IMG/VR virus record: IMGVR_UViG_3300030012_001141
Span: 1 to 60,104 of that record
DNA: 60,104 nucleotides
Direction: 5' to 3' (one strand)
Source: a virus
Shown here piece after piece: positions 1 through 60,104 of the stretch (the stretch's first letter is position 1; the number at the start of each line of letters is the position of its first letter). The notes beneath the pieces were generated by a model that was given only the letters and a program-made list of their open reading frames with translations, did not search any database and had not been told where the DNA came from. Both the position numbers and the translations under genes were made by a program.

Positions 1-101
1 AAAAGAGTTGCTCCTCATTCTGACTTCGGAGTGGGAGGTGTCGATAGCTATGATCTTGACGCTACAGTAGATGGTAGAGGATCTAAAGGAGCTTTGCACT
101 T
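1..101. repeat. Left copy of terminal redundancy (circular contig overlap)
   Basis: Bases 1-101 match bases 60004-60104 with a single difference (c at 99, t at 60102). The overlap lies inside the terminase large subunit gene and keeps its reading frame, so the window is a closed or circularly permuted genome cut inside that gene. The one difference changes a His codon synonymously (CAC/CAT), which fits strain variation. Confidence 0.93.
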
Positions 102-633
102 ATACAACAAGTTTCATATGGAGCACCCATCAAATATGTTTGTTGTAGAGTATGCAGCTAGACCTCCTCTTGCTAAAATATTCTATGAAGATGTTTTAAT
201 GGCTGCTGTGTTTTATGGATATCCTATCTTAATTGAAAACAATAAGTACGGTATAGCAAGATACTTTGAATCAAGAGGTTATGATGGATATCTAATGGAT
301 AGACCACAGCATTTAATTAGCGCTAGTGGTATGAAATCTAAAACAAAAGGAATACCATCAAATTCTCAAGATGTAATACAAGCTCACGCTCATGCTATTG
401 AGGCTTATATACATGATCATGTAGGTGTAAACAGAGAGAGTGGCGAAATGGGGAAGATGTATTTTAATAAAACTTTAGAAGATTGGATAGGTTATAAAAT
501 AGACAATAGAACAAAGTTTGACCTTACAATTAGTTCTGGTTTAGCTCTTCTTGCATCGCAAAAAAGTAAAGTTAAAAAGAAAAGTAACTTCAATGATAAA
601 CAGTTTTTTAGGAGATATCAAGTAATCGGATGA
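1..633 (+). CDS. terL: Terminase large subunit, C-terminal (nuclease) part
   Basis: This is the 3' part of the gene that starts at 58522 and crosses the contig ends; joined, the protein is about 704 aa. TerL pumps DNA into the prohead and cuts concatemers. This part holds the RNase H-like nuclease domain: GVGGVDSYDLD supplies the first acidic motif, and ENNKYG with a following MDRP segment is typical of this domain in Bacteroidota phages. The frame is open from base 1 to the TGA at 631-633. The portal gene follows after 39 nt. The identification rests on motifs and position next to portal. Confidence 0.9.
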   Translation, partial: KRVAPHSDFGVGGVDSYDLDATVDGRGSKGALHLYNKFHMEHPSNMFVVEYAARPPLAKIFYEDVLMAAVFYGYPILIENNKYGIARYFESRGYDGYLMDRPQHLISASGMKSKTKGIPSNSQDVIQAHAHAIEAYIHDHVGVNRESGEMGKMYFNKTLEDWIGYKIDNRTKFDLTISSGLALLASQKSKVKKKSNFNDKQFFRRYQVIG

Positions 634-638
634 TTTAC

Positions 639-646
639 TATATTTG
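639..646 (+). promoter_or_regulatory. Bacteroidota-type -7 promoter box upstream of portal
   Basis: TATATTTG matches the TAnnTTTG -7 consensus of Bacteroidota sigma factors. It lies in the short gap between terL and portal, 26 nt before the portal ATG. I see no clear TTG -33 element at the usual spacing. Confidence 0.5.
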
Positions 647-672
647 CTAAATAGAAATGCCGTATCTTAAGG

Positions 673-3111
673 ATGTACAATAATAATCAAAAAAGTAAGC
701 ATGGATTCCCTGATCCACTACAACCCACAGAGGTTAAGGAGAGCAAGCAGTATGGCATCCAATATGCAAAAGCAATTGAAGCCCAATGGGGTAAAACTAC
801 AGATGACTCATCTTTAGTTGGTAAAAGAAATAGAATCTTTGAAAAAGATAGAGATTATGCTACTGGTGTTCAAGACACTAGTATTTACAAACAGCTGTTA
901 AATTCTCTTCAACCTAATAAAGGTGATGGTAGTCTTTTAAACATAGACTACACTCCAGTTCCTATTTTACCTAAATTTGTTAGAATAGCTGTAAACAAGA
1001 TTTTATCTATTAATCCTTATCCTAATTTAGAGGCTATAGATCCTCTATCTTCTTCTGAAAAAAATCAACAGAAGAAAAAGATATTAAAGCAAGTAGCGGC
1101 AAAACCAAAACTAAAAGAACTGAAGGATAAGACAGGTATTGTTTTAGATCAAGATCCAGATCAGTTGCCAGATACTCCAGAAGAAGCTGAGATTCTTTTT
1201 GATACAAACATTAAGACTGATGGTGAAATATCAGCTCAGCTAGGCACAGAGCTTACTTTAAAATGGAATAACTTTGTAGACAATACATTTCGTAGATGTG
1301 TTAATGATTTAGCAACTATAGGTATGTCTGTAGTTAAGAGATCTAATGATCCTAATGAAGGCATTAAAGTATCATACATTGATCCATGTACATTTATACA
1401 TAGCAAGACAGAAGACCCTAATTTTGAGGATTTAATATATGCTGGACACATAAAAAAAATATCTATTCAAGAATTAAAAAGACTAGCATCAGACGAGTTA
1501 ACAGAAGAGGATTTTCAAGAGATAGCAAAAAAATCTAGAGGGAAAAATGGAAACGACTCTAACAAGTATGATAAAAGATATTATAACGATAGGTTAGGTA
1601 GAACATCATATGGCTATGATGATTATATGGTTCATGTTTTAGACTTTGAGTTTATGTCTGTAGACTGCATGAATTTTGAAGAAAAAGAAAATCAGTTTGG
1701 TAATACAGGTTTTTATTATAAAGGATTTAATTACAAACAACCAAAAAATAGTGTGTTTGAACGTAAACCACATAAAATGGAAATATCTACTGTATATGGT
1801 GGTAGCTATGTTTTAGGATGTGAATACCTTTATAATTATGGTAGATCTAAAAACATACCTAAAAATATACATGATATAAGTAAGGCTAGGCTTTCATACT
1901 CTGTTACGGCAACGAATATTAGAAATATGATGCCTAAATCTATGGTTGATAGCTGTATTGGTTTTGCAGATATGCTTCAGTTAACTCATTTGAAGATACA
2001 GCAAGCTATTGCTAAGGCTAAGCCAGATGGGTTGATCATTGATATTGAGGGGCTTGAGAATGTACAGCTAGGTAAGGGTGGTGAATTACAACCATTAGAT
2101 CTTCACGATATTTACGAACAGACGGGTGTGTTTTATTACAGAAGTAAAAATGCAGAAGGTGGTTTTCAAAATCCTCCAGTTCGTGAGATTGGTAATAGCA
2201 TAAGAAATATTAACGAGCTTATTGGTTTATATAACCACTACTTAAGGCTTATTAGAGATACTACAGGTATTAATGAAGCAATGGATGCCTCTTCACCAAA
2301 AGGTGATGCTTTAGTTGGTGTTCAACAACAAGCTATTGCAGCTGGTAATAATGCAATTTACGATATCACAAATGCTTCTATGATATTATTTAAGCAGGTT
2401 TGTGAGGATGTCGTTAAATGCCTTCAGATTATACCTTCTGAATCAGTATTATATAAAGTGTACGAAAACGCTATTGGTGAAACTAATATGGATGCTTTAA
2501 CATCTTTTAGCGATTTACCAATGTATAATTTTGGTGTTGTTGTAATTAAGGACATGGATGATAAAGATAAAATATATCTTGAACAAAATATCCAAATGGC
2601 TTTACAACAACAGGAGATAGATCTTGAAGATGCTATAGCTATAAGACAGTTAAAGGATGTTAGTCAAGCTGAGCGTTTATTAATAGTTAGAAGGAAAAAA
2701 AGAATGGCTGCTAGACAGCAAATGGCTATGCAGAACTCAGAGCAACAAGCTCAAATGCAAGCTCAAGTAGCTCAACAATCTCAACAAGCTAAAATGGCAG
2801 AGATGCAGGCTTTAGCTCAGATAGATGCTCAAAAGATGCAAATGCAGGCTGAAATTGATATGAAGATGGAGCAGATGAGACATCAGTTTAAGAGAGAGAT
2901 AGAGATGATTAAAGCTCAAGCTACTCTTGGGTTTAAAACTGATGATCAAGAATTTAAGGAGAAAATTGAAATCCTTAAAGAAAATAGAAAAGATGATAGA
3001 TTAGAGCAACAGACTGCTGATCAAAGTAAACTTATATCTCAACGTCAAGGCAAGAGAAATGAGTTGCCAGATAGCTCAAATAAAATGCTCAATACAATAC
3101 TTAACGAATAA
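673..3111 (+). CDS. Portal protein
   Basis: The protein (812 aa) directly follows terL, the usual place for portal. Portals form the dodecameric ring at the capsid vertex through which DNA enters and leaves. The central part has a portal-like stretch (INEAMDASSPKGDALVG, then QQQA and AGNNA). The C-terminal region (about residues 660-780) is a Gln/Met-rich coiled coil, as in the long portals of crAss-like and related podoviruses. The start ATG at 673 gives almost no spacing from the AAGG before it, so initiation is probably not Shine-Dalgarno driven. It touches the next gene at TAATG. Confidence 0.85.
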   Translation: MYNNNQKSKHGFPDPLQPTEVKESKQYGIQYAKAIEAQWGKTTDDSSLVGKRNRIFEKDRDYATGVQDTSIYKQLLNSLQPNKGDGSLLNIDYTPVPILPKFVRIAVNKILSINPYPNLEAIDPLSSSEKNQQKKKILKQVAAKPKLKELKDKTGIVLDQDPDQLPDTPEEAEILFDTNIKTDGEISAQLGTELTLKWNNFVDNTFRRCVNDLATIGMSVVKRSNDPNEGIKVSYIDPCTFIHSKTEDPNFEDLIYAGHIKKISIQELKRLASDELTEEDFQEIAKKSRGKNGNDSNKYDKRYYNDRLGRTSYGYDDYMVHVLDFEFMSVDCMNFEEKENQFGNTGFYYKGFNYKQPKNSVFERKPHKMEISTVYGGSYVLGCEYLYNYGRSKNIPKNIHDISKARLSYSVTATNIRNMMPKSMVDSCIGFADMLQLTHLKIQQAIAKAKPDGLIIDIEGLENVQLGKGGELQPLDLHDIYEQTGVFYYRSKNAEGGFQNPPVREIGNSIRNINELIGLYNHYLRLIRDTTGINEAMDASSPKGDALVGVQQQAIAAGNNAIYDITNASMILFKQVCEDVVKCLQIIPSESVLYKVYENAIGETNMDALTSFSDLPMYNFGVVVIKDMDDKDKIYLEQNIQMALQQQEIDLEDAIAIRQLKDVSQAERLLIVRRKKRMAARQQMAMQNSEQQAQMQAQVAQQSQQAKMAEMQALAQIDAQKMQMQAEIDMKMEQMRHQFKREIEMIKAQATLGFKTDDQEFKEKIEILKENRKDDRLEQQTADQSKLISQRQGKRNELPDSSNKMLNTILNE

Positions 3112-3584
3112 TGGCTAGTTCAGTAAATTTAGATACTTCAGAGACTTTAAATATCACTTGTAGAAAAGGTGATACATTTTCACTTACCCTAACTTTAAAA
3201 AATTCTTCAGGCACTGCTTTAACTTTATCTACTAGCAACTATGAATTTTTAATGCAGGTTAAATCAGAAAAATTTGATAGAAGAACAAAGACTACATCTT
3301 CAGATTTAGTTATAGGAACTGCTAGTGTAGCTAAGAAAAATCAAGGAAGAGCTAAGGAGCAATCTAATATCAATTCAGGTGTTAATTTTGAAATACCAAC
3401 TGTTGACGATAGTGGTAATGTTACGATTGAAGCCTCTGCTGCAACAATGTCTCAAGTTCCTTCTGGATCTTACAGATATGATTTACAGTACATTTTGCCT
3501 AATGCAACTGGATTGGATACTCATAGAACAATATTAAAAGGCAAGTTTGTTGTAAATGCAGATGTTGCAGAAGCTTTTGAATAA
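3111..3584 (+). CDS. Beta-sandwich phage protein, BppU-N-like
   Basis: A 157-aa protein predicted to be all beta. The N-terminus (ITCRKGDTFSLTLTLKN) and the end (YRYDLQY, then ILKGKFVVNADV) follow the pattern of the N-terminal domain of BppU-type baseplate or fibre proteins (DUF2479-like), where a short beta domain attaches appendages to the virion. Its start overlaps the portal stop. It probably encodes a small structural adaptor. The family link is by pattern and is moderate. Confidence 0.6.
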   Translation: MASSVNLDTSETLNITCRKGDTFSLTLTLKNSSGTALTLSTSNYEFLMQVKSEKFDRRTKTTSSDLVIGTASVAKKNQGRAKEQSNINSGVNFEIPTVDDSGNVTIEASAATMSQVPSGSYRYDLQYILPNATGLDTHRTILKGKFVVNADVAEAFE

Positions 3585-3586
3585 AA

Positions 3587-3724
3587 ATGAGCATTGTAGT
3601 AAATAAAGTGTCAGATACAGTCTCTTTTAATGCTCCAAGCAAAGAGACGATAACTTTTGTTAATCCTGATAAAATTCAAATAACTAATTCTACACCTTCA
3701 ATTATAACTATTACTGTAATATGA
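3587..3724 (+). CDS. Small hypothetical protein (45 aa)
   Basis: A short frame beginning ATG AGC ATT, 2 nt after the previous stop and ending in TGA that overlaps the ATG of the next gene (ATATGA). The product is Thr/Ser/Ile-rich with alternating polar and hydrophobic residues (beta-prone), ending TITVI. It fills an otherwise empty 136-nt gap and has tight junctions on both sides, which supports coding. No function is recognised. Confidence 0.6.
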   Translation: MSIVVNKVSDTVSFNAPSKETITFVNPDKIQITNSTPSIITITVI

Positions 3725-6198
3725 AAAATTTATTGCTACTATTGTTTTTATTTCCGACGTATTTATTTGCTCAACCAGGTAACGACAGTATACCGCCTCT
3801 TTGTTCTGGTGTTGAAAATCTACAAGGTCAGATTGATTGCTTCCCTTTTGCACCAAATCAAGGTCAATTACAGGTTATGTGGACTGTGCCTGAGCCTGGA
3901 TGTAATCCAGTTGGATTCTATAGGGGTGACGACTTAGATAATCTACAGTTTGTACCATACGGTCAGTGGTTTGACGGTAGTTTTTATGGTGGTGTCCCGT
4001 CCTCACCTGTGTCAAATGATGAATACTATTTTATAGTAGAGTCTCCTGGTGAAGTTATGGATACACTAATTGTTGAAAACCCTAACTGCGGTATTGGGTG
4101 TTTAGATTCTTTAGCAACAAACTATAATCCTTTTGCTGGTATAGAGAGTGAATTTGGAGAGTCTTGTCAGTATGGTGAGGTATCAGAATGCGGTAATATA
4201 TTTACCCAAAAAGTCTATGTAAGTATTACTGCAGATACATATTCTCAATGGGAAACAAGTTGGGAGATAGTTACAACAGACAGCATACCAGTAGTTCTTG
4301 CTAGCGAAGATATAGGTTTTTATCAGACAGAAGGACTTACTGTAACAACAGAATACTGCATACCGCTTGGTGTAGAGTTTACATTTAATATATACGATAC
4401 GTTTGGAGATGGACTTGCAGGTTCTACAACAGGTGGATTTACAGATGGAGATGTACTTGTATATACGGAATGTGGTAACACAATATATAGCATACTACCA
4501 TTTGAAGGGCAAAATCCTGACTACGGATATGAAGCTATTAGTGCACCTAACTTGCTAAATCCATGCCCCCCAGAAAACCCACCGTTTGGATGCTTAGATC
4601 CAAACTACTTAGAGTTCAACTCTCTTGCTACAAACAACGATTCTAATCTATGCGTAACTCCTGTCATTCCAGGATGTCTTAATGAAAACGCATTTAATTA
4701 CGATCCAGAAGCAAATATCATGGATTACATCCCTGAGTGTGAGTACACCCTTATGTTATTTGATGGAGGCGGAGACGGCTGGGATGGATCTTATCTAGGA
4801 GTTGTTCAGGATGGAGAACCTATTGGTGCATTCACCTGTACAGAAGAACAAGCCTTCTATGATATAACAGTAAATTCTCAAACACACGTTGAGTTTAAGT
4901 TTTACGAAGTTGAGTTTGGTAGCTTCTTTGGTGAGGGTGGTACAAGCACTGATGTATCGCAATGTGGATTTAAACTAATAAGCCCTAATGGTAACATAGT
5001 ATTTGAAAAGGGAACTAATCCTTGGTTAGATCCTATAGATCCTGACGAAGTATATACACCTTACTTAAGATGCGGTAACTACTGCGAGCCTTACACATAC
5101 GGATGTACAGACGAAGCTGCACAGAACTATGACTCTGCTGTTAATACAGAGGATGGTAGTTGTTACTACCAAGCTGGCTGTGCACAAGCTGGTTACTTAG
5201 AGTATTACACTCAGGGTTATGAAGCTGACTATGATGACGGTAGCTGTGAAACAATAGCTGTTTTTGGCTGTATGGATGAGGATGCCTTTAACTACAACGA
5301 AGAAGCAAATGTTGACAACGAGGGTTGTGTGCCTGTGGTGCTAGGGTGTATGAATCCTTTAGCATATAATTACTTACCATCTGCAAACGTCGATGACGAT
5401 AGCTGCATACCTTACATATATGGTTGCATGGATCCATTAGCTTATAATTATGATCCTAATGCAAATATAGATGACGGAGAATGTGAGCCATTTATATATG
5501 GGTGCACTGACAATACTATGTTTAATTATAACCCTGCAGCAAATGCCGAATACGACCCTACTAATTGTGAGCCTTATATCTATGGTTGCACCGATCCTAG
5601 TATGCTTAACTATAACTCATCCGCTAACACAGAAGATTTTAGCTGTATTCCTTACATTTATGGTTGTACTGATCCTACTGCCCTTAATTATGATGAACTG
5701 GCTAATACAGACAACGGCTCGTGTATTGAAGTTTTAGTTGATTGTATGGATCCTGATGCATTTAATTATAATGAGTTAGCTAATACCTCTGATGAAGAAG
5801 CTTGCTTGTATGATGCAGAATGTATAGGGGGTCCTGGAGAACCTTACTGGCTAAACGATGGGTGCTATGCATGGATTATAGACATTGACCCATACTGCTG
5901 TGAGGTTGCATGGGATGAAACGTGCGTAGATCTTTACTCGTACTGCGAGCAAGGGTGGCCGCAAGGGGTGATAGAAACAACAAGAGATATAAATGTATAT
6001 CCTAACCCAACAAACGATTTACTAAACATACAGGCTCCATCTGAGGCGATTACAAGCGTATACAACGCATTTGGACAGATTGTAATAGAGGGGGTTATGG
6101 ATAAAGTTATAGACCTCTCAGAGCTCTCTAATGGCGTATATCAGGTTGTTATTCAATATAACGGAAGAAATATAATTAAAAAAATAATTAAATCATGA
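3721..6198 (+). CDS. Secreted repeat protein with T9SS C-terminal sorting domain
   Basis: An 825-aa protein. Residues 1-17 form a signal peptide ending LFAQ. The body contains about eleven Cys-rich repeats of the type GCTDPxAxNYxPxANxDDGSC, densest at residues about 460-700; this repeat is common in secreted proteins of marine Flavobacteriia. The last ~75 residues (VYPNPTNDLLNIQ, then AFGQ, LSNGVYQVVIQ, KKIIKS) are a type A T9SS sorting domain (Por_Secre_tail). In bacteria this domain directs export across the outer membrane by T9SS and often anchoring to the surface. Finding it inside a phage late operon, between structural genes and an outer-membrane barrel, is unusual. A virion adhesin role is possible, but the signal peptide plus sorting domain favour display on the infected cell. 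Confidence 0.88.
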   Translation: MKNLLLLLFLFPTYLFAQPGNDSIPPLCSGVENLQGQIDCFPFAPNQGQLQVMWTVPEPGCNPVGFYRGDDLDNLQFVPYGQWFDGSFYGGVPSSPVSNDEYYFIVESPGEVMDTLIVENPNCGIGCLDSLATNYNPFAGIESEFGESCQYGEVSECGNIFTQKVYVSITADTYSQWETSWEIVTTDSIPVVLASEDIGFYQTEGLTVTTEYCIPLGVEFTFNIYDTFGDGLAGSTTGGFTDGDVLVYTECGNTIYSILPFEGQNPDYGYEAISAPNLLNPCPPENPPFGCLDPNYLEFNSLATNNDSNLCVTPVIPGCLNENAFNYDPEANIMDYIPECEYTLMLFDGGGDGWDGSYLGVVQDGEPIGAFTCTEEQAFYDITVNSQTHVEFKFYEVEFGSFFGEGGTSTDVSQCGFKLISPNGNIVFEKGTNPWLDPIDPDEVYTPYLRCGNYCEPYTYGCTDEAAQNYDSAVNTEDGSCYYQAGCAQAGYLEYYTQGYEADYDDGSCETIAVFGCMDEDAFNYNEEANVDNEGCVPVVLGCMNPLAYNYLPSANVDDDSCIPYIYGCMDPLAYNYDPNANIDDGECEPFIYGCTDNTMFNYNPAANAEYDPTNCEPYIYGCTDPSMLNYNSSANTEDFSCIPYIYGCTDPTALNYDELANTDNGSCIEVLVDCMDPDAFNYNELANTSDEEACLYDAECIGGPGEPYWLNDGCYAWIIDIDPYCCEVAWDETCVDLYSYCEQGWPQGVIETTRDINVYPNPTNDLLNIQAPSEAITSVYNAFGQIVIEGVMDKVIDLSELSNGVYQVVIQYNGRNIIKKIIKS

Positions 6199-6395
6199 GT
6201 TACAAAACAAACAAAACAACAAAAAAGCGTATTGATAAGCTTTTAACAAAGAATGCAGAATACCAAGCTGCTAATGTCTGTATAACAAACAGTAAAACTA
6301 AGAGGCAAGAAATCAATAGGTATTGTCGTGTTAACTTTATCAATCCCATTAAGGATATAGATTTAGAATTTTATAATCGTATAATTTTAGCGTAA
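6195..6395 (+). CDS. Hypothetical protein (66 aa)
   Basis: A small Lys/Thr/Asn-rich protein whose ATG overlaps the stop of the T9SS-substrate gene (ATGA) and whose stop overlaps the next start (TAATG). The tight coupling suggests co-translation. No domain is recognised. Confidence 0.6.
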   Translation: MSYKTNKTTKKRIDKLLTKNAEYQAANVCITNSKTKRQEINRYCRVNFINPIKDIDLEFYNRIILA

Positions 6396-6577
6396 TGAAA
6401 GTAAATTGGGTAAACAGCTGGAATGCTGGGAATAAAAAAGAAAAGTATGAGATTAATTTAAGAATAGGCACAGTTACCGTTCTTGAGATTTCATTCTGTC
6501 CATGTCCTACTTGCAAGACAAAAGGACACTGTAGTAAATTTAGATTTATGATATTAAATTTTGGTTTTGAATTGTAA
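6395..6577 (+). CDS. Hypothetical small Cys-rich protein (60 aa)
   Basis: Contains CPCPTCKTKGHC, four Cys and one His within 12 residues, which could bind zinc or iron. The C-terminus is hydrophobic. It is coupled by TAATG junctions on both sides. No family is recognised. Confidence 0.6.
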   Translation: MKVNWVNSWNAGNKKEKYEINLRIGTVTVLEISFCPCPTCKTKGHCSKFRFMILNFGFEL

Positions 6578-7674
6578 TGGATCCAGAAGCAAACGATATT
6601 AGAAATAAAGTAAGGCGATTTGAGTTTATTCTGTATTGCTTTATAATGCTTGTAGTATTTATACTTGGCTCGACTTTAGATGCAAAAGGTCAAACATTAA
6701 AGAAAACATTTAAGTACGCTACATTCTATACTGCATTTAGCGGTGGTAATTCTGTAGCTGACGATAACATCTATTCTGTTACAAACGGATTACAGACCGA
6801 TGTTGTTGAAACGCCATTCGACTATTCTATAACTGCTGGTGTTCGTAAGATTGCTAGGTTTGGATATGAGAACAGGGCTAATGTTTTTTACGACGGTACA
6901 GAAAAGTCGTATAGTGATGCTGCAAATATTGGTAAAGTAAAAGGATTTGAGTTCTTGTTTGAAGCTGACTGGCGTAGACAGCAGGGTAGAAACTTTCTTG
7001 ATCAAGACTACTTTTTACGCTATGTCGCTAAAAACTGGATAGCAAAAGCAGAGTATCTACAAGATGGCTTTGCTGATGTAGAGTATTTTGAAGGGTCAGA
7101 AAGATTTAGACTTAACGTAAATGATCGCCTTAGTTTTAATATTGGTATGGTTCAACGTATATCAGAACCTTATGGATACAATCCTCTAGAAGAGTGGTTG
7201 CTTTCAAATAATAATATACACTACACAAGTCTTGCTTTACAAGAAGGTTATACTGTCGATGTACAGGGTGGTGAATATTTCTCTCCTGACGGAACTCTTG
7301 TAGCAAACAGTGTTGACGTGTGGGAGCAAGTTATTATACCTCAAGTCATTGAAGATTATGTAGCTAAAAAAAGAAGTGAATTACCAAGCGTGTGGAATTA
7401 TTCTTTAGTAGTTGGATATGATTACTACAAGTATTCTAAAGAGTTTTGGTTGCATAGCTGGGCTAGTGTGATGCCTTATCACCTTAAAACTAACGATGAG
7501 TTTTCATACTTTGAAACTACCGAAGGGGGGCAGTGGATAGATTACGGTGCAGGCCTTATCTTTGGGTGGAGATTAAATAAGAGTCTTGGTGTATTCTTAG
7601 AAGGTAAATACAATAAGTATTGGAATCGAGAATGGCACGATTTCTCTGTTGGATTGAATTATGTAATACTATAA
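6577..7674 (+). CDS. Putative outer-membrane beta-barrel protein
   Basis: A 365-aa protein with a hydrophobic export segment at residues about 15-35 ending near DAKGQ, preceded by a 14-residue charged extension. The rest consists of alternating amphipathic strands rich in Tyr/Trp/Phe (for example YSLVVGYDYYKYSKEFWLHS and FLEGKYNKYW), and the C-terminus ends in a barrel-type strand (FSVGLNYVIL). These features fit an outer-membrane beta-barrel. It lies three genes after the T9SS-substrate gene and just before a redox-like and a membrane protein. Phage-made outer-membrane proteins can alter surface receptors or exclude superinfecting phages; that role is inference here. Confidence 0.65.
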   Translation: MDPEANDIRNKVRRFEFILYCFIMLVVFILGSTLDAKGQTLKKTFKYATFYTAFSGGNSVADDNIYSVTNGLQTDVVETPFDYSITAGVRKIARFGYENRANVFYDGTEKSYSDAANIGKVKGFEFLFEADWRRQQGRNFLDQDYFLRYVAKNWIAKAEYLQDGFADVEYFEGSERFRLNVNDRLSFNIGMVQRISEPYGYNPLEEWLLSNNNIHYTSLALQEGYTVDVQGGEYFSPDGTLVANSVDVWEQVIIPQVIEDYVAKKRSELPSVWNYSLVVGYDYYKYSKEFWLHSWASVMPYHLKTNDEFSYFETTEGGQWIDYGAGLIFGWRLNKSLGVFLEGKYNKYWNREWHDFSVGLNYVIL

Positions 7675-7676
7675 AA

Positions 7677-7940
7677 GTGGCTAAAGTTTTAAAAAAAAGA
7701 AAAAGAAAAAATAAGAAGGATGATTCGACTCCTGTAGACTTTAACGTACCAACATTTTCTGAATCTTCATTTGATAGGGAAAGAGCAAAGAAAAAGGTAA
7801 GATCGCAGCTTGAAGCATTAATGGCTGGGCCTGATGGTATCTCTTTATCCGATGTTAATGCAGCGTATGATAGAGGTAAACTAACTATGAACCCAAACAC
7901 AGGACAATATACATTTTCAACTAATGTTTATTCAGAATAA
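7677..7940 (+). CDS. Hypothetical basic protein (87 aa), GTG start
   Basis: I place the start at GTG 7677, 2 nt after the stop of the barrel gene; the upstream ATG at 7620 would lie inside that gene. The N-terminus is very basic (KVLKKRKRKNKKDD); the rest is soluble, with a DVNAAYDRGK segment. No family is recognised. Confidence 0.6.
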   Translation: MAKVLKKRKRKNKKDDSTPVDFNVPTFSESSFDRERAKKKVRSQLEALMAGPDGISLSDVNAAYDRGKLTMNPNTGQYTFSTNVYSE

Positions 7941-7952
7941 AAAAAAATAACA

Positions 7953-8237
7953 ATGGCTAAACAAATTGGAGAAGATACTAAAGTAACACTAGACCTAAAA
8001 ACAATAGGTATGGGTGCAGCAGGGTTAGCAGCTCTTATTGGGATGTGGTTTGCTCTTCAAGCAGACATAGCTTTAGCTAAAGAACTTCCTGAGCCATTAC
8101 CTGCAGAAGTTACTCGTATGGAGTTTGATATGAAAGATCAACTGATCCGTCAAACGATTATGACAACTCAAGAAGATGTATCAGAGCTGAAAGAAGACTT
8201 AGATCGCATTGAAGAAAAAATAGATAAACTACAATGA
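7953..8237 (+). CDS. Single-pass membrane protein with coiled coil, possible lysis protein
   Basis: 94 aa with one hydrophobic helix at residues about 18-36 (IGMGAAGLAALIGMWFAL) and a C-terminal coiled coil (DVSELKEDLDRIEEKIDKLQ). This arrangement is seen in small phage lysis proteins such as inner-membrane spanin or pinholin-like subunits. It overlaps the next start by 4 nt. The lysis assignment is inference from topology alone. Confidence 0.55.
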   Translation: MAKQIGEDTKVTLDLKTIGMGAAGLAALIGMWFALQADIALAKELPEPLPAEVTRMEFDMKDQLIRQTIMTTQEDVSELKEDLDRIEEKIDKLQ

Positions 8238-8572
8238 AGAATTTAATCTACATATGTTTGTTTGCAATGACATCTCTTGGTATGACTATACCAGATTCAG
8301 GGGTGTGTGTTGTTGAGTTTAACGCAAGTTTTAACGCAGCGAACAGTGTAGATTGGATTGATAACTTAAGCGATTGTAAAGGCAAGAGGGTGGACATTGT
8401 TGCTAGCCCTGATTTACAGAAAGAACACAAGATTGTGGTAGTGCCTACTGTTATCATATTTAACGACGGAGAGGAAGTAGAAAGATTTCAAGCGAACATT
8501 ATGATGCAACTTGAAGCTACACAAGATGATGTACAGGAAGCTATTGATGAAATTATAATGAGCGACTTTTAA
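8234..8572 (+). CDS. Exported thioredoxin-fold protein lacking the CxxC motif
   Basis: 112 aa. Residues 1-18 look like a signal peptide. The pattern VVEFNASFNAANSVDW matches the thioredoxin segment where WCxxC normally lies, but no Cys pair is present. The cis-Pro signature (VVVPTVIIFNDGEEV, about residues 69-83) is intact. A thioredoxin fold without the active pair would bind rather than oxidise or reduce its partner. It is coupled to the genes on both sides (ATGA and TAATG). Confidence 0.65.
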   Translation: MKNLIYICLFAMTSLGMTIPDSGVCVVEFNASFNAANSVDWIDNLSDCKGKRVDIVASPDLQKEHKIVVVPTVIIFNDGEEVERFQANIMMQLEATQDDVQEAIDEIIMSDF

Positions 8573-8925
8573 TGAAAGCCTGTAAGTGTCCACATAGCGA
8601 AGACAAGCCTAAATACAAGAAGGGCGGTAAGACTAGAAAGGCTAGAATGCCTAAAAAGTTCTCTGTAAAGAGTGGAGATAAGTCCGCTTCAGGAGGTTTA
8701 ACCGCTAAAGGTGTTAGACGTTATCGTGCTGCCAATCCAGGTAGCAAACTAAAGACCGCTGTAACAACAAAACCTTCTAAACTAAAAAAGGGTAGTAAGG
8801 CTGCAAAACGTAGAAAGTCTTTCTGTGCAAGAATGAAAGGCATGAAAAAAAGATTAACCAGCGCTAAAACAGCTAGAGATCCAAACTCTAGAATCAATAA
8901 GGCGTTAAGAAAATGGAACTGTTGA
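8572..8925 (+). CDS. Basic Cys/Lys-rich phage protein, DUF6321-like
   Basis: 117 aa, strongly basic. GGLTAKGVRRYRAANPGS, a central SKAAKRRKSFCARMKGMK and a C-terminal ARDPNSRINKALRKWNC fit a conserved small protein family of marine phages (DUF6321-like). The N-terminus carries the recurring KYKKGGK motif. It may bind nucleic acid or be packaged with DNA; function is unknown. Confidence 0.65.
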   Translation: MKACKCPHSEDKPKYKKGGKTRKARMPKKFSVKSGDKSASGGLTAKGVRRYRAANPGSKLKTAVTTKPSKLKKGSKAAKRRKSFCARMKGMKKRLTSAKTARDPNSRINKALRKWNC

Positions 8926-8926
8926 T

Positions 8927-9118
8927 ATGAAAGTAAACAAGTATAAAAAAGGTGGTAAGTTTTCTATATTAAACAAAAGTATGTCTATTGATCCACCAAA
9001 AGGTTATCACTGGATGGAGGAGTCTGGTAGATATTACTTAATGAAAGGAGATTATAAACCACATCCTGGTGCTGTAGCTAAAGCTAAGTTTAAGATGGCA
9101 GATCACCCTAAGAAATAA
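8927..9118 (+). CDS. Hypothetical basic protein with KKGGK motif (63 aa)
   Basis: The protein begins MKVNKYKKGGKFS, repeating the KYKKGGK motif of the preceding gene. It is otherwise small, Lys/His-rich and unrecognised, and it sits in a run of four genes that all carry this motif. Confidence 0.6.
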   Translation: MKVNKYKKGGKFSILNKSMSIDPPKGYHWMEESGRYYLMKGDYKPHPGAVAKAKFKMADHPKK

Positions 9119-9393
9119 TGGCAAAATCAGCAGCACAACAAGCAGCAATAGCTATTTCTATGAAGAAGGCTGGTAAAAAGCCTAAAGAGATGAAAAAGGG
9201 TGGTAAAATGAATTTTAACCCAAAGTATACTCGTGGAAGTTCTAATGTAGAAAAACGTAAAAAGCTAATGACTCAGATTAGCAACATATACAAAAAGTAT
9301 AGAGGGACTAAAGCAAAACGTAAAAAGAAGGGGTTTCCCCCTGCTGTAGCAGCAAGATTAAAAAAATTAATGGCACAAAGAGATAAGATATGA
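9118..9393 (+). CDS. Basic protein with QAAIAISMKKAGK segment and KKGGK motif
   Basis: 91 aa. The N-terminus (AAQQAAIAISMKKAGKKP) resembles the short QAVAIALSM module of DUF6496-like phage proteins; a version of this module also occurs inside the 1247-aa protein at 48634. MKKGGK follows, then a basic tail (KAKRKKKGFPP). It is coupled by overlapping start and stop codons. Confidence 0.55.
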   Translation: MAKSAAQQAAIAISMKKAGKKPKEMKKGGKMNFNPKYTRGSSNVEKRKKLMTQISNIYKKYRGTKAKRKKKGFPPAVAARLKKLMAQRDKI

Positions 9394-9617
9394 AGATATT
9401 TAAAAAAGGAGGCAAGTCTAAAGGTGGTGGTTACTCTAGCTTAGACGCTGCACAAAAGCAAGTTTATAAAAGAGGTTTAGCTGCATACATGAGTTCAGGT
9501 AATAGACCTAAAGTGTCTCAACATGCTTGGGCTATGGCTCGTGTAAAAAGTGCCTTTGGTAGAAAAGAAGCAGCTAAAATTAGAGCTGGGAAAGGTAAAA
9601 AGAAGACAAAGAAATAA
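9390..9617 (+). CDS. Basic protein with KKGGK motif (75 aa)
   Basis: Begins MKIFKKGGKSKGGG and continues with a helical segment (AAQKQVYKRGLAAYM, then HAWAMARVKSAFG) and a Lys-rich tail. It is the last gene before a promoter box at 9622, so it may end a transcription unit. No function is recognised. Confidence 0.6.
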   Translation: MKIFKKGGKSKGGGYSSLDAAQKQVYKRGLAAYMSSGNRPKVSQHAWAMARVKSAFGRKEAAKIRAGKGKKKTKK

Positions 9618-9621
9618 TCGC

Positions 9622-9629
9622 TATATTTG
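9622..9629 (+). promoter_or_regulatory. TATATTTG -7 box upstream of the head gene set
   Basis: A full match to TAnnTTTG in the 31-nt gap after 9617 and 19 nt before the ATG at 9649. It would drive the decoration, scaffold and capsid genes. Confidence 0.6.
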
Positions 9630-9648
9630 CATATAAATAACTATTAAA

Positions 9649-10068
9649 ATGGCAACAACTACTGCAACATTAACACTTTCGAGCGCTGACTTAACTGGTG
9701 ACGCTCTATCGTTGTCTACAACGGCAACACTAACGAAAGCTGGTACACTCACTGGTTTAGATCAAACTACTGGTGTAGCAAGAAGAACTTATTCATCTAC
9801 TTCTTTAGTAAATTTATTAGAAGGTAATGAATACACTGCTGCTAAAGCACATAAGGTTTACTTAAGAAATACAAGCACAGTAGCTACTGAGTACTTTACT
9901 ATTTCTATTGGAGACTCTGGAGGTACACCTGAAGAAATTGGTAGACTATATGCTGGAGACTGGGCTCTTATTCCTTGGTCTGCGCATGACGCTGCTAATG
10001 ACATTTGCATTACACCTAGCGTATCTACAGATATTACTCTTGAGTATATGGTAATTTTTGAAGCGTAA
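9649..10068 (+). CDS. Putative virion beta protein (decoration-like)
   Basis: 139 aa, Thr/Ser/Leu-rich and beta-predicted. It shares the core pattern (YLRNTST, a later GRLYAGDWALIPW, then a C-terminal strand EYMVIFEA) with its neighbour at 10068 and with the protein at 52942, so the three look like paralogues. Small beta proteins of this kind next to scaffold and capsid genes are usually head or tail decoration proteins. The stop overlaps the next ATG. Confidence 0.6.
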   Translation: MATTTATLTLSSADLTGDALSLSTTATLTKAGTLTGLDQTTGVARRTYSSTSLVNLLEGNEYTAAKAHKVYLRNTSTVATEYFTISIGDSGGTPEEIGRLYAGDWALIPWSAHDAANDICITPSVSTDITLEYMVIFEA

Positions 10069-10475
10069 TGGCTAATTTAAGGGTAGGCTTAACTGTAAAT
10101 AGTACTGACGTTCTTTCGTCTCCTTTGGCTCTTGCTGAAACATTTTCCGCTGCAGTAGATTCTGGAAGTTTAATTAGAGCAAAAGTAAAAGGTACAGCAG
10201 CAGATACAGACGATCTTCTAGTGTATAAGGCAAATGAAAAAAATGAAAGAGCTTACCTTTATATTAAAAACTTAGCTACAGAGCTTGAGCAATACATTTA
10301 CTTAAGAAATGAAAGTGAAGGTGACAACCCTTCTGGTAAAATTGGTGGTGGTGAGTTTGCTTTTATTCCTCTGGCTCCAGATAAAGATTATGAGGTTATT
10401 GCCACTAAGGTAGACACTCTTATAGAATATGGTGTATTTGGTAACGATAACTCTTCAGTATCAGGTAAAGGATAA
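10068..10475 (+). CDS. Putative virion beta protein, paralogue of 9649 product
   Basis: 135 aa with the same layout: an Ala/Ser-rich N-terminus, a YLYIKNLATELEQYIYLRN core, GGGEFAFIPLAP before a C-terminal strand IEYGVFG. It is probably a structural protein. It is 16 nt from the next gene. Confidence 0.6.
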   Translation: MANLRVGLTVNSTDVLSSPLALAETFSAAVDSGSLIRAKVKGTAADTDDLLVYKANEKNERAYLYIKNLATELEQYIYLRNESEGDNPSGKIGGGEFAFIPLAPDKDYEVIATKVDTLIEYGVFGNDNSSVSGKG

Positions 10476-10491
10476 TAAATAAGATAAAAAG

Positions 10492-10848
10492 ATGGCAACA
10501 TTAGCAAATCAAGGTATGGCCAACCAAATGGCTTTCGGTCAGCATGGTAGCACTCATATTGATGGCACTGGAGCTCACGTTCCGCCAACAGGTATGGTTT
10601 ACGTAGCTATTACTTGTTTAGAGGATACTACATTTACGAAACTTGAAGCTGAAGATCCGCTAAAACAATTTGGTACTGATACGGCTAGTCCTGACCCAGA
10701 TACAGATGGAGTTGGAGATACTGTCACTACATCAACTACGTTCCCAAAAGGAATTACTATTTATGGTAGATTTGACGCTATAACTTTAAATGGAGGTAAA
10801 GTATTAGCTTACCATGGTCCATCTAATTCTCCAATCCAGACAGCTTAA
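10492..10848 (+). CDS. Putative structural protein upstream of scaffold
   Basis: 118 aa, starting MATLANQGMANQMAFGQHG. The mid-region MVYVAITCLEDTTFTKL and the acidic DPDTDGVGD loop suggest a compact beta protein. Proteins of this type commonly precede capsid genes in marine phages. No precise function is known to me. Confidence 0.55.
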   Translation: MATLANQGMANQMAFGQHGSTHIDGTGAHVPPTGMVYVAITCLEDTTFTKLEAEDPLKQFGTDTASPDPDTDGVGDTVTTSTTFPKGITIYGRFDAITLNGGKVLAYHGPSNSPIQTA

Positions 10849-10870
10849 TAGAAATTAACAATTTAATATA

Positions 10871-12019
10871 ATGGAAAACGATAACTTCGAGAAAGTGGAG
10901 ATCTTTGATACTCCCGAACAACTTGCTGCCTCTATGCAGGCAGACGCACAACAATCTACAGAAGAGGCTCCACAACAGGAGTCTCAACCTGTTTCTGAGC
11001 AGCCTGTTCAAGAACAGCCAGAGCAAGTAGAACAAGTAGATAATGTGCAGCCTGAACCACAAGAAGAGGTACAGGAAGAAAGACAATATCAAGCGACTAC
11101 TGATGATTTTGTAGATAATCAAGAGTCGACTGAAAACAATATTCAACAGTATTCTGATCAGGAAATTGAAAACGCAGTATTTAACTACGTAAGCGAAAGG
11201 CTAGGACGTGAGGTTAGATCATTTGACGATTTTTCTCAACCTGAAAGTACACTGGATGAAAGAGTGCAAAAGATCGCAGAGTTTGTAAAAAACACGGGCC
11301 GCGATCCTCAAGATTGGTTTAGGTATCAATCGCTAAATCCTTCCGAAATGGATGACATTACAGCGATAAGAGTTCAATACTCTCAAAACTACCCAGACCT
11401 TAACTTTAATGAGATTAACACTCTTATATCTTCTAAGTACAAGCTTAATGCTGATGAACACTCTGATGAAGAAGTAAAAATTTCAACTTTGCAGTTAAAA
11501 ATTGATGCTGCAGATGCGCGTAATAAAATCACGGAAATTCGAGATACTTACGCTGCTCCAGTTCAATCTACTCCTTCTACAGAAACAGAAGAAAGTTACT
11601 TTGATGAATCATGGATGCAAGAAATGATCCGTGAGACATCAGACTTCGAAGGTCTAGAATTTGATCTTGGTAATGGTAAAACTTTCAACTTTGGTGTTGG
11701 AGATAACTATAAAAATAATCTCGTAAATAGACATCAAAAAATAGAGGATTACTTTGACAGGTATGTAGATAGCGATGGAAATTGGGATCATGATACCTTT
11801 AATTCTCATCAAACGCTTATTGACAACATTGACAATATAGTCGCTTCGGCTTATCGTCAAGGTCTTGGAGATGGGCAAAGAGGACTTGTGGATAGAGCTG
11901 CAAATGTATCTACTGCAACTCCTACTGCTACACCAGCTTCGAATGATGTTAATTCGTTAGCTGAGCAGGTAAAGAACATTATGGGGGCAACCTCAAATAA
12001 AATGACTTTTAAAATTTAA
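10871..12019 (+). CDS. Putative scaffolding protein
   Basis: 382 aa. The first ~80 residues are highly acidic and Gln/Pro/Glu-rich (QPVSEQPVQEQPEQ), hence disordered; the rest is predicted mostly helical, and the C-terminus ends in a short basic helix (NKMTFKI). An acidic, low-complexity protein directly before the capsid gene is the standard position and composition for a scaffold. The gap to the capsid start is 13 nt. Confidence 0.7.
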   Translation: MENDNFEKVEIFDTPEQLAASMQADAQQSTEEAPQQESQPVSEQPVQEQPEQVEQVDNVQPEPQEEVQEERQYQATTDDFVDNQESTENNIQQYSDQEIENAVFNYVSERLGREVRSFDDFSQPESTLDERVQKIAEFVKNTGRDPQDWFRYQSLNPSEMDDITAIRVQYSQNYPDLNFNEINTLISSKYKLNADEHSDEEVKISTLQLKIDAADARNKITEIRDTYAAPVQSTPSTETEESYFDESWMQEMIRETSDFEGLEFDLGNGKTFNFGVGDNYKNNLVNRHQKIEDYFDRYVDSDGNWDHDTFNSHQTLIDNIDNIVASAYRQGLGDGQRGLVDRAANVSTATPTATPASNDVNSLAEQVKNIMGATSNKMTFKI

Positions 12020-12032
12020 AAACTAAGAAACA

Positions 12033-13466
12033 ATGGCAACTATTGGAACAGATAGAACTGCAAGTACAGGTAATTTACCTCCGATTGATGGAACAGCTGC
12101 TGGTAACAATCCAGCAGCATTTCGTATTAGTCCAGAGACTTACACTACTGTAGATTCTTTAATCAAAACAACTAAGGACTTTGTTATGCCTAATCTCGTT
12201 GAAACATACGGTGATCAAGGTATTACAGGATTCTTAAAACTAACTGGCGCAATCAACGCTGGTGGACAATCTGACCAGATCGACTGGTGGGAAATGGGTC
12301 GTCGTCACAAGACGTTGGCTTACACAGCTGGAAACACTACTATTGGTGCTTCTGGTGTTAACGTAACTATTACAGATTCAGCTGTTACTGAAGCTGTTCA
12401 AGCACAAGACGTTCTTATGGACGTAGGTACTGGTGCTCGTTTCATCGTTAAGTCTGGTGGATTCGGAACAGGTTCAGCTGCTGACGTTGTGCTTATTAAG
12501 CTTGACGGAACTGCTGCTGTAGAAGATACAGATATCGATGCTTCAGCTGGTGGTACACTTATCAAGATTGGTAACATGTACGCACAAGGAACAAACCAGC
12601 CTACTGCATTTGACGAGCCAGGTGTTCGCAGATACTCTAACCCATTCATGATCGTTAAAGATCGTTATGAGGTTAATGGATCTCAAGCGACTAACATCGG
12701 CTGGGTTAACATCGGTGGCGGTGAGTACCGTTGGTTCATGAAGGGTGAGCAAGAAGCTCGCGCTCGTTTTGAGGACCGTCGTGAACTTATGATGCTATTC
12801 GGTGAGAAGAATGATGGATCAGGTGCTCAAGCTCTTGATGATAATCTTGCTGGATCTGAAGGTTACTTCTCAGCTATCCAAGATCGTGGTATCCAAGTAT
12901 CTAACGCTAACGCAAACCCACTTGATTCATTCTCTGAGTTTGATGATATTATCATGGAGCTTGATAAGCAAGGTGCGCCTTCTGAGTACGCTATGTACGT
13001 AAACAGAAAGCAAGACCTAGCTATCGACGACATGCTTGCTACAGGTTTAGCTACTTCAGTTACTGCTGGTCTTCCAGGACAGTTCGGAGCATTCAATAAC
13101 GACGCTGATATGGCTGTAAAGCTAGGATTTAAGTCGTTTACTCGTGGTGGATACACTTTCCACAAGCACGATTGGAAGCTTCTTAACGATCCTACTCTTC
13201 TAGGTGCATCTAACTTTATTCAAGGGGCTATGATCCCAATGACTCAAGTTGCTGACGCACGTAGCGGAATGAAGGCTCCAGCTCTAGCGATGTACTACAA
13301 GGAAGCTAATGGCTACTCTCGTGAGATGGAGCACTGGGTAACTGGTAGTATTTTAGGTCACACTAACAACGGTGATGTTGGATCAGATAACGCTGTATTC
13401 CACTACCGTTCAGAAATCGCTCTTTGCGTACGTGGTGCGAATCAGCACGTAATGATTAAGGGTTAA
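12033..13466 (+). CDS. Major capsid protein (HK97-fold expected)
   Basis: 477 aa. It follows the putative scaffold and precedes small decoration-like genes. The codons are notably more GC3-rich and uniform than in neighbouring genes (frequent GTC, GGT, CGT, AAC), as expected for a very highly expressed gene. The sequence has the length and alternating helix/strand make-up of HK97-type capsids, with DQIDWWEMGRRH resembling a conserved segment of crAss-like capsid proteins. The identification is by position, size and codon use. Confidence 0.8.
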   Translation: MATIGTDRTASTGNLPPIDGTAAGNNPAAFRISPETYTTVDSLIKTTKDFVMPNLVETYGDQGITGFLKLTGAINAGGQSDQIDWWEMGRRHKTLAYTAGNTTIGASGVNVTITDSAVTEAVQAQDVLMDVGTGARFIVKSGGFGTGSAADVVLIKLDGTAAVEDTDIDASAGGTLIKIGNMYAQGTNQPTAFDEPGVRRYSNPFMIVKDRYEVNGSQATNIGWVNIGGGEYRWFMKGEQEARARFEDRRELMMLFGEKNDGSGAQALDDNLAGSEGYFSAIQDRGIQVSNANANPLDSFSEFDDIIMELDKQGAPSEYAMYVNRKQDLAIDDMLATGLATSVTAGLPGQFGAFNNDADMAVKLGFKSFTRGGYTFHKHDWKLLNDPTLLGASNFIQGAMIPMTQVADARSGMKAPALAMYYKEANGYSREMEHWVTGSILGHTNNGDVGSDNAVFHYRSEIALCVRGANQHVMIKG

Positions 13467-13493
13467 TTGTTTAACTATTAAAACTTAATTATT

Positions 13494-13946
13494 ATGGCTA
13501 CATTTAATTACGGATCAGGAGCTGTTATTGCTGCAAAAGTAGTAACAGTAAAAGACGCAGTTGTAAACGGAGTTGACACTTCTTTTGAAGTTGATCAGCC
13601 AGCTAAATCATTTCTATCAGGTGTATTTATTAAAGTTAACAGTGCTGTTGCTATGGACAGCGGTAGCGTTGGTTTTAATATTGGTGATGCTTCAGGAGAG
13701 ACTGATATCTTTAATGATACAGACTTCTTCTTATCTTCAGGTACTGCTATCCCAAAAGATACAATATACCACATCACATCATCTGATCTTGGTAGACAAG
13801 CTGCTGGTAATGGATCTCCAGCTTTAGCAAAAGGGTACACGGATACTGATAGAAAGATCTTTGCTTTTATTGACAACCCTTCGGTTTCAATAACTTCAGC
13901 GGGAACTTTTGAAGTTCACTTTCAGTTTACTCACTTCGCAAATTAA
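13494..13946 (+). CDS. Putative head decoration protein
   Basis: 150 aa, predicted all beta (VFIKVNSAVAM, then VGFNIGDASGETD, and a C-terminal FEVHFQFTHFAN). It lies 27 nt after the capsid gene with a similar codon style, which suits an abundant head-surface protein. The family is unassigned. Confidence 0.6.
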   Translation: MATFNYGSGAVIAAKVVTVKDAVVNGVDTSFEVDQPAKSFLSGVFIKVNSAVAMDSGSVGFNIGDASGETDIFNDTDFFLSSGTAIPKDTIYHITSSDLGRQAAGNGSPALAKGYTDTDRKIFAFIDNPSVSITSAGTFEVHFQFTHFAN

Positions 13947-13970
13947 TAACTAAAAAAACAAAAAGAAATA

Positions 13971-14477
13971 ATGAACGAACTAATTCTTAATAAGCTAGAA
14001 GTTGCTAGCGGTAAGGGTTCTATAACAAGCATGAAGGCTGTTCAGGGTACAGATATCGCTGATAGCACTGCTGCTTTGGCAATGGACGCTTCTTACCTCA
14101 ATAAAGTAACATTCTCTTTGCTTGATGGTGCTGCAAAGACGGTAACATTACCTACGTTCTCTAATGTTGGAGATAAGGTAATCATCGTTTTAGCTGCTGA
14201 TCTAGTAGCGAGTGGTGTACTTACTATTGATTGCGCTGGCTCTCAAAGCTTTGATACTGGAAGCTACTACTCTTACGAGGGTGCTTCAAATGTTAGCAAA
14301 ATTGACAGAGCTACAGCTGGTGAAACTACATTAGTAGCTACTGGCGCTGGTACAAACTCTGGAGCTGCAAAAGGCTCTGTTGTTGAGTTTTTATATGTTG
14401 GAGATGACAAGATCTTGGTATCTGGGCGTGGTAGAGCGCTTGGAACTGGATCTGACGCTTGGGCGTTTGGTGCATAA
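13971..14477 (+). CDS. Putative structural protein after capsid
   Basis: 168 aa, Ala/Ser/Thr/Gly-rich with repeated short beta stretches (KTVTLPTFSNVGDKVIIVLA and VEFLYVGDDKILVSG). It is the last gene before a strong terminator, so it closes the capsid unit. Probably a virion decoration or head protein; function unproven. Confidence 0.55.
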   Translation: MNELILNKLEVASGKGSITSMKAVQGTDIADSTAALAMDASYLNKVTFSLLDGAAKTVTLPTFSNVGDKVIIVLAADLVASGVLTIDCAGSQSFDTGSYYSYEGASNVSKIDRATAGETTLVATGAGTNSGAAKGSVVEFLYVGDDKILVSGRGRALGTGSDAWAFGA

Positions 14478-14498
14478 TAACATATATTGTGTTACGAG

Positions 14499-14527
14499 AA
14501 AGGGGCTTCGGCCCCTTTTTCTTTTTT
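14499..14527 (+). terminator. Rho-independent terminator after capsid unit
   Basis: The arms AAAGGGGC and GCCCCTTT close a TTCG tetraloop, followed by TT-C-TTTTTT. This is a textbook strong terminator placed 22 nt after the stop at 14477. Its T tract runs straight into the next promoter box. Confidence 0.92.
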
Positions 14528-14528
14528 G

Positions 14529-14536
14529 TATATTTG
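14529..14536 (+). promoter_or_regulatory. TATATTTG -7 box, 4 nt before the ATG (leaderless promoter)
   Basis: The box follows the terminator T tract after one base, and the ATG at 14541 begins 4 nt after it. With a -7 element, transcription should begin at or next to that ATG, giving a leaderless mRNA. Confidence 0.7.
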
Positions 14537-14540
14537 TATT

Positions 14541-14834
14541 ATGAAAGTAAAGAAGAGAGATCCAAAGGTTGGTACAGGTAAAAAGCCTAAAGGTTCTGGT
14601 AGAAGGCTTTACACAGATGAGAACCCAAAAGACACAGTGCGTATTAAGTTTGCCACACCTGCAGACGCTAGAGCTACTGTGGCTAAAGTTAAAAGAAGCG
14701 GTAAGCCTTTTGCTAGAAAAATACAGATACTAACTGTAGGTGAGCAAAGAGCTAAAGTTATGAAGAAAAACGAAGTGGCTGCTATATTTAAGAGGGGTAA
14801 AGAATCTATTAGAAGGGCAAGAAAAAATGATTAA
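14541..14834 (+). CDS. Basic phage protein, DUF5872-like
   Basis: 97 aa. The start is ATG 14541: an upstream in-frame ATG at 14487 would translate through the terminator. The N-terminal KKRDPKVGTGKKPKGSGR, followed by RLYTDENPKDTVRI, matches the conserved N-terminus of a small family (DUF5872-like) seen in phages and large viruses. The rest is basic and helical (FKRGKESIRRARKND). It may bind nucleic acid; the role is unknown. It overlaps the next gene by 8 nt. Confidence 0.65.
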   Translation: MKVKKRDPKVGTGKKPKGSGRRLYTDENPKDTVRIKFATPADARATVAKVKRSGKPFARKIQILTVGEQRAKVMKKNEVAAIFKRGKESIRRARKND

Positions 14835-15147
14835 GTATTTATTTTTTCAAAACGGGACTGATGATTCTGCTCTAATGCCAGCTGCAGATCTTGTTGACAT
14901 GGAGATAAATTCTGACGGAACTGATTTAACTATATCATTTAGCAGTTTATTACAGACTGAGGGTGTAAATTACTCCATAGTACTTTCTATAACAGAAGAT
15001 ACAGGTAGGCAAGTTATGTCTGAAATTGTTGATGAGATAGCATTTGGCGACAACCCATTTATAACGATAGCCGACGAGGCAAACAGCGAGTTTATACACC
15101 CTGACATAACAGCTGTAGAAACAACATTAGACGGAAGTTTTCAATAA
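14827..15147 (+). CDS. Putative virion protein, short paralogue of the 15147 product
   Basis: 106 aa. It aligns by eye with the first ~110 residues of the next protein: KYLFFQN/KFLYFNKD at the start, DLTISFSSL/SIDLYFKGS, then VDEIAFGDNPFITIAD/VDQINFGEIAFIKVND followed by H-x-DI. This indicates a tandem duplication. Probably structural. Confidence 0.6.
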   Translation: MIKYLFFQNGTDDSALMPAADLVDMEINSDGTDLTISFSSLLQTEGVNYSIVLSITEDTGRQVMSEIVDEIAFGDNPFITIADEANSEFIHPDITAVETTLDGSFQ

Positions 15148-15938
15148 TGGCCATTGATCCAAATAAAAAATTCCTATATTTTAATAAAGACTCTACATCT
15201 GGTGAGATGGATGAAGCTCTATGCTTCCCCGTTTCTAGTTTTATAGGTGCTGAAACTCAAACCACGTCGAGCATTGATTTATATTTTAAAGGCTCTAAAG
15301 GTGTTGATGCAACACAAGTGAATGTTGTTTTAGAGAGTGCTTTTATTGACGTTAAATCTTTTTACAAAAAATTAGTTGATCAGATTAACTTCGGAGAGAT
15401 AGCCTTTATAAAGGTAAATGACTATGCAGAGAGATCTACTCATCAATCTGACATTACATTTGGAATGACTGGTGATATAGCCCCCGTGTTCACACTACAG
15501 GACTCTGATGTGTCGGGCGGTGTAACAGCAGATCCTTTTAGTACAACTGTTATAAAGGTGCTACCAAGTCAATTTATATGTAATGATGACGTAGGTAGAC
15601 CTGCGATGATAGAAGACGATACGTCAAATACTTTGGGTGTTAGAGCCGCTCACACCTCGATGGAGATGTATGCGTTTCAAAAACTACCTAGTGGATACAA
15701 AGCAACTCACGTACAGGTTCACGCTAGCGCTAGCACCAGTAGCGCAGTTACAGCTAGATCATTTAACTATCAAACTGGAGCAGACAATAACGTGAGTGAA
15801 ACATCAGGAGATTTTAATTCTAATATCGATATAACAGACATACCATCTAGTGCAACTCAAGATTTAGTAATAAAGGTAGCACCAGCATCTACATCAACAA
15901 TAATATATGGAGCAACAGTAACAATAGCAACAATATAA
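15147..15938 (+). CDS. Putative virion structural protein (two-domain)
   Basis: 263 aa. The N-terminal ~110 residues are homologous to the preceding gene product; the C-terminal part is a second beta domain (MEMYAFQKLPSGYKATHVQV and a Thr/Ser/Ala-rich end). Its start overlaps the previous stop (TAATG). Likely an appendage or head-fibre component, by location. Confidence 0.6.
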   Translation: MAIDPNKKFLYFNKDSTSGEMDEALCFPVSSFIGAETQTTSSIDLYFKGSKGVDATQVNVVLESAFIDVKSFYKKLVDQINFGEIAFIKVNDYAERSTHQSDITFGMTGDIAPVFTLQDSDVSGGVTADPFSTTVIKVLPSQFICNDDVGRPAMIEDDTSNTLGVRAAHTSMEMYAFQKLPSGYKATHVQVHASASTSSAVTARSFNYQTGADNNVSETSGDFNSNIDITDIPSSATQDLVIKVAPASTSTIIYGATVTIATI

Positions 15939-15939
15939 C

Positions 15940-16350
15940 ATGGCATTATCTACAGCAAAATACGAGGCAATACACAATAAAACAGGTAGTGATTTAGCGT
16001 CTATTAAATCAAACTTTGATAACGGACAGCATTTATCTGTTATTGACTTTCCAGCTGAATCTGCTATTTTGTACCAGATACAAAAAATGCAAGACGAGCT
16101 TGATTATCTTAGAGGTATAATAGATGCTAACAACGATAAGGTTAGTATGACTCTTGGTACTACAGGTAGCACTGCTTTAGCAGGTGACACAAACATAGTC
16201 ACTATAGGTAGCAGTACGACAATAGCTTTTGGTGATATGATTACCACAACTACTACAGATAAAAAAGGTAATACTGTTACAAGCTACAGCATAGTAATGA
16301 CTGTAACAAACGGTGGGGTAAGTAAAACCATAACGCACACACTAACTTAA
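15940..16350 (+). CDS. Putative small virion protein with helix then beta tail
   Basis: 136 aa. Residues ~25-65 are helical and coiled-coil-like (ILYQIQKMQDELDYLRGIID); the rest is Thr/Gly-rich beta (MTLGTTGSTALAGD). A trimeric fibre-like attachment is possible. No family is recognised. Confidence 0.55.
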   Translation: MALSTAKYEAIHNKTGSDLASIKSNFDNGQHLSVIDFPAESAILYQIQKMQDELDYLRGIIDANNDKVSMTLGTTGSTALAGDTNIVTIGSSTTIAFGDMITTTTTDKKGNTVTSYSIVMTVTNGGVSKTITHTLT

Positions 16351-16356
16351 TAGCTT

Positions 16357-16364
16357 TATATTTG
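16357..16364 (+). promoter_or_regulatory. TATATTTG -7 box, 4 nt before the ATG (leaderless promoter)
   Basis: Sits in the 18-nt gap between two structural genes. TAAT separates it from the ATG at 16369, the same 4-nt spacing as at 14529 and 18676. No hairpin precedes it, unlike the other two. Confidence 0.68.
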
Positions 16365-16368
16365 TAAT

Positions 16369-17769
16369 ATGAAAAAGTTTTTCTTATTTCGTAGATCTGA
16401 TCCAGTAGGTCCTGTAAAAAGGGTTTCTGATAATGGTAAAGATATATCTGTTATAGCAATACCAGCTGATAAAATTGCTTTCATTACTGCTGGTAAAGGA
16501 GAGGTAAATATTACGTTTAATAGCGCTGGGATTTACGAAGATAGCGAACTTTTTACTGGTGATTCTATAGAAAAAACAAATGTATCTATATCGTGTGAAG
16601 AAGGATCTGAAGTTAAACTAATAGAAAAGATTGTTATTTTCTCAACAAGAGAGGGGGGTAAAAACATAATGAAGTTTGATGCTGTAGATAAAACAGCTAC
16701 ATTTGATGATGTGTTAGTAGACAATGTGTCTAATATTAAAGCTAAAATAAAGTCTCAACCTACAGAAAGGATTACTCAAAAAATTAGCACTGGTAATGCA
16801 GCTACTAGATTCTTAAATGTTATAGGTGAAATAAATTTTGGTAGTAGGGAGAACAGACCTTTTGTAGACTATAATCACGAAAGTATGTATCCTGTTGACA
16901 ACACAGATATTGTCGCTGTCGCTGCAGCTGAGTGGAAGAATGCAGGTACGGGAGGAGCTGCATATGACATAACAGGAGGAACTGGCTCTGTAACGACACA
17001 AACTGAATCTACAGCAGCAGCTGTTGGTCTTGGACAGATATGTGCTCAATTTGCATCTAACTCATTTTTAGACGTACCAGACATCACAATAAAAGATGAT
17101 TATACTATGTATTTTGTCATAGGAGATGCGGGTTCAGGCTCTGGAAGTGATGGATTTGGCGTATTGTTTGGTGACGATAATGGCGAAACCACAGGTTTTT
17201 CTTCCGCATCATTTCCTGATGAATTTACAATGAGACATGATGGACTAAATGGAAAACCATTTAAAGTTAGAACATTAGATAAAAGTGCAGGCACTGAAGC
17301 ATATCAATTCCCAGACAGATCTTCTGTATCAAATATAGGTGAAAGACAGTTTTGTTACGTATTTGTTATAAGAAGAGATAAGGAGTTTAATATGTATCTT
17401 TACAACTTTGAAGGAGAACTAGTTGCGTTTGTCCCAGCATTTACTGTGAGATCCACATCTAGAAAAACTACAAAAGAAACAAGAATTAATTTGAATAGAA
17501 TAAATGTAAATACAGTAAGATCATCTTATGATCCTTCTTCACTTAGCAGAGATCGAGATAGTAAAAAAATTATAAAAGTAACTGAAGGGACACCAGGGAG
17601 AACTGATGGTAATCTTTTGATACAGCAGTTAGGAAGTGCTGGTGGTAATGTTACGAATAGTTTTTCTAATACTTTAGCTAGGTTTGGGATTATAAATAGA
17701 GATACAGGAGATGCTTTTTGTTCTCAATTAGCTCAAGATCTTTATGATTTATATAAACCGACAGTATAA
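16369..17769 (+). CDS. Appendage protein with LamG/ConA-like domain
   Basis: 466 aa. The N-terminal ~130 residues form a small beta domain. Residues ~215-360 follow the concanavalin-like jelly-roll pattern: FASNSFLDVPDITIKDDYTM, FTMRHDGLNGKPFKV, then FCYVFVIRRDKEFNMYLYN and GELVAFVP. LamG domains bind glycans or proteins, so this may be a receptor-binding or head-fibre protein. A C-terminal helix (FCSQLAQDLYDLYKP) could mediate assembly. It has its own promoter box. Confidence 0.65.
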   Translation: MKKFFLFRRSDPVGPVKRVSDNGKDISVIAIPADKIAFITAGKGEVNITFNSAGIYEDSELFTGDSIEKTNVSISCEEGSEVKLIEKIVIFSTREGGKNIMKFDAVDKTATFDDVLVDNVSNIKAKIKSQPTERITQKISTGNAATRFLNVIGEINFGSRENRPFVDYNHESMYPVDNTDIVAVAAAEWKNAGTGGAAYDITGGTGSVTTQTESTAAAVGLGQICAQFASNSFLDVPDITIKDDYTMYFVIGDAGSGSGSDGFGVLFGDDNGETTGFSSASFPDEFTMRHDGLNGKPFKVRTLDKSAGTEAYQFPDRSSVSNIGERQFCYVFVIRRDKEFNMYLYNFEGELVAFVPAFTVRSTSRKTTKETRINLNRINVNTVRSSYDPSSLSRDRDSKKIIKVTEGTPGRTDGNLLIQQLGSAGGNVTNSFSNTLARFGIINRDTGDAFCSQLAQDLYDLYKPTV

Positions 17770-17786
17770 TTTTAATTTAATATATT

Positions 17787-18620
17787 ATGACAACTAAAAC
17801 AAAAACAGCCCCAAAGGCTCAAGAGACTGTAGCGCCAGTTGCAGAACAGATGAAACCAAAAACGGTTTCTAAACCAAAACGTACTATTAAGCGTAAAGAA
17901 GCAATACTTCAACACGCAGAGTATGAAATACCAAAGAATGCAGGTATTGTATATATGCTCCCACAAAAAGGCATTACCGTATATGATAGTGAAAAAGATA
18001 CAGTTCGTGAAATGCGCTACTGCCCTAATGAGCCATCTATATGGGCTGACGAGCAAGGTGATAATGCACGTAAAGAAACTGTAGCATTTAGAGAAGGTAA
18101 GTTATTTGTGCCAAAAGACAAGCCAAATCTACGTTTATTTATGGATAATCACCCTATGAACATGGCTAACGGTGGTAAAATTTTTAGACAAGTAGATAAG
18201 AAGAAAGATGCAGAAGTTGAACTTGCGAAAGAATTTAAGCTTACTGAGGCTATTGCTATGGTAAGAGATAAAGATATTAATGAGTTATTACCAATAGCTT
18301 TATACTTTGGTGTAAACATTAACACTCCTGTTACTGAAATTAGATACAATCTTCTTAATATTGCAAAGAAGAAAACACAAGATTTTATCGAAGCGTTTGA
18401 TTCTCCGCAGGTGCAGACTAGATCTACTATTCAACAAGCAAAAGATTATCAGATTATTAACGTAAAATCTGACGGTACTTACTGGTTTGATTCAAACAGA
18501 TTAATTGTTTCTACACCTGTAGGTCAAGAGTCTATGGATGTTATGGTTAGGTTCTGCCTCACTGAAAAAGGAGCATCTGTGTTATCGACTTTAGAGGATA
18601 GGTTAGATAGATTAGGATAG
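17787..18620 (+). CDS. Putative virion or assembly protein (277 aa)
   Basis: A basic, Pro/Lys/Thr-rich N-terminus (first ~40 residues, probably disordered) is followed by a compact domain with YCPNEPSIWADEQ and LFVPKDKPNLRLFMDNHP, then a helical region. NGGKIF carries the GG motif seen in other genes here. Proteins of this layout occur between capsid and connector genes in marine phages. Function is unknown, and a head or connector role is inferred from place. The gene ends just before a terminator. Confidence 0.55.
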   Translation: MTTKTKTAPKAQETVAPVAEQMKPKTVSKPKRTIKRKEAILQHAEYEIPKNAGIVYMLPQKGITVYDSEKDTVREMRYCPNEPSIWADEQGDNARKETVAFREGKLFVPKDKPNLRLFMDNHPMNMANGGKIFRQVDKKKDAEVELAKEFKLTEAIAMVRDKDINELLPIALYFGVNINTPVTEIRYNLLNIAKKKTQDFIEAFDSPQVQTRSTIQQAKDYQIINVKSDGTYWFDSNRLIVSTPVGQESMDVMVRFCLTEKGASVLSTLEDRLDRLG

Positions 18621-18643
18621 ACATATTCTAGCCACTATGGGAG

Positions 18644-18674
18644 AGCCGCCTTTATTGGGCGGCTTTTCTTTTTT
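18644..18674 (+). terminator. Rho-independent terminator before connector genes
   Basis: AGCCGCC pairs with GGCGGCT around a TTTATTG loop, followed by TTT-C-TTTTTT. It lies 23 nt after the stop at 18620. As at 14499, the T tract leads directly into a TATATTTG box. Confidence 0.9.
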
Positions 18675-18675
18675 G

Positions 18676-18683
18676 TATATTTG
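18676..18683 (+). promoter_or_regulatory. TATATTTG -7 box, 4 nt before the ATG (leaderless promoter)
   Basis: Directly follows the terminator T tract and sits 4 nt (TGAT) before the ATG at 18688. The T-tract and box sequence is nearly the same as that at 14516-14536. Confidence 0.7.
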
Positions 18684-18687
18684 TGAT

Positions 18688-19443
18688 ATGGTTAGCGTAC
18701 AGGCAGTATATAGAACATTACAAGATTTGGCTAATAAAGACCAAAAAGGCTTTATTACACCAGCTGTATTTAATCGTTTTGCGTCACTTGCTCAGATAAA
18801 CATATATAATGAGTTATTTCAAGAGCTAGTAAAAGCGAAGCAGATAAGTCGTCAGAACTTTGATCCAGGCAGAGATAAGTCAGTAAGAAAGCAGACACTT
18901 GAGGATTTAAGCGTTTTTATAGTTAGTGACAGATTGGTACAACCCGTTCAAGACAATATATTCTTAAAACCAGATAATTTATCTAAAATTATTTCAATGT
19001 CAACTGGAGGCAATACTAGAGCAGACATAGATTTTACTGTAGATACTCAGTATAGTAGGAAGGAAATAGAGATAATTTATGATACAGAAAAAATAGACAG
19101 AATCCTTACTAGCAACCTATCATCGCCAACACAAGATTATCCAGTAGCTTTAATATCAGAGGATATTGAAGTATTTCCATCTGGTATACAGAGCATTAGA
19201 CTAACGTATTATAGAAGGCCAGGATCGATTGATGTTGATGGAAATATTGTAGATGCTTCTCCAACTTATGTTGAGTCATCTTTAAATGGTATAAGTGTTT
19301 TCAATCCAGATGTTAGTTTAAACTTTATGTTGCCTTCTCACTATGATAATGAACTTGTTATGGAAATTGGTAAGTTAATTGGCGTAAGGCTTAGAGATCC
19401 TAACTTGACGGGATATACAATTAAAGAAGAAGCGACTGAATAA
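18688..19443 (+). CDS. Head-tail connector / ring protein, crAss-like type
   Basis: 251 aa from ATG 18688; the longer in-frame start at 18637 would include the terminator hairpin, so I reject it. The N-terminus (AVYRTLQDLANKDQKGFITP, then FNRFASLAQINIYNELFQEL) matches a widespread connector family in crAss-like and other podoviruses of Bacteroidota. These proteins form rings under the portal that join head and tail. Its stop overlaps the start of the next connector gene. Confidence 0.75.
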   Translation: MVSVQAVYRTLQDLANKDQKGFITPAVFNRFASLAQINIYNELFQELVKAKQISRQNFDPGRDKSVRKQTLEDLSVFIVSDRLVQPVQDNIFLKPDNLSKIISMSTGGNTRADIDFTVDTQYSRKEIEIIYDTEKIDRILTSNLSSPTQDYPVALISEDIEVFPSGIQSIRLTYYRRPGSIDVDGNIVDASPTYVESSLNGISVFNPDVSLNFMLPSHYDNELVMEIGKLIGVRLRDPNLTGYTIKEEATE

Positions 19444-20309
19444 TGAGTATGAATAAAGTAAAACTAAGTCAGATTATAAACGATTTTATAATTACATCTG
19501 ATAGCGATGATTACGTTAACAACGTATCAGACTCAGCTATTAGAAACTTTGCGCTACGAGGTATAAGAGAAATAGGATTTGATTTAGGTAAAAAAATAAA
19601 ATCTATAAAAAGAACTATAGACACTACAAATGATACAGTTGCTTTGCCTGATGATTTTGTAGACCTTCTAAAGGTTGGTATTGTAGGGGATGATGGTATG
19701 GTGCATGTTCTTAATAACAACAAACATATTAACTACTCTAGCAGAATAACTCAAGTTGATTCTGATGATGACGGAATTGTAGATAGCGACACTACTTTTA
19801 CTAGCGCCAGTAATACAGGTCCTTTAAATATAGATGCTAACTTAATATTAAATAGAGAGCCATCTAAAAGTTCAACCACAGGGGCTACAGAGAACTCTGA
19901 TGACTACGATTTCTATTTATTTGAAAATTACCTTCATCAAGGAGGTTTAGGTCGTTTATACGGCGTTGGAGGAGGTTATGCTGTAGGCGAATATAGACTA
20001 AATCTTGATGATAATAGGATTGAGATAAAGATGGAAAGTTCAGGGTCAGAAGTAGTATTAGAATATATAGCCGATGAAGCTAGATCTACAGATCCAGAAG
20101 TACACGTTTATGCTGAAGAAGCACTACGTTGCTACATCTACTACAAATCTATTGAAAGAAAATCTAGTGTACCAGCTAATGAAAAAGCTAGAGCTAGGTC
20201 TGAATTCTATAACGAAAGACGAAAAGCAAATGCTAGACTTAGTAACTTTACAAAGCAAGAAGCATTAGCTACTATTCGTAGAAACTTTAAGCAAGCGCCT
20301 AAATACTAA
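19443..20309 (+). CDS. Tail accessory / connector protein, P22 gp4-like
   Basis: 288 aa. Helical N-terminus (IRNFALRGIREIGFDLGKKI), then VALPDDFVDLLKVGI, a beta segment typical of gp4-like head-tail adaptors; a long insertion follows, then a return to helices (EEALRCYIYYKSIERKSSV, NERRKANARLSNF). gp4-like proteins seal the portal. Its coupling with the ring protein and the tail protein (TAATG on both sides) supports this role. Confidence 0.72.
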   Translation: MSMNKVKLSQIINDFIITSDSDDYVNNVSDSAIRNFALRGIREIGFDLGKKIKSIKRTIDTTNDTVALPDDFVDLLKVGIVGDDGMVHVLNNNKHINYSSRITQVDSDDDGIVDSDTTFTSASNTGPLNIDANLILNREPSKSSTTGATENSDDYDFYLFENYLHQGGLGRLYGVGGGYAVGEYRLNLDDNRIEIKMESSGSEVVLEYIADEARSTDPEVHVYAEEALRCYIYYKSIERKSSVPANEKARARSEFYNERRKANARLSNFTKQEALATIRRNFKQAPKY

Positions 20310-23300
20310 TGGCTATTAATAAAATCATACCTGTCAGACTAGATAAATCGTCTGACTTTAAGCGCATCCCTTCGACGAGCATGATCGATGCTCTCAATAT
20401 GATTATTACAGAAGACGATTCTTTAGGTGCTAATGATAACGTAGGTGATCTTGGTGTTATTAAAAATGTAAAAGGTAATACTGCAATTACAATAAGAAAC
20501 CCAGAAGATGAACCAGCTCCAGGCGAAGTTAAAATTATTGGTAGTGTAACTGATACGAAGTTAAAAATTATATACTTCTTCCTTTGGCACGAACAACCAA
20601 GCGAGCATGGAGTGTGGGCATACGATCCTTACGGTAAATTACCGCTTGCTGCTCAACCAAATACGATTAGATTAATACATAAGTCTAGTTTATATAATTT
20701 TCCAGAAGACGGATTTGTTAAAGGAGATATTATATACACGGCTCAAACTGTGTTAAACGATTCTCAAAAAAATACTGATGAGTTTGAAAAAGACACTATA
20801 CTGTATTTTACAGACAACAAGAACGAGCCTAAAAAGATAAACATATCTTCAGCTTTACTGAGTACGGATGCTATCTACAATGAAGAAGATCGGATAGACT
20901 TTATTACTGCATGCCCTAGAACCCCACTACATCCAATAACTTTTGAGTTTATTAGCGATCCGTCTAGAGGTGTAAGCAACTTTAAAAGCGGTCCAGGGTT
21001 TCAGTTTGCATATCAATTTATATATAGAGATGGCGTAGAAACAGCTATATCTCCTTACTCTGATATTGCATTTTCTCCTGGAATAATAAATCAAGGGACC
21101 TTAACAAACGTAAATCATAACGCACACAATACTTGTGAACTAACTATCCCCGAAGCTGGTGAAGAAATAGTTAGTGTTAAGATACTTGCTAGAGAATTTA
21201 ACAATCCTTTCATGGTTGTTTTAGACGAAGTAGATTGGGACACACCTGACGAATATTGGAATCCAACATCTAGAAAGTATAGATTTTATAACGACAGAAT
21301 AGTTAAAGGTGTAAGCACAAACGAGTTTAACAAGCAGTACGATAATTTACCTAAAGTAGCTCAAGCGCAAGCTGTTGTAGATAATAGGCTTATGTATGGC
21401 AACTTCCTTGAAGGATTTGATAATGTAAAAACTGAATGTCAAGCAAGAGTAAAGTTTCAAGACAGACCGTCTGAAGGATTTAATTTTCAGTTAAATCTTA
21501 TTCCAGCTATATCTCAAGTTAGGCATCCAGAAATTGCAAATTTAGAGAGTTTTGAAGATAGAAGAAGTGCATTTATTGGTTCAGATATATATGGAATAAA
21601 CAAGTGTGCTGGATTTATACTAGATACAGCTGACGTACCTAACTTTATACCAGCCTATACAACAATTAGTATTACTATAGTTTTTTCTCCAGATAAAAAC
21701 TTTCACTTATACGATGTTACAAACTCATATCATCAATCAAAGCATAGAGGAGGATTTTCTCAATACAACGAAAACGAAATAATTTATCCTCCAAACTACT
21801 CGAATTCACCTTTATACAATGATAACCCCTTTGAAGGTGGAGATTATTCCCACCAAGGAGATCATCATTCTGGAGAGCAATGGATAAAAGAAACTGTTTT
21901 TAATAACGACAACTTTGTAAATGTCCAAGTTCCAACGGGTGATAACAATATTGAATACCTTTGGGGTGTACCATACTCTGGAGACAATAATGGTTTATCC
22001 GCTAATGCTGATGGAGGAGTTAATCTTGGGTTAAGATGGAAGACTAAGTTTGGACCTAACGCTGGAGCTGAATTTCCTGTATCAATAGGGACTAGTGCTG
22101 GTAATCCTTTAATCCTCTCAGGGCCTCAGGATGGCTCTATTACTTTTTCTTGTTCATTTATGATGGGTGCTAACGGGGTAGATACAGATGGAGCTGGTAA
22201 GGCAGCTGTGAGCACGATTGTAGCTAACCTATTAAGCGGAGGTCCCGAAGCAATTACTTGGAGTGGAGGTTTAGAAAGTGGTTTTATTGATAATGTAGTT
22301 CTTGAAAACGATGGGAAGTTTGTTCATGAATTTGATTTAGGCCTTCAAAACGGAGATAAAGTAACAAGATTTGATGATTACAACGACTTGGTATGCGGAG
22401 CAGTAAACGCTAACAGTGATGAAATATTCAGACCTCCTGTAGCTCATTTTATTGTCAACAAAGCTAAGGTAGTATTTTCTTTTGAGAAAGATGTGTATTA
22501 CTCTGAACTAAACGACGATAGAGAGATGATAAGGCTTGTAGTTGACGAGATATCTGATATAGAAGCAGTCACAGTTGTTAAGAAGTGGTTTAGAAATACA
22601 GCCTGGACGGTGCTTACAAAAGAATTCCTAACTAGTGATTTTACTGATCAACAGTTCTTTGATCTTACATCTGTGGGTGGAACTACTTTTGCAGGACTTT
22701 CAGAACAAAACGATATAACTGATTTTGACTGGAACTATTTAAATACTAATACGATGTACTTTCCAGGTATTGTAGGGTATTACATTTATCCTGTTATGCA
22801 GCAAAATATTGATATTTTGAGTGGGATGGTATTTTTGGGGTATCTGGACTTTACTCAAGATGGAATTCAGAACGATTTCTTTAATTACAATAAATCTATA
22901 GCTGCAGCAGAAAATCCAGGAGAAATAGAATTATTTCCTTTCTCTTTATTAGATGGAGAAGGTGGTCCTGGCTCGGATTTACCTTTTATGGGACAGGGTA
23001 ACTACGAAAATTTTGTTAATCACGGAGGGTCTGATTTTCGAATTGTAGGACAGTCGGGTAATGTTTCTCATAGAAATGTTGCGGTTGCGGGGCCAATATT
23101 TACAGGAACAATTAACACTAGACCTATAAGACATGCTGGAGATACAAATCTTCTCGATGAAGGTATTACTATATCAGCCTATCTGCTTGACAGTGCTACT
23201 GATACTCCAGAAGTGAGAAATAGAAGTTATTTACCTTTATTACAAGGGTCAGCAGAGTCAGGTCTTGATTTTATGGCTGATGATTTTAACTTTTATTCAA

Positions 23301-26275
23301 CAAGGTTTTACTCTAATGCTCCTGGTCTTTACACAATAAATGATGATTTAACATTTATATTGAATTTTGGTAAAAAACATTCTCATATGGAGGTGTATGA
23401 AACCATAACAACAGTTGGCAGTATAGACAGTGATTATGATAGAACATTTAAAAGTAGCGCAAATCACGACTTTGGCATTATATACTACGATCAAAGAGGC
23501 AGACATGGTTTCGTTAATTTCTTAAAAACTGTTTATGTTCCTGGATACTCTTCTTCAGAGAGGGGAACTCAGTTGCATGGTAGAAGTTTTATAGAATTAG
23601 ATATATATCACGATCCACCAGAGTGGGCTACTCATTTTAAGATAGCGTATACTAAGAACACGACTGTACAGAACTTTTTTCAATACTCATCTGGAGGTGC
23701 GTTTGTTAAGCCAGAATCAGATAATTTAATTGTACCAGACAAAACAATATACATATCTTTAAATTACCTTCAGCAGAATCCTATATCATACGTAGGTCAT
23801 TGGGGTGCTAGAGATCCAGAGGGAGGGTTAAGTATGTTTAAGTTTATTGAAGGTGCAAATCAAAGACTTAGAGTTATTTCTGCATATATAGATAGTCAGA
23901 ATAGAATATACCCTACCAATTTTGAATTTGATATAACAGATATTATTTTATTAGAAGATAATCAAGATAATCCTTTATTATTGGATGGTGAAGATATTAC
24001 TACAAATCCTGAAAAAATAGGTGAGTTTGTTGTTTTAAAAGACAACTCTAACGCTGATGGATTTGATTTTCAGTCTATAGTTCAAAATCAACATTACTGG
24101 AATAACAACTGTATATTTGAACTATACACGCAGAAGAGAACAACGGAAGCTGACGAGAGGTTCTATTATGAGATAGATGATACTCACAAAATATTTACAT
24201 CGCCTGAAGGTGATAGGTATCATTTAGAATCTCAGTATGAAGGTGATTTAAGTTACTCTAGAATAACTCTACACAAAGGAGACGTATGGTGGAGAAGAGT
24301 ACCTACTAACTTTAATCATTATGTTGGTAATCAAGAATTTGTTGATTTAATACAAGCTGAGGACTCTGGACCTAACTTTGTACCGTATTATCTAGAGACA
24401 GAGACAGCATCTGATTTATTTAAAGCTGACGCATCAACAATAGGAAGGCCTAATATTATCTTAGAAGATGCTGTTGAAACTAGAAGGGAGGCCACTATTA
24501 CTTTCTCAGGTCAGAGCAATCCTAATTCTAGAAGAATAAACTACTCTTCGTTTAATCTTACGTTAAGCAATTTCAAAGATCTTCAGCAAGAGTTTGGGGA
24601 TATAAACTTTATTTGCAATATGTCTGGTGACGTATTTGTAGTTCAATCTGACAGGTGTACGTTAGTCCCAGCAAGTAAAACTTTATTCTCTGACGTTCAG
24701 GGTATAGACACTGTAGCTGCGTCAAAGAGTCCTTTAGGCCAAGAGAGGGTGTTTACAGGTAGAGCTGGTTGTGATAATAATCCAGAATCTGTAGTTCAAG
24801 TTGGTCCTTATGTTTACTTCGCTCACAAAACTTTAGGTAAAGTCTTTAGATTCGACCCACAGAATGGTGTAAAAGAGATATCTGATCAAGGTATGGCATC
24901 ATTCTTTAGAGATTTATTTAAAAGAGCATTACAAAGTTCTCAGGATATAAAAGGTGACGACATCAGAGTTGTTGGTGGTTATGATCCAGTTCAGGATGAA
25001 TACTTACTTACAGTTCTTTTTGAACAGGGGTTAGCTGTTGATGAAGATGTAATTATAGAAGAAGAAGATGAAAACGATTATGAAGGAGATACTAGTGATA
25101 TTATCCCAATTACAGATATAATTCACTTTGGAGAATTTAATGGTGGTATAGCTGCTGCTTTAACTCAATCTGTAGATTTTGGTGATGTAGAGAGGCTAGA
25201 TGTAAACAATAAATCTCAGACATTTGTCATTACAAATGCTGGAGATCAAGATGTTATTATAAATTTAAGACCTAGATATGCTCAAAGGTTTTACAGCAAT
25301 TCAAAATCTATAGATGTTCCGTATAATCTTGGTAGATACTGGAACCCTGCTTTTGTCAACATAGTTAACGAAGCAGGAGAGGTACAGATATCTTCAAGCA
25401 GTACAGGTGGGGGAACTGTAATACCAGCTAATTCATCTCATACATTTACGATAAACATAAATGTAAACAACGCAAATCATAATGGATTAACTGCCAACTG
25501 GTGGGGAACTGGTGCAGGGATGCTACCTTTTGAGCTGCAGGGTGGTATGACTACAAATGAAGAATACCTTCTTGAAAGATATGGTACGACAAAACGTAAT
25601 TTAACGGGTGAACAAAGATTGAGTTTAGCTAACTTAGAAGTTAACCCTACTGAAATAAGCGCTGAATATAATGTAGAATTTTATTTTAACGCTTACGATA
25701 TGAATGGTAATATATTAAATCCTCAGTTCGGTAGTCCAAACGAAGGTGCTGTTTTATGGCCGTACTGGGTTAATAGAATGATTTACAAGGTAACGGAACC
25801 TATCTCTCTGGAAGGTTTCGCAAACCCTGCAGCAGACATAAATAACGATGGTACTGTAGGTTCTTCAGATTTACTGGAGGTGTTGTCTCAATTTGGGGAC
25901 ATTGGTGATGATCTATCAGCAGACATTAATGGAGATGGAGCTGTTACGGTTTCAGACCTTCTTGAGTTTTTACAAAACTACGGTCAAATTGCTGACGAGG
26001 TTGGATACCTTCAAAGTATAGCTCCTCCGCTTGACTTACAAAGTTTCGCTGCATATTTAAACGAAGTATTGACGTTTAGTATTGGTGATGACACCAGCTC
26101 TGCAGTAACTTATACAGACTTATTAAATATAAATCAACTGGCATCATACCAGATATTATCCATAGATTATCCAGAGGTTTTGGCCTTTGTGATCGAATCT
26201 GATATTCCCTCAACTCTTGAAAACATGTCTCTGATATACTTTACTGATCAAGACGGAGAACCAATTAACTTATAA
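20309..26275 (+). CDS. Large tail (stabilization/muzzle-type) protein with Ig-like and dockerin-like C-terminus
   Basis: 1988 aa. The N-terminus (KIIPVRLDKSSDFKRIP, then MIDALNM) and the GKVFRFDPQNGVKEIS ... GGYDPVQDEYLLTVL segments (residues ~1510-1580) resemble crAss-like tail stabilization or muzzle proteins, which form the tail hub. Two extra modules follow. Residues ~1610-1720 (VDFGDVERL, SQTFVITNAGDQDVIIN) look like a choice-of-anchor D/ASH Ig-like domain. Residues ~1840-1895 hold two Ca-binding-loop repeats (DINNDGTVGSSDLLEVL and DINGDGAVTVSDLLEFL) as in type I dockerins. Both modules are common in exported Bacteroidota proteins. Probably captured from a host and exposed at the tail tip. 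It is the largest gene of the window. Confidence 0.78.
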   Translation: MAINKIIPVRLDKSSDFKRIPSTSMIDALNMIITEDDSLGANDNVGDLGVIKNVKGNTAITIRNPEDEPAPGEVKIIGSVTDTKLKIIYFFLWHEQPSEHGVWAYDPYGKLPLAAQPNTIRLIHKSSLYNFPEDGFVKGDIIYTAQTVLNDSQKNTDEFEKDTILYFTDNKNEPKKINISSALLSTDAIYNEEDRIDFITACPRTPLHPITFEFISDPSRGVSNFKSGPGFQFAYQFIYRDGVETAISPYSDIAFSPGIINQGTLTNVNHNAHNTCELTIPEAGEEIVSVKILAREFNNPFMVVLDEVDWDTPDEYWNPTSRKYRFYNDRIVKGVSTNEFNKQYDNLPKVAQAQAVVDNRLMYGNFLEGFDNVKTECQARVKFQDRPSEGFNFQLNLIPAISQVRHPEIANLESFEDRRSAFIGSDIYGINKCAGFILDTADVPNFIPAYTTISITIVFSPDKNFHLYDVTNSYHQSKHRGGFSQYNENEIIYPPNYSNSPLYNDNPFEGGDYSHQGDHHSGEQWIKETVFNNDNFVNVQVPTGDNNIEYLWGVPYSGDNNGLSANADGGVNLGLRWKTKFGPNAGAEFPVSIGTSAGNPLILSGPQDGSITFSCSFMMGANGVDTDGAGKAAVSTIVANLLSGGPEAITWSGGLESGFIDNVVLENDGKFVHEFDLGLQNGDKVTRFDDYNDLVCGAVNANSDEIFRPPVAHFIVNKAKVVFSFEKDVYYSELNDDREMIRLVVDEISDIEAVTVVKKWFRNTAWTVLTKEFLTSDFTDQQFFDLTSVGGTTFAGLSEQNDITDFDWNYLNTNTMYFPGIVGYYIYPVMQQNIDILSGMVFLGYLDFTQDGIQNDFFNYNKSIAAAENPGEIELFPFSLLDGEGGPGSDLPFMGQGNYENFVNHGGSDFRIVGQSGNVSHRNVAVAGPIFTGTINTRPIRHAGDTNLLDEGITISAYLLDSATDTPEVRNRSYLPLLQGSAESGLDFMADDFNFYSTRFYSNAPGLYTINDDLTFILNFGKKHSHMEVYETITTVGSIDSDYDRTFKSSANHDFGIIYYDQRGRHGFVNFLKTVYVPGYSSSERGTQLHGRSFIELDIYHDPPEWATHFKIAYTKNTTVQNFFQYSSGGAFVKPESDNLIVPDKTIYISLNYLQQNPISYVGHWGARDPEGGLSMFKFIEGANQRLRVISAYIDSQNRIYPTNFEFDITDIILLEDNQDNPLLLDGEDITTNPEKIGEFVVLKDNSNADGFDFQSIVQNQHYWNNNCIFELYTQKRTTEADERFYYEIDDTHKIFTSPEGDRYHLESQYEGDLSYSRITLHKGDVWWRRVPTNFNHYVGNQEFVDLIQAEDSGPNFVPYYLETETASDLFKADASTIGRPNIILEDAVETRREATITFSGQSNPNSRRINYSSFNLTLSNFKDLQQEFGDINFICNMSGDVFVVQSDRCTLVPASKTLFSDVQGIDTVAASKSPLGQERVFTGRAGCDNNPESVVQVGPYVYFAHKTLGKVFRFDPQNGVKEISDQGMASFFRDLFKRALQSSQDIKGDDIRVVGGYDPVQDEYLLTVLFEQGLAVDEDVIIEEEDENDYEGDTSDIIPITDIIHFGEFNGGIAAALTQSVDFGDVERLDVNNKSQTFVITNAGDQDVIINLRPRYAQRFYSNSKSIDVPYNLGRYWNPAFVNIVNEAGEVQISSSSTGGGTVIPANSSHTFTININVNNANHNGLTANWWGTGAGMLPFELQGGMTTNEEYLLERYGTTKRNLTGEQRLSLANLEVNPTEISAEYNVEFYFNAYDMNGNILNPQFGSPNEGAVLWPYWVNRMIYKVTEPISLEGFANPAADINNDGTVGSSDLLEVLSQFGDIGDDLSADINGDGAVTVSDLLEFLQNYGQIADEVGYLQSIAPPLDLQSFAAYLNEVLTFSIGDDTSSAVTYTDLLNINQLASYQILSIDYPEVLAFVIESDIPSTLENMSLIYFTDQDGEPINL

Positions 26276-26277
26276 CG

Positions 26278-27288
26278 ATGGCTTATTTTGAAGGACAAAC
26301 ATTAGCATTTTCACATAAAGGTGGGTTTTGGAAAACTAGATACAGTTTTACGCCTACGTGTTATGCTTCTGTAGATAATAAATTTATTTCTACTAACGGT
26401 AAACATCCTGACGCTGATGAAGAGACAGATGATGTTAACTTCTGGATGCATGAGTCTAATACGAGACACAACAATTTTTATGGAAAGGACTTCCCATCTA
26501 GGGTTATTGTGGTTGCAAACAATACTCCGAGCTCTGTAAAGCTATTTAAAGCGCTCTCTATTGAAAGCAATTCTAATGAATGGACGGGGATGTGCAGCAC
26601 TAACATAAACCCGTTAGGAAGCCCTCAAAATGATCTTCAAATGGGTGATATAAAGGAATTTACAACTAAAGAAGGTACTCAATATGCAGAATTGCCAAGA
26701 GATTTATCCAACTCAGACAGCAATGTTGATTATTGCTGCAGGATTGATGTTATTATAGATGATAATACGTCTTTTGATGCTAACATCCCTGAGGGTTTGG
26801 TGCAACCAGTTTCTGCTACATTCAGAGCTAATCTTTTAGGTTCACCGCCTGCAGTTTCTGTTAACGGAGGTGAAGGTGTAGCTTTATTCTTTGACGGTGA
26901 AACTTTTAGATACTTCAATATGAATGGAGAAGTATTTACATACACCACTTATAATGAAGCTGTAAGCAACAATGCAGTATATGTTGAGTTTTACGATGGA
27001 GTAGATCGAGATGTTGTATTTACGGGTAGATTGTCGCAACCTAACTTTGATGCAAATCAACTGTCTGAAGCTGTAGCTAATATAGGGACTTCAGTATATG
27101 TAGTATCTAATCCAGATGTTAATGGTGATCCAATGAGAGGTCATTATATATATTTAGATCTTACAAACAACTCTAGGTATTCAGTAGAAACATATGCCAT
27201 TAATGTAGATTTTGAACCCACTAAGCTTGATGCTTCGATTGTTAGAGGGGCAAAAGCAACTAAAACTACTAGAGCCAGTAAGAAGTAA
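26278..27288 (+). CDS. Tail protein, crAss-like partner of the preceding gene
   Basis: 336 aa. The segment KGGFWKTRYSFTPTCYASVDN, followed by RHNNFYGKDFPSRVIVV, NNTPSSVKLFKALSIESN and EWTGM, matches the C-terminal part of crAss-like tail proteins. In several of those phages it is continuous with the protein encoded just upstream, so here the large tail protein appears split in two, 2 nt apart. The second half is a beta domain with a basic tail. Structural role likely. Confidence 0.7.
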   Translation: MAYFEGQTLAFSHKGGFWKTRYSFTPTCYASVDNKFISTNGKHPDADEETDDVNFWMHESNTRHNNFYGKDFPSRVIVVANNTPSSVKLFKALSIESNSNEWTGMCSTNINPLGSPQNDLQMGDIKEFTTKEGTQYAELPRDLSNSDSNVDYCCRIDVIIDDNTSFDANIPEGLVQPVSATFRANLLGSPPAVSVNGGEGVALFFDGETFRYFNMNGEVFTYTTYNEAVSNNAVYVEFYDGVDRDVVFTGRLSQPNFDANQLSEAVANIGTSVYVVSNPDVNGDPMRGHYIYLDLTNNSRYSVETYAINVDFEPTKLDASIVRGAKATKTTRASKK

Positions 27289-27300
27289 CGATTTTTTTAG

Positions 27301-27308
27301 TATTTTTG
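27301..27308 (+). promoter_or_regulatory. TATTTTTG -7 box before internal virion protein genes
   Basis: Matches TAnnTTTG in the 47-nt gap between 27288 and 27336, leaving a leader of about 27 nt. It would drive the three internal-protein genes and the holin-like gene. Confidence 0.5.
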
Positions 27309-27335
27309 TACAAACTGTAATATTATAAAGAAAAC

Positions 27336-28352
27336 ATGGGTTTTGATCCTTCATCATCTGATTTTGCAGCTATAGCTAGTGGACTTGGAGTTACAGCTGG
27401 TGGTTTTGCAGATTTATTTCCTGCAAAAAGAATAGCAGCTCAGCAAGCGCTTCAGGATGCCGCTAAGGAGGATATTGATGCATTTTTTGAAAAGCTAGAG
27501 AGTGGTGAATTTGATCAACAGATAGATCCAGCTTTACTACAGGCTTTTAGTATGACAAGGAGAAAGACGGATGTCACTCCACAGCTGTCTGCTTTGGCTA
27601 CTAGCTTAGATGCTGCTTCTACAGATCCTAGGCTTCTTGCTAGCTCGATTCCTGGTATTACTGGTCAGTACTCTCAAGTAATGGATGATATTTCAAGAAA
27701 GGATTTTGAAAGAGAGTTTGCGGGAAAACAATTTGAAGGAACAACTAGACAAAATATTGCAGCGGATAATTTACAATTAAGAAGAGATATATTCCAAGAT
27801 AAATTGGCTAGTGATCAATTAGCTTATTCTACGGCTCAAGACAATATAACAGCTCTTAATGAAGCTAAAGCTCAAGCAATACCTAACATTCTTTCTGGAT
27901 TAGGACAAACTACTTTGGGTGTGATTAGTGCTTTTGGTAAAGATGGAACTAAAATACCTGAGTACGAAATGGGCGGTGATGTTATGAGTCAAATTATGGG
28001 GGCTCAACAAGAAGGTGAAATTCCTGCAAGACAGGACTTACCAGGACCTGAAGATCACGATAAAAATCCTATCGATATGATAGCTCCTAACGGAGAAAAG
28101 GTAGGGGAAGCTACTGGTGGAGAAATAATCCTTAATAGTGAACAGACTGATAAGATAGAAGATGCTGTTGAGGTTATAGACGAGACTGTAAAGTCTGGTG
28201 AAAAACCTACAATGGATCAGCTTATGGCGCTATATGAGGCTGTAAGTAAAACTTTATCTCAACCTCAATTCCAAGACAGTGAAGAATCTTCTGAAAAGGA
28301 CATGATGAGACAAAGAATGGAGATGATGATGTCTGGAAAACAAATGGCATAA
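27336..28352 (+). CDS. Putative internal virion protein (338 aa)
   Basis: Mostly helical. An Ala-rich N-terminal helix (AAQQALQDAAKEDIDAFFEK), a long middle helix region, a GG-rich link (EYEMGGDVM, then GEATGGEIILNS) and an acidic, Met-rich end. It is the first of three genes between tail and holin whose sizes and helical make-up fit podovirus ejection proteins, which pass through the tail into the host. The assignment is by context. Confidence 0.58.
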   Translation: MGFDPSSSDFAAIASGLGVTAGGFADLFPAKRIAAQQALQDAAKEDIDAFFEKLESGEFDQQIDPALLQAFSMTRRKTDVTPQLSALATSLDAASTDPRLLASSIPGITGQYSQVMDDISRKDFEREFAGKQFEGTTRQNIAADNLQLRRDIFQDKLASDQLAYSTAQDNITALNEAKAQAIPNILSGLGQTTLGVISAFGKDGTKIPEYEMGGDVMSQIMGAQQEGEIPARQDLPGPEDHDKNPIDMIAPNGEKVGEATGGEIILNSEQTDKIEDAVEVIDETVKSGEKPTMDQLMALYEAVSKTLSQPQFQDSEESSEKDMMRQRMEMMMSGKQMA

Positions 28353-30007
28353 TGGCTAATTATAATTACGTATCACCAGCAAAGTTTGTAAGCTATGCGG
28401 ATCTTGCTAAGCAAGAGTCTGCTAGGCTAATGGAAATAGCAAAGCTAGGTCAGGCTAATCAAAATCAATCAATAAACAAAAGAAGAGAGAAGACTATATC
28501 TCAAATTGAAGGTTTACAGATGGATGGATGGGCTACAGCTCATAAAATTCAAGGTAGAAAATTAAAGGCACAAGCTCTTAATGAAATAAACTCCAATCCT
28601 GATGCTGATTTTAATATAATAGCTACTTCTTTACTTGAGATATGGGATAAAGGAAATAGTCACGCTGAAGTAGGTAAAAAAGATGGTGAGTATCAATCGT
28701 ATATAGAAAATCCAGACCTGTATGATGGTGGTAGTTCACCTTACGGTATGGAAGCTGTATTTAATGTGGATGGGTTAAATAAAAGACGAAACAGATTTAA
28801 TAACGTAGGTCTTGTTAATTATGATGAGGATCTAGATATTGGTCAGTTCCGTAATCCAGAATACGATCCTAACGATCCAGATAGCCCTGAGACTTTAAAG
28901 CAATTAGCTATCAATCAAGGAAAAACAGTCTTGTCTGAAGCATCTGGTGTGCACGCTGGTAAAGAATACTATGTAACAGATTCTGGTGAAAAGCAGTACG
29001 TTAGTGGTGGTGCTTTTGATTCATCTGATTTAGGCAACCTAGGTATCTTTAATCCTGATTTTGCTGCTGCCGCTGATATACTCCCAAGCGATGCTCACCT
29101 TAGTTTTAAGACCAAAAGAGGTGCAGGTCACTTCACTAAGCTAGCTACAAATCTTAATAGACAGGTAGATTCTGGTGAGAAAAGCTTTGATCAAGCACGA
29201 AAGGCTTATGTAGATGACGCTCTAGAGTACATCAAGCCAGATGGTCTTTATAGTGTTTCAGCTTTTGAAAGTTCTGCTTTAGCTTTATGGGAAAGGGACA
29301 CTGAAACTGATTATACAACTGATGAAAATATAAGTCCCGCTATTAGAGAACAGTATGGTACTCCATGGGAGTACTACGCTAATAAGATGGCTGATGGCGC
29401 TGATTTATTTGATCCAGAGAAAGGTACTGGAAGTGATATAAAACTTACATCAACAGAAAGGAGACAACTTAGACAGTTAAAAAGTAAAAAAACTACTGAA
29501 CCTTCGAGAGAGTTTGTGAGAGAAATACAAGACCCTCAATACGATTGGGAGAGCGCTCTTATAAATGCTGAAACAGAGTCTGAAAGAAAAGCTATACAGG
29601 ATATTGTTGTAAAGGATCCTGTTACAAACAAGTTTGAATTAAAACCTGATTTTGAATTTGGTAGCGGTGTAGAAGTGAGGACTGGTAACAAAGACGTAAC
29701 TTATAAAGGAGTATACACAAATCAAGTGGAAATTTTTGAAGACGCTGGAGATAACGGATTAGTAGTTATATATACTGCTGGTAAAGTTATGGAAGGTGAA
29801 GATAAATACAACGCTGGGTTTGACACTCCTTTTGCTGAGATGGCATCTAACGTACCATTTGTAGTGATAAATATGTTTAAGCCAGATGACGGCACTGATC
29901 CAAACGCAGATCCTGAGTTTACAGAAGAATATGAGGAGTTAATAAACTCATTCGATGCATTGCCTATAAGAAATGCTCTTCAAACAAAAATAGCAAGCGC
30001 ACAATAA
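28352..30007 (+). CDS. Putative internal virion protein (551 aa)
   Basis: Helical N-terminal region (YADLAKQESARLMEIAKLGQ, then QIEGLQMDGWATAHKIQGR) followed by a long mixed domain. Its start overlaps the previous stop and the next gene follows after 1 nt, so the three genes form one unit. Ejection protein by place; no catalytic motif seen. Confidence 0.55.
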   Translation: MANYNYVSPAKFVSYADLAKQESARLMEIAKLGQANQNQSINKRREKTISQIEGLQMDGWATAHKIQGRKLKAQALNEINSNPDADFNIIATSLLEIWDKGNSHAEVGKKDGEYQSYIENPDLYDGGSSPYGMEAVFNVDGLNKRRNRFNNVGLVNYDEDLDIGQFRNPEYDPNDPDSPETLKQLAINQGKTVLSEASGVHAGKEYYVTDSGEKQYVSGGAFDSSDLGNLGIFNPDFAAAADILPSDAHLSFKTKRGAGHFTKLATNLNRQVDSGEKSFDQARKAYVDDALEYIKPDGLYSVSAFESSALALWERDTETDYTTDENISPAIREQYGTPWEYYANKMADGADLFDPEKGTGSDIKLTSTERRQLRQLKSKKTTEPSREFVREIQDPQYDWESALINAETESERKAIQDIVVKDPVTNKFELKPDFEFGSGVEVRTGNKDVTYKGVYTNQVEIFEDAGDNGLVVIYTAGKVMEGEDKYNAGFDTPFAEMASNVPFVVINMFKPDDGTDPNADPEFTEEYEELINSFDALPIRNALQTKIASAQ

Positions 30008-30008
30008 T

Positions 30009-33000
30009 ATGATTGATCAAGAAATACTTCAACCAAATCCACAGAATGCACAGCAAGATACAGACTGGGCAAAAGTATACACTGAATATTATAACAAGGG
30101 TTTTAGTTTAATTAAGGCAAAGAGAAAGTTAAAGACTCAATATCCAGATGTTTGGAGAGATCATCAAGATGGTTTGATTTCGTTTTACGAAAGTAAAAAA
30201 AAAATTCAAGAAGATCAGCCTCAGTTGGACTCCAGTTCGGAAGAGGTTTCTACGGAATCTACCTCAGATACGGATCAACAGAGTCAGCAAGAGAGTGGAG
30301 ATTTGGTTTCCACTACACAAGAGACTAAGTTAGATACTATTGTTGGTAAAAAACCAACTGCTATCCCTACATATCAATTAGCTTCAGCTGAAATTATATT
30401 TGATCAAGATGAAGACTACATATCTAAGTTTGGTGAAGGTCCTGTATTCAAGTTAAATCCTAACAGATTACTTACTGAGGAAAAGGACTCTAAAATATTT
30501 ACAGACCTCCAGCTTTTAGAAGAGAGTTCTTTTGATCGCTGGTATAATAAAACGGTATCTAAAGATCCTAGACTCGCTTCTAATATTGAGGCGTTTTTAT
30601 CATCACCAGAAAACGCAATGCTTAAAGGTCATATAGATCTGGGGCTTCCGTTACATTATGTAAAAGATGGTATTCTAGACATGCTTGCTGTACTAGACGC
30701 AAAGCCTGATGAGTTTGATGTAAGTCAAGATGAGGTTGATAGCTCTACATATTCTGGTAGACTTTTAAAATCTTCTAATATAGAGGATATGACTCCAGGA
30801 GAAAAGTACACAGGCAGAAGAATACAGAGAAAAACAATGAAAAGACTAGAGAAGTCATATAACGATTTTTTTAGAGATATGGTTTTTCAATCCTTACCGC
30901 AAGAGGTTAGGTTAAATGAAAATAAACTCAAAGACTTAGAGTATTACTTTAAGTTGGGTTCTGACAATCTATTTGATTTTACTGGAGACAAGGAGATAGG
31001 CAACAAAACTTGGTGGCAGGATGGTCTTACTTCAGCTGAGCTAGGTAGTATGACGTTCACTAATAAGATGGGTTATTTGGGGAGTAGGCTTATGGGGCTT
31101 ATTTTTGACACTACTTTTGGTGAAGGCGAAGACGATTCTTTTAGAGAGGGTTTTGATAAAGGTGTAGCCATACGTGAAAAAGAGATGGAGGATATGAGGA
31201 GTAAAATGAACAGCTACGAAGAAAGTATTTCTAAAAGTTTATCTAACTTTTTTGAAACTGGCGACTTTACATCTTTAAATAATTATTTCGAACAGTCTTT
31301 TTTGATGACTGCAGAGGCTTCTCCTCAGATAGCTATGGCTATTGGAGGTGGCGCTATGGGTTTGGGACCAACAGGTATCGCCTTAATGCTAACTGCAGAC
31401 GGCATTGCTACAGAGGCATATACTATAAGCAATGACATTACTTTTGATGATTTTATAGACAAAGAATCTGGAGAAAAATTAACTTATTATGAAGCTTTAA
31501 AAAACATACCTGTAAGCGAAACCGACACGCTAGAAAGTCTTGAACAAAAGCTTAGGGTTATGTACGATATAGAAACCAATAATGCCAGAAGGGGTATGTA
31601 TCTAGGTAGTATAGCTGTAACAGACTTTGCTGCTGATAGAATAACTTTTGGTATTGCAGCTAGGGCTTTAAGAAATACTAAATTTAGTGCTACTCCAAAC
31701 AATAAGGAACTTGTAAGAAATCTTCTCGCTGGTAGCGGTATTGCCATTCCAGAAAGTGCTATACCTACTTTCCTTAGCGCATGGAACAGAGAGTATCAAA
31801 AGGCCAGTCAAACTGGGGACCCAAACTGGGATGCATATGAGGCTTACGAAAGGGCTCTTGATATAACTCTAGGTGTTTTACCTTTAGGACCTGTCATGCA
31901 TGTAGGAGGCACATCTTTAGCTTATACGAAACACTTAGCTAATAGCAGGATAGGTAAAGACGGAATGAACGCTCAACAGAGAAAGCTTTTAGAAACTCTG
32001 CAAGAAACTGCTGATAATCCTCACGTATCTAGCGAAGAGAGAATGCAGGCTTTACAGTTCATTAATCAGATTAAAAAAGAGGGTAGAGCTGAAGTTAGGA
32101 AAGCAGAAGCCTTTTACGAATACGTAGGTCAGAGAAGTCAAACTGATTTAGATCAAATAACAAATATAGATTTACGTTTACAGAGGTTTGTTCGTCAATA
32201 TGACGCTACAAAAAATCCTGAATTAAAGATTCTTATTAGAGATAAGATGGCTGATCTTATAAAAATGAGAGATTCTGTTGAGTCAAAATACAATGAAGGC
32301 TTTGAAAGCTCTTATGATGTTACGTTTAGAGAGCCAGTAAGTGGTAGAGAGTATACCGTTAGATTTGATGAAGAAGGTGGTATAGTCCCACCTAAAGATG
32401 ATGCTGATGTTAAGCCTAAAGATGAGGCTGATGTTACACCTGAAGGTGAAGCTCCTCCAGTAATAACTCCAGATGACGCTAACAGAAAGACTCCTGATGA
32501 AATCGAAGGACCGCTTGAGGGAGAACCTAGAAATAATGATACAAACACAAAAGTTGAAGAAGAGGAAGCTGAAGTAGCGAGATTCAAAGGCGGTTGGTTA
32601 AGAAAACTTTTTAGAGAAACTTTTAGAACTGATGCGGGCGTTGGTGGTACACGTCCTGGTAGAGGTTTAGCGTTCTGGAAAAAGAGAAAGTATGCAGACG
32701 TTGCTGATATCATTCTAGAACAACAAAGAGTATCTGCATCCCTTAGAACTCAAGTTGGCATGGATTTAGGTATGCTAGATATTTTATTTCAGGATTTAAG
32801 ATTTGACGTTAACGGTAAAAAAATTAGTTCAGAAGAATACTCTAGAAGAGCTGCAGAGCTTAATAAGTATATGAAGGGTGATCCTAATGCTAAAGTTGCT
32901 TTCTTAGACGAAGCTCAAAAATCTAAAGTGGATTATTTAAGAGGTAGAATAGATGCAGCTACTGATGATATTATAAGATTGTTAGAAGAGAATCCTACAG

Positions 33001-35456
33001 AAAAAAATAAAGCGTTAGTAGAATTATTGAAGTCTAACAAAGGTCATTACTTAAAGAGAAGTTACGAAGCTTTTACAGATAACGGAACTTGGTTAAGGGA
33101 GCTAAGTATGAGATTTGATGAAATGCCAGCAGATAAAAAAGCTTTATTTGATGATGCTGTAGATTTTATAATAAATCAAGAAGGCTTCAAAGGTAGTAGA
33201 TTGGAAGCTAGAAAAATTGTTACGTCATATATACAAGATATAAATAAAAAGATAAGATCTGGAGACTTTGCTTACGGATCTGGTACAATAGGCGCTTTAG
33301 ATACTAAAATGTTTGCTGGTAGAAAAGATATACCAGAACCTTTTAGAAAGCTTTTAGGCGAGATTGATGATGTAAACTTTAACTATGTAAATACAATGCA
33401 TAGATTGACTGGATACGTTTCTGATCTTCAATATCAAAAGAGCTTAAAACAGTCTATGTTAGATTTAAGGTTAGCTTCAGAAACTTCTCAGCAAGGATTA
33501 GTGCCTCTAGAGACAGGTAAGGCTTATAGTGGTTTAGACGGGCTGTATGTAGATCCTGTATTTAAAGAAATGTATGACGGCATGATGCCTATTCCCGTTT
33601 CTCCTAGTAAGTTCTGGAGAACAATTCATGGGTTTCAGGGTTTAGTAAAGATTGGTAAAACTCAGTACTCACCAACAACTACAGCTAGAAACCTTATTAG
33701 TGGTAACTTCTTAGGGTTAAACTCTGGACACTTTTTCCTTACCAACCCTAACGCAATAGCTATGGCTAAAGATTTAGCTTGGGGTGATCCTAATGTAGTA
33801 AATCAAAACAAAAGGTTAAAAGAAGCTACTTTAGATCTTATAAAAAAGGGAGTGCTTGGTGATGGTGCGAGAGCATCAGAGGCGTTAAAAATGCTTAGGG
33901 ATTGGAGCGAATTAACTGAAGCTAACAGAATAGCTCAGCAACAAGGAGGTAGTAAAGCTAGAAAAGCAGCTAGAAAGTTAAGACAATTTACAGAAAGAAC
34001 TTACGCTTTTGGTGATGATTTCTTTAAAGTTACAGGGTATTACATAGAAATGAACAAACTTCTTAGAGATAGCCCTAACATGACTAAGGCTGAAGCTGCA
34101 GACATAGCAGCAAATCGTATTCGTAATGGATACCCTACGTATTCTATGATACCTAGGAATATAAAGAAGCTTAGAAGATTCCCACTTTCTGGTATGTTCG
34201 TTTCATTCCCATACGAAGTTTATAGGACAACTGCAAATAACTTAAGATTTATTGCTGAAGACTTAGCTGCAGGTAGAATGCGAATGGCTTCTGAGAGACT
34301 TCTAGGTATGACTGTTGCTAACGGATTAGGATTTAGTTTATTTAACTACAGTAAAGATATTCTTGGATATGACGATGAGGATGTAGATGCAATTAGAGCT
34401 TTAGGAAGTAGTTTTTCTGCTAACTCTAGACCTATGTTATTACCTATGAGTGAAGAGGGAGATATTAATTACCTTGACATGAGATCTTTCCTACCTCAAG
34501 AACAGATATGGGGGCCTGTAATGACTATACTAGGTCAAGGAGATCCTACGGATGAAAACTTTATGGAGAGAGTAAATACAGCTATAGGTGAAGCGTTGTC
34601 TCCTTTTACAGCTGCTGATGCTACATCTAAATTTGCCTTTGAAATATTTAATAATAGAAGAGTAGATACTGGCGCACCAATATATTACTACGATCAAGAT
34701 AAAAATGTATTAGAAAATATATTAGATAACGATGAGGAAATAACTAAATATTTAATGAGGGGTGTTGGTCCTGGAGTTTACAATAACTTAGTTGATTTCC
34801 TTAGGGCTAACGAAGTTATGCCAGAAGTATTCGGGACAAAAGAGACTCCTTACAAAGAGTTCAGTAATTCTGATGCTATATTAGCTCTCTTAGGTTTCCG
34901 TGTACAGACCCTCAATCTAAAGACTGGAACGATTCAGGCTATCCACGAAGAAAATATGGATTTAAATGGTTACATAAACTTCCATTTAACCAAGTCTGAT
35001 ATAAACCTTTGGACTAGACAAGATCCAGAATACCTTTCTAAGATAGGTTTTGAATATGCAGACAAACAAGCTGCTGTATCAAAGAGACTTATGAAGATGG
35101 TTAACTTTGCAGTTAAATCTAAAATGACTCAAGAGGAGTTTATAGAAACATTAGTGCAAAGCGGAATATCTAAGGCTGATGCAGGTTTAGTTTATTCAAA
35201 CGTAACTAAAGGTACAGATATGCCTTTAAGCCCTAAAATTATAACGGATCAAAAATTTGAAAGTCTTTACAATTATATAAAGGATTCACACAGAGGAACT
35301 GATGAGGAACTTAAAGAAAAAGTTAGATCTGCAATGGACGCTGTGATTACATTCAATCTTAATGTTATTGAGAAATGGAAGACTTACTTCCCTAACTATG
35401 AATTAAAAGACGATAAAGAGAATTTTGAATTCTATAAAAAAGTTAATAAAAGATAA
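30009..35456 (+). CDS. Large internal virion / ejection protein (1815 aa)
   Basis: A very large multi-domain protein. Residues ~425-475 contain a hydrophobic Gly/Ala-rich segment (AMAIGGGAMGLGPTGIALM) able to insert in membranes. Residues ~770-860 are acidic, Asp/Pro/Glu-rich linkers. The C-terminal third contains RRFPLSGMFVSFPYEVYRTT, resembling the P-x-x-FVSFPxE motif of large internal virion proteins in marine podoviruses. Such proteins are ejected first and span the host envelope. No peptidoglycan hydrolase motif is obvious. Confidence 0.65.
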   Translation: MIDQEILQPNPQNAQQDTDWAKVYTEYYNKGFSLIKAKRKLKTQYPDVWRDHQDGLISFYESKKKIQEDQPQLDSSSEEVSTESTSDTDQQSQQESGDLVSTTQETKLDTIVGKKPTAIPTYQLASAEIIFDQDEDYISKFGEGPVFKLNPNRLLTEEKDSKIFTDLQLLEESSFDRWYNKTVSKDPRLASNIEAFLSSPENAMLKGHIDLGLPLHYVKDGILDMLAVLDAKPDEFDVSQDEVDSSTYSGRLLKSSNIEDMTPGEKYTGRRIQRKTMKRLEKSYNDFFRDMVFQSLPQEVRLNENKLKDLEYYFKLGSDNLFDFTGDKEIGNKTWWQDGLTSAELGSMTFTNKMGYLGSRLMGLIFDTTFGEGEDDSFREGFDKGVAIREKEMEDMRSKMNSYEESISKSLSNFFETGDFTSLNNYFEQSFLMTAEASPQIAMAIGGGAMGLGPTGIALMLTADGIATEAYTISNDITFDDFIDKESGEKLTYYEALKNIPVSETDTLESLEQKLRVMYDIETNNARRGMYLGSIAVTDFAADRITFGIAARALRNTKFSATPNNKELVRNLLAGSGIAIPESAIPTFLSAWNREYQKASQTGDPNWDAYEAYERALDITLGVLPLGPVMHVGGTSLAYTKHLANSRIGKDGMNAQQRKLLETLQETADNPHVSSEERMQALQFINQIKKEGRAEVRKAEAFYEYVGQRSQTDLDQITNIDLRLQRFVRQYDATKNPELKILIRDKMADLIKMRDSVESKYNEGFESSYDVTFREPVSGREYTVRFDEEGGIVPPKDDADVKPKDEADVTPEGEAPPVITPDDANRKTPDEIEGPLEGEPRNNDTNTKVEEEEAEVARFKGGWLRKLFRETFRTDAGVGGTRPGRGLAFWKKRKYADVADIILEQQRVSASLRTQVGMDLGMLDILFQDLRFDVNGKKISSEEYSRRAAELNKYMKGDPNAKVAFLDEAQKSKVDYLRGRIDAATDDIIRLLEENPTEKNKALVELLKSNKGHYLKRSYEAFTDNGTWLRELSMRFDEMPADKKALFDDAVDFIINQEGFKGSRLEARKIVTSYIQDINKKIRSGDFAYGSGTIGALDTKMFAGRKDIPEPFRKLLGEIDDVNFNYVNTMHRLTGYVSDLQYQKSLKQSMLDLRLASETSQQGLVPLETGKAYSGLDGLYVDPVFKEMYDGMMPIPVSPSKFWRTIHGFQGLVKIGKTQYSPTTTARNLISGNFLGLNSGHFFLTNPNAIAMAKDLAWGDPNVVNQNKRLKEATLDLIKKGVLGDGARASEALKMLRDWSELTEANRIAQQQGGSKARKAARKLRQFTERTYAFGDDFFKVTGYYIEMNKLLRDSPNMTKAEAADIAANRIRNGYPTYSMIPRNIKKLRRFPLSGMFVSFPYEVYRTTANNLRFIAEDLAAGRMRMASERLLGMTVANGLGFSLFNYSKDILGYDDEDVDAIRALGSSFSANSRPMLLPMSEEGDINYLDMRSFLPQEQIWGPVMTILGQGDPTDENFMERVNTAIGEALSPFTAADATSKFAFEIFNNRRVDTGAPIYYYDQDKNVLENILDNDEEITKYLMRGVGPGVYNNLVDFLRANEVMPEVFGTKETPYKEFSNSDAILALLGFRVQTLNLKTGTIQAIHEENMDLNGYINFHLTKSDINLWTRQDPEYLSKIGFEYADKQAAVSKRLMKMVNFAVKSKMTQEEFIETLVQSGISKADAGLVYSNVTKGTDMPLSPKIITDQKFESLYNYIKDSHRGTDEELKEKVRSAMDAVITFNLNVIEKWKTYFPNYELKDDKENFEFYKKVNKR

Positions 35457-35461
35457 AAAAT

Positions 35462-35896
35462 ATGAGTAAAAAAATTAAAGATACAAAGCTAGGATCTTGG
35501 TTAGCAGAAAAAGCACCTCAAGTGCTAGGCGTAGTAGGGGATCTTCTACCAGATAGCGGAGCTATGGGTGTAGTTAAAAACCTTATTGACAAAGATGATA
35601 GTGTTGACTCCGAAGAAGCTCAACGTCAGATCGATGCAGAGGTAAGATTCCAAGAGAACGTAACAGAGCGCTGGAAAGCTGATATGGGTAGTGATGTAAA
35701 GTTAGCTAAACTCATACGCCCTGTTACGCTTATATGTCTCATGGGGATGTTTATGGTAACAATGATGATTGACAGTATGGACAATGTAGCATTTAATGTA
35801 AAGGACTCTTACGTATCTCTACTTGAGCTACTTATGCTTACAGCGTTTGGTGCATACTTTGCTGGTAGAACTATCGAGAAGAAGGCTAAGAATTAA
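35462..35896 (+). CDS. Holin-like three-helix membrane protein (GTA_holin_3TM type)
   Basis: 144 aa. An amphipathic N-terminus, then a charged VTERWKADMGSDVKLAKLIRP segment directly before hydrophobic helices (VTLICLMGMFMVTMMI and LLELLMLTAFGAYFAG). The ERWKxDM ... RP layout is characteristic of the GTA_holin_3TM family. Likely makes the inner-membrane lesion at lysis. It is the last gene of the plus block; its stop overlaps that of the converging minus gene. Confidence 0.72.
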   Translation: MSKKIKDTKLGSWLAEKAPQVLGVVGDLLPDSGAMGVVKNLIDKDDSVDSEEAQRQIDAEVRFQENVTERWKADMGSDVKLAKLIRPVTLICLMGMFMVTMMIDSMDNVAFNVKDSYVSLLELLMLTAFGAYFAGRTIEKKAKN

Positions 35897-36525
35897 TCTT
35901 CTTCTACGTAACCTTCGTACACACCGTTATACAAAGTATTTAACTTTCTAGCTGTGTGTGTAACAGTTTTAGGTTTTGTTCTGTCTGTAATGATTTTGTA
36001 TAGTGTTTTTAGCTCAGGCTTGTAAAACCCTACCTCATCATTATACCAGTCAAGCTTATTGCTTAATGCTTCTTTCCTTAACTCTAGATACTTTATTTTT
36101 TCTTCTAGAGCTTGGATCATAGTATTCTTTTCTGAGATTACTGTAATTAATTGTTTATTTGATTTATCTTCTCTTATGTGATTAGCATTACCAATAGCTT
36201 CCAGGTATTTACTTTTGCAGAACAAATACTTTTCTTTTAACTCAGCATCACATTCTATTAAAGTTGGTGCATCTTTACAGTGATGAAGAATAGTAGCATG
36301 ATTCTTGAGCATGAACCTAGCTATGTTAGTGTATGTATATCCACACTCACGAAGGATATAGCTGTAAACTTTTCTTGCGTCAACTACATTTCTATACCTT
36401 CTACCATGTAGGATGTCGTCTTCGAATACTTTTGTTACAATGCCGTATAGTATATTCGCATCTCTATTCATATGATCGTGGTACATATCATACCCGTCAA
36501 GTTTTCTTTTTGCTATTAATTCCAT
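35893..36525 (-). CDS. DnaA domain IV-like DNA-binding protein with coiled coil
   Basis: 210 aa. Residues ~47-84 (DARKVYSYILRECGYTYTNI, then NHATILHHC) match the DnaA C-terminal helix-turn-helix (domain IV), where xHATVLH is the DNA-contacting signature. A coiled coil follows (TMIQALEEKIKYLELRKEAL). There is no AAA+ ATPase domain, so it may bind DnaA boxes without opening the origin: a replication regulator, or a decoy or partner of host DnaA. It is the most promoter-distal gene of the minus block. Confidence 0.7.
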   Translation of the reverse strand: MELIAKRKLDGYDMYHDHMNRDANILYGIVTKVFEDDILHGRRYRNVVDARKVYSYILRECGYTYTNIARFMLKNHATILHHCKDAPTLIECDAELKEKYLFCKSKYLEAIGNANHIREDKSNKQLITVISEKNTMIQALEEKIKYLELRKEALSNKLDWYNDEVGFYKPELKTLYKIITDRTKPKTVTHTARKLNTLYNGVYEGYVEED

Positions 36526-37049
36526 TATACTTTATTTAATTCACCTTCTGGAGTTACGTACTCCATGCAGTAAGGTATTATACTGTAGCTCTTTAGTTCT
36601 CTAAGATCGCTAAGCATTAGTCTAGTTATTTTGTCTTGCCTACCGTTTCGCTGGTATATCTTCTTGTAAGCCTTTAGTTTACTGCGCACAATCTCTGGTG
36701 ATACATTCTCGTAACACCACATAAGTAACTCTTCTCTTTCTACTCGGATAAAGCCACCAACTTCAGACATATCAAAGGCTATCCACTTAGCAGCACCTTT
36801 CGTCCAGCCTGGCTTACCGTTGACGTTAGCAAACTCCACCCAGATCTCATCGGGTAGGTTGTTACCTTTTACATCAACTCCTTTATCTCCATGCCAAAAG
36901 TCTACATGAAGGTTTATGTCTTCGTACTCGTTTGATTTTCTTGCGTCGGGACAAGCTCTCTTGTACCTAGTAGCAGCTATGTTGCCGTCCCTCCAAGATT
37001 GTTTATGTCTCTTGCGACTGACAACACTAGAATGGTGTGTCGTTTTCAT
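36525..37049 (-). CDS. Putative PD-(D/E)XK nuclease (174 aa)
   Basis: The core HVDFWHGDKGVDVKG, then EIWVEFANVNGKPGW and KWIAFD, follows a PD-(D/E)XK layout common in phage nucleases, in which Asp and the Glu-x-x region form the metal site. Its start overlaps the end of the upstream gene by 23 nt and its stop overlaps the next ATG. It could act in recombination or DNA degradation. Confidence 0.5.
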   Translation of the reverse strand: MKTTHHSSVVSRKRHKQSWRDGNIAATRYKRACPDARKSNEYEDINLHVDFWHGDKGVDVKGNNLPDEIWVEFANVNGKPGWTKGAAKWIAFDMSEVGGFIRVEREELLMWCYENVSPEIVRSKLKAYKKIYQRNGRQDKITRLMLSDLRELKSYSIIPYCMEYVTPEGELNKV

Positions 37050-37248
37050 ATTCTTTACATGCTTCTCTGACTAGATCTATTTCTATGTTCACCCAGTCTC
37101 GAAAGTCTTTTATTTTATTTAATACTTCATTAAATTCTGTTACGGCGTTACCCTCATCATCATGTAAAGACTCATACAGCATATCTGCTGCATCATGAAT
37201 CCTTTCACATGCTATAAAGTAGGTTTCGCTTACTTTACTATTATTCAT
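37027..37248 (-). CDS. Hypothetical acidic protein (73 aa)
   Basis: Small, acidic and helical (DAADMLYESLHDDEG, then EIDLVREACKEYEND). It overlaps the genes on both sides. No family recognised. Confidence 0.5.
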   Translation of the reverse strand: MNNSKVSETYFIACERIHDAADMLYESLHDDEGNAVTEFNEVLNKIKDFRDWVNIEIDLVREACKEYENDTPF

Positions 37249-37684
37249 TACTCATGGATTTTTTAATCTCTAGGATGGCCTGATCGACTTGTTTTTTATT
37301 CTTAGCCAAATATACATCATAACCTAGGTTATTATCCATAATATGCTTTAAAAAAAGCTTCCATCTCATAGGAAAATCATGATGAGATGGTAAATATCCC
37401 TTTGTCTCTATTATCCACTTAGAACCCTTACCTACAAAATCTGGTGTGTACCTTATGGGATGTTGCACTGAATTTGTTCTATCACTCATCAGTTGTTTCT
37501 TGGCAGTCATTTTGAAATACTTATTAGTAAACCTAAAGGACTCTTTAAGAACAAACTCCTTTTCTTCATAAGAGAAAGCTATCCCAGATTCACGTAACGA
37601 GTCTGAACAATACTTCTCTATAGAAGATTTAAACTTCCCTAATGATTTTTTTTTAGATTTAGTTTTGCGTTTACCTCTTTTCAT
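37241..37684 (-). CDS. Endonuclease of PD-(D/E)XK type (phage endonuclease I / resolvase-like)
   Basis: 147 aa with a very basic N-terminus (KRGKRKTKSKKKSLGKFKSS). The catalytic core RYTPDFVGKGSKWIIETKGY shows the PD ... E-x-K signature, followed by HDFPMRWKLFLKHI. This resembles T7 endonuclease I-like junction resolvases that debranch replication and recombination intermediates. It is the first gene after the primase-helicase gene, with its own possible promoter box. Confidence 0.72.
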   Translation of the reverse strand: MKRGKRKTKSKKKSLGKFKSSIEKYCSDSLRESGIAFSYEEKEFVLKESFRFTNKYFKMTAKKQLMSDRTNSVQHPIRYTPDFVGKGSKWIIETKGYLPSHHDFPMRWKLFLKHIMDNNLGYDVYLAKNKKQVDQAILEIKKSMSNE

Positions 37685-37717
37685 AAAGCGAAGTTACACC
37701 TCATGCTGTATTGCCTC

Positions 37718-37725
37718 CAAATTTA
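37718..37725 (-). promoter_or_regulatory. Possible minus-strand -7 box (TAAATTTG)
   Basis: On the minus strand this reads TAAATTTG, matching TAnnTTTG, and it overlaps the stop of the primase-helicase gene, 33 nt before the endonuclease ATG. No clear -33 TTG. Confidence 0.4.
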
Positions 37726-39525
37726 TTTTGATAAAATATTAGAGAAATTTATAGATGATTGCGTATCTCCTTGAAAGTCAATGTTTTCGAATAAAGGTTT
37801 TTTACCTAACCAAGATAGAAATCCTGTGTGAGAGGTATTCATTACCATTCTGTATGGATCTTCTAACGGTGTTGGGTAGCCTCCAGTCTCTACTTCACGA
37901 ACTTTACGTACGTGTAACTCACTCATTTTCCGTATAGTATGGTCTGGTGATTGAACCTTTCGATGAAGTGTAAGGAAACAATCCGATCTGTTAACAAATT
38001 TACCGCCTCCCTCTGTATCCTCAGCATACGGGGCAACTGGGAGCCCATCGTCACCTTTACGTCTTTGAGCCTCTGTGAACGCATGCATGTTCAACCACAC
38101 AGCAACTTCATTTGCTTTTGAGAACGTAAGGAACTGACTAGCAGCCTCATAGTGGTAGTCATGTACACCAATACTTGAACCAGACATATCTAAACGTAGT
38201 GAGTTATAAGGATCTACAAACACAGCGTCCAATACTTGCTGACGCATTACCTTCTCCATAAACAATATTATATCTGAGTAGCTGTATATACCGTTGTTGT
38301 TAATCAAGGTGAAGTGTTCTTGCACCCACTTGTAAGCCTGCTTACGTTGAGCGTACGTCATGTTCTCAACCTTACGATCAGCAGCAAACTGCATCAGATG
38401 CATCTTAACTGACGCTGTCCTATTCTCTGATGAGTATATCAACCACTTCCACCCATGACGTATAGTAGCATTTGCTATAAGGTATAAAGCCATCGTAGTC
38501 TTACCTACATTACTGTGGCCGTTGATGATAACAAACTCCTTCTTGTATCTAAAGTATTCATCTAGGGTAGGGTCTCCTGTATCCAACCCAATCTCTATGT
38601 TACCTTGTGAATAGTCGTCAATCCACCTGAAGTCCTCATCATCTGAAGATATAAAGGACATATCACCGTCATTGATTAGTAACTCCCTTTGCGCTGACTT
38701 CTCGCTATCTATGATGTCTTTAATTGGTAGCGATTTACCTTTTTCAATACCACTTATAATCGTCTGCTTAGCGTGATCTTCAGAATCTATATCCCTTTTC
38801 TCTATCTCTCTGAAAAGGACTCTTAACACTTCCTCTTCTTCCATGCGACCTGCAGAGATATAACCACCACACAGGATAGCTGCTTTGTTAAGTGTAGCCC
38901 ACTTCTCCCCGTCCTTAGCATTACGTATCATACGTGCAGCTAAGTTCAGCTTCATGTAATCCGTATAGGAGTATGCATCATTAGTGGGGACCTGAGCTTC
39001 AGCATGCTCAGTAGTAAAATGACCAAATCTTTTATAGTCATCTTTAATAATTATGTCAGGATCGTAAGACTCAAAACAGGCCCTAGATTCGTTTATTCCA
39101 GTCTCATCGACTTCTAAACCATGTTGACGGCTTAAATACGCTGTAAGCGCCCTAAAATGGTCTCTATGGCGCTCTGGATTGGTGATACGAACAAGCGCTT
39201 TAATGCCATCGCCACTCGGCGACACCCAACAAGCATAAATATAGTCATCTGTAGCCAGCGCCGTCTTCGTTGCCTCAACATCAACGTGATCAAAATCCAG
39301 AACAATGTATCCCGAATGTTCGAATAACGCCTCATCAGCTCTAGACGAAAACTCCCCGCTGAAACATACAACAGGGAGCTCAAGCTTCTTCTCTTTATTT
39401 CCTTCTCTGATCTCATGTATCAGATCCTTGCTCTTCCCCCGTTGGATACGAGAGAGCGCTGTTGCCAGCTGTATGTGATGTGGTGCTTTGGTTGACTTTA
39501 CGTCCTTGAATATAGTTACTTTCAT
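37723..39525 (-). CDS. Primase-helicase fusion (BT4734/VirE-N-like plus RecA-like helicase)
   Basis: 600 aa from ATG 39525; a TTG 12 nt upstream is also in frame. Residues ~50-170 (FSGEFSSRADEALFEHSGYI, then LDFDHVD, WVSPSGDGIKALV) fit the BT4734/VirE N-terminal prim-pol-like domain of Bacteroidota elements. The C-terminal half is a DnaB-like RecA ATPase: Walker A GHSNVGKTT at ~334-342, Walker B DAVFVDPYNSL at ~434-440, and a late VRKVREVETGG motif. It probably primes and unwinds DNA at the phage fork. Its 5' end overlaps the upstream gene by 113 nt. Confidence 0.82.
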   Translation of the reverse strand: MKVTIFKDVKSTKAPHHIQLATALSRIQRGKSKDLIHEIREGNKEKKLELPVVCFSGEFSSRADEALFEHSGYIVLDFDHVDVEATKTALATDDYIYACWVSPSGDGIKALVRITNPERHRDHFRALTAYLSRQHGLEVDETGINESRACFESYDPDIIIKDDYKRFGHFTTEHAEAQVPTNDAYSYTDYMKLNLAARMIRNAKDGEKWATLNKAAILCGGYISAGRMEEEEVLRVLFREIEKRDIDSEDHAKQTIISGIEKGKSLPIKDIIDSEKSAQRELLINDGDMSFISSDDEDFRWIDDYSQGNIEIGLDTGDPTLDEYFRYKKEFVIINGHSNVGKTTMALYLIANATIRHGWKWLIYSSENRTASVKMHLMQFAADRKVENMTYAQRKQAYKWVQEHFTLINNNGIYSYSDIILFMEKVMRQQVLDAVFVDPYNSLRLDMSGSSIGVHDYHYEAASQFLTFSKANEVAVWLNMHAFTEAQRRKGDDGLPVAPYAEDTEGGGKFVNRSDCFLTLHRKVQSPDHTIRKMSELHVRKVREVETGGYPTPLEDPYRMVMNTSHTGFLSWLGKKPLFENIDFQGDTQSSINFSNILSK

Positions 39526-39778
39526 TATCTTTTGCAATCATTAAAAGGATTAGATACCCAGCTAAATCCATAACCGTATCCTCTGTTTCATCATATATAC
39601 CTTTATTCTCAATCCTCTTAAGTTTATCATCTATCCTGATCTTGATAGCTTCAACAGAAGAGAGACGCGAAAATACATTCGCAGGAATAAGAGCTGAATC
39701 GCCGTAAGAATTATTCTTTTCTAGTAATAGCGTTTCAATCTGCTTACACTTTTGTTTTATTTTGTCTTTGGTGCTCAT
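39413..39778 (-). CDS. DUF1599 / nucleotide-modification-associated-like protein
   Basis: 121 aa. EKNNSYGDSALIPANVFSRL, then IRIDDKLKRIENKG and EDTVMDLAGYLILLMIA, fit the DUF1599 family, all-helical proteins related to MazG-type NTP pyrophosphohydrolases and often found near phage nucleotide metabolism genes. The family core ends near residue 83. The last ~38 residues (polar, Ser/Thr-rich) lie over the start of the primase-helicase gene in another frame. Confidence 0.65.
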   Translation of the reverse strand: MSTKDKIKQKCKQIETLLLEKNNSYGDSALIPANVFSRLSSVEAIKIRIDDKLKRIENKGIYDETEDTVMDLAGYLILLMIAKDNESNYIQGRKVNQSTTSHTAGNSALSYPTGEEQGSDT

Positions 39779-40004
39779 CTAAAGTTAGGTTTGAGTAGTT
39801 TAGAAAAATAACATCACTCACCTCTCTTATAATAACCTGTTTGTTTTTAGTCTTACTATTCTTACCGTAAGCCTCATTTGTCAAGCGATACATGGTCCTT
39901 TTATCATGCTCCATTATCTCTGCAGGATTATTATATATAGAGACTATCCACGATGAACGCTCAGAAATACTTTTGTTTTTCTTAAAAGCAAACCGAGCGT
40001 TCAT
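39744..40004 (-). CDS. Hypothetical protein (86 aa)
   Basis: I prefer the ATG at 40004 (MNARFAFKKNKS); a longer start at 40040 would overlap the SSB-like gene. A soluble, mixed-charge protein with a WIVSIYNNPAEIMEHDKRTM segment. It sits between SSB-like and DUF1599-like genes, so a DNA-metabolism role is possible. No family recognised. Confidence 0.5.
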   Translation of the reverse strand: MNARFAFKKNKSISERSSWIVSIYNNPAEIMEHDKRTMYRLTNEAYGKNSKTKNKQVIIREVSDVIFLNYSNLTLDEHQRQNKTKV

Positions 40005-40023
40005 ATAGTAGATACGGGCCTTG

Positions 40024-40329
40024 TTAGAACGGCATGTCATCCGTTACAACCTCAGTAGCTGCAGCCTTTGCAGCACGTTTTTCCCTAGCAGCTTCGCTGT
40101 TTGGATCAAACACTGAACAGCATGGCTTTCCAGTCTTAGACATGAACAACTTAAGGTATACGTTACCGCCTTGACCTTCTGCATTACGCTTAGTAGCGTA
40201 CTTGTCGATCATCTCTTTTAGCTCTGTGTCCTTAAGACGAACACTCCAGCTAGACAACTCTCCCTCGTACATACGAGGCTCATCCGTGTACCCTACGAGT
40301 ACAGAATCATACTTTTTATCATCAGTCAT
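40024..40329 (-). CDS. Putative single-stranded DNA-binding protein
   Basis: 101 aa ending TDDMPF, an acidic tip with terminal Pro-Phe as in bacterial SSBs, where it recruits partner proteins. The body is short but has beta-type segments (SWSVRLKDTEL and GNVYLKLFMSK). It is next to the exonuclease and annealing protein genes, as expected. The acidic tip and context carry the call; a full OB-fold is not provable by eye. Confidence 0.6.
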   Translation of the reverse strand: MTDDKKYDSVLVGYTDEPRMYEGELSSWSVRLKDTELKEMIDKYATKRNAEGQGGNVYLKLFMSKTGKPCCSVFDPNSEAAREKRAAKAAATEVVTDDMPF

Positions 40330-40347
40330 GATATAAAAATTTAAAGG

Positions 40348-40434
40348 TTAAATAAAAAACATATAATATACAGAGTGATATAAAGTCCATAGACCTGCGT
40401 AATAAAAAACCACGTTACCTATAAACTCTATCAA
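40348..40434 (-). CDS. Possible 28-aa membrane peptide (TTG start)
   Basis: In the 106-nt gap between SSB-like and exonuclease genes, a TTG frame begins 1 nt after the exonuclease stop and encodes a strongly hydrophobic, aromatic peptide (IEFIGNVVFYYAGLWTLYHS, then VYYMFFI). Coding is uncertain because of size and start codon. Confidence 0.3.
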   Translation of the reverse strand: MIEFIGNVVFYYAGLWTLYHSVYYMFFI

Positions 40435-40435
40435 C

Positions 40436-41203
40436 TTAGACAATAAATGAAGCATAGCAATTAAGTTCTGGCGCTTCTTTATCTAAGTGTTTATGTATAT
40501 TCTCCAGGGCTTGATGAAATTTCATCTCCCCCTTGAACAGGGTTTCCTCCGAGCATTTTACTTCTGCTGGGTAGTATGGGTATGCTTTCTCTTGGACTAC
40601 CCAATAGTAGTCTTTGATTCCGAATACCTTTGTGTAGATATATGCTTGGATGTCATAACAGAAACTGTTTACATCGTATCTGAACTTCTCTACACTTCTT
40701 GAACTTTTGCTATCAGTGATGTAACCATCACCCAAACAATCTAAAAATCCTTTAAGGGGTACACCGTCAATATCTTCATTGAATTCAACCTGATACCTAC
40801 CTTTTAATCTTTTCTGCAGTAAACCGCAGTTAGCCAGCCTGTCGATCATGTCATTCGCCTTCCTCCAGTCCTCCGAGCTAACGAGCGTCTTATCCGCGTT
40901 CTCCGTAGCCTGAGCAGCCTCCGCTTTCCACTCCTTGTATTTTTTAGTATTCCTAGGGTACTTCCCACCGATCTTAGCCACGATCTCATCATCGTTAAGC
41001 ACGTAGTAACTTTCATAAGCTTTATCTCTTTCAAACAATAACATATCGTATAGAGTGCCAAACCTTAAGGCTTCGCTATCTTTCTTCAGTTCACCCTTCA
41101 TGTACATCTCCCAGAGACGCATGTCTCCGAGAGCGTACTTAATTGAAGAGTATGAAAGATGTGGTTTACCAGTGGCTTTCTCTAGTCTTTCTCTTAATGT
41201 CAT
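40436..41203 (-). CDS. PD-(D/E)XK exonuclease (RecE/lambda-exo-like)
   Basis: 255 aa. The start LSYSSIKYALGDMRLWEMYM is typical of phage PD-(D/E)XK exonucleases, and the catalytic core GFLDCLGDGYITDSKSS shows D ... D-x-K, followed by YDIQAYIYTKVFG. Such enzymes resect dsDNA ends for the partner annealing protein, encoded immediately upstream with a 4-nt overlap. Together they form a two-component recombination system. Confidence 0.78.
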   Translation of the reverse strand: MTLRERLEKATGKPHLSYSSIKYALGDMRLWEMYMKGELKKDSEALRFGTLYDMLLFERDKAYESYYVLNDDEIVAKIGGKYPRNTKKYKEWKAEAAQATENADKTLVSSEDWRKANDMIDRLANCGLLQKRLKGRYQVEFNEDIDGVPLKGFLDCLGDGYITDSKSSRSVEKFRYDVNSFCYDIQAYIYTKVFGIKDYYWVVQEKAYPYYPAEVKCSEETLFKGEMKFHQALENIHKHLDKEAPELNCYASFIV

Positions 41204-41718
41204 CGCACGAACTTCTTAAGACCTGTCACTTGCTTTTCAGTAAGCTGATCTTTGTACTTAGTCATTAGTTGATCGAAAGCCTTACGCTTATCAGTAGCAG
41301 ATTTGAGGTAAGCTACAGACTTTTCCATGATGTTTTCTACTTTGTCAGGTGCTTCTGCAGACTGTTTAGCTATAGCATCCTGAACCTCGTTAGCTGAAGC
41401 TATAGATGTATCGATACCAATACCCATCATAGCGAGAGCTCTACCAATAGCTGATGTTTCACAGTTTTCTACATAGCTAGTTTTGTTGATGTGACTACCT
41501 GAACGCTCTTCATGTGCATGACCAGTTGCTACTACACGCTGATTCGTGTCAGCTATAATAGCCTTACAGACACACATTTCTGAATCTAACGCTGTAAATT
41601 CTGTTGAAATCGTCCAGTTTTTGTACTCATCTTCTTGGCGGAAAAATTTAATACGCTCGTTTACTTCGACGTATTGTTTGCCACGTATGTTCGTGGTCTT
41701 GAATTTGTAATTAGACAT
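41200..41718 (-). CDS. ERF/Rad52-like single-strand annealing protein
   Basis: 172 aa. GHAHEERSGSHINKTSYVEN, followed by CETSAIGRALAMMGIGIDTS and ASANEVQDAI, is the hallmark of the ERF-type annealing family. It coats resected ssDNA and pairs homologous strands. It overlaps the exonuclease gene. A good minus-strand promoter lies 23 nt upstream of its ATG, so this recombination and replication unit can be transcribed on its own. Confidence 0.8.
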   Translation of the reverse strand: MSNYKFKTTNIRGKQYVEVNERIKFFRQEDEYKNWTISTEFTALDSEMCVCKAIIADTNQRVVATGHAHEERSGSHINKTSYVENCETSAIGRALAMMGIGIDTSIASANEVQDAIAKQSAEAPDKVENIMEKSVAYLKSATDKRKAFDQLMTKYKDQLTEKQVTGLKKFVR

Positions 41719-41741
41719 ATATTAAATTAAATTAGGATTGA

Positions 41742-41772
41742 CAAATATAAGCAAGTGTTTGTTAAAAACCAA
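41742..41772 (-). promoter_or_regulatory. Minus-strand promoter for recombination/replication genes
   Basis: Read on the minus strand: TTG at 41772-41770, a 20-nt spacer, then TATATTTG at 41749-41742. Both elements and the spacing match the Bacteroidota -33/-7 consensus. It gives a leader of about 20 nt before the annealing-protein ATG at 41718. Confidence 0.72.
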
Positions 41773-41941
41773 ACTTTCTTGCATCTTCATATAATTTATG
41801 CATAGCATTTTCAAACTGCAATGGTGACTGATGTACGTCCCTGCAGATCAGCATAAACCTATCCATCAAGTGGATAGCATCTAAGTGATGAGGTTTTAGT
41901 TCAAGGGTTTCCCCTAGCATGTGTTCTTTTGTTTTACTCAT
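41762..41941 (-). CDS. Hypothetical protein (59 aa)
   Basis: A short helical, Met/His-rich protein (MSKTKEHMLGETLELKPHH ... ARKFGF) ending over the -33 region of the downstream promoter. No family recognised. The frame fills an otherwise empty gap. Confidence 0.55.
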   Translation of the reverse strand: MSKTKEHMLGETLELKPHHLDAIHLMDRFMLICRDVHQSPLQFENAMHKLYEDARKFGF

Positions 41942-41958
41942 AATGTATTGATTGTTAA

Positions 41959-42114
41959 TTAGTTATTTAATATTATATTAAGTTTTAGTTTACGTACCCA
42001 AACCTCTGTGATCCAGTCCATAGCTTCATGATCTTGATCATGATAGAACAGCATGTATGCTTCAGCCAGTTCTTCTAGACTGCAATCTCTGAAAGGGTTC
42101 TGTTTATACGTCAT
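41959..42114 (-). CDS. Hypothetical protein (51 aa)
   Basis: MTYKQNPFRDCSLEELAEAY, then YHDQDHEAMDWITEVW: an acidic helical N-terminus and a hydrophobic, basic end. It overlaps the following membrane peptide gene by 11 nt. No family recognised. Confidence 0.55.
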   Translation of the reverse strand: MTYKQNPFRDCSLEELAEAYMLFYHDQDHEAMDWITEVWVRKLKLNIILNN

Positions 42115-42187
42115 CTTTGTTGCATTGATAGGTTAAATAGATAGCACCCACTACATAGAACAGTGCTACTGGTATTAGTATATTCAT
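42104..42187 (-). CDS. Small membrane peptide (27 aa)
   Basis: MNILIPVALFYVVGAIYLTY followed by QCNKDDV: one transmembrane helix with a short charged tail. Located 2 nt after the upstream stop and overlapping the next gene, consistent with translation. Function unknown. Confidence 0.5.
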   Translation of the reverse strand: MNILIPVALFYVVGAIYLTYQCNKDDV

Positions 42188-42189
42188 TT

Positions 42190-42417
42190 TTATTCATCAT
42201 AAAAGGGTTCTTCAAAATCTTCATTGGCTAACTCTTGCATACAGCTATAAAAGTTTTTGTCCTCCAGTAAGAAAGACATATCGTGCTTGTTACTACCACA
42301 CCCATAGTATATATGGTCTATGTCTAAGCTAAGTCCCTCAGGGTACTCGACAGCATAGTACACTAGCGTAGCTTCTACACCGAAGTCTAGTTCAAATCCT
42401 ACTTCTCGTTTACTCAT
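42190..42417 (-). CDS. Hypothetical acidic protein (75 aa)
   Basis: Acidic, with an aromatic core (VEATLVYYAVEYPEGLSLDI) and a Glu/Asp-rich tail (NEDFEEPFYDE). Overlaps the upstream gene stop. No family recognised. Confidence 0.6.
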   Translation of the reverse strand: MSKREVGFELDFGVEATLVYYAVEYPEGLSLDIDHIYYGCGSNKHDMSFLLEDKNFYSCMQELANEDFEEPFYDE

Positions 42418-42583
42418 CTTTACTTTCTTTTAGTTTATCTAATTGTTCTTTGTATTGCTGGGCTATAAGCTCCCAAGCCATAGCCTTCTTAAGTAGCTCT
42501 GTTTTAGTGTGTGCTTTAAGCACGATCTTTCTATCTTCTTTTGACATAAGATCTAGTGGGTTGAATTCTTTTTCGTTACTCAT
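42410..42583 (-). CDS. Hypothetical helical protein (57 aa)
   Basis: MSNEKEFNPLDLMSKEDRKI and a Lys/Glu-rich helix (QQYKEQLDKLKESKDE), probably coiled coil. It overlaps neighbours by 8 nt on both sides. No family recognised. Confidence 0.58.
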   Translation of the reverse strand: MSNEKEFNPLDLMSKEDRKIVLKAHTKTELLKKAMAWELIAQQYKEQLDKLKESKDE

Positions 42584-42764
42584 ATTCACCTGCTTTCATA
42601 CCCCATAACATATCACGTGGCATCTCATCGAATACCACCATGCTATCTTTTTCATTGGGTGCATTTTGTACTAGCGTCTGTGCTTCTTCTCTTGTTAGTG
42701 AGTGGAATAGGATATCCTTCTTGAAGTTATCTCTATACACTCGGTATACTGCGTAATTTTTCAT
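42576..42764 (-). CDS. Hypothetical protein (62 aa)
   Basis: MKNYAVYRVYRDNFKKDILF, then SLTREEAQTLVQNAPNEKDS. A small alpha/beta protein layout often seen among phage early genes. No family recognised. Confidence 0.6.
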   Translation of the reverse strand: MKNYAVYRVYRDNFKKDILFHSLTREEAQTLVQNAPNEKDSMVVFDEMPRDMLWGMKAGEYE

Positions 42765-42925
42765 TTTGTGTGTGATTTAATTGCGTCAATAAGCATTTCT
42801 CTTGCGTGTGTCGGATCGGATAGCACCGCATGTACTAACCATGCGAACTCATTGTCTAGCGTTTCCTTATCACCTATCATGTACTCAATGTACTCGTCTG
42901 CTTTTGTTTGTGTTTCGTAACTCAT
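42761..42925 (-). CDS. Hypothetical protein (54 aa)
   Basis: I choose ATG 42925 (MSYETQTKADEYIEYM), 7 nt after the upstream stop; the longer start at 42973 would overlap the gene at 42933. Acidic and helical. No family recognised. Confidence 0.55.
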   Translation of the reverse strand: MSYETQTKADEYIEYMIGDKETLDNEFAWLVHAVLSDPTHAREMLIDAIKSHTK

Positions 42926-42932
42926 TTTGTTT

Positions 42933-43082
42933 TTATTTAATTGGTTCATCCATATCCATTCTTTCTTTATCATCTTTGTCTGACTTAGTGTCCACTAGGT
43001 GGACATTAGTAATTAGTTCAGCTAGTTCGTGCATACTGAATGATGCGAAGCCTGTCTGTGTTTTTGGTTTACGCTTGCTCAT
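42933..43082 (-). CDS. Small protein containing the VHLVD dyad insert (49 aa)
   Basis: MSKRKPKTQTGFASFSMHEL, then ITNVHLVDTKSDKDDKERMD. The VHLVD residues are encoded by the 15-bp dyad at 42990-43004. The start overlaps the upstream gene by 14 nt. The basic N-terminus and acidic C-terminus flank the repeat. No family recognised. Confidence 0.5.
   Translation of the reverse strand: MSKRKPKTQTGFASFSMHELAELITNVHLVDTKSDKDDKERMDMDEPIK
42990..43004. repeat. Dyad repeat, copy 1 (GTCCAC-TAG-GTGGAC)
   Basis: A perfect 6-bp inverted repeat with a 3-nt centre. It lies inside the 49-aa gene, in the VHLVD frame. Confidence 0.9.
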
Positions 43083-43233
43083 GTCTTTTGTGGTTTAATG
43101 TTCTACCTCTATCGAGAATGTTTTCTCCTTCAGCCATACCTAGTTGGTAGTACTGCCTCCATGCATCGCATGAAAGGAAGTTGTTGAACCAATCAAGGTA
43201 CATAGCTTCGGCTTGTTCGTCAGTGTAATTCAT
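43069..43233 (-). CDS. Hypothetical protein (54 aa)
   Basis: MNYTDEQAEAMYLDWFNNFL, then DAWRQYYQLGMAEGENI. Aromatic-rich and helical. Its end overlaps the start of the next gene. No family recognised. Confidence 0.58.
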   Translation of the reverse strand: MNYTDEQAEAMYLDWFNNFLSCDAWRQYYQLGMAEGENILDRGRTLNHKRHEQA

Positions 43234-43234
43234 A

Positions 43235-43438
43235 TCATTGTACTATGTCTTGGTAGAAGATGTGCTTACCATCTTCACTGATGTAACCTGCATCGATCAG
43301 GGCTGATGCAGTTCGCCCGTAGCTACCTTGTAGCGTCCATGCCATGCCATTCTTGATTAGCTCAGAGAATAGTTCTAGCACTCCTGTGTCGTCTAAAAGA
43401 CCACACTCGAAGTCAATTATTTTGTCTGTTAAATTCAT
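43235..43438 (-). CDS. Conserved small phage protein, DUF7417-like
   Basis: 67 aa. IIDFECGLLDDTGVLELFSE, then GMAWTLQGSYGRTASALIDAG fits a very widespread small phage protein (FE-x-G-x-L ... WxLQGxYGRxAxxLI). Function unknown; usually in early regions. Confidence 0.65.
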   Translation of the reverse strand: MNLTDKIIDFECGLLDDTGVLELFSELIKNGMAWTLQGSYGRTASALIDAGYISEDGKHIFYQDIVQ

Positions 43439-43440
43439 GA

Positions 43441-43539
43441 TTAAAATAGTTCTTTTATTAGTTGTACTTTTTCTGCGTCTGTTAATTCATCGCTATCGAG
43501 TATGTTGATTAGATAGCACTCAAATTCTTCTGTATTCAT
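43441..43539 (-). CDS. Hypothetical peptide (32 aa)
   Basis: An acidic helical peptide (MNTEEFECYLINILDSDEL), 2 nt before the next gene and overlapping the previous one by 4 nt. The tight junctions support coding. Confidence 0.5.
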   Translation of the reverse strand: MNTEEFECYLINILDSDELTDAEKVQLIKELF

Positions 43540-43751
43540 GCGTATACTATTTCTGTTTCGTTAACTCTTTCTATTGCTTTGGCTAGATTCTCTAGTGCCT
43601 CTACTCTTTCTCGCAGTATATCCTCATCGTCTATACCGCAGTCGTAGTACCCATTGATATCCCAATGGCAGTCATCGTGGTTGTATGCATCTTCAGATGT
43701 TAGTTCGTCTAACTTATCGTTTACTCTTGTGTATCTTTTTAGTAAATCCAT
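43536..43751 (-). CDS. Hypothetical acidic protein (71 aa)
   Basis: MDLLKRYTRVNDKLDELTSE, an acidic Cys/His/Asp-rich middle (DDCHWDINGYYDCGID) that might bind metal, and a helical end. The upstream junction has the AACCAATAAAA pattern shared by two other genes here. No family recognised. Confidence 0.6.
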   Translation of the reverse strand: MDLLKRYTRVNDKLDELTSEDAYNHDDCHWDINGYYDCGIDDEDILRERVEALENLAKAIERVNETEIVYA

Positions 43752-43761
43752 GATGTATGTT

Positions 43762-44043
43762 TTATTGGTTTATTTCAATTAGTTTTCCATTTAATTCTTC
43801 GTATTGGAAGTCTGTAGGGCATTCCCACTCAGTCCAATAATATTCCCCTAGATTATAGCTTTCAGCTAGTATGTAATCGTCAGATAACTCGTTGTCCTTG
43901 TCTACATTCCATGAGCGGAGAAGAGCGATAAGGTCTTTCTCGTACTTGATGTGCATAAATCCATCGCCTACTACATAGCCATCATTCATGCCTTCACCTG
44001 TTATATCACATTTTCTTGCGTACTGTTCTCGTGTATTACTCAT
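43762..44043 (-). CDS. Conserved phage protein with CDITGEGMNDGYVVGDG motif
   Basis: 93 aa. The N-terminal pattern CDITGEGMNDGYVVGDGFMH recurs in phages and gut elements of Bacteroidota. It has one Cys near the start and an acidic aromatic C-terminus ending NQ. Its first residues (MSNTRE) are the same as those of the next upstream gene. Function unknown. Confidence 0.65.
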   Translation of the reverse strand: MSNTREQYARKCDITGEGMNDGYVVGDGFMHIKYEKDLIALLRSWNVDKDNELSDDYILAESYNLGEYYWTEWECPTDFQYEELNGKLIEINQ

Positions 44044-44049
44044 CTTTTT

Positions 44050-44241
44050 TTATTGGTTTGTTGTGAACTTAAAATAAAACGGATTAAGATTATGTTCCTT
44101 TCTTAATTTCATTTTAGCTTCTTCTAAATTTTTTGCCATTATTTTTAACTCAAATTCTCTTTCCTTTTGATAGAGCTTGTAACTTGATGGCTTAAATATT
44201 TGGTGGTCGTGCTTTACGATATACTCTCGTGTATTACTCAT
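44050..44241 (-). CDS. Hypothetical basic protein (63 aa)
   Basis: Start chosen at ATG 44241 (MSNTREYIVKHDHQIF), which matches the next gene's start sequence and gives a simple 8-nt overlap; a longer start at 44265 would overlap more. Lys/Glu-rich helix (IMAKNLEEAKMKLRKEHN). Ends NQ. Confidence 0.55.
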   Translation of the reverse strand: MSNTREYIVKHDHQIFKPSSYKLYQKEREFELKIMAKNLEEAKMKLRKEHNLNPFYFKFTTNQ

Positions 44242-44512
44242 CGTCTTGTCCATAAGGTGCGTCATTAAATGATTTAAACTCTTTGTGGTATAGTTCCTTT
44301 GCTTTTACGGATAGCATTTCTGTGTCGCATTGCTCAAGCTCTGCTTCGCCTAGCGTATCCCATATCTCGTGGTACAAGTCATTTTCAAACGGAAATGGTT
44401 CTGTATCACCTAGCGTTATTCTTTCAACGCTTGATGTTGTTAGTTCGTCAGGTAAAGCTACCTCGATTGTTGTGGTGTATGTACGCACCACTTCTATTTC
44501 AAATAGTTTCAT
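44234..44512 (-). CDS. Hypothetical acidic protein (92 aa)
   Basis: MKLFEIEVVRTYTTTIEVAL begins a beta hairpin typical of small phage proteins with an RTY-x-T-I-E-V strand; the rest is acidic and helical. Unknown function. Confidence 0.6.
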   Translation of the reverse strand: MKLFEIEVVRTYTTTIEVALPDELTTSSVERITLGDTEPFPFENDLYHEIWDTLGEAELEQCDTEMLSVKAKELYHKEFKSFNDAPYGQDDE

Positions 44513-44781
44513 GATTCTAAGTATTCTTCTTTTAACCTTTTTAGATTATGGTAGTATTCGGTCTGTGCCTCGTCGTATCTCTCTCGCAATTCTGCTCGGT
44601 GTTCTGAATCCATACCTTCGTAGCTATTAGAATGCATTTCACACTCTGCTTGTAACCAGTCGTAGTTCGATGCCAGGTCGCTGAATCGGTAGCGTAGGTT
44701 AAGTAGCTGCTCTGCGTAGACTTCTGGCTTTGATACAATTGCTTGCGCAAGTTTTTCGATAAGTTCTTTTTTAATAGTCAT
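44509..44781 (-). CDS. Hypothetical helical protein (90 aa)
   Basis: Mostly coiled coil (IKKELIEKLAQAIVSKPEVY ... DEAQTEYYHNLKRLKEEYLE). Overlaps the next gene by 4 nt. No family recognised. Confidence 0.6.
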   Translation of the reverse strand: MTIKKELIEKLAQAIVSKPEVYAEQLLNLRYRFSDLASNYDWLQAECEMHSNSYEGMDSEHRAELRERYDEAQTEYYHNLKRLKEEYLES

Positions 44782-44782
44782 G

Positions 44783-45271
44783 TTAATCTTGATTTAATTT
44801 ATATAAATAACTCGTTGTATGTCTTTGATATTCTTTGCCCGTTTCTATATTCATAAAAACTTGTATCACACTTGTATATTTTCTAGTATTTGAAGTTATC
44901 CTGTCTATCATGTGTGTAGGTAAACCTGCTTTCTTTAAAGCCGACTTAGTTATCCTACCATGTATTTTAGTGTTATGTTTTATGCGTTTCTTTTTCTTAG
45001 TTAAGCTATATAATTCAAATTCTCTAAACCTATCCATTTCAAATGGTCTCCCATTTGCCTCGTCTAGACGCATCCAACTTCTTTTTAATTTTCTACATTC
45101 TTTACTAAATTCATCAGGTGTGAATTCTCTGTAAGTATCATGAAATATCCTATGATATTTGAATACATATAAGTTCTTTCCGTTCATCGTACCCATTCTA
45201 GCTATATCAAAAGGCCTCAAGTCGAAAGGGTGTGTTGAAATAAAATTTTCTGTATCTGCCTGTAAATTCAT
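44783..45271 (-). CDS. Hypothetical basic protein (162 aa)
   Basis: One of the larger genes of the small-gene cluster. A Phe/Arg-rich N-terminal domain (FDLRPFDIARMGTM, then YVFKYHRIFHDTYREF) and a basic middle (LTKKKKRIKHNTKIHGRITK) that could bind nucleic acid. The dyad copy 2 lies 16 nt upstream of its ATG. No family recognised. Confidence 0.58.
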   Translation of the reverse strand: MNLQADTENFISTHPFDLRPFDIARMGTMNGKNLYVFKYHRIFHDTYREFTPDEFSKECRKLKRSWMRLDEANGRPFEMDRFREFELYSLTKKKKRIKHNTKIHGRITKSALKKAGLPTHMIDRITSNTRKYTSVIQVFMNIETGKEYQRHTTSYLYKLNQD

Positions 45272-45287
45272 CTCCGATCTGATTTGT

Positions 45288-45302
45288 GTCCACTAGGTGG
45301 AC
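45288..45302. repeat. Dyad repeat, copy 2 (GTCCAC-TAG-GTGGAC)
   Basis: Intergenic, in the 34-nt gap between the stop at 45306 and the ATG at 45271; 16 nt upstream of that ATG, so it would also lie in the mRNA leader. Confidence 0.9.
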
Positions 45303-45305
45303 AGT

Positions 45306-45500
45306 TTACATTTCTGTTAGTATTTCCATTGCCTTGTCCATCGCATAGGCACGTTGTTGCGTCATAGTACCTGACGTTTGTGGTGTAGGTAGCATGATGT
45401 GTGTTGGGTAAGGTTTGGTGTCCAACCTATAAAACTCGTCTTTCCTTTGGATAGCGTTAGCCATTTGGCGTTGGTGGTGTAGTTTCTCCTGTAAAGTCAT
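45306..45500 (-). CDS. Hypothetical protein (64 aa)
   Basis: I place the start at ATG 45500 (MTLQEKLHHQRQMANAI), 2 nt after the upstream stop; an upstream ATG at 45599 lies within the previous gene. Gln/His/Met-rich and helical at both ends, with a YPTHIMLPTPQTSG turn region. No family recognised. Confidence 0.55.
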   Translation of the reverse strand: MTLQEKLHHQRQMANAIQRKDEFYRLDTKPYPTHIMLPTPQTSGTMTQQRAYAMDKAMEILTEM

Positions 45501-45502
45501 GA

Positions 45503-45724
45503 TTAGTATGATTTGATTATAGTGCTGATGCCGAATTGTTGAGCAACATATCTGATGTGCTTCTGTGTAGTGCGTGTTGCTTCTGTAACGTGCGACCAAT
45601 TATGTTGCTTCATAATCCCACCACGTTTGAACGTAGCAACGTGCGTGCCGTAGCTATACACTTTGAACTCTCCATTGTCCACTGGGTGGACAGAAAGGTT
45701 TTTCTTGTATTTATCTAACTTCAT
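45503..45724 (-). CDS. Small protein with VHPVD dyad insert (73 aa)
   Basis: MKLDKYKKNLSVHPVDNGEF, then KVYSYGTHVATF and helices (HIRYVAQQFGISTII). Residues VHPVD come from the variant dyad copy 3. The strand-turn-helix layout could be a small DNA-binding or regulatory fold. The upstream junction has the AACCAATAAAA pattern. Confidence 0.58.
   Translation of the reverse strand: MKLDKYKKNLSVHPVDNGEFKVYSYGTHVATFKRGGIMKQHNWSHVTEATRTTQKHIRYVAQQFGISTIIKSY
45677..45691. repeat. Dyad repeat, copy 3, variant centre (GTCCAC-TGG-GTGGAC)
   Basis: Both 6-bp arms are intact. Only the centre differs (TGG instead of TAG). It lies in the coding region of the 73-aa protein near its N-terminus. Confidence 0.9.
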
Positions 45725-45727
45725 GTT

Positions 45728-45895
45728 TTATTGGTTTAAATCGTCATACTGTTCAGCGAGGCACTCTACCTCTTCATCGTGTATGGCTACATTCAGGTAC
45801 TCCGATACGTCGATGTAAAGTTTACCGTCTAGCTCTTCGCTAGGCGTTTCGTAGCGTACTTCAAGTACGAATGATGCTTTTTCTAATTGTGTCAT
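45728..45895 (-). CDS. Hypothetical acidic protein (55 aa)
   Basis: MTQLEKASFVLEVRYETPSE, then LYIDVSEYLNVAIHDEEVEC, ending LNQ. Beta-rich and acidic; short enough to be an inhibitor-type protein, but nothing specific is recognised. Overlaps the previous stop by 4 nt. Confidence 0.55.
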   Translation of the reverse strand: MTQLEKASFVLEVRYETPSEELDGKLYIDVSEYLNVAIHDEEVECLAEQYDDLNQ

Positions 45896-46290
45896 AGTAA
45901 TATATCTTTTTGGTTTTTACAGTCGTAGATTGCGATTTCGCCACGTTTTTTCGCTATGTCCGTAGCTACGTCAAGGTTATACAGATGTTGCACAAGGTCG
46001 AAGTATATCTGCCCTTCGTGTATCCATGTACCCACTCCCATACCTGCCTTGTACAAGTTGCTCGTGTATTCGGGTAGTAGCATTTCGTACTTATCCCATA
46101 GCTTTTTGAATGCTTTGAAGTGCGCTCTTGTATCAGGGTATGCACTGCCGTCAACCTCTGCATACATAGTGGTTGGCTCAACTACACCGCCTACGATGTA
46201 ACCTTCGGTTGGGTTGATTGTGCCATCTGCAAGGCGTGTATATCCGCCATCAAGTAGCGTGTCGATGTACGCTTTTTTCTCTTGTGTCAT
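45892..46290 (-). CDS. Conserved phage protein of unknown function (132 aa)
   Basis: TEGYIVGGVVEPTTMYAEVD, then GMGVGTWIHEGQIYFDLVQH and AKKRGEIAIYDCKNQ form a pattern seen in many phages (GVGTWIHxGxxYxDL ... AKxRGExAI). Unknown function. Dyad copy 4 lies 14 nt upstream of the ATG. Confidence 0.65.
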   Translation of the reverse strand: MTQEKKAYIDTLLDGGYTRLADGTINPTEGYIVGGVVEPTTMYAEVDGSAYPDTRAHFKAFKKLWDKYEMLLPEYTSNLYKAGMGVGTWIHEGQIYFDLVQHLYNLDVATDIAKKRGEIAIYDCKNQKDILL

Positions 46291-46295
46291 CTTAA

Positions 46296-46385
46296 TTATA
46301 TTATGTCCACTAGGTGGACAATGTTAAACTCTGATTGCATATCTGCTAATGCTTCGTGCATAGCTTGTAATTCTTGCTCGTTCAT
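46296..46385 (-). CDS. Possible 29-aa peptide ending in VHLVD
   Basis: MNEQELQAMHEALADMQSEF followed by NIVHLVDII. Its ATG overlaps the upstream stop (TAATG), and the last residues come from dyad copy 4. Small size limits confidence. Confidence 0.45.
   Translation of the reverse strand: MNEQELQAMHEALADMQSEFNIVHLVDII
46305..46319. repeat. Dyad repeat, copy 4 (GTCCAC-TAG-GTGGAC)
   Basis: At the 3' end of the 29-aa frame and 14 nt upstream of the next ATG at 46290. Confidence 0.9.
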
Positions 46386-46687
46386 TACATTATGTATTTA
46401 ATAGTTGTTAAAATCATAGCACTTATTCCAATGCAAGTAGACACAACTCCTATAATTGCAAATGCTTTTATTAGTCGGTCTGAATATGCCTTGTTTCGTT
46501 TAATACTCTTAGCTTTTAGTTTAGCTTTAAGTTGCTTAATTGCACGTTCACGCTCCTCACGTTCACGCTCTACTTTTCTACCTTGTAATATCAATGCCCT
46601 TACTTCCTCATAGGTAGTCTTATATTTTGGAGGTTCGTAACCACCTGCGTAGTAACCGCTTACTTTCTTTTCTTCTTTTTCATACAT
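46385..46687 (-). CDS. Membrane protein with coiled coil (100 aa)
   Basis: A charged coiled-coil stretch (KVEREREERERAIKQLKAKL) precedes a C-terminal transmembrane helix (IIGVVSTCIGISAMILTTI). The N-terminus contains YYAGGYEPP. Likely tail-anchored in the inner membrane. Dyad copy 5 lies 31 nt upstream of the ATG, adjacent to a near -7 box (TTACTTTG). Function unknown. Confidence 0.6.
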   Translation of the reverse strand: MYEKEEKKVSGYYAGGYEPPKYKTTYEEVRALILQGRKVEREREERERAIKQLKAKLKAKSIKRNKAYSDRLIKAFAIIGVVSTCIGISAMILTTIKYIM

Positions 46688-46718
46688 GATTTCTAGTTAT
46701 TAGATAGCGCAAAGTAAT

Positions 46719-46733
46719 GTCCACTAGGTGGAC
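46719..46733. repeat. Dyad repeat, copy 5 (GTCCAC-TAG-GTGGAC)
   Basis: Intergenic, in the 74-nt gap between 46687 and 46762. Followed on the minus strand, 1 nt later, by TTACTTTG, one base off the -7 consensus, so it could overlap a promoter. Confidence 0.9.
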
Positions 46734-46761
46734 AATACCAAGTCTATTTTGTTAATCAATG

Positions 46762-47286
46762 TTAAAAAGCTACTTCTTCAACTTCAGTTAGTTCAATGAT
46801 AGCCATTTCGGTACGCTCAAGCTCATTGAGTAAAGTCTTAAGATTCTCTATTATCTCCGCCTTATCGCCGTTCATTGATACGTTTAGATTCTCGTCTAGT
46901 CGTACACTACCTCCGCCAATTTCTTTAGAGGTTGTGAACGTGTACCACGTTTTGGGTTTGTCCTCAGCGTCTGGCTTCATGAAAGCTAATAACCCTTTAA
47001 TTGAGTACGTTGCCGTTTCCACACTGTCAATGTATCGTTGAACGTCCTCAGCTTTTACTTCTGCTGACTGTCTGAGATATCCGAAAAAGGTCTTTTTATA
47101 TCCGTATGCTTCGACTAATTGGTCTCGCTTCATGCGCTTATCTTTTGGTGTGCATTTCCAAATTTCGTAACCTTCGGCGCATAGCTTACCGATTTCCAGT
47201 TGTACTTTGAAGGCCTGTAGACTTCCTTTCATTGCCTTAGCATTTAGCTTTAGGACTTTGTTGATATTGGCTTTTAAGTTATCCAT
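46762..47286 (-). CDS. Hypothetical protein (174 aa), possible early regulator
   Basis: A Lys-rich helical N-terminal half (VLKLNAKAMKGSLQAFKVQL, then KDKRMKRDQLVEAYGYKKTF) and a beta/helix C-terminal half ending in acidic residues. The gene is preceded by a 118-nt leader full of inverted repeats, as regulators often are. No domain is named with confidence. Confidence 0.55.
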   Translation of the reverse strand: MDNLKANINKVLKLNAKAMKGSLQAFKVQLEIGKLCAEGYEIWKCTPKDKRMKRDQLVEAYGYKKTFFGYLRQSAEVKAEDVQRYIDSVETATYSIKGLLAFMKPDAEDKPKTWYTFTTSKEIGGGSVRLDENLNVSMNGDKAEIIENLKTLLNELERTEMAIIELTEVEEVAF

Positions 47287-47308
47287 AACTGTTTTATTTT
47301 AATATTGT

Positions 47309-47322
47309 GCGCATTGTTGCGC
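47309..47322. repeat. Inverted repeat GCGCA-TTGT-TGCGC
   Basis: A 5-bp-arm hairpin 23 nt upstream of the ATG at 47286, within the leader that also contains CGATA-TG-TATCG (47378-47389) and dyad copy 6. Confidence 0.6.
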
Positions 47323-47388
47323 TTGTTTACTTGAGTTAACGTCCTAGTTTTTTAACGTCAGCTATGACCTGCTGACCCGATATGTATC

Positions 47389-47403
47389 GTCCACTAGGTG
47401 GAC
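47389..47403. repeat. Dyad repeat, copy 6 (GTCCAC-TAG-GTGGAC)
   Basis: Begins on the last base of CGATATGTATCG (47378-47389) and ends 1 nt before the stop codon at 47405. It is the copy nearest the start of the minus block. Confidence 0.9.
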
Positions 47404-47404
47404 G

Positions 47405-47641
47405 TTAGGCGTGCATCATTCGCGCCTCTTTTCGTGCTCTTCGTGCCTCTCGTCGTGCCTCACGTTGGCATGTTGCTTTTGCCTCGTACCTGTCGCGCAG
47501 TGTCGACTCAGCGATACGGTGCGAGTACCAATTTATCAGTGCATCAACTTTGTGCTGACTGTCTGACGCTTTGCGCTTTGCATTGCGCCTTACCTTCATG
47601 GGTTGCGCTCTGTGTCGCCTGTCGTGTAGTATCGTGTTCAT
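47405..47641 (-). CDS. Arg-rich small protein, first gene of the minus block
   Basis: 78 aa from ATG 47641 (MNTILHDRRHRAQPMKVRRN); an ATG at 47650 would add three residues. Extremely basic (REARREARRARKEARMM). Probably binds DNA or RNA. Being promoter-proximal, it would be made very early. A possible minus-strand promoter (TTG at 47686-47684, 21-nt spacer, CATCTTTG at 47662-47655) sits directly before it. Confidence 0.5.
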   Translation of the reverse strand: MNTILHDRRHRAQPMKVRRNAKRKASDSQHKVDALINWYSHRIAESTLRDRYEAKATCQREARREARRARKEARMMHA

Positions 47642-48328
47642 AATTTTCATACCCCAAAGATGCGGGTATTGATTTCACAAAACCAAATTAAAAATGTTAA
47701 CAAGTGTTAAAATTTAAATCCCATTTTTCCGTAGATAGGAACGCACACGCGAGATGTAAAGTAAAGGTTTAAGTAAATGAACATAACTTATTGAATACCA
47801 ACCACTTAGCATAAATTTAACATTCGTTAACAGTGTAACTTATTGATTATCAGTTAGTTAGCACTTCTCCAAAAAGTAATACCTAACTACCAGCGAAGCC
47901 ATTGAAGCTCTTAAAACGGCTTAAAATGGCTCGGTGTTAAAATATGTTAAATGTTTTGTATTTTGCCTTTTGTTATGTATAGCGAATTGTTAGACATGAC
48001 TAATAAAATAGTTTAGGTAAGACTAAATAATACCCACTCGTTTTTGAATGATAATATATATTATGTTAAGTGAGTAGTTGGTTTGTCCCTTTCTCCTTTG
48101 TTACTCATTATCAAAGCAAAGCAATGCTTTATTTATTTAATTGCTTTAGTATACATACCTTAAGTAATTGAATACTAGTAACTTACAGTAAAAAGCTAGA
48201 TTTATACAGCAAAAAAACAAAAAAAACAAGGGGACGGCGTTAAAAAAAGTTAATTTTATTTTACAAAAAAATCTGTTTTTATAATATATAATCCCCACAC
48301 TCCTTATTTCTGACGTTTTTTCGTGGGT

Positions 48329-48368
48329 TCCCCGACTACTACGATCAAATCGGCTCCCCGACTACTAC
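48329..48368. repeat. Direct repeat TCCCCGACTACTAC, two copies 26 bp apart
   Basis: Exact 14-bp copies at 48329-48342 and 48355-48368 in the gene-free region. They could be binding sites (iteron-like). Confidence 0.75.
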
Positions 48369-48620
48369 ATCTTAACTCCTTGATTACTAAACAGTTACGC
48401 AAAAGTCTTAAAGTAAAGCTTTAGCACTTGACTTTTAAAAAAAAAAGTGGTAACTTAGCCAGCGAATGTAGCGGATTACGCGATTAACTTCCGAAATGAG
48501 GGTATTTGTAAGCGTAAACAGTCTATCTGATACAAGACTAGCTATATTTAGTGGAATACGCCCTAACTATACCCATGTATGTTTACTGTTTGGGGTGATC
48601 TATTAAAAGATTCCTTTTAT

Positions 48621-48628
48621 TACCTTTG
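48621..48628 (+). promoter_or_regulatory. TACCTTTG -7 box, 5 nt before the ATG
   Basis: TACCTTTGC is among the best forms of the Bacteroidota -7 element. The ATG at 48634 begins 5 nt after it, again predicting a leaderless or nearly leaderless transcript. No clear -33 at normal spacing. Confidence 0.65.
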
Positions 48629-48633
48629 CACCA

Positions 48634-51600
48634 ATGCGCTTAAGAAGAAGAAGATACCACACTGGGGGTGGAATACCACCACATTCACACCCACATGAAG
48701 TTCTTGATAGTTTAGTGGACGATTCTTCAAAAGCATTTGTATCTGAAGCCACGCAGCCTGCAGGTAATATACCACCAAGAGATCCCTTTAGCAAACCTAT
48801 AAATATAATACCCCGTCCAGATACATTATCTGAAGCATCAGACGATGCCTTTGAACCAATAAGTTGGTTAGAGCTTTTTTCAGACCCTGTACGAGCATTC
48901 AGATTTTACAATCAGAATCCACAATTTAGTGCTGCAGCTAATATTCCTGGCTATGAAGGTCGTTTTGAACCATTCAGAAGACCTACGAAAGCAGAATTTG
49001 ATGCAACAGAGAGTAGAGCTATAGATTTTGCAGGTCAGGTTTTTAATCCAGCAACTTATGCTCAGACAGCAGTAGAATTAGATAAGGATTTAACTGAACT
49101 AGATAGAGAAATCATTGCAGCTTTTGAAGATGGTCGTCTTAGCGGATCTGATTTAGATCGTGTGGGAGGTCAGTTAACAGAAGCAGGACTTAAAACTTTA
49201 TTTTTAGTTGGTGGTGCTTCAATGCTTAGAGGTTCAGGTGTTGGTTCTTTTAAAGTTCCAGCATCAGGAACACAGCAACAAACAGGAGCTTTACAGCAAT
49301 TAGCAGGAGAAAGTCAATTATTATTACCATCTGCAAAGTCTGCAGCACCCACTGCAGTGACGGAAACAACCCCAACACTACAGCAGTTAGCAAAGAAGTA
49401 CCAAGCAGAACGTGGTATAAGGACTAAGAAAGGTGCGTATGTATCTGAAGAAGCACCATACTTAGAGAGTAATATAGCTAAAGGTGGTCAATCAATAGAT
49501 ACTGGAGGTTTTGATCCAGTTCCTGGAGTAGTACAAAATGTAGAAAACTTAGGTGTGTATCAATTCCCTGGTTTGATAAAAGGTAGCAAATTAGAGAAGT
49601 CTGTTAAAGCAAAAGATGGGACTATATCAAAATCTGTAGTAGAAGATTATGCTAACGATCTACCAAAGAATTCGACTAGAGAGAAGAATGCTATACTTAA
49701 TGCGCTAGTAGAGTTAGATCAAGAATTCCCAGGTAAGACAATAGACTATGAAGCTTTAAGATCTTACGTGTCTTTAAATATAGAACCAGCAACAGTAATA
49801 AAAACCAAAGATCAAGCTAATTATGGGTTAGCAAAACTTGATTATGACATCAATGTTGATTTACGAAATACACCAAAGACTCTTATATATCAAGATGAAT
49901 CTCTTGGTATTGCGCCACCTCATCCAGGTATGAAAGATGGAGCAAGTTACTGGATAAGAAGCTTTGTTAATCCAGATGAATCTGAAATATACTATGTAAC
50001 AGAGTGGCAAACTGATTTACAAAAATTAAAAACTCCAGATGATCTTATTAAAGCTCCTGTTAATGTACCAACAACTTTTTCAAATAGAAGTTTTAATTTT
50101 TTAATAGATGATTGGGAATCAGTTGCATCCAATGGAATAGAAGGATTTATGTATCAAATGGATGCACAAAAGTATGCAGCAGAACGTGGTGTTTTAAAAA
50201 ATACTTTTGCAAATATGGGTATAAGTCGTGTCCCTGGTTTAAAACAAATTGAAGAGATAACACTTGACCTCCCACTTATTGTTTTTGATGACCAGCCTTT
50301 AATATCTCAGTTACATGACATAGGCACTCAAATTGAAAGTCTTGATCAAAAGATATATAATGCTGAATTTAATTTAGGTGCAAAGGATCCATCTATAGTA
50401 GAACTTCGAGAACAAAGAGATACTTACGAGCTTGCTTTTGACGAGGGTATGTTTGAACTTAAAAAAGTTAAAGATGAATTTGATAAGAATTTACCTAACA
50501 GGGATGCTCTTATAAAAGAAGAAGTAAATCTCAGAAAATCTCAAATTGAATCATTAAAACTTAAATGGATTAATGAGTCTATGTTAGATGCAGCTAGAAA
50601 CGGTCAAACAATATTAAGAATACCAACTCCTGAAACATCTAGAAGAATACAAGGGCATGGCAATCCTAATAGGTTTAAAGCTGTACATAGAAAATACAAA
50701 GACTTCCCAAAGTATTACAAAAAAGAGTTTGGTGTTGAAGTTAGAGAAGTCACTGACGATAGAGATAACACATGGTGGGAGGTAGATATCCCAGAAAAAT
50801 ACTTTAATCAAAATATGATGTACATGGAGGGGGAAGTAAAAACCCCATCAGAGTTTAAGACATACAAAAAAGGTGGTATCTTGCAGGCTATGGCTAAAAA
50901 GAATAGATCAGATAAAAATAAGTTTGTAAGCAAGAAAGTAAAAGTTCTACGCAAAGAGGGTAAAAGTCTTAAACAGGCAGTTGCTATAGCTCTTAGTATG
51001 TGGGAAAGAAAAAACAAAAAGAAGTTTGGTGCTGGTGGCGCTATATCTGACTTCGGTGTACAGACAACATTCTCAACTGACTTTGTAGAAGACTCTACTG
51101 ATGTTGCTGAACTAGAAGATCCAAGTGAGGAAGTACTAGCTACATCTGATCCAGAATTAGAAAACCCAGAGCTCACTGAACAGGAGATAAAGGATTTAAA
51201 GAAAAAGAAAGCTTTACAATCTGCTGGTAAAGGAGCTGCAGTTGGTGCTAGTATAGGTAGTGCTATTCCAGTTGTTGGTACTGCAGTTGGGGCCGTAGTT
51301 GGTGGTTTAATTGGTGGGTTGGGTAGCTTATTAAGCAATAAAGGAGTAGAAGATCCAGAACTTATCATGGCTAAAAACGGAGTGAAGGTGCATAAGAAAA
51401 AAAGAACATTTGATAAAGGAGGACTTCTAGAAGCGTTAAAACAAAGAAAAGAAAAAATAGACGCGGCTAAAGAGTACTATAAAGAAGAGAGTGAAAACCC
51501 GACAATGTATTTAGATGAAGAGGGTAAAATAATGATGCCAGATGTTAGTTATGAAACTGGAGAACCAGTATATCGTGAAGTAGAGTTAACTCCACAACAA

Positions 51601-52377
51601 TACAAAAGATTTAACATGGCGAAGTTTAGAGAATTTAAAAGAAATTTAAGAAAGAGAGATAGAGATGATAGACGGCAAGAAAGACGAGACGAAAGAATAT
51701 TTGATGATGGTGGGTTATTTGAAGCTTTAAGAGAAAAAAGAGCTCAAAGAAGATTAGGTAGAACTACAATACAACCATACGATACTGCAGAACTTGGAGG
51801 TTCTGCTGGGATATTTAATCAGTACTTACAAGAAGTTCAGGGTATTCCTAGAAGATCAATTGCTTTAGATCCAGAAACTAGTGATGATTCTGTTTTAACT
51901 CACGAACTTATACACACCACACAGTTTGGTCCTTTACAGCAAATAGCTGCTGAGCTAGATTTTAAAGATGCTGGCAGAATACAAGACAAAGATACCAGAA
52001 AGGCATTTAGAAAACTATATAAATCTATTGACCCTAAAACTCAATCTTTAAATAGATTAGGTAAGTTTATGGTCGGAGGGAAAGAAAGAGATATAGAGTT
52101 TGATGCAGTTATTAAATCTGCTATCTCATCTGCGAAAAAAAGAGGCTATGACCTATCTGGAAAAACTTATGATGAAATTTTAAACACTTTAAGTAAAGCT
52201 AGAGATGAAGATAATATATCTTTAAACATGCGTCATTTAGGAAACTTTATGAATAGCGATAAAGAAACAGGTAATACTTGGACTGACGAGCAAAAAGGAT
52301 ATATTATGGATGCAATTAAATCTAACTTAGATTTTGAAGGCTATACTGCTGAAGATGCAAAACAAGACTTAAGATAG
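48634..52377 (+). CDS. Polyvalent protein with HELIH metalloprotease domain
   Basis: 1247 aa. A Gly/His-rich start (HTGGGIPPHSHPHE). The middle (KYYKKEFGVEVREVTDDRDN, then TWWEVDIPE) matches a domain shared by large polyvalent phage proteins. A DUF6496-like QAVAIALSMWERK module and a Gly-zipper hydrophobic segment (residues ~865-900, VGASIGSAIPVVGTAVGAVV) follow. HELIH at residues 1090-1094 is an HExxH zinc-protease site. The GG motif occurs at least four times (TYKKGGIL, KFGAGGAI, FDKGGLLEAL, FDDGGLFEAL). Polyvalent proteins are thought to be delivered with the genome and act early. It has its own promoter and is next to the candidate origin region. Confidence 0.7.
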   Translation: MRLRRRRYHTGGGIPPHSHPHEVLDSLVDDSSKAFVSEATQPAGNIPPRDPFSKPINIIPRPDTLSEASDDAFEPISWLELFSDPVRAFRFYNQNPQFSAAANIPGYEGRFEPFRRPTKAEFDATESRAIDFAGQVFNPATYAQTAVELDKDLTELDREIIAAFEDGRLSGSDLDRVGGQLTEAGLKTLFLVGGASMLRGSGVGSFKVPASGTQQQTGALQQLAGESQLLLPSAKSAAPTAVTETTPTLQQLAKKYQAERGIRTKKGAYVSEEAPYLESNIAKGGQSIDTGGFDPVPGVVQNVENLGVYQFPGLIKGSKLEKSVKAKDGTISKSVVEDYANDLPKNSTREKNAILNALVELDQEFPGKTIDYEALRSYVSLNIEPATVIKTKDQANYGLAKLDYDINVDLRNTPKTLIYQDESLGIAPPHPGMKDGASYWIRSFVNPDESEIYYVTEWQTDLQKLKTPDDLIKAPVNVPTTFSNRSFNFLIDDWESVASNGIEGFMYQMDAQKYAAERGVLKNTFANMGISRVPGLKQIEEITLDLPLIVFDDQPLISQLHDIGTQIESLDQKIYNAEFNLGAKDPSIVELREQRDTYELAFDEGMFELKKVKDEFDKNLPNRDALIKEEVNLRKSQIESLKLKWINESMLDAARNGQTILRIPTPETSRRIQGHGNPNRFKAVHRKYKDFPKYYKKEFGVEVREVTDDRDNTWWEVDIPEKYFNQNMMYMEGEVKTPSEFKTYKKGGILQAMAKKNRSDKNKFVSKKVKVLRKEGKSLKQAVAIALSMWERKNKKKFGAGGAISDFGVQTTFSTDFVEDSTDVAELEDPSEEVLATSDPELENPELTEQEIKDLKKKKALQSAGKGAAVGASIGSAIPVVGTAVGAVVGGLIGGLGSLLSNKGVEDPELIMAKNGVKVHKKKRTFDKGGLLEALKQRKEKIDAAKEYYKEESENPTMYLDEEGKIMMPDVSYETGEPVYREVELTPQQYKRFNMAKFREFKRNLRKRDRDDRRQERRDERIFDDGGLFEALREKRAQRRLGRTTIQPYDTAELGGSAGIFNQYLQEVQGIPRRSIALDPETSDDSVLTHELIHTTQFGPLQQIAAELDFKDAGRIQDKDTRKAFRKLYKSIDPKTQSLNRLGKFMVGGKERDIEFDAVIKSAISSAKKRGYDLSGKTYDEILNTLSKARDEDNISLNMRHLGNFMNSDKETGNTWTDEQKGYIMDAIKSNLDFEGYTAEDAKQDLR

Positions 52378-52395
52378 TTGTAGTGGATAATATAT

Positions 52396-52403
52396 TATAT
52401 TTG
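52396..52403 (+). promoter_or_regulatory. TATATTTG -7 box
   Basis: Full TAnnTTTG match in the 42-nt gap before the ATG at 52420, with TTG 15 nt upstream (52378-52380), a slightly short -33 spacing. Leader of about 16 nt. Confidence 0.6.
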
Positions 52404-52419
52404 TAAAAAATAAGTAGCT

Positions 52420-52938
52420 ATGAAACACATGAAAATGAATAAAGGGGGTAAAAGCCCATTTGGTATGCTAAGCGTAAAGGCTGGCATAGATAACAACCCA
52501 AACCCAACTCAAGCAGATAGAATTGCAGGAGCAACAAATAAAGCTGATTACGGAATGAGGATTAAGAATATGATGATGGAAGAAGGAGGTAAAATGGAAT
52601 TTGGTATGGGTGGTAGAAATGAATATGGACATGGAGGTAAGAATGAATATGGGCACGGAGGTAAGAATGAATATGGACATGGAGGTAAGAATGAATATGG
52701 ACATGGAGGAAAAGCTCAAGGGTCAGGTGGAGATGTAGACGCTCTTTTACAAATGCTAGCAAACTTCGATCAAGAGAGAAGTGTTGGTGATTTTTTACAG
52801 ATGCTTATGAATCAGTCTGGAGCTGGTGACATGCCTTCAGGAAGATCTATGGGTGAGATGAATCAGCCACCAATGAGAAATATGCCTCCAAGAGATGCAG
52901 AATCTCTTCTAAGACAATTAGGCCAGCAAGAAAGATAA
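52420..52938 (+). CDS. GG-motif protein with NEYGHGGK tandem repeats (172 aa)
   Basis: The N-terminus has NKGGKSPFG and EEGGKMEFGMGGR, then four exact NEYGHGGK octads (residues ~67-98), then a helical, Gln/Met-rich tail (LLQMLANFDQERS, then FLQMLMN). The protein is nearly built from the same GG motif that occurs singly in many other genes here. Possibly disordered and virion-associated; His/Gly repeats could bind metal. It lies between the polyvalent protein and a decoration-like gene. Confidence 0.6.
   Translation: MKHMKMNKGGKSPFGMLSVKAGIDNNPNPTQADRIAGATNKADYGMRIKNMMMEEGGKMEFGMGGRNEYGHGGKNEYGHGGKNEYGHGGKNEYGHGGKAQGSGGDVDALLQMLANFDQERSVGDFLQMLMNQSGAGDMPSGRSMGEMNQPPMRNMPPRDAESLLRQLGQQER
52618..52713 (+). 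repeat. Four tandem 24-bp units encoding NEYGHGGK
   Basis: Four in-frame units with a few synonymous third-base changes (GGA/GGG, CAT/CAC, GGT/GGA), implying selection on the peptide and not a very recent DNA-level expansion. Confidence 0.9.
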
Positions 52939-52941
52939 TAA

Positions 52942-53406
52942 ATGGCTACTTTAAACGTAACAATAACAGAAGAGTTAACACTTAATGGAGCTGATAGAGG
53001 TTCTATTAATACGTTATCTGTAGCGTCTGTTACTCAGGTATATCATAGAATTGTTACTTGTCCAGCTAGTTCTGATACAACTATAGCTACTTTTCAGACA
53101 GCTACAAGTACAAGTGATAATGCTGTCGACCTTGAAGACGCTAAATACGTGAGAGTTACTAATCTTGATGATACTAATTCAGTAAACCTTTCTTTACAAG
53201 TTTCTACTGATGAAGACGGGGCTGCTGATTCTTCTGCATCAATATTATTAGCTGCAGGTAGATCTTATATGATGGGGGCTACTCACGACGGTATAGCTGT
53301 TAGCGATGCAAACGCTAATATTGTTACTGCGTTAACAGACTTAGAGAGTATATTAATTGATCCAGGATCTAATGCAGTATCCATAGAAGTCTTTATAGCG
53401 AGTTAA
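52942..53406 (+). CDS. Putative virion beta protein, third decoration-like paralogue
   Basis: 154 aa. LNVTITEELTLNG, then KYVRVTNLDDTNSVNLSLQV, ASILLAAGRSYMM and a C-terminal VSIEVFIAS repeat the strand plan of the proteins at 9649 and 10068. Probably a virion protein. Stop overlaps the next ATG. Confidence 0.58.
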   Translation: MATLNVTITEELTLNGADRGSINTLSVASVTQVYHRIVTCPASSDTTIATFQTATSTSDNAVDLEDAKYVRVTNLDDTNSVNLSLQVSTDEDGAADSSASILLAAGRSYMMGATHDGIAVSDANANIVTALTDLESILIDPGSNAVSIEVFIAS

Positions 53407-53984
53407 TGAATAGTATTAAGAAATATAGCCCAGGTGGTAGGAATCCCAGAAGCAAAGGAAAAAGATCTGTTGATAAAAGCAAACTTTCTAGCATTTCTCA
53501 AAGACAAGTTGCTCCTATAGAATCTTTATTGAGAAATATTGCTCAAAGAAAAGAGTTAAAGAAGGGTGAAAGCAAAGGTGATTCTATAAGTTTAGGTGAC
53601 GTAAACTTCGGTGATGGTACAGAGGGTGAGTCTTGTAAGATAGTCGACGGTAAGATTCAGTGTGCATCTTACGGTACGTCATCAGAGGACCTTGGGGAAA
53701 TGGCAACAGAGGATGAGAAAGGAGATAAAAAACCTTTTTCTTTGGTTTTAGCAGATATAATTAAAGGTGGAAGAGATTTAAGACAAGATTTTCTTAAGTC
53801 TCAGAAAAAATATTTTGGTAAAAGAAGAGAAGTTGATATAGACCCTGATAGAGGCAGTGCTACTTTAGTTAGGAATCCTTTTGCTAGAGCATTATATAAA
53901 AGGGCTGAAAGAAAACTTGCTAAATCAGAAGGTAGAGAATCTGCTGGTCAGGGTAAGCAGTTTGTAGGTTCTTTTGAATTTTGA
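53406..53984 (+). CDS. Hypothetical protein with GG motif (192 aa)
   Basis: N-terminus KKYSPGGRNPRSKGKRS (GG motif), a Ser/Gly/Glu middle, a basic C-terminal half (DFLKSQKKYFGKRREV, LVRNPFARALYKRAERKLAK). Disordered in large part. No family recognised. Confidence 0.55.
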   Translation: MNSIKKYSPGGRNPRSKGKRSVDKSKLSSISQRQVAPIESLLRNIAQRKELKKGESKGDSISLGDVNFGDGTEGESCKIVDGKIQCASYGTSSEDLGEMATEDEKGDKKPFSLVLADIIKGGRDLRQDFLKSQKKYFGKRREVDIDPDRGSATLVRNPFARALYKRAERKLAKSEGRESAGQGKQFVGSFEF

Positions 53985-54112
53985 ACAAATACTATTTCAA
54001 CACCAAGAAGAAAAGAAAAGATCACTCCAAAGAGGCAGAAATAACTAGATTAAATAAAATAAAAAATGAAACTCGAAGTAATAAGAATCAACAAAGGCAA
54101 GGATTCAACTAA
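53981..54112 (+). CDS. Possible 43-aa basic peptide (TTG start)
   Basis: TTG overlaps the stop of the previous gene (TTGA); product starts NKYYFNTKKKRKDHSKEAEI and is Lys/Asn-rich. It covers the otherwise empty 81-nt gap but runs 47 nt into the next gene. Doubtful. Confidence 0.25.
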   Translation: MNKYYFNTKKKRKDHSKEAEITRLNKIKNETRSNKNQQRQGFN

Positions 54113-54584
54113 CGGTATTTTATTTGATGTAACAAATGAAAGAAAATTTTTATGCTACACCTTGGAAGACGAAAGTCGCAAGGAAAAAGTTTACGGAGAA
54201 ACTTGCATACCTGAAGGAGAGTATAATATCGGCTTTCGAACTGTGGGTGGATATCACACCAAATACAGTAATAGATTTGCTGATATACATAAAGGCATGC
54301 TTCATGTCTTGGATGTTCCAGGCTTTGAATATATTCTTCTTCACTGCGGTAATACTGATGAGGACACTGCGGGATGTTTACTACTGGGTGACACGCAAGA
54401 AAACAACAACACCAACAAAAACGGTTTTATAGGTAAGAGCACTAACGCGTACAAACGTGTATATCCGCCTATAGCTAAAGCATTAGAAGCTGGAGAAGAA
54501 GTAACTATAGTATATAGAGATTTTGCAAAAAGTCTTATATTAGATCCAGTGGAGTTAGTAAACCTTCTTAATAAAGAAGCATAA
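54066..54584 (+). CDS. DUF5675 family protein, possible cell-wall enzyme
   Basis: 172 aa. FLCYTLEDESRKEKVYGETC, then IPEGEYNIGFRT, HVLDVPGFEYILLHCGN and DTAGCLLLGD form the DUF5675 signature. The HCGN ... TxGCL arrangement resembles the L,D-transpeptidase (YkuD-like) His/Cys site, so the protein may act on peptidoglycan. No other lysozyme-like gene is seen in the window, so it is a candidate lysis enzyme. Confidence 0.68.
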   Translation: MKLEVIRINKGKDSTNGILFDVTNERKFLCYTLEDESRKEKVYGETCIPEGEYNIGFRTVGGYHTKYSNRFADIHKGMLHVLDVPGFEYILLHCGNTDEDTAGCLLLGDTQENNNTNKNGFIGKSTNAYKRVYPPIAKALEAGEEVTIVYRDFAKSLILDPVELVNLLNKEA

Positions 54585-55345
54585 TGTTAGGATTAGGAAC
54601 AAGTATATTATCACCTTATATAGAGAGCGCAGCGTCTTACTCAAACACTAAATCCCTGTCTTTTGCTGGTGGCTCAGGTGATAATCTTCATTACGTAGAT
54701 ACCAACTATACATCCAATGCTCTTTTTCAAGATAGCTTTAGTATTAGCATGTGGGTAAAACCTGATGATGGCCAGCATTTACAAACATTATTTGGAGTTG
54801 AGTTAGGAGCTAGTGATGTAGCTTTTTTTAACATCTCTTCGCTAGGTCAGTTAGGTTTTAATCATTTCTCTGATGGAGCATTTGCTTCGGTTACTACGGA
54901 TGCGGCTAGATTTACGAATGGTGCTCAAAGTGCTTTTACACATGTTGTATTAACTGTAACAAAAAATACTGGTGGCAATACATCATATGCTATCTACGAT
55001 GACGGTACTTCAGTTCCAATATCTTTTTTTGGAGGATTTAGAGTATCAGAAGCTAAGCATGCTGCTTTTGATCATGGAGGTTTAGAACCAAGTATTGGTG
55101 CTTCAAATGATGATGGAACGCATGATACTCCTTTTGGAGGTTTAATAGACGAAGTTGCGATCTTTACTAAAGCGCTTTCTTCTAGTGAAGTTACGGCTAT
55201 ATATAATAGCGGCGTACCAAAAGATGAAAGTGCGCACGATGGTCTTTTATTATACTACAGATTTGAAGATGATGTAACTGACACGGCTGGAACAAGTAAC
55301 GCAACGAATAACGGAGCTACATTTAGCTCTACAGTACCTTCTTAA
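54584..55345 (+). CDS. LamG/concanavalin-like domain protein
   Basis: 253 aa. SLSFAGGSGDNLHYVD, then FSISMWVKPDD, FGGLIDEVAIFTKALSSSEV and LLLYYRFEDDVTDTAG are the classic Laminin_G_3 pattern. Such domains bind glycans. The short N-terminus (LGLGTSILSPYIESA) may attach to the virion. Likely a fibre or receptor-binding component; no signal peptide. Confidence 0.75.
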   Translation: MLGLGTSILSPYIESAASYSNTKSLSFAGGSGDNLHYVDTNYTSNALFQDSFSISMWVKPDDGQHLQTLFGVELGASDVAFFNISSLGQLGFNHFSDGAFASVTTDAARFTNGAQSAFTHVVLTVTKNTGGNTSYAIYDDGTSVPISFFGGFRVSEAKHAAFDHGGLEPSIGASNDDGTHDTPFGGLIDEVAIFTKALSSSEVTAIYNSGVPKDESAHDGLLLYYRFEDDVTDTAGTSNATNNGATFSSTVPS

Positions 55346-55347
55346 TA

Positions 55348-55563
55348 ATGGATAAATTTATAATATTAACAGGTGATGAAGCACAAGATTGGGGTATTGA
55401 AAATATTCTTACTAATCTATACAAAATAGGTACAGATGGAAGAGGTATTTTTGGATTTACTACAGTGCCAAACGATTTGAGCTCAAAGACTGTATATACC
55501 AAATCTCAAATAAACGCTATGTTAAGAGATAACAGTAGTCCGTTTTATACTGAAGGATATTAA
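55348..55563 (+). CDS. Hypothetical protein (71 aa)
   Basis: MDKFIILTGDEAQDWGIENI, then GIFGFTTVPNDLSSKTVYTK. A small alpha/beta protein, 2 nt after the LamG gene. Its TAA overlaps the stop of the converging MarR-like gene. Confidence 0.55.
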   Translation: MDKFIILTGDEAQDWGIENILTNLYKIGTDGRGIFGFTTVPNDLSSKTVYTKSQINAMLRDNSSPFYTEGY

Positions 55564-55982
55564 CTATCTAACTCCCTATAAATTCTTTGCACAAGCAGCC
55601 TAGCTTTTTGAGTTAAGGCATACCTAACTCTATAGTTCATTTTAGTTTCTTCTCTGAATAGATGATCCTCAAAGGTCTGTGACGGCGTTAGCTTGTCAAA
55701 ATGTTTGTATAAATAACCTTTATTTACTAAGGGATATATAAATCTGTTTTGAGTATTGTTTTTATTCATAGCTAAATCTTCTGCTGCATATTTAATTGTA
55801 AAAAACTGAAGATCGTATGCCCACAATAGAAACTCTATCATGGAAAAAGATATATCATACTCTTTGTTAACAAGATGTTTTACTTTCTTTAAATTCTTTA
55901 AATAATTTCTACGAAGATATTTCTTATCTTGCATAGAGAATTCTCTAAATAACTTTTTCTTAGAAACTTTGCTTTTAGGCAT
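55560..55982 (-). CDS. MarR-like winged-helix regulator, lone minus-strand gene
   Basis: 140 aa. A basic N-terminus (KSKVSKKKLFREF), a helical domain (ISFSMIEFLLWAYDLQFFTI), then AAEDLAMNKNNTQNRFIYPL, VNKGYLYKHF and YALTQKARLLVQRIYREL match the MarR helix-turn-helix, wing and final helix. It is the only minus-strand gene in the right block and shares a 16-nt intergenic gap with a divergent gene. MarR proteins usually repress such divergent promoters. It may regulate its own and the neighbouring transcripts. Confidence 0.65.
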   Translation of the reverse strand: MPKSKVSKKKLFREFSMQDKKYLRRNYLKNLKKVKHLVNKEYDISFSMIEFLLWAYDLQFFTIKYAAEDLAMNKNNTQNRFIYPLVNKGYLYKHFDKLTPSQTFEDHLFREETKMNYRVRYALTQKARLLVQRIYRELDS

Positions 55983-55986
55983 AAAA

Positions 55987-55994
55987 TAAATTTA
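55987..55994. promoter_or_regulatory. Palindromic TAAATTTA at the divergent start pair (putative bidirectional leaderless promoter)
   Basis: The perfect 8-bp palindrome sits 4 nt from the ATG at 55999 on the plus strand (TCAC between) and 4 nt from the ATG at 55982 on the minus strand (TTTT between). It matches TAnnTTTG in both directions except for the last base. The 4-nt spacing equals that of the three TATATTTG leaderless boxes. It could also be the MarR operator. Confidence 0.55.
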
Positions 55995-55998
55995 TCAC

Positions 55999-56304
55999 AT
56001 GAAAGATATGGCGTTTTTAATGGAAATTCAAAAGTTAGCCATAGAAATGGACCGTCTTGTTGATAAATACGAAATGAGAGATAGGTTTGTTTCTATACTT
56101 GTTTCTGGGTTTTTTGATGAAGATGAGTTTGGAGAGTTAAAAATGAACGCTATATACAGTTATCATCTTGATAGTTTTTTTGAGCTGGAAGAAATGGTTA
56201 ACTTTGTAAGCAATACATATAACTATGATGCTCCCTACACTTTAGAAGATTTTGAAAAAGATATTGATGAAATGTTGAGGGACCTAGATATAGATACTGA
56301 ATAA
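55999..56304 (+). CDS. Hypothetical acidic protein (101 aa)
   Basis: MKDMAFLMEIQKLAIEMDRL, then FVSILVSGFFDEDEFGELKM and an acidic C-terminus (DFEKDIDEMLRDLDID). Divergent to the MarR-like gene. No family recognised. Confidence 0.6.
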   Translation: MKDMAFLMEIQKLAIEMDRLVDKYEMRDRFVSILVSGFFDEDEFGELKMNAIYSYHLDSFFELEEMVNFVSNTYNYDAPYTLEDFEKDIDEMLRDLDIDTE

Positions 56305-56310
56305 AATATA

Positions 56311-56550
56311 ATGGAAGGACTTATTAGAAAAATTGTGGTTGGGAAAAACCCTAAAGATGGCATGGCTTATTATATAGGTATGCGCGCTGGAACTGGAACA
56401 GTTAGCACAATAATACAAGACGAAAGACATTTACATAAATATGGTAAAACAAGATATTTTGTGTATATTAAGGACGAAGATAATATTCAAACTTTATGGA
56501 AAGCTATTGATGATATGCCCTGTATGTTAGAATTTGATTGTAATTTTTAA
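56311..56550 (+). CDS. Conserved phage protein (79 aa)
   Basis: KIVVGKNPKDGMAYYIGMRA, then DERHLHKYGKTRYFVYIKDE and MPCMLEFDCNF form a pattern I associate with small conserved phage proteins of Bacteroidota. Function unknown. Confidence 0.6.
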   Translation: MEGLIRKIVVGKNPKDGMAYYIGMRAGTGTVSTIIQDERHLHKYGKTRYFVYIKDEDNIQTLWKAIDDMPCMLEFDCNF

Positions 56551-56551
56551 A

Positions 56552-56842
56552 ATGGTTAGAACAGAATTATATACTGAAGGAGGAGAGTTTAATCTCCCAG
56601 ACGGAACAAATTATATTGGTGCATATCATGTTCATATAACTCAAGGAGCCATGGTTGGTGGCTTTCATAAGGTTGCTCAGCATGATAAACTAACCCCAGC
56701 TAACAGAACAGCAGAACTGAAAATTCAAAGTATTATATTAGATCTAGTTAGATCTAGACAAGGTCGAAGATCAAACATGAATACTTCACCTTCTAGAGGT
56801 TCATCTGGAGGTTCTTCTGGAGGTTCTTCTGGAGGATATTAA
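56552..56842 (+). CDS. Virion-associated small protein (YHVH family), Gly/Ser tail
   Basis: 96 aa from ATG 56552. LYTEGGEFNLPDGTNYIGAY, HVHITQGAMVGGFHK resembles a widespread marine-phage protein (GGEFxLxDGxxYxGxYHxHxxxGxMxG). The end is a GSSGG repeat. An in-frame ATG at 56534 lies in the previous gene and is less likely. Structural role inferred. Confidence 0.65.
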   Translation: MVRTELYTEGGEFNLPDGTNYIGAYHVHITQGAMVGGFHKVAQHDKLTPANRTAELKIQSIILDLVRSRQGRRSNMNTSPSRGSSGGSSGGSSGGY

Positions 56843-56852
56843 TTTAATATAA

Positions 56853-57440
56853 ATGAAAACATTTAATTTATTTGTCGTTAAGTTAGATAAAACACTTCAC
56901 GACACTATAACCACAGATAGTGGTTTGGAACTTTACATTGATAATAGGTTCAATGAATTTGAAAACAGAGTAACGGAGGGCCCAGTTGTAGCAATACCTT
57001 TTAAATATCAGACAGGTGTTAAAGAAGGTGATACTTTATACTTTCATCATCTTGTTGTTATGAATGATGGTCAAGTTTTAACTGGTGAGGATAATACATA
57101 TATAGTCCGCTACGATCCAGATTTTGCTGTAAATAATCAAGCTATAGCATATAAGTGTCAAAACGACGGTAAGATAAGATGTCTTGCTGGTTGGTGTTTA
57201 TTAAAACCTGTAGAACAAAAGGAGTTAACACTTCAGTCTGATATTATAGAAGTGGTAGATAATAGCGAAAAACTACCAACAAAAGGGGAGGTAGCTTATT
57301 TGTGTGAAGAAGGTAAGGAAATGGGTTTAGAGCCTGGGGATATTGTTGGCTTTAAAGAAAATAGAGATTATCGTATAACTATAGACGGGCAAGAATACTA
57401 TCGGACTCGTGCAGAAGACTTATATGGAGTTTATGTCTAA
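56853..57440 (+). CDS. GroES-like co-chaperonin with two tandem Cpn10 domains
   Basis: 195 aa. Domain 1 (~residues 1-95): VVKLDKTLHDTI, then VTEGPVVAIPFKYQTGVKEG, DTLYFHHL. Domain 2 (~110-195): WCLLKPVEQKELTL, TKGEVAYLCEEGKEMGLEPG, DIVGFKENRDY, ending with RAEDLYGV. Each repeats the Cpn10 pattern (V-x-x-G-x-V ... G-x-x-V-x-F). Phage co-chaperonins such as T4 gp31 adapt host GroEL to fold the capsid protein; a tandem arrangement gives both domains in one chain. The 57433 gene overlaps by 8 nt. Confidence 0.72.
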   Translation: MKTFNLFVVKLDKTLHDTITTDSGLELYIDNRFNEFENRVTEGPVVAIPFKYQTGVKEGDTLYFHHLVVMNDGQVLTGEDNTYIVRYDPDFAVNNQAIAYKCQNDGKIRCLAGWCLLKPVEQKELTLQSDIIEVVDNSEKLPTKGEVAYLCEEGKEMGLEPGDIVGFKENRDYRITIDGQEYYRTRAEDLYGVYV

Positions 57441-57717
57441 ATTTACTACAATCAATGCATCTCAAAGGCTTATGAAAAGCATGGAGATTGCAATAAACAA
57501 CATGATTGATGAGGTTAAAAAACCCGTTGATCCAGAAATAAATGGGAGCGCACGAAAGGCCGAGCTTCAGTCAATAAAACAAACGGCAACAGATTGTAAG
57601 GAGCTTATCGTTGAGAGGCAACGCCTAGAGCAAATGATAAAAGATCTTAAAGATAATGGCGAGATAGATGAGGCAAAAGATTATACAGGAGGGTTTGCTG
57701 AAAGATTTTCTAAGTAA
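57433..57717 (+). CDS. Small helical protein before packaging genes (terminase small subunit candidate)
   Basis: 94 aa from ATG 57433 (MSKFTTINASQRLMKSMEIA); an upstream ATG at 57409 would overlap more. Helical, with VERQRLEQMIKDLKDNGEID coiled coil and a GGFAERFSK end. The position shortly before terL and the helical fold would suit a small terminase subunit, but no clear helix-turn-helix is seen. Confidence 0.5.
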   Translation: MSKFTTINASQRLMKSMEIAINNMIDEVKKPVDPEINGSARKAELQSIKQTATDCKELIVERQRLEQMIKDLKDNGEIDEAKDYTGGFAERFSK

Positions 57718-58082
57718 TGGCTTACAAAAACCCCGAAGATCAAGCTGCAGCAGCTAAACGTCACTATGAAGCTAATAAAGAAAAAATAAAAGCTCGTAGT
57801 AAAAAAAGAAACAGGGAGTCTAGAAAAAGAAATAAAGAATACATTCGTTTTGTAAAAAGCTTACATGAATGTATTGACTGTGGAGAAGATAATCCAGTTC
57901 TTTTGGAATTTGACCATGTTAGAGGGGAGAAACGAGGTAATATATCAGATATGGCTAATCAAGCCTATTGTATAGATACAATACAGAAAGAAATAGAAAA
58001 ATGTGAAGTAAGGTGTTCCAACTGTCATAGACAAGTAACTTATGAAAGAAGACAAAAAAAACGTAACTTGCAAGAGTTATGA
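57717..58082 (+). CDS. HNH endonuclease
   Basis: 121 aa. CIDCGEDNPVLLEFDHVRGE, then KCEVRCSNCHRQVTYER give the zinc-binding CxxC ... CxxC pair and the D-H ... N-x-x-H catalytic residues of HNH nucleases. The N-terminus is a basic helix (YEANKEKIKARSKKRNRESR). HNH nucleases next to terL can assist packaging or act as homing-type elements. Start overlaps the previous stop. Confidence 0.82.
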   Translation: MAYKNPEDQAAAAKRHYEANKEKIKARSKKRNRESRKRNKEYIRFVKSLHECIDCGEDNPVLLEFDHVRGEKRGNISDMANQAYCIDTIQKEIEKCEVRCSNCHRQVTYERRQKKRNLQEL

Positions 58083-58318
58083 GAGTTAAAAAAAGAAACT
58101 ACAAGAAAGAGTACAAAAAGTTTCAATCTTCTGCTGAAGAAAAGAAGAATCGTGCGGCTAGAAACAAAAGAAGAAGAAAAGCAGAAAAAAAAGGAATAGT
58201 TAAAAAGGGTGACGGTAAAGATATACATCATAAAGGATCAAAAATTAAAATAGAACCTAAATCTGTAAATAGAGGTAGAAAAGAAAAGTCTAGACTAAAA
58301 GGGTCTAAACGTAAATAA
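58079..58318 (+). CDS. Very basic small protein, HNH-like fragment
   Basis: 79 aa, strongly basic. KNRAARNKRRRKAEKKGIVK, then KKGDGKDIHHKGSKIKIEP resembles the KGDGKDVDHK segment of a conserved small phage protein with HNH-like residues. Ends with GRKEKSRLKGSKRK. It follows the HNH gene with a 4-nt overlap. May bind DNA. Confidence 0.55.
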   Translation: MRVKKRNYKKEYKKFQSSAEEKKNRAARNKRRRKAEKKGIVKKGDGKDIHHKGSKIKIEPKSVNRGRKEKSRLKGSKRK

Positions 58319-58330
58319 AATTTATATATA

Positions 58331-58522
58331 ATGAAATACTTATTAATTTTTATCTCAGCTGTTATGCTGAGCTCATGTTCTTCGTACAAACAACACTACA
58401 GATCTCAAAAAAAAGACTACAATCAGTGTTGGTGTATTGACCCTTGGGATGGAGGTGCAGAATGGTGTTGTAATGGTAAAGCACCAAATTACATGGCTCC
58501 ATATCATCACAATAGAAACTAA
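58331..58522 (+). CDS. Small lipoprotein (63 aa)
   Basis: MKYLLIFISAVMLSSCSS is a lipoprotein signal with lipobox LSSC (Cys 16 modified). The mature part is Cys/Trp-rich (NQCWCIDPWDGGAEWCCNG). It is encoded immediately before terL (TAATG overlap). It could be an outer spanin-like lysis protein or a surface-exclusion lipoprotein; the short length suits either. Confidence 0.65.
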   Translation: MKYLLIFISAVMLSSCSSYKQHYRSQKKDYNQCWCIDPWDGGAEWCCNGKAPNYMAPYHHNRN

Positions 58523-60104
58523 TGGTGCTATTGGACGTAGAAGGATATGAAGACCCTGCTGTTAAAATTTGTCCCAATGGTACGGAAGGTGAGCTTATCG
58601 AACTCGGTGGGTTACTCATTTGTCTTCCCAAAGCACCCCCCAAGAAACAAATTTTCGGATATAAAAAATCAAAGTCTTTGCAAATGTGGCAAAGGACACC
58701 TATGCCTAAAGAGCTGTCTCGTGTTCGTTCTATGGATGAGTGGGCAGAAATGCCAAAGCAATTTAGAGAAAAGTTTCGTCCGTATATCGAGGAAGAGTTT
58801 AGACGTAGGCGTGAGGGTTTTTGGTTTTATAACAACGGTACACCTACATATATTACGGGGCGGCATTACATGATGCTTCAGTGGACAAAGCTAGATGTAG
58901 GATACCCATACTTTTTAAATTTTCAACGTGAAATATATTTACACATGGCTGCGTGCGAGTCTGATTCTCGTTGTATCGGTCAGCTATATACTAAGTGTCG
59001 TCGTTCTGGCTATACTAATATCTGTTCTTCTGTTCTTGTGGACGAAGCTACACAGGTTAAAGACAAGCTTATGGGGATCCAGTCGAAAACAGGTAAAGAT
59101 GCTCAAGAAAACATCTTCATGAAGAAGGTGGTTTACATGTTTAGACACTACCCTTTCTTTTTTAAACCAATACAAGATGGTACTACGAATCCGCGTATGG
59201 AGTTAGCTTTTCGTGAACCATCAAAACGTATAACTAAAAACAACAAAACTTCACAAAAAGGTGAGGCTTTGAATACTGTTATAAACTGGAAAAATACAAC
59301 TAACAATGCATACGATGGTGAAAAGCTACACATATTGTATTTAGATGAGGCAGGAAAATGGGAAAAACCAACAGACATAAGAGACGCATGGAGGATTCAG
59401 AGGACTTGTTTGATCGTAGGGCGAAAAATCGTAGGAAAGGCCCTAGTAGGAAGCACCGTAAATCCAATGGACAAAGGTGGAAGTCAATACAAGGATCTAT
59501 GGGAGGATTCAAATCCGACGGAGAGGAATGCGAATGGGAGGACTAGAACTGGACTATATAGATTGTTTATACCAGCTTACGAGTCATTAGAAGGATTTTT
59601 TGATAAATATGGTTATCCTGTTGTGGATGACCCAGAAAGTACTTTAGAAGGCATAGATAATGAATACATATACACTGGAGCCAAAACATTTTTAAAAAAT
59701 GAAAGAGAGTCATTAAAAAACGATGCATCTGAACTTAATGAAGTTATACGTCAGTTCCCTTTTACAGAGGATGAGGCCTTTAGAGATAGTATAGAGGGTA
59801 GTATATTTAATGTAGGTCAGATATACGAGCAAGTAGAGCATAATGACGAGCTTTTTCCCAATCCAGTTGTAACTGGTAATTTTATGTGGAAAGATGGTAA
59901 AAAAGACTCTGAAGTAGTATTTAGCCCTAACCCGCAGGGTAGATTTAAAGTTGCATGGATGCCTCCTTTAGAGTTTAGAAATCAAAAGAAAAATATTCAT
60001 GGCAAAAGAGTTGCTCCTCATTCTGACTTCGGAGTGGGAGGTGTCGATAGCTATGATCTTGACGCTACAGTAGATGGTAGAGGATCTAAAGGAGCTTTGC
60101 ATTT
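58522..60104 (+). CDS. terL: Terminase large subunit, N-terminal (ATPase) part; continues at base 1
   Basis: The frame is open to the window end and continues in frame at 1-633. Residues ~150-166 (CIGQLYTKCRRSGYTN) are at the Walker A position but deviate from GxxxxGK[ST]. Walker B is LYLDEAGKWE at ~271-280 and the coupling motif is VGSTVNPMDKGG near 309. The C-terminal part before the junction contains the linker to the nuclease. Start ATG overlaps the lipoprotein stop. Confidence 0.9.
   Translation, partial: MVLLDVEGYEDPAVKICPNGTEGELIELGGLLICLPKAPPKKQIFGYKKSKSLQMWQRTPMPKELSRVRSMDEWAEMPKQFREKFRPYIEEEFRRRREGFWFYNNGTPTYITGRHYMMLQWTKLDVGYPYFLNFQREIYLHMAACESDSRCIGQLYTKCRRSGYTNICSSVLVDEATQVKDKLMGIQSKTGKDAQENIFMKKVVYMFRHYPFFFKPIQDGTTNPRMELAFREPSKRITKNNKTSQKGEALNTVINWKNTTNNAYDGEKLHILYLDEAGKWEKPTDIRDAWRIQRTCLIVGRKIVGKALVGSTVNPMDKGGSQYKDLWEDSNPTERNANGRTRTGLYRLFIPAYESLEGFFDKYGYPVVDDPESTLEGIDNEYIYTGAKTFLKNERESLKNDASELNEVIRQFPFTEDEAFRDSIEGSIFNVGQIYEQVEHNDELFPNPVVTGNFMWKDGKKDSEVVFSPNPQGRFKVAWMPPLEFRNQKKNIHGKRVAPHSDFGVGGVDSYDLDATVDGRGSKGALH
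60004..60104. repeat. Right copy of terminal redundancy
   Basis: Repeats bases 1-101; see the left copy. The only difference is t at 60102 for c at 99. Confidence 0.93.

Follow-up and report, generated by a model that had tools for sequence, protein, structure and literature searches.

Six copies of a 15-bp dyad in the genome of a crAss-like phage are tentatively read as dispersed, stoperator-like sites to which a single regulator made by the phage binds, in all likelihood the product of gene 46762 (rough probability of this reading: 0.45). The window, i.e. the whole stretch of DNA that was analysed (60,104 nucleotides), is an uncultured crAss-like phage. It encodes a crAss-type muzzle domain (26278-27288), a BT4734-like primase-helicase, an exonuclease VIII-like protein and a DnaA-domain-IV protein; these four proteins make a Bacteroidota host likely. 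An integrase was not noticed in any protein examined; a lysogeny repressor is therefore not implied.

The dyad, GTCCACNNNGTGGAC, is found six times in the window, always inside the minus-strand early block (42990-47403). The leftward early unit holding the copies begins near 47,700. On the coding (minus) strand, five copies read GTCCAC-CTA-GTGGAC and one reads GTCCAC-CCA-GTGGAC (centres on the plus strand: TAG in five, TGG in one). The copies and the gene of the candidate protein are given below in the direction of transcription.

47389..47403, minus strand: dyad copy 1, C-GTCCAC-CTA-GTGGAC-G, in the leader of gene 46762.
46762..47286, minus strand: gene 46762, 174 aa, family-less, encoding the candidate dyad-binding protein.
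46719..46733, minus strand: dyad copy 2, between genes 46762 and 46385; the ATG of the latter follows after 31 nt.
46305..46319, minus strand: dyad copy 3, in the end part of a 29-codon ORF missing from the ORF list (46296-46385); the ATG of gene 45892 follows after 14 nt.
45677..45691, minus strand: dyad copy 4, within gene 45503-45724, encoding VHPVD; centre CCA.
45288..45302, minus strand: dyad copy 5, intercistronic; the ATG of gene 44783-45271 follows after 16 nt.
42990..43004, minus strand: dyad copy 6, within gene 42933-43082, encoding VHLVD.

These positions, the perfection of both 6-bp arms in all copies and the single variant centre (TGG, at 45677) are as described in the sequence-only reading, which had also noticed no intact copy outside the block of small minus-strand genes and had placed three copies shortly before start codons. 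Both statements hold: a search of the 60,104-b record at up to two mismatches found no seventh copy anywhere, and since the window is the entire record, the record has no further copies elsewhere; the three linked copies are those at 45288 (16 nt), 46305 (14 nt) and 46719 (31 nt). Dinucleotide shuffles of the record give a mean of 0.51 matches at this threshold (maximum 3), against the six observed. Among perfect inverted repeats with spacers of 0-8, the dyad arm is the sole 6-bp arm seen at least three times, its own shifted reading aside. Outside the arms, a seventh pair is T-A in five copies and C-G in the copy at 47389. The centre has the same orientation relative to transcription in all six copies, most of which are intercistronic or at gene ends.

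The copy at 47389 begins one base past the stop of ORF 47405-47650, the first small ORF. The copy at 45677 has an in-frame GTG 15 nt further on; proteins homologous to the product of 45503-45724 lack the VHPVD peptide and vary in length at that point. The copy at 42990 is also 16 nt before an ATG of ORF 42761-42973; homologs suggest that the true start of this ORF is further in.

The arms of the dyad are under selection. A close relative, L009 (IMGVR_UViG_3300030108_003318), carries dyads at three orthologous sites. Direct evidence comes from the leader copy: all 12 arm bases are kept in L009, flank identity is 22% (random level), and the outer pair is C-G in the window and T-A in L009. Conservation of the arms in related phages, on which the sequence-only reading had made its own view depend, is thus observed. 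The other two orthologous copies (46719 and 46305) have flanks that are 92-96% identical; one of their centres is unchanged and the other (46305 ortholog) is TTA, with one base changed and the arms intact.

Further relatives carry related forms of the site. The site of L010, present in five copies, reads GTCCGCAA[GA]T[GA]CGGAC; L160 and L149 carry GTCCGCACTGCGGAC; L218 carries GTCCGCCCAAGCGGAC. The form in more distant relatives is GTCCGC-N3/4-GCGGAC. The spacer is 3 in most phages and 4 in L010 and L218; the arm sequence is constant within each phage and the centre varies. ACATA stands directly after the leader copy in each of the five phages (window, L009, L010, L160, L218), and the copy just after the 46762 homolog is also found in L010 and L160. 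Two off-pattern copies of L010 have a C-A mismatch in the arm. No G-U is found among the six arm pairs in any copy of the 46762-type phages or of L053 (see below); the single arm G-U is that of a doubtful, degenerate dyad of L144, GTTCAC-GTA-GTGAGC, which may be a relic or a coincidence. Pairing and covariation were scored on 19 aligned copies (12 distinct), the degenerate L144 dyad included: paired cells amount to 92.9% vs 88.2% in shuffles, and the covariation score, which rests on few events, chiefly A-T to G-C at arm position 5, is 0.262 vs 0.159, above all 500 shuffles. When 80 relatives were scanned for further families of repeated hairpins, nothing comparable emerged.

Among the relatives, the presence of the site follows that of gene 46762. 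A profile search found only five members of the 46762 family, two of them close relatives (window, L009, L010, L160, L218), and the dyad is present in 5/5. Identity with the homologs is 43-44% (L010) and 36% (L160). The dyad is absent from the corresponding region in 25/25 relatives that lack a 46762 homolog, counted among 80 loci with a homolog of 41200 where these extend 6.5 kb or more upstream. Besides the known set and L053, a search of the whole records of 50 contigs gave just two stray single matches (G023, G034). L149, whose contig starts inside the operon and so does not bear on the 46762 gene, also carries the dyad. Dyads are found on both sides of the gene in the window, L009 and L010; L160 has one after the 46762 homolog and a degenerate one before it. 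More distant 46762 homologs go with the arms GTCCGC..GCGGAC; therefore, site and protein change together.

Pfam and PHROGs searches with the 46762 protein gave no family, and PDB searches by sequence and by fold gave no relative of solved structure. Two single-protein scans and a genome scan for further homologs gave no new members. A model of the first 106 residues of the protein consists of six helices (pLDDT 90.7); in this model, residues 54-74 (helices 54-61 and 65-74) look, by eye, like a candidate helix-turn-helix. A viral predicted structure, A0A516LX85, matches the protein at E 1.3e-3 with 20% identity. An involvement of this protein had already been suspected and gains support from the comparison of relatives, in which the site occurs with the gene and is absent without it. 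The 46762 protein appears to be the best-supported partner of the dyad, as a candidate only, whether the dyad acts in DNA or in RNA.

The arms were also searched in more distant sequences. An arm-pattern search of IMG/VR gave mostly single copies, as chance predicts; the sole unrelated contig with many is L053, a phage contig whose own divergent early block holds GTCCAC-ACT-GTGGAC 13 times (once with AGT) and in which no 46762 homolog is detectable. The distance to an ATG is 15-17 nt in 7/13 of these copies. Because L053 was found by the arm search, its arms are a selection effect; its spacing is not. The arms common to L053 and the window may be a coincidence. The sequence-only reading would have been refuted by many copies in unrelated host DNA; a scan of bacterial and archaeal genomes (257 Gb) found GTCCACCTAGTGGACA in 14 contigs, one copy apiece, which is not above chance. 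Searches of INPHARED phages at the DNA and protein levels (41200-41718 gene, 46762 protein, L053 block) found no close relative.

Fixed arms, a variable centre, no G-U and half-sites about one turn apart fit a DNA dyad read by a dimer. We infer that the 46762 protein would bind to every 15-bp dyad in the DNA, probably in dimeric form: the two 6-bp arms, spaced by about one helical turn, would each be contacted by a helix-turn-helix-like unit. The dyads on both sides of the 46762 gene would provide autoregulation; the downstream intercistronic ones would block initiation or elongation of transcription, as stoperators do, and so shut off the early genes. This control, presumably repression, would be exerted on the leftward early operon. 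A gap of about 16 nt to starts may be the shortest that, in so compact an operon, keeps the palindrome, which would also fold in the mRNA, away from where the ribosome lands. Several points stand against the DNA reading: an operator alone would not predict the sharp 14-17 nt spacing; the 46762 family has only five members, two of them close relatives; the 46762 protein matches no HTH family or solved fold; the 4-nt spacer in L010 and L218 shifts the half-sites by one base; L053 has identical arms and spacing and lacks a detectable 46762 homolog.

In a reading nearly equal to this one, the dyad would function at the mRNA level, as a hairpin (stem of 6-7 bp, loop of 3-4 nt) directly upstream of the ribosome landing site. 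It would be either a translational operator bound by a phage protein (possibly that of 46762) or an intercistronic insulator or processing signal setting the access to the start site of the next gene. The spacing supports it: the distance from the end of the dyad to an ORF-opening ATG is 14-17 nt in 9/17 copies of the 46762-type phages vs 3-4% of positions. This count includes a doubtful start, that for 42990, and its window and L009 copies are interdependent. Among the copies with a start within 8-60 nt, 9/12 are at 14-17 nt, seven of them at exactly 16. The like spacing in the unrelated L053, a stem that, by prediction, forms with a probability near 0.98 in most of the copies, the tolerance of loops of 3 or 4 nt, the covariation above all shuffles and the asymmetric centre, which holds one orientation relative to transcription within each phage, point the same way. 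In Flavobacterium, start choice is governed by mRNA structure and not by Shine-Dalgarno pairing (PMC6847099), which also favours a hairpin. Yet the stem sequence is fixed and the loop variable, the reverse of most protein-bound hairpins; intact arms contain no G-U pair; over 90 nt separate the leader copies from the next start, and in the window two copies lie within genes; the covariation is based on few events. Rfam 15 gives no match at or above the gathering score anywhere in the window. A literature search for start-linked phage hairpins found only SAS/ESAS close.

A fuller post-transcriptional version is less probable and rather unlikely: a phage protein with no known fold would read one stem-loop, set a fixed distance of about 16 nt before starts in the early operon, and co-switch the translation of several small early genes in hosts that are not reliant on Shine-Dalgarno pairing, and unrelated phages such as L053 would share this arrangement or have converged on it.

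It is very improbable that the dyads are early promoter or terminator signals. A TATAAT-like stretch follows the copy at 46305 and some copies pass a loose terminator scan; the only sigma-70-like match is around the 46305 copy, in a scan that does not cover Bacteroidota promoters. Both readings were dropped: the block has fewer promoter-like sites than shuffles (13 vs 19.7), no common -10-like sequence follows the dyads, and most copies lack a T tract after the stem in the direction of transcription.

Slightly less credible still is the idea that the dyads are mobile, or mark recombination boundaries, in the manner of repeated stem-loop cassettes. Dyads precede different genes in different phages, and the MNYTDEQ gene has one in L160 and not in the window, as would be expected of a moving element. 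Against this, the 20-nt flanks of the window copies are on average 31-34% identical, vs 27% by composition; no longer repeat unit surrounds the copies; the L144 homolog of 42933 aligns gap-free across the dyad. The dyad is also absent in L144 at the small ORF homologous to that holding the 46305 copy. The mobile element was rejected since the homologous L144 junctions have neither dyad nor trace of insertion and the flanks are dissimilar. The sequence-only reading had proposed three candidates: the operator of a phage regulator and the translational RNA hairpin survive, and the mobile or boundary element is unsupported.

Chance or coding-sequence coincidence, to which the VHLVD or VHPVD peptides encoded by three copies in one common frame could point, is refuted for practical purposes by the copy excess over shuffles (6 vs 0.5 expected at two mismatches) and by the arms kept across the diverged L009 flanks.

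The binding-site reading invites comparison with known phage repeats. The stoperators of cluster A mycobacteriophages are the sites of the repressors L5 gp71 and Bxb1 gp69, which have HTH and Stoperator domains; they are 13-bp asymmetric sites, bound by a monomer and present genome-wide in 24-34 copies in temperate phages (PMC3029335, PMC9283540). The dyads are similarly numerous, short and mostly intergenic sites of one phage, in one orientation relative to transcription (PMC3029335). They also share with stoperators a link to a phage-encoded regulator (here a candidate) and a site sequence which changes with the regulator between phages. They differ by their form (15-bp dyad with perfect 6-bp arms, not a 13-bp asymmetric consensus), by their restriction to six copies in the early block of a phage in which no integrase was noticed, and by the 46762 protein, which has no match to the HTH/Stoperator families and no visible sequence relation to the cluster A repressor.

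The SAS and ESAS of cluster K mycobacteriophages precede the start codons of non-structural genes, and their function is unproven; the SAS is a fixed 13-bp sequence, GGGATAGGAGCCC, and ESAS are inverted repeats with 17-bp imperfect arms, a spacer of mostly 4-13 bp and a subcluster-specific consensus (PMC3203893, PMC12699233). The dyad is like both in its fixed short distance before starts (14-17 nt in 9/17). The SAS lies 3-8 nt from the start codon, whereas the dyad lies about 16 nt before it, with no SAS partner motif between dyad and ATG. Unlike those of ESAS, its arms are 6-7 bp long and perfect, with a centre of 3-4 nt.

SPbeta repeated elements (SPBRE) are dispersed operator copies of one phage master repressor. 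They are reported to be bound by MrpR/YopR (PMC10516654). Unlike the dyads, they belong to a Bacillus prophage with a different site and protein. The PeSL cassettes of T4-type phages pair a stem-loop with an early promoter and move as a unit. The dyads are likewise repeated intergenic stem-loops among early genes; the sigma-70-type scan showed no promoter-like element common to the copies, and no longer unit surrounds them.

The dyad thus belongs neither to the cluster A stoperators nor to the cluster K SAS/ESAS. It would work like the former and is placed like the latter but fails the defining features of both; it is therefore a distinct dispersed phage regulatory repeat. Such repeats were already known; the site and the candidate protein family are new, and the spacing to start codons is unusual.

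With arms under selection, a site found only alongside the 46762 gene in related phages and copies that tend to lie about 16 nt before starts, the dyad resembles a control switch of the phage, for which a candidate partner can be named. It is a repeated conserved site tied to one gene without assigned function, in the crAss-like group, where few regulators are known; this tie therefore makes the function of the 46762 protein directly testable. The fixed spacing to starts also reopens a question raised by SAS/ESAS: is DNA or mRNA the level at which phage repeats of this type act?

After the leader dyad, in the window the copy of GTCCAC-N3-GTGGAC at 47389-47403 that precedes the gene of the candidate site-binding protein (46762), ACATA is present in all five phages (window 47380-47388; same place in the related contigs L009, L010, L160 and L218), although the leader sequence has otherwise diverged among them. 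The contig L053 (IMGVR_UViG_3300032332_000710), found by the arm search and from a phage unrelated to that of the window, carries 13 copies of GTCCAC-ACT-GTGGAC, one of them with an AGT centre, at 7067-13540. They are restricted to an early small-gene block, and an ATG lies 15-17 nt downstream of 7 of them. No 46762 homolog was detected in L053.

A longer dyad (consensus approximately GGTYG-GGGACA-NNN-TGTCCC-CRACC) is found as 5-6 scattered copies in another phage, represented by L044 (4956-6316) and L124 (301-2650), with more of them in L124. Its distance to starts is not fixed, and it looks like a classical multi-site operator. The relative L144, devoid of the 46762 gene, retains a variant of the window's 15-bp dyad, GTTCAC-GTA-GTGAGC, within its 42933 homolog (7561-7575). 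Pairing is retained (one U-A replacing C-G, one G-U); this variant may be a relic or a coincidence.

Four relatives (L136, L137, L148, L149) share a conserved non-coding stretch, TAACGACATACC..GTGAGCGTCTGGC..GATCCGCTAGGGTGTGATGCCCCTACCCG (L136 8890-8980), downstream of the 45306 homolog. It is absent from the corresponding place in the window, and the L136 stretch gave no match in Rfam; it is possibly a small RNA.

About 950 b of the window (47680-48630) contain no genes, with the leftward-directed early unit on one side and the rightward-directed late unit on the other; a direct repeat, GTAGTCGGGGA, lies in this gap near 48320-48370. This region is a candidate early promoter or origin region.

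Further assignments in the window:
26278-27288: crAss-type muzzle protein, C-terminal domain (PF25729)
56853-57440: phage-encoded GroES-like co-chaperonin, Cpn10 (PF00166)
The muzzle domain places the phage near crAss-like viruses.
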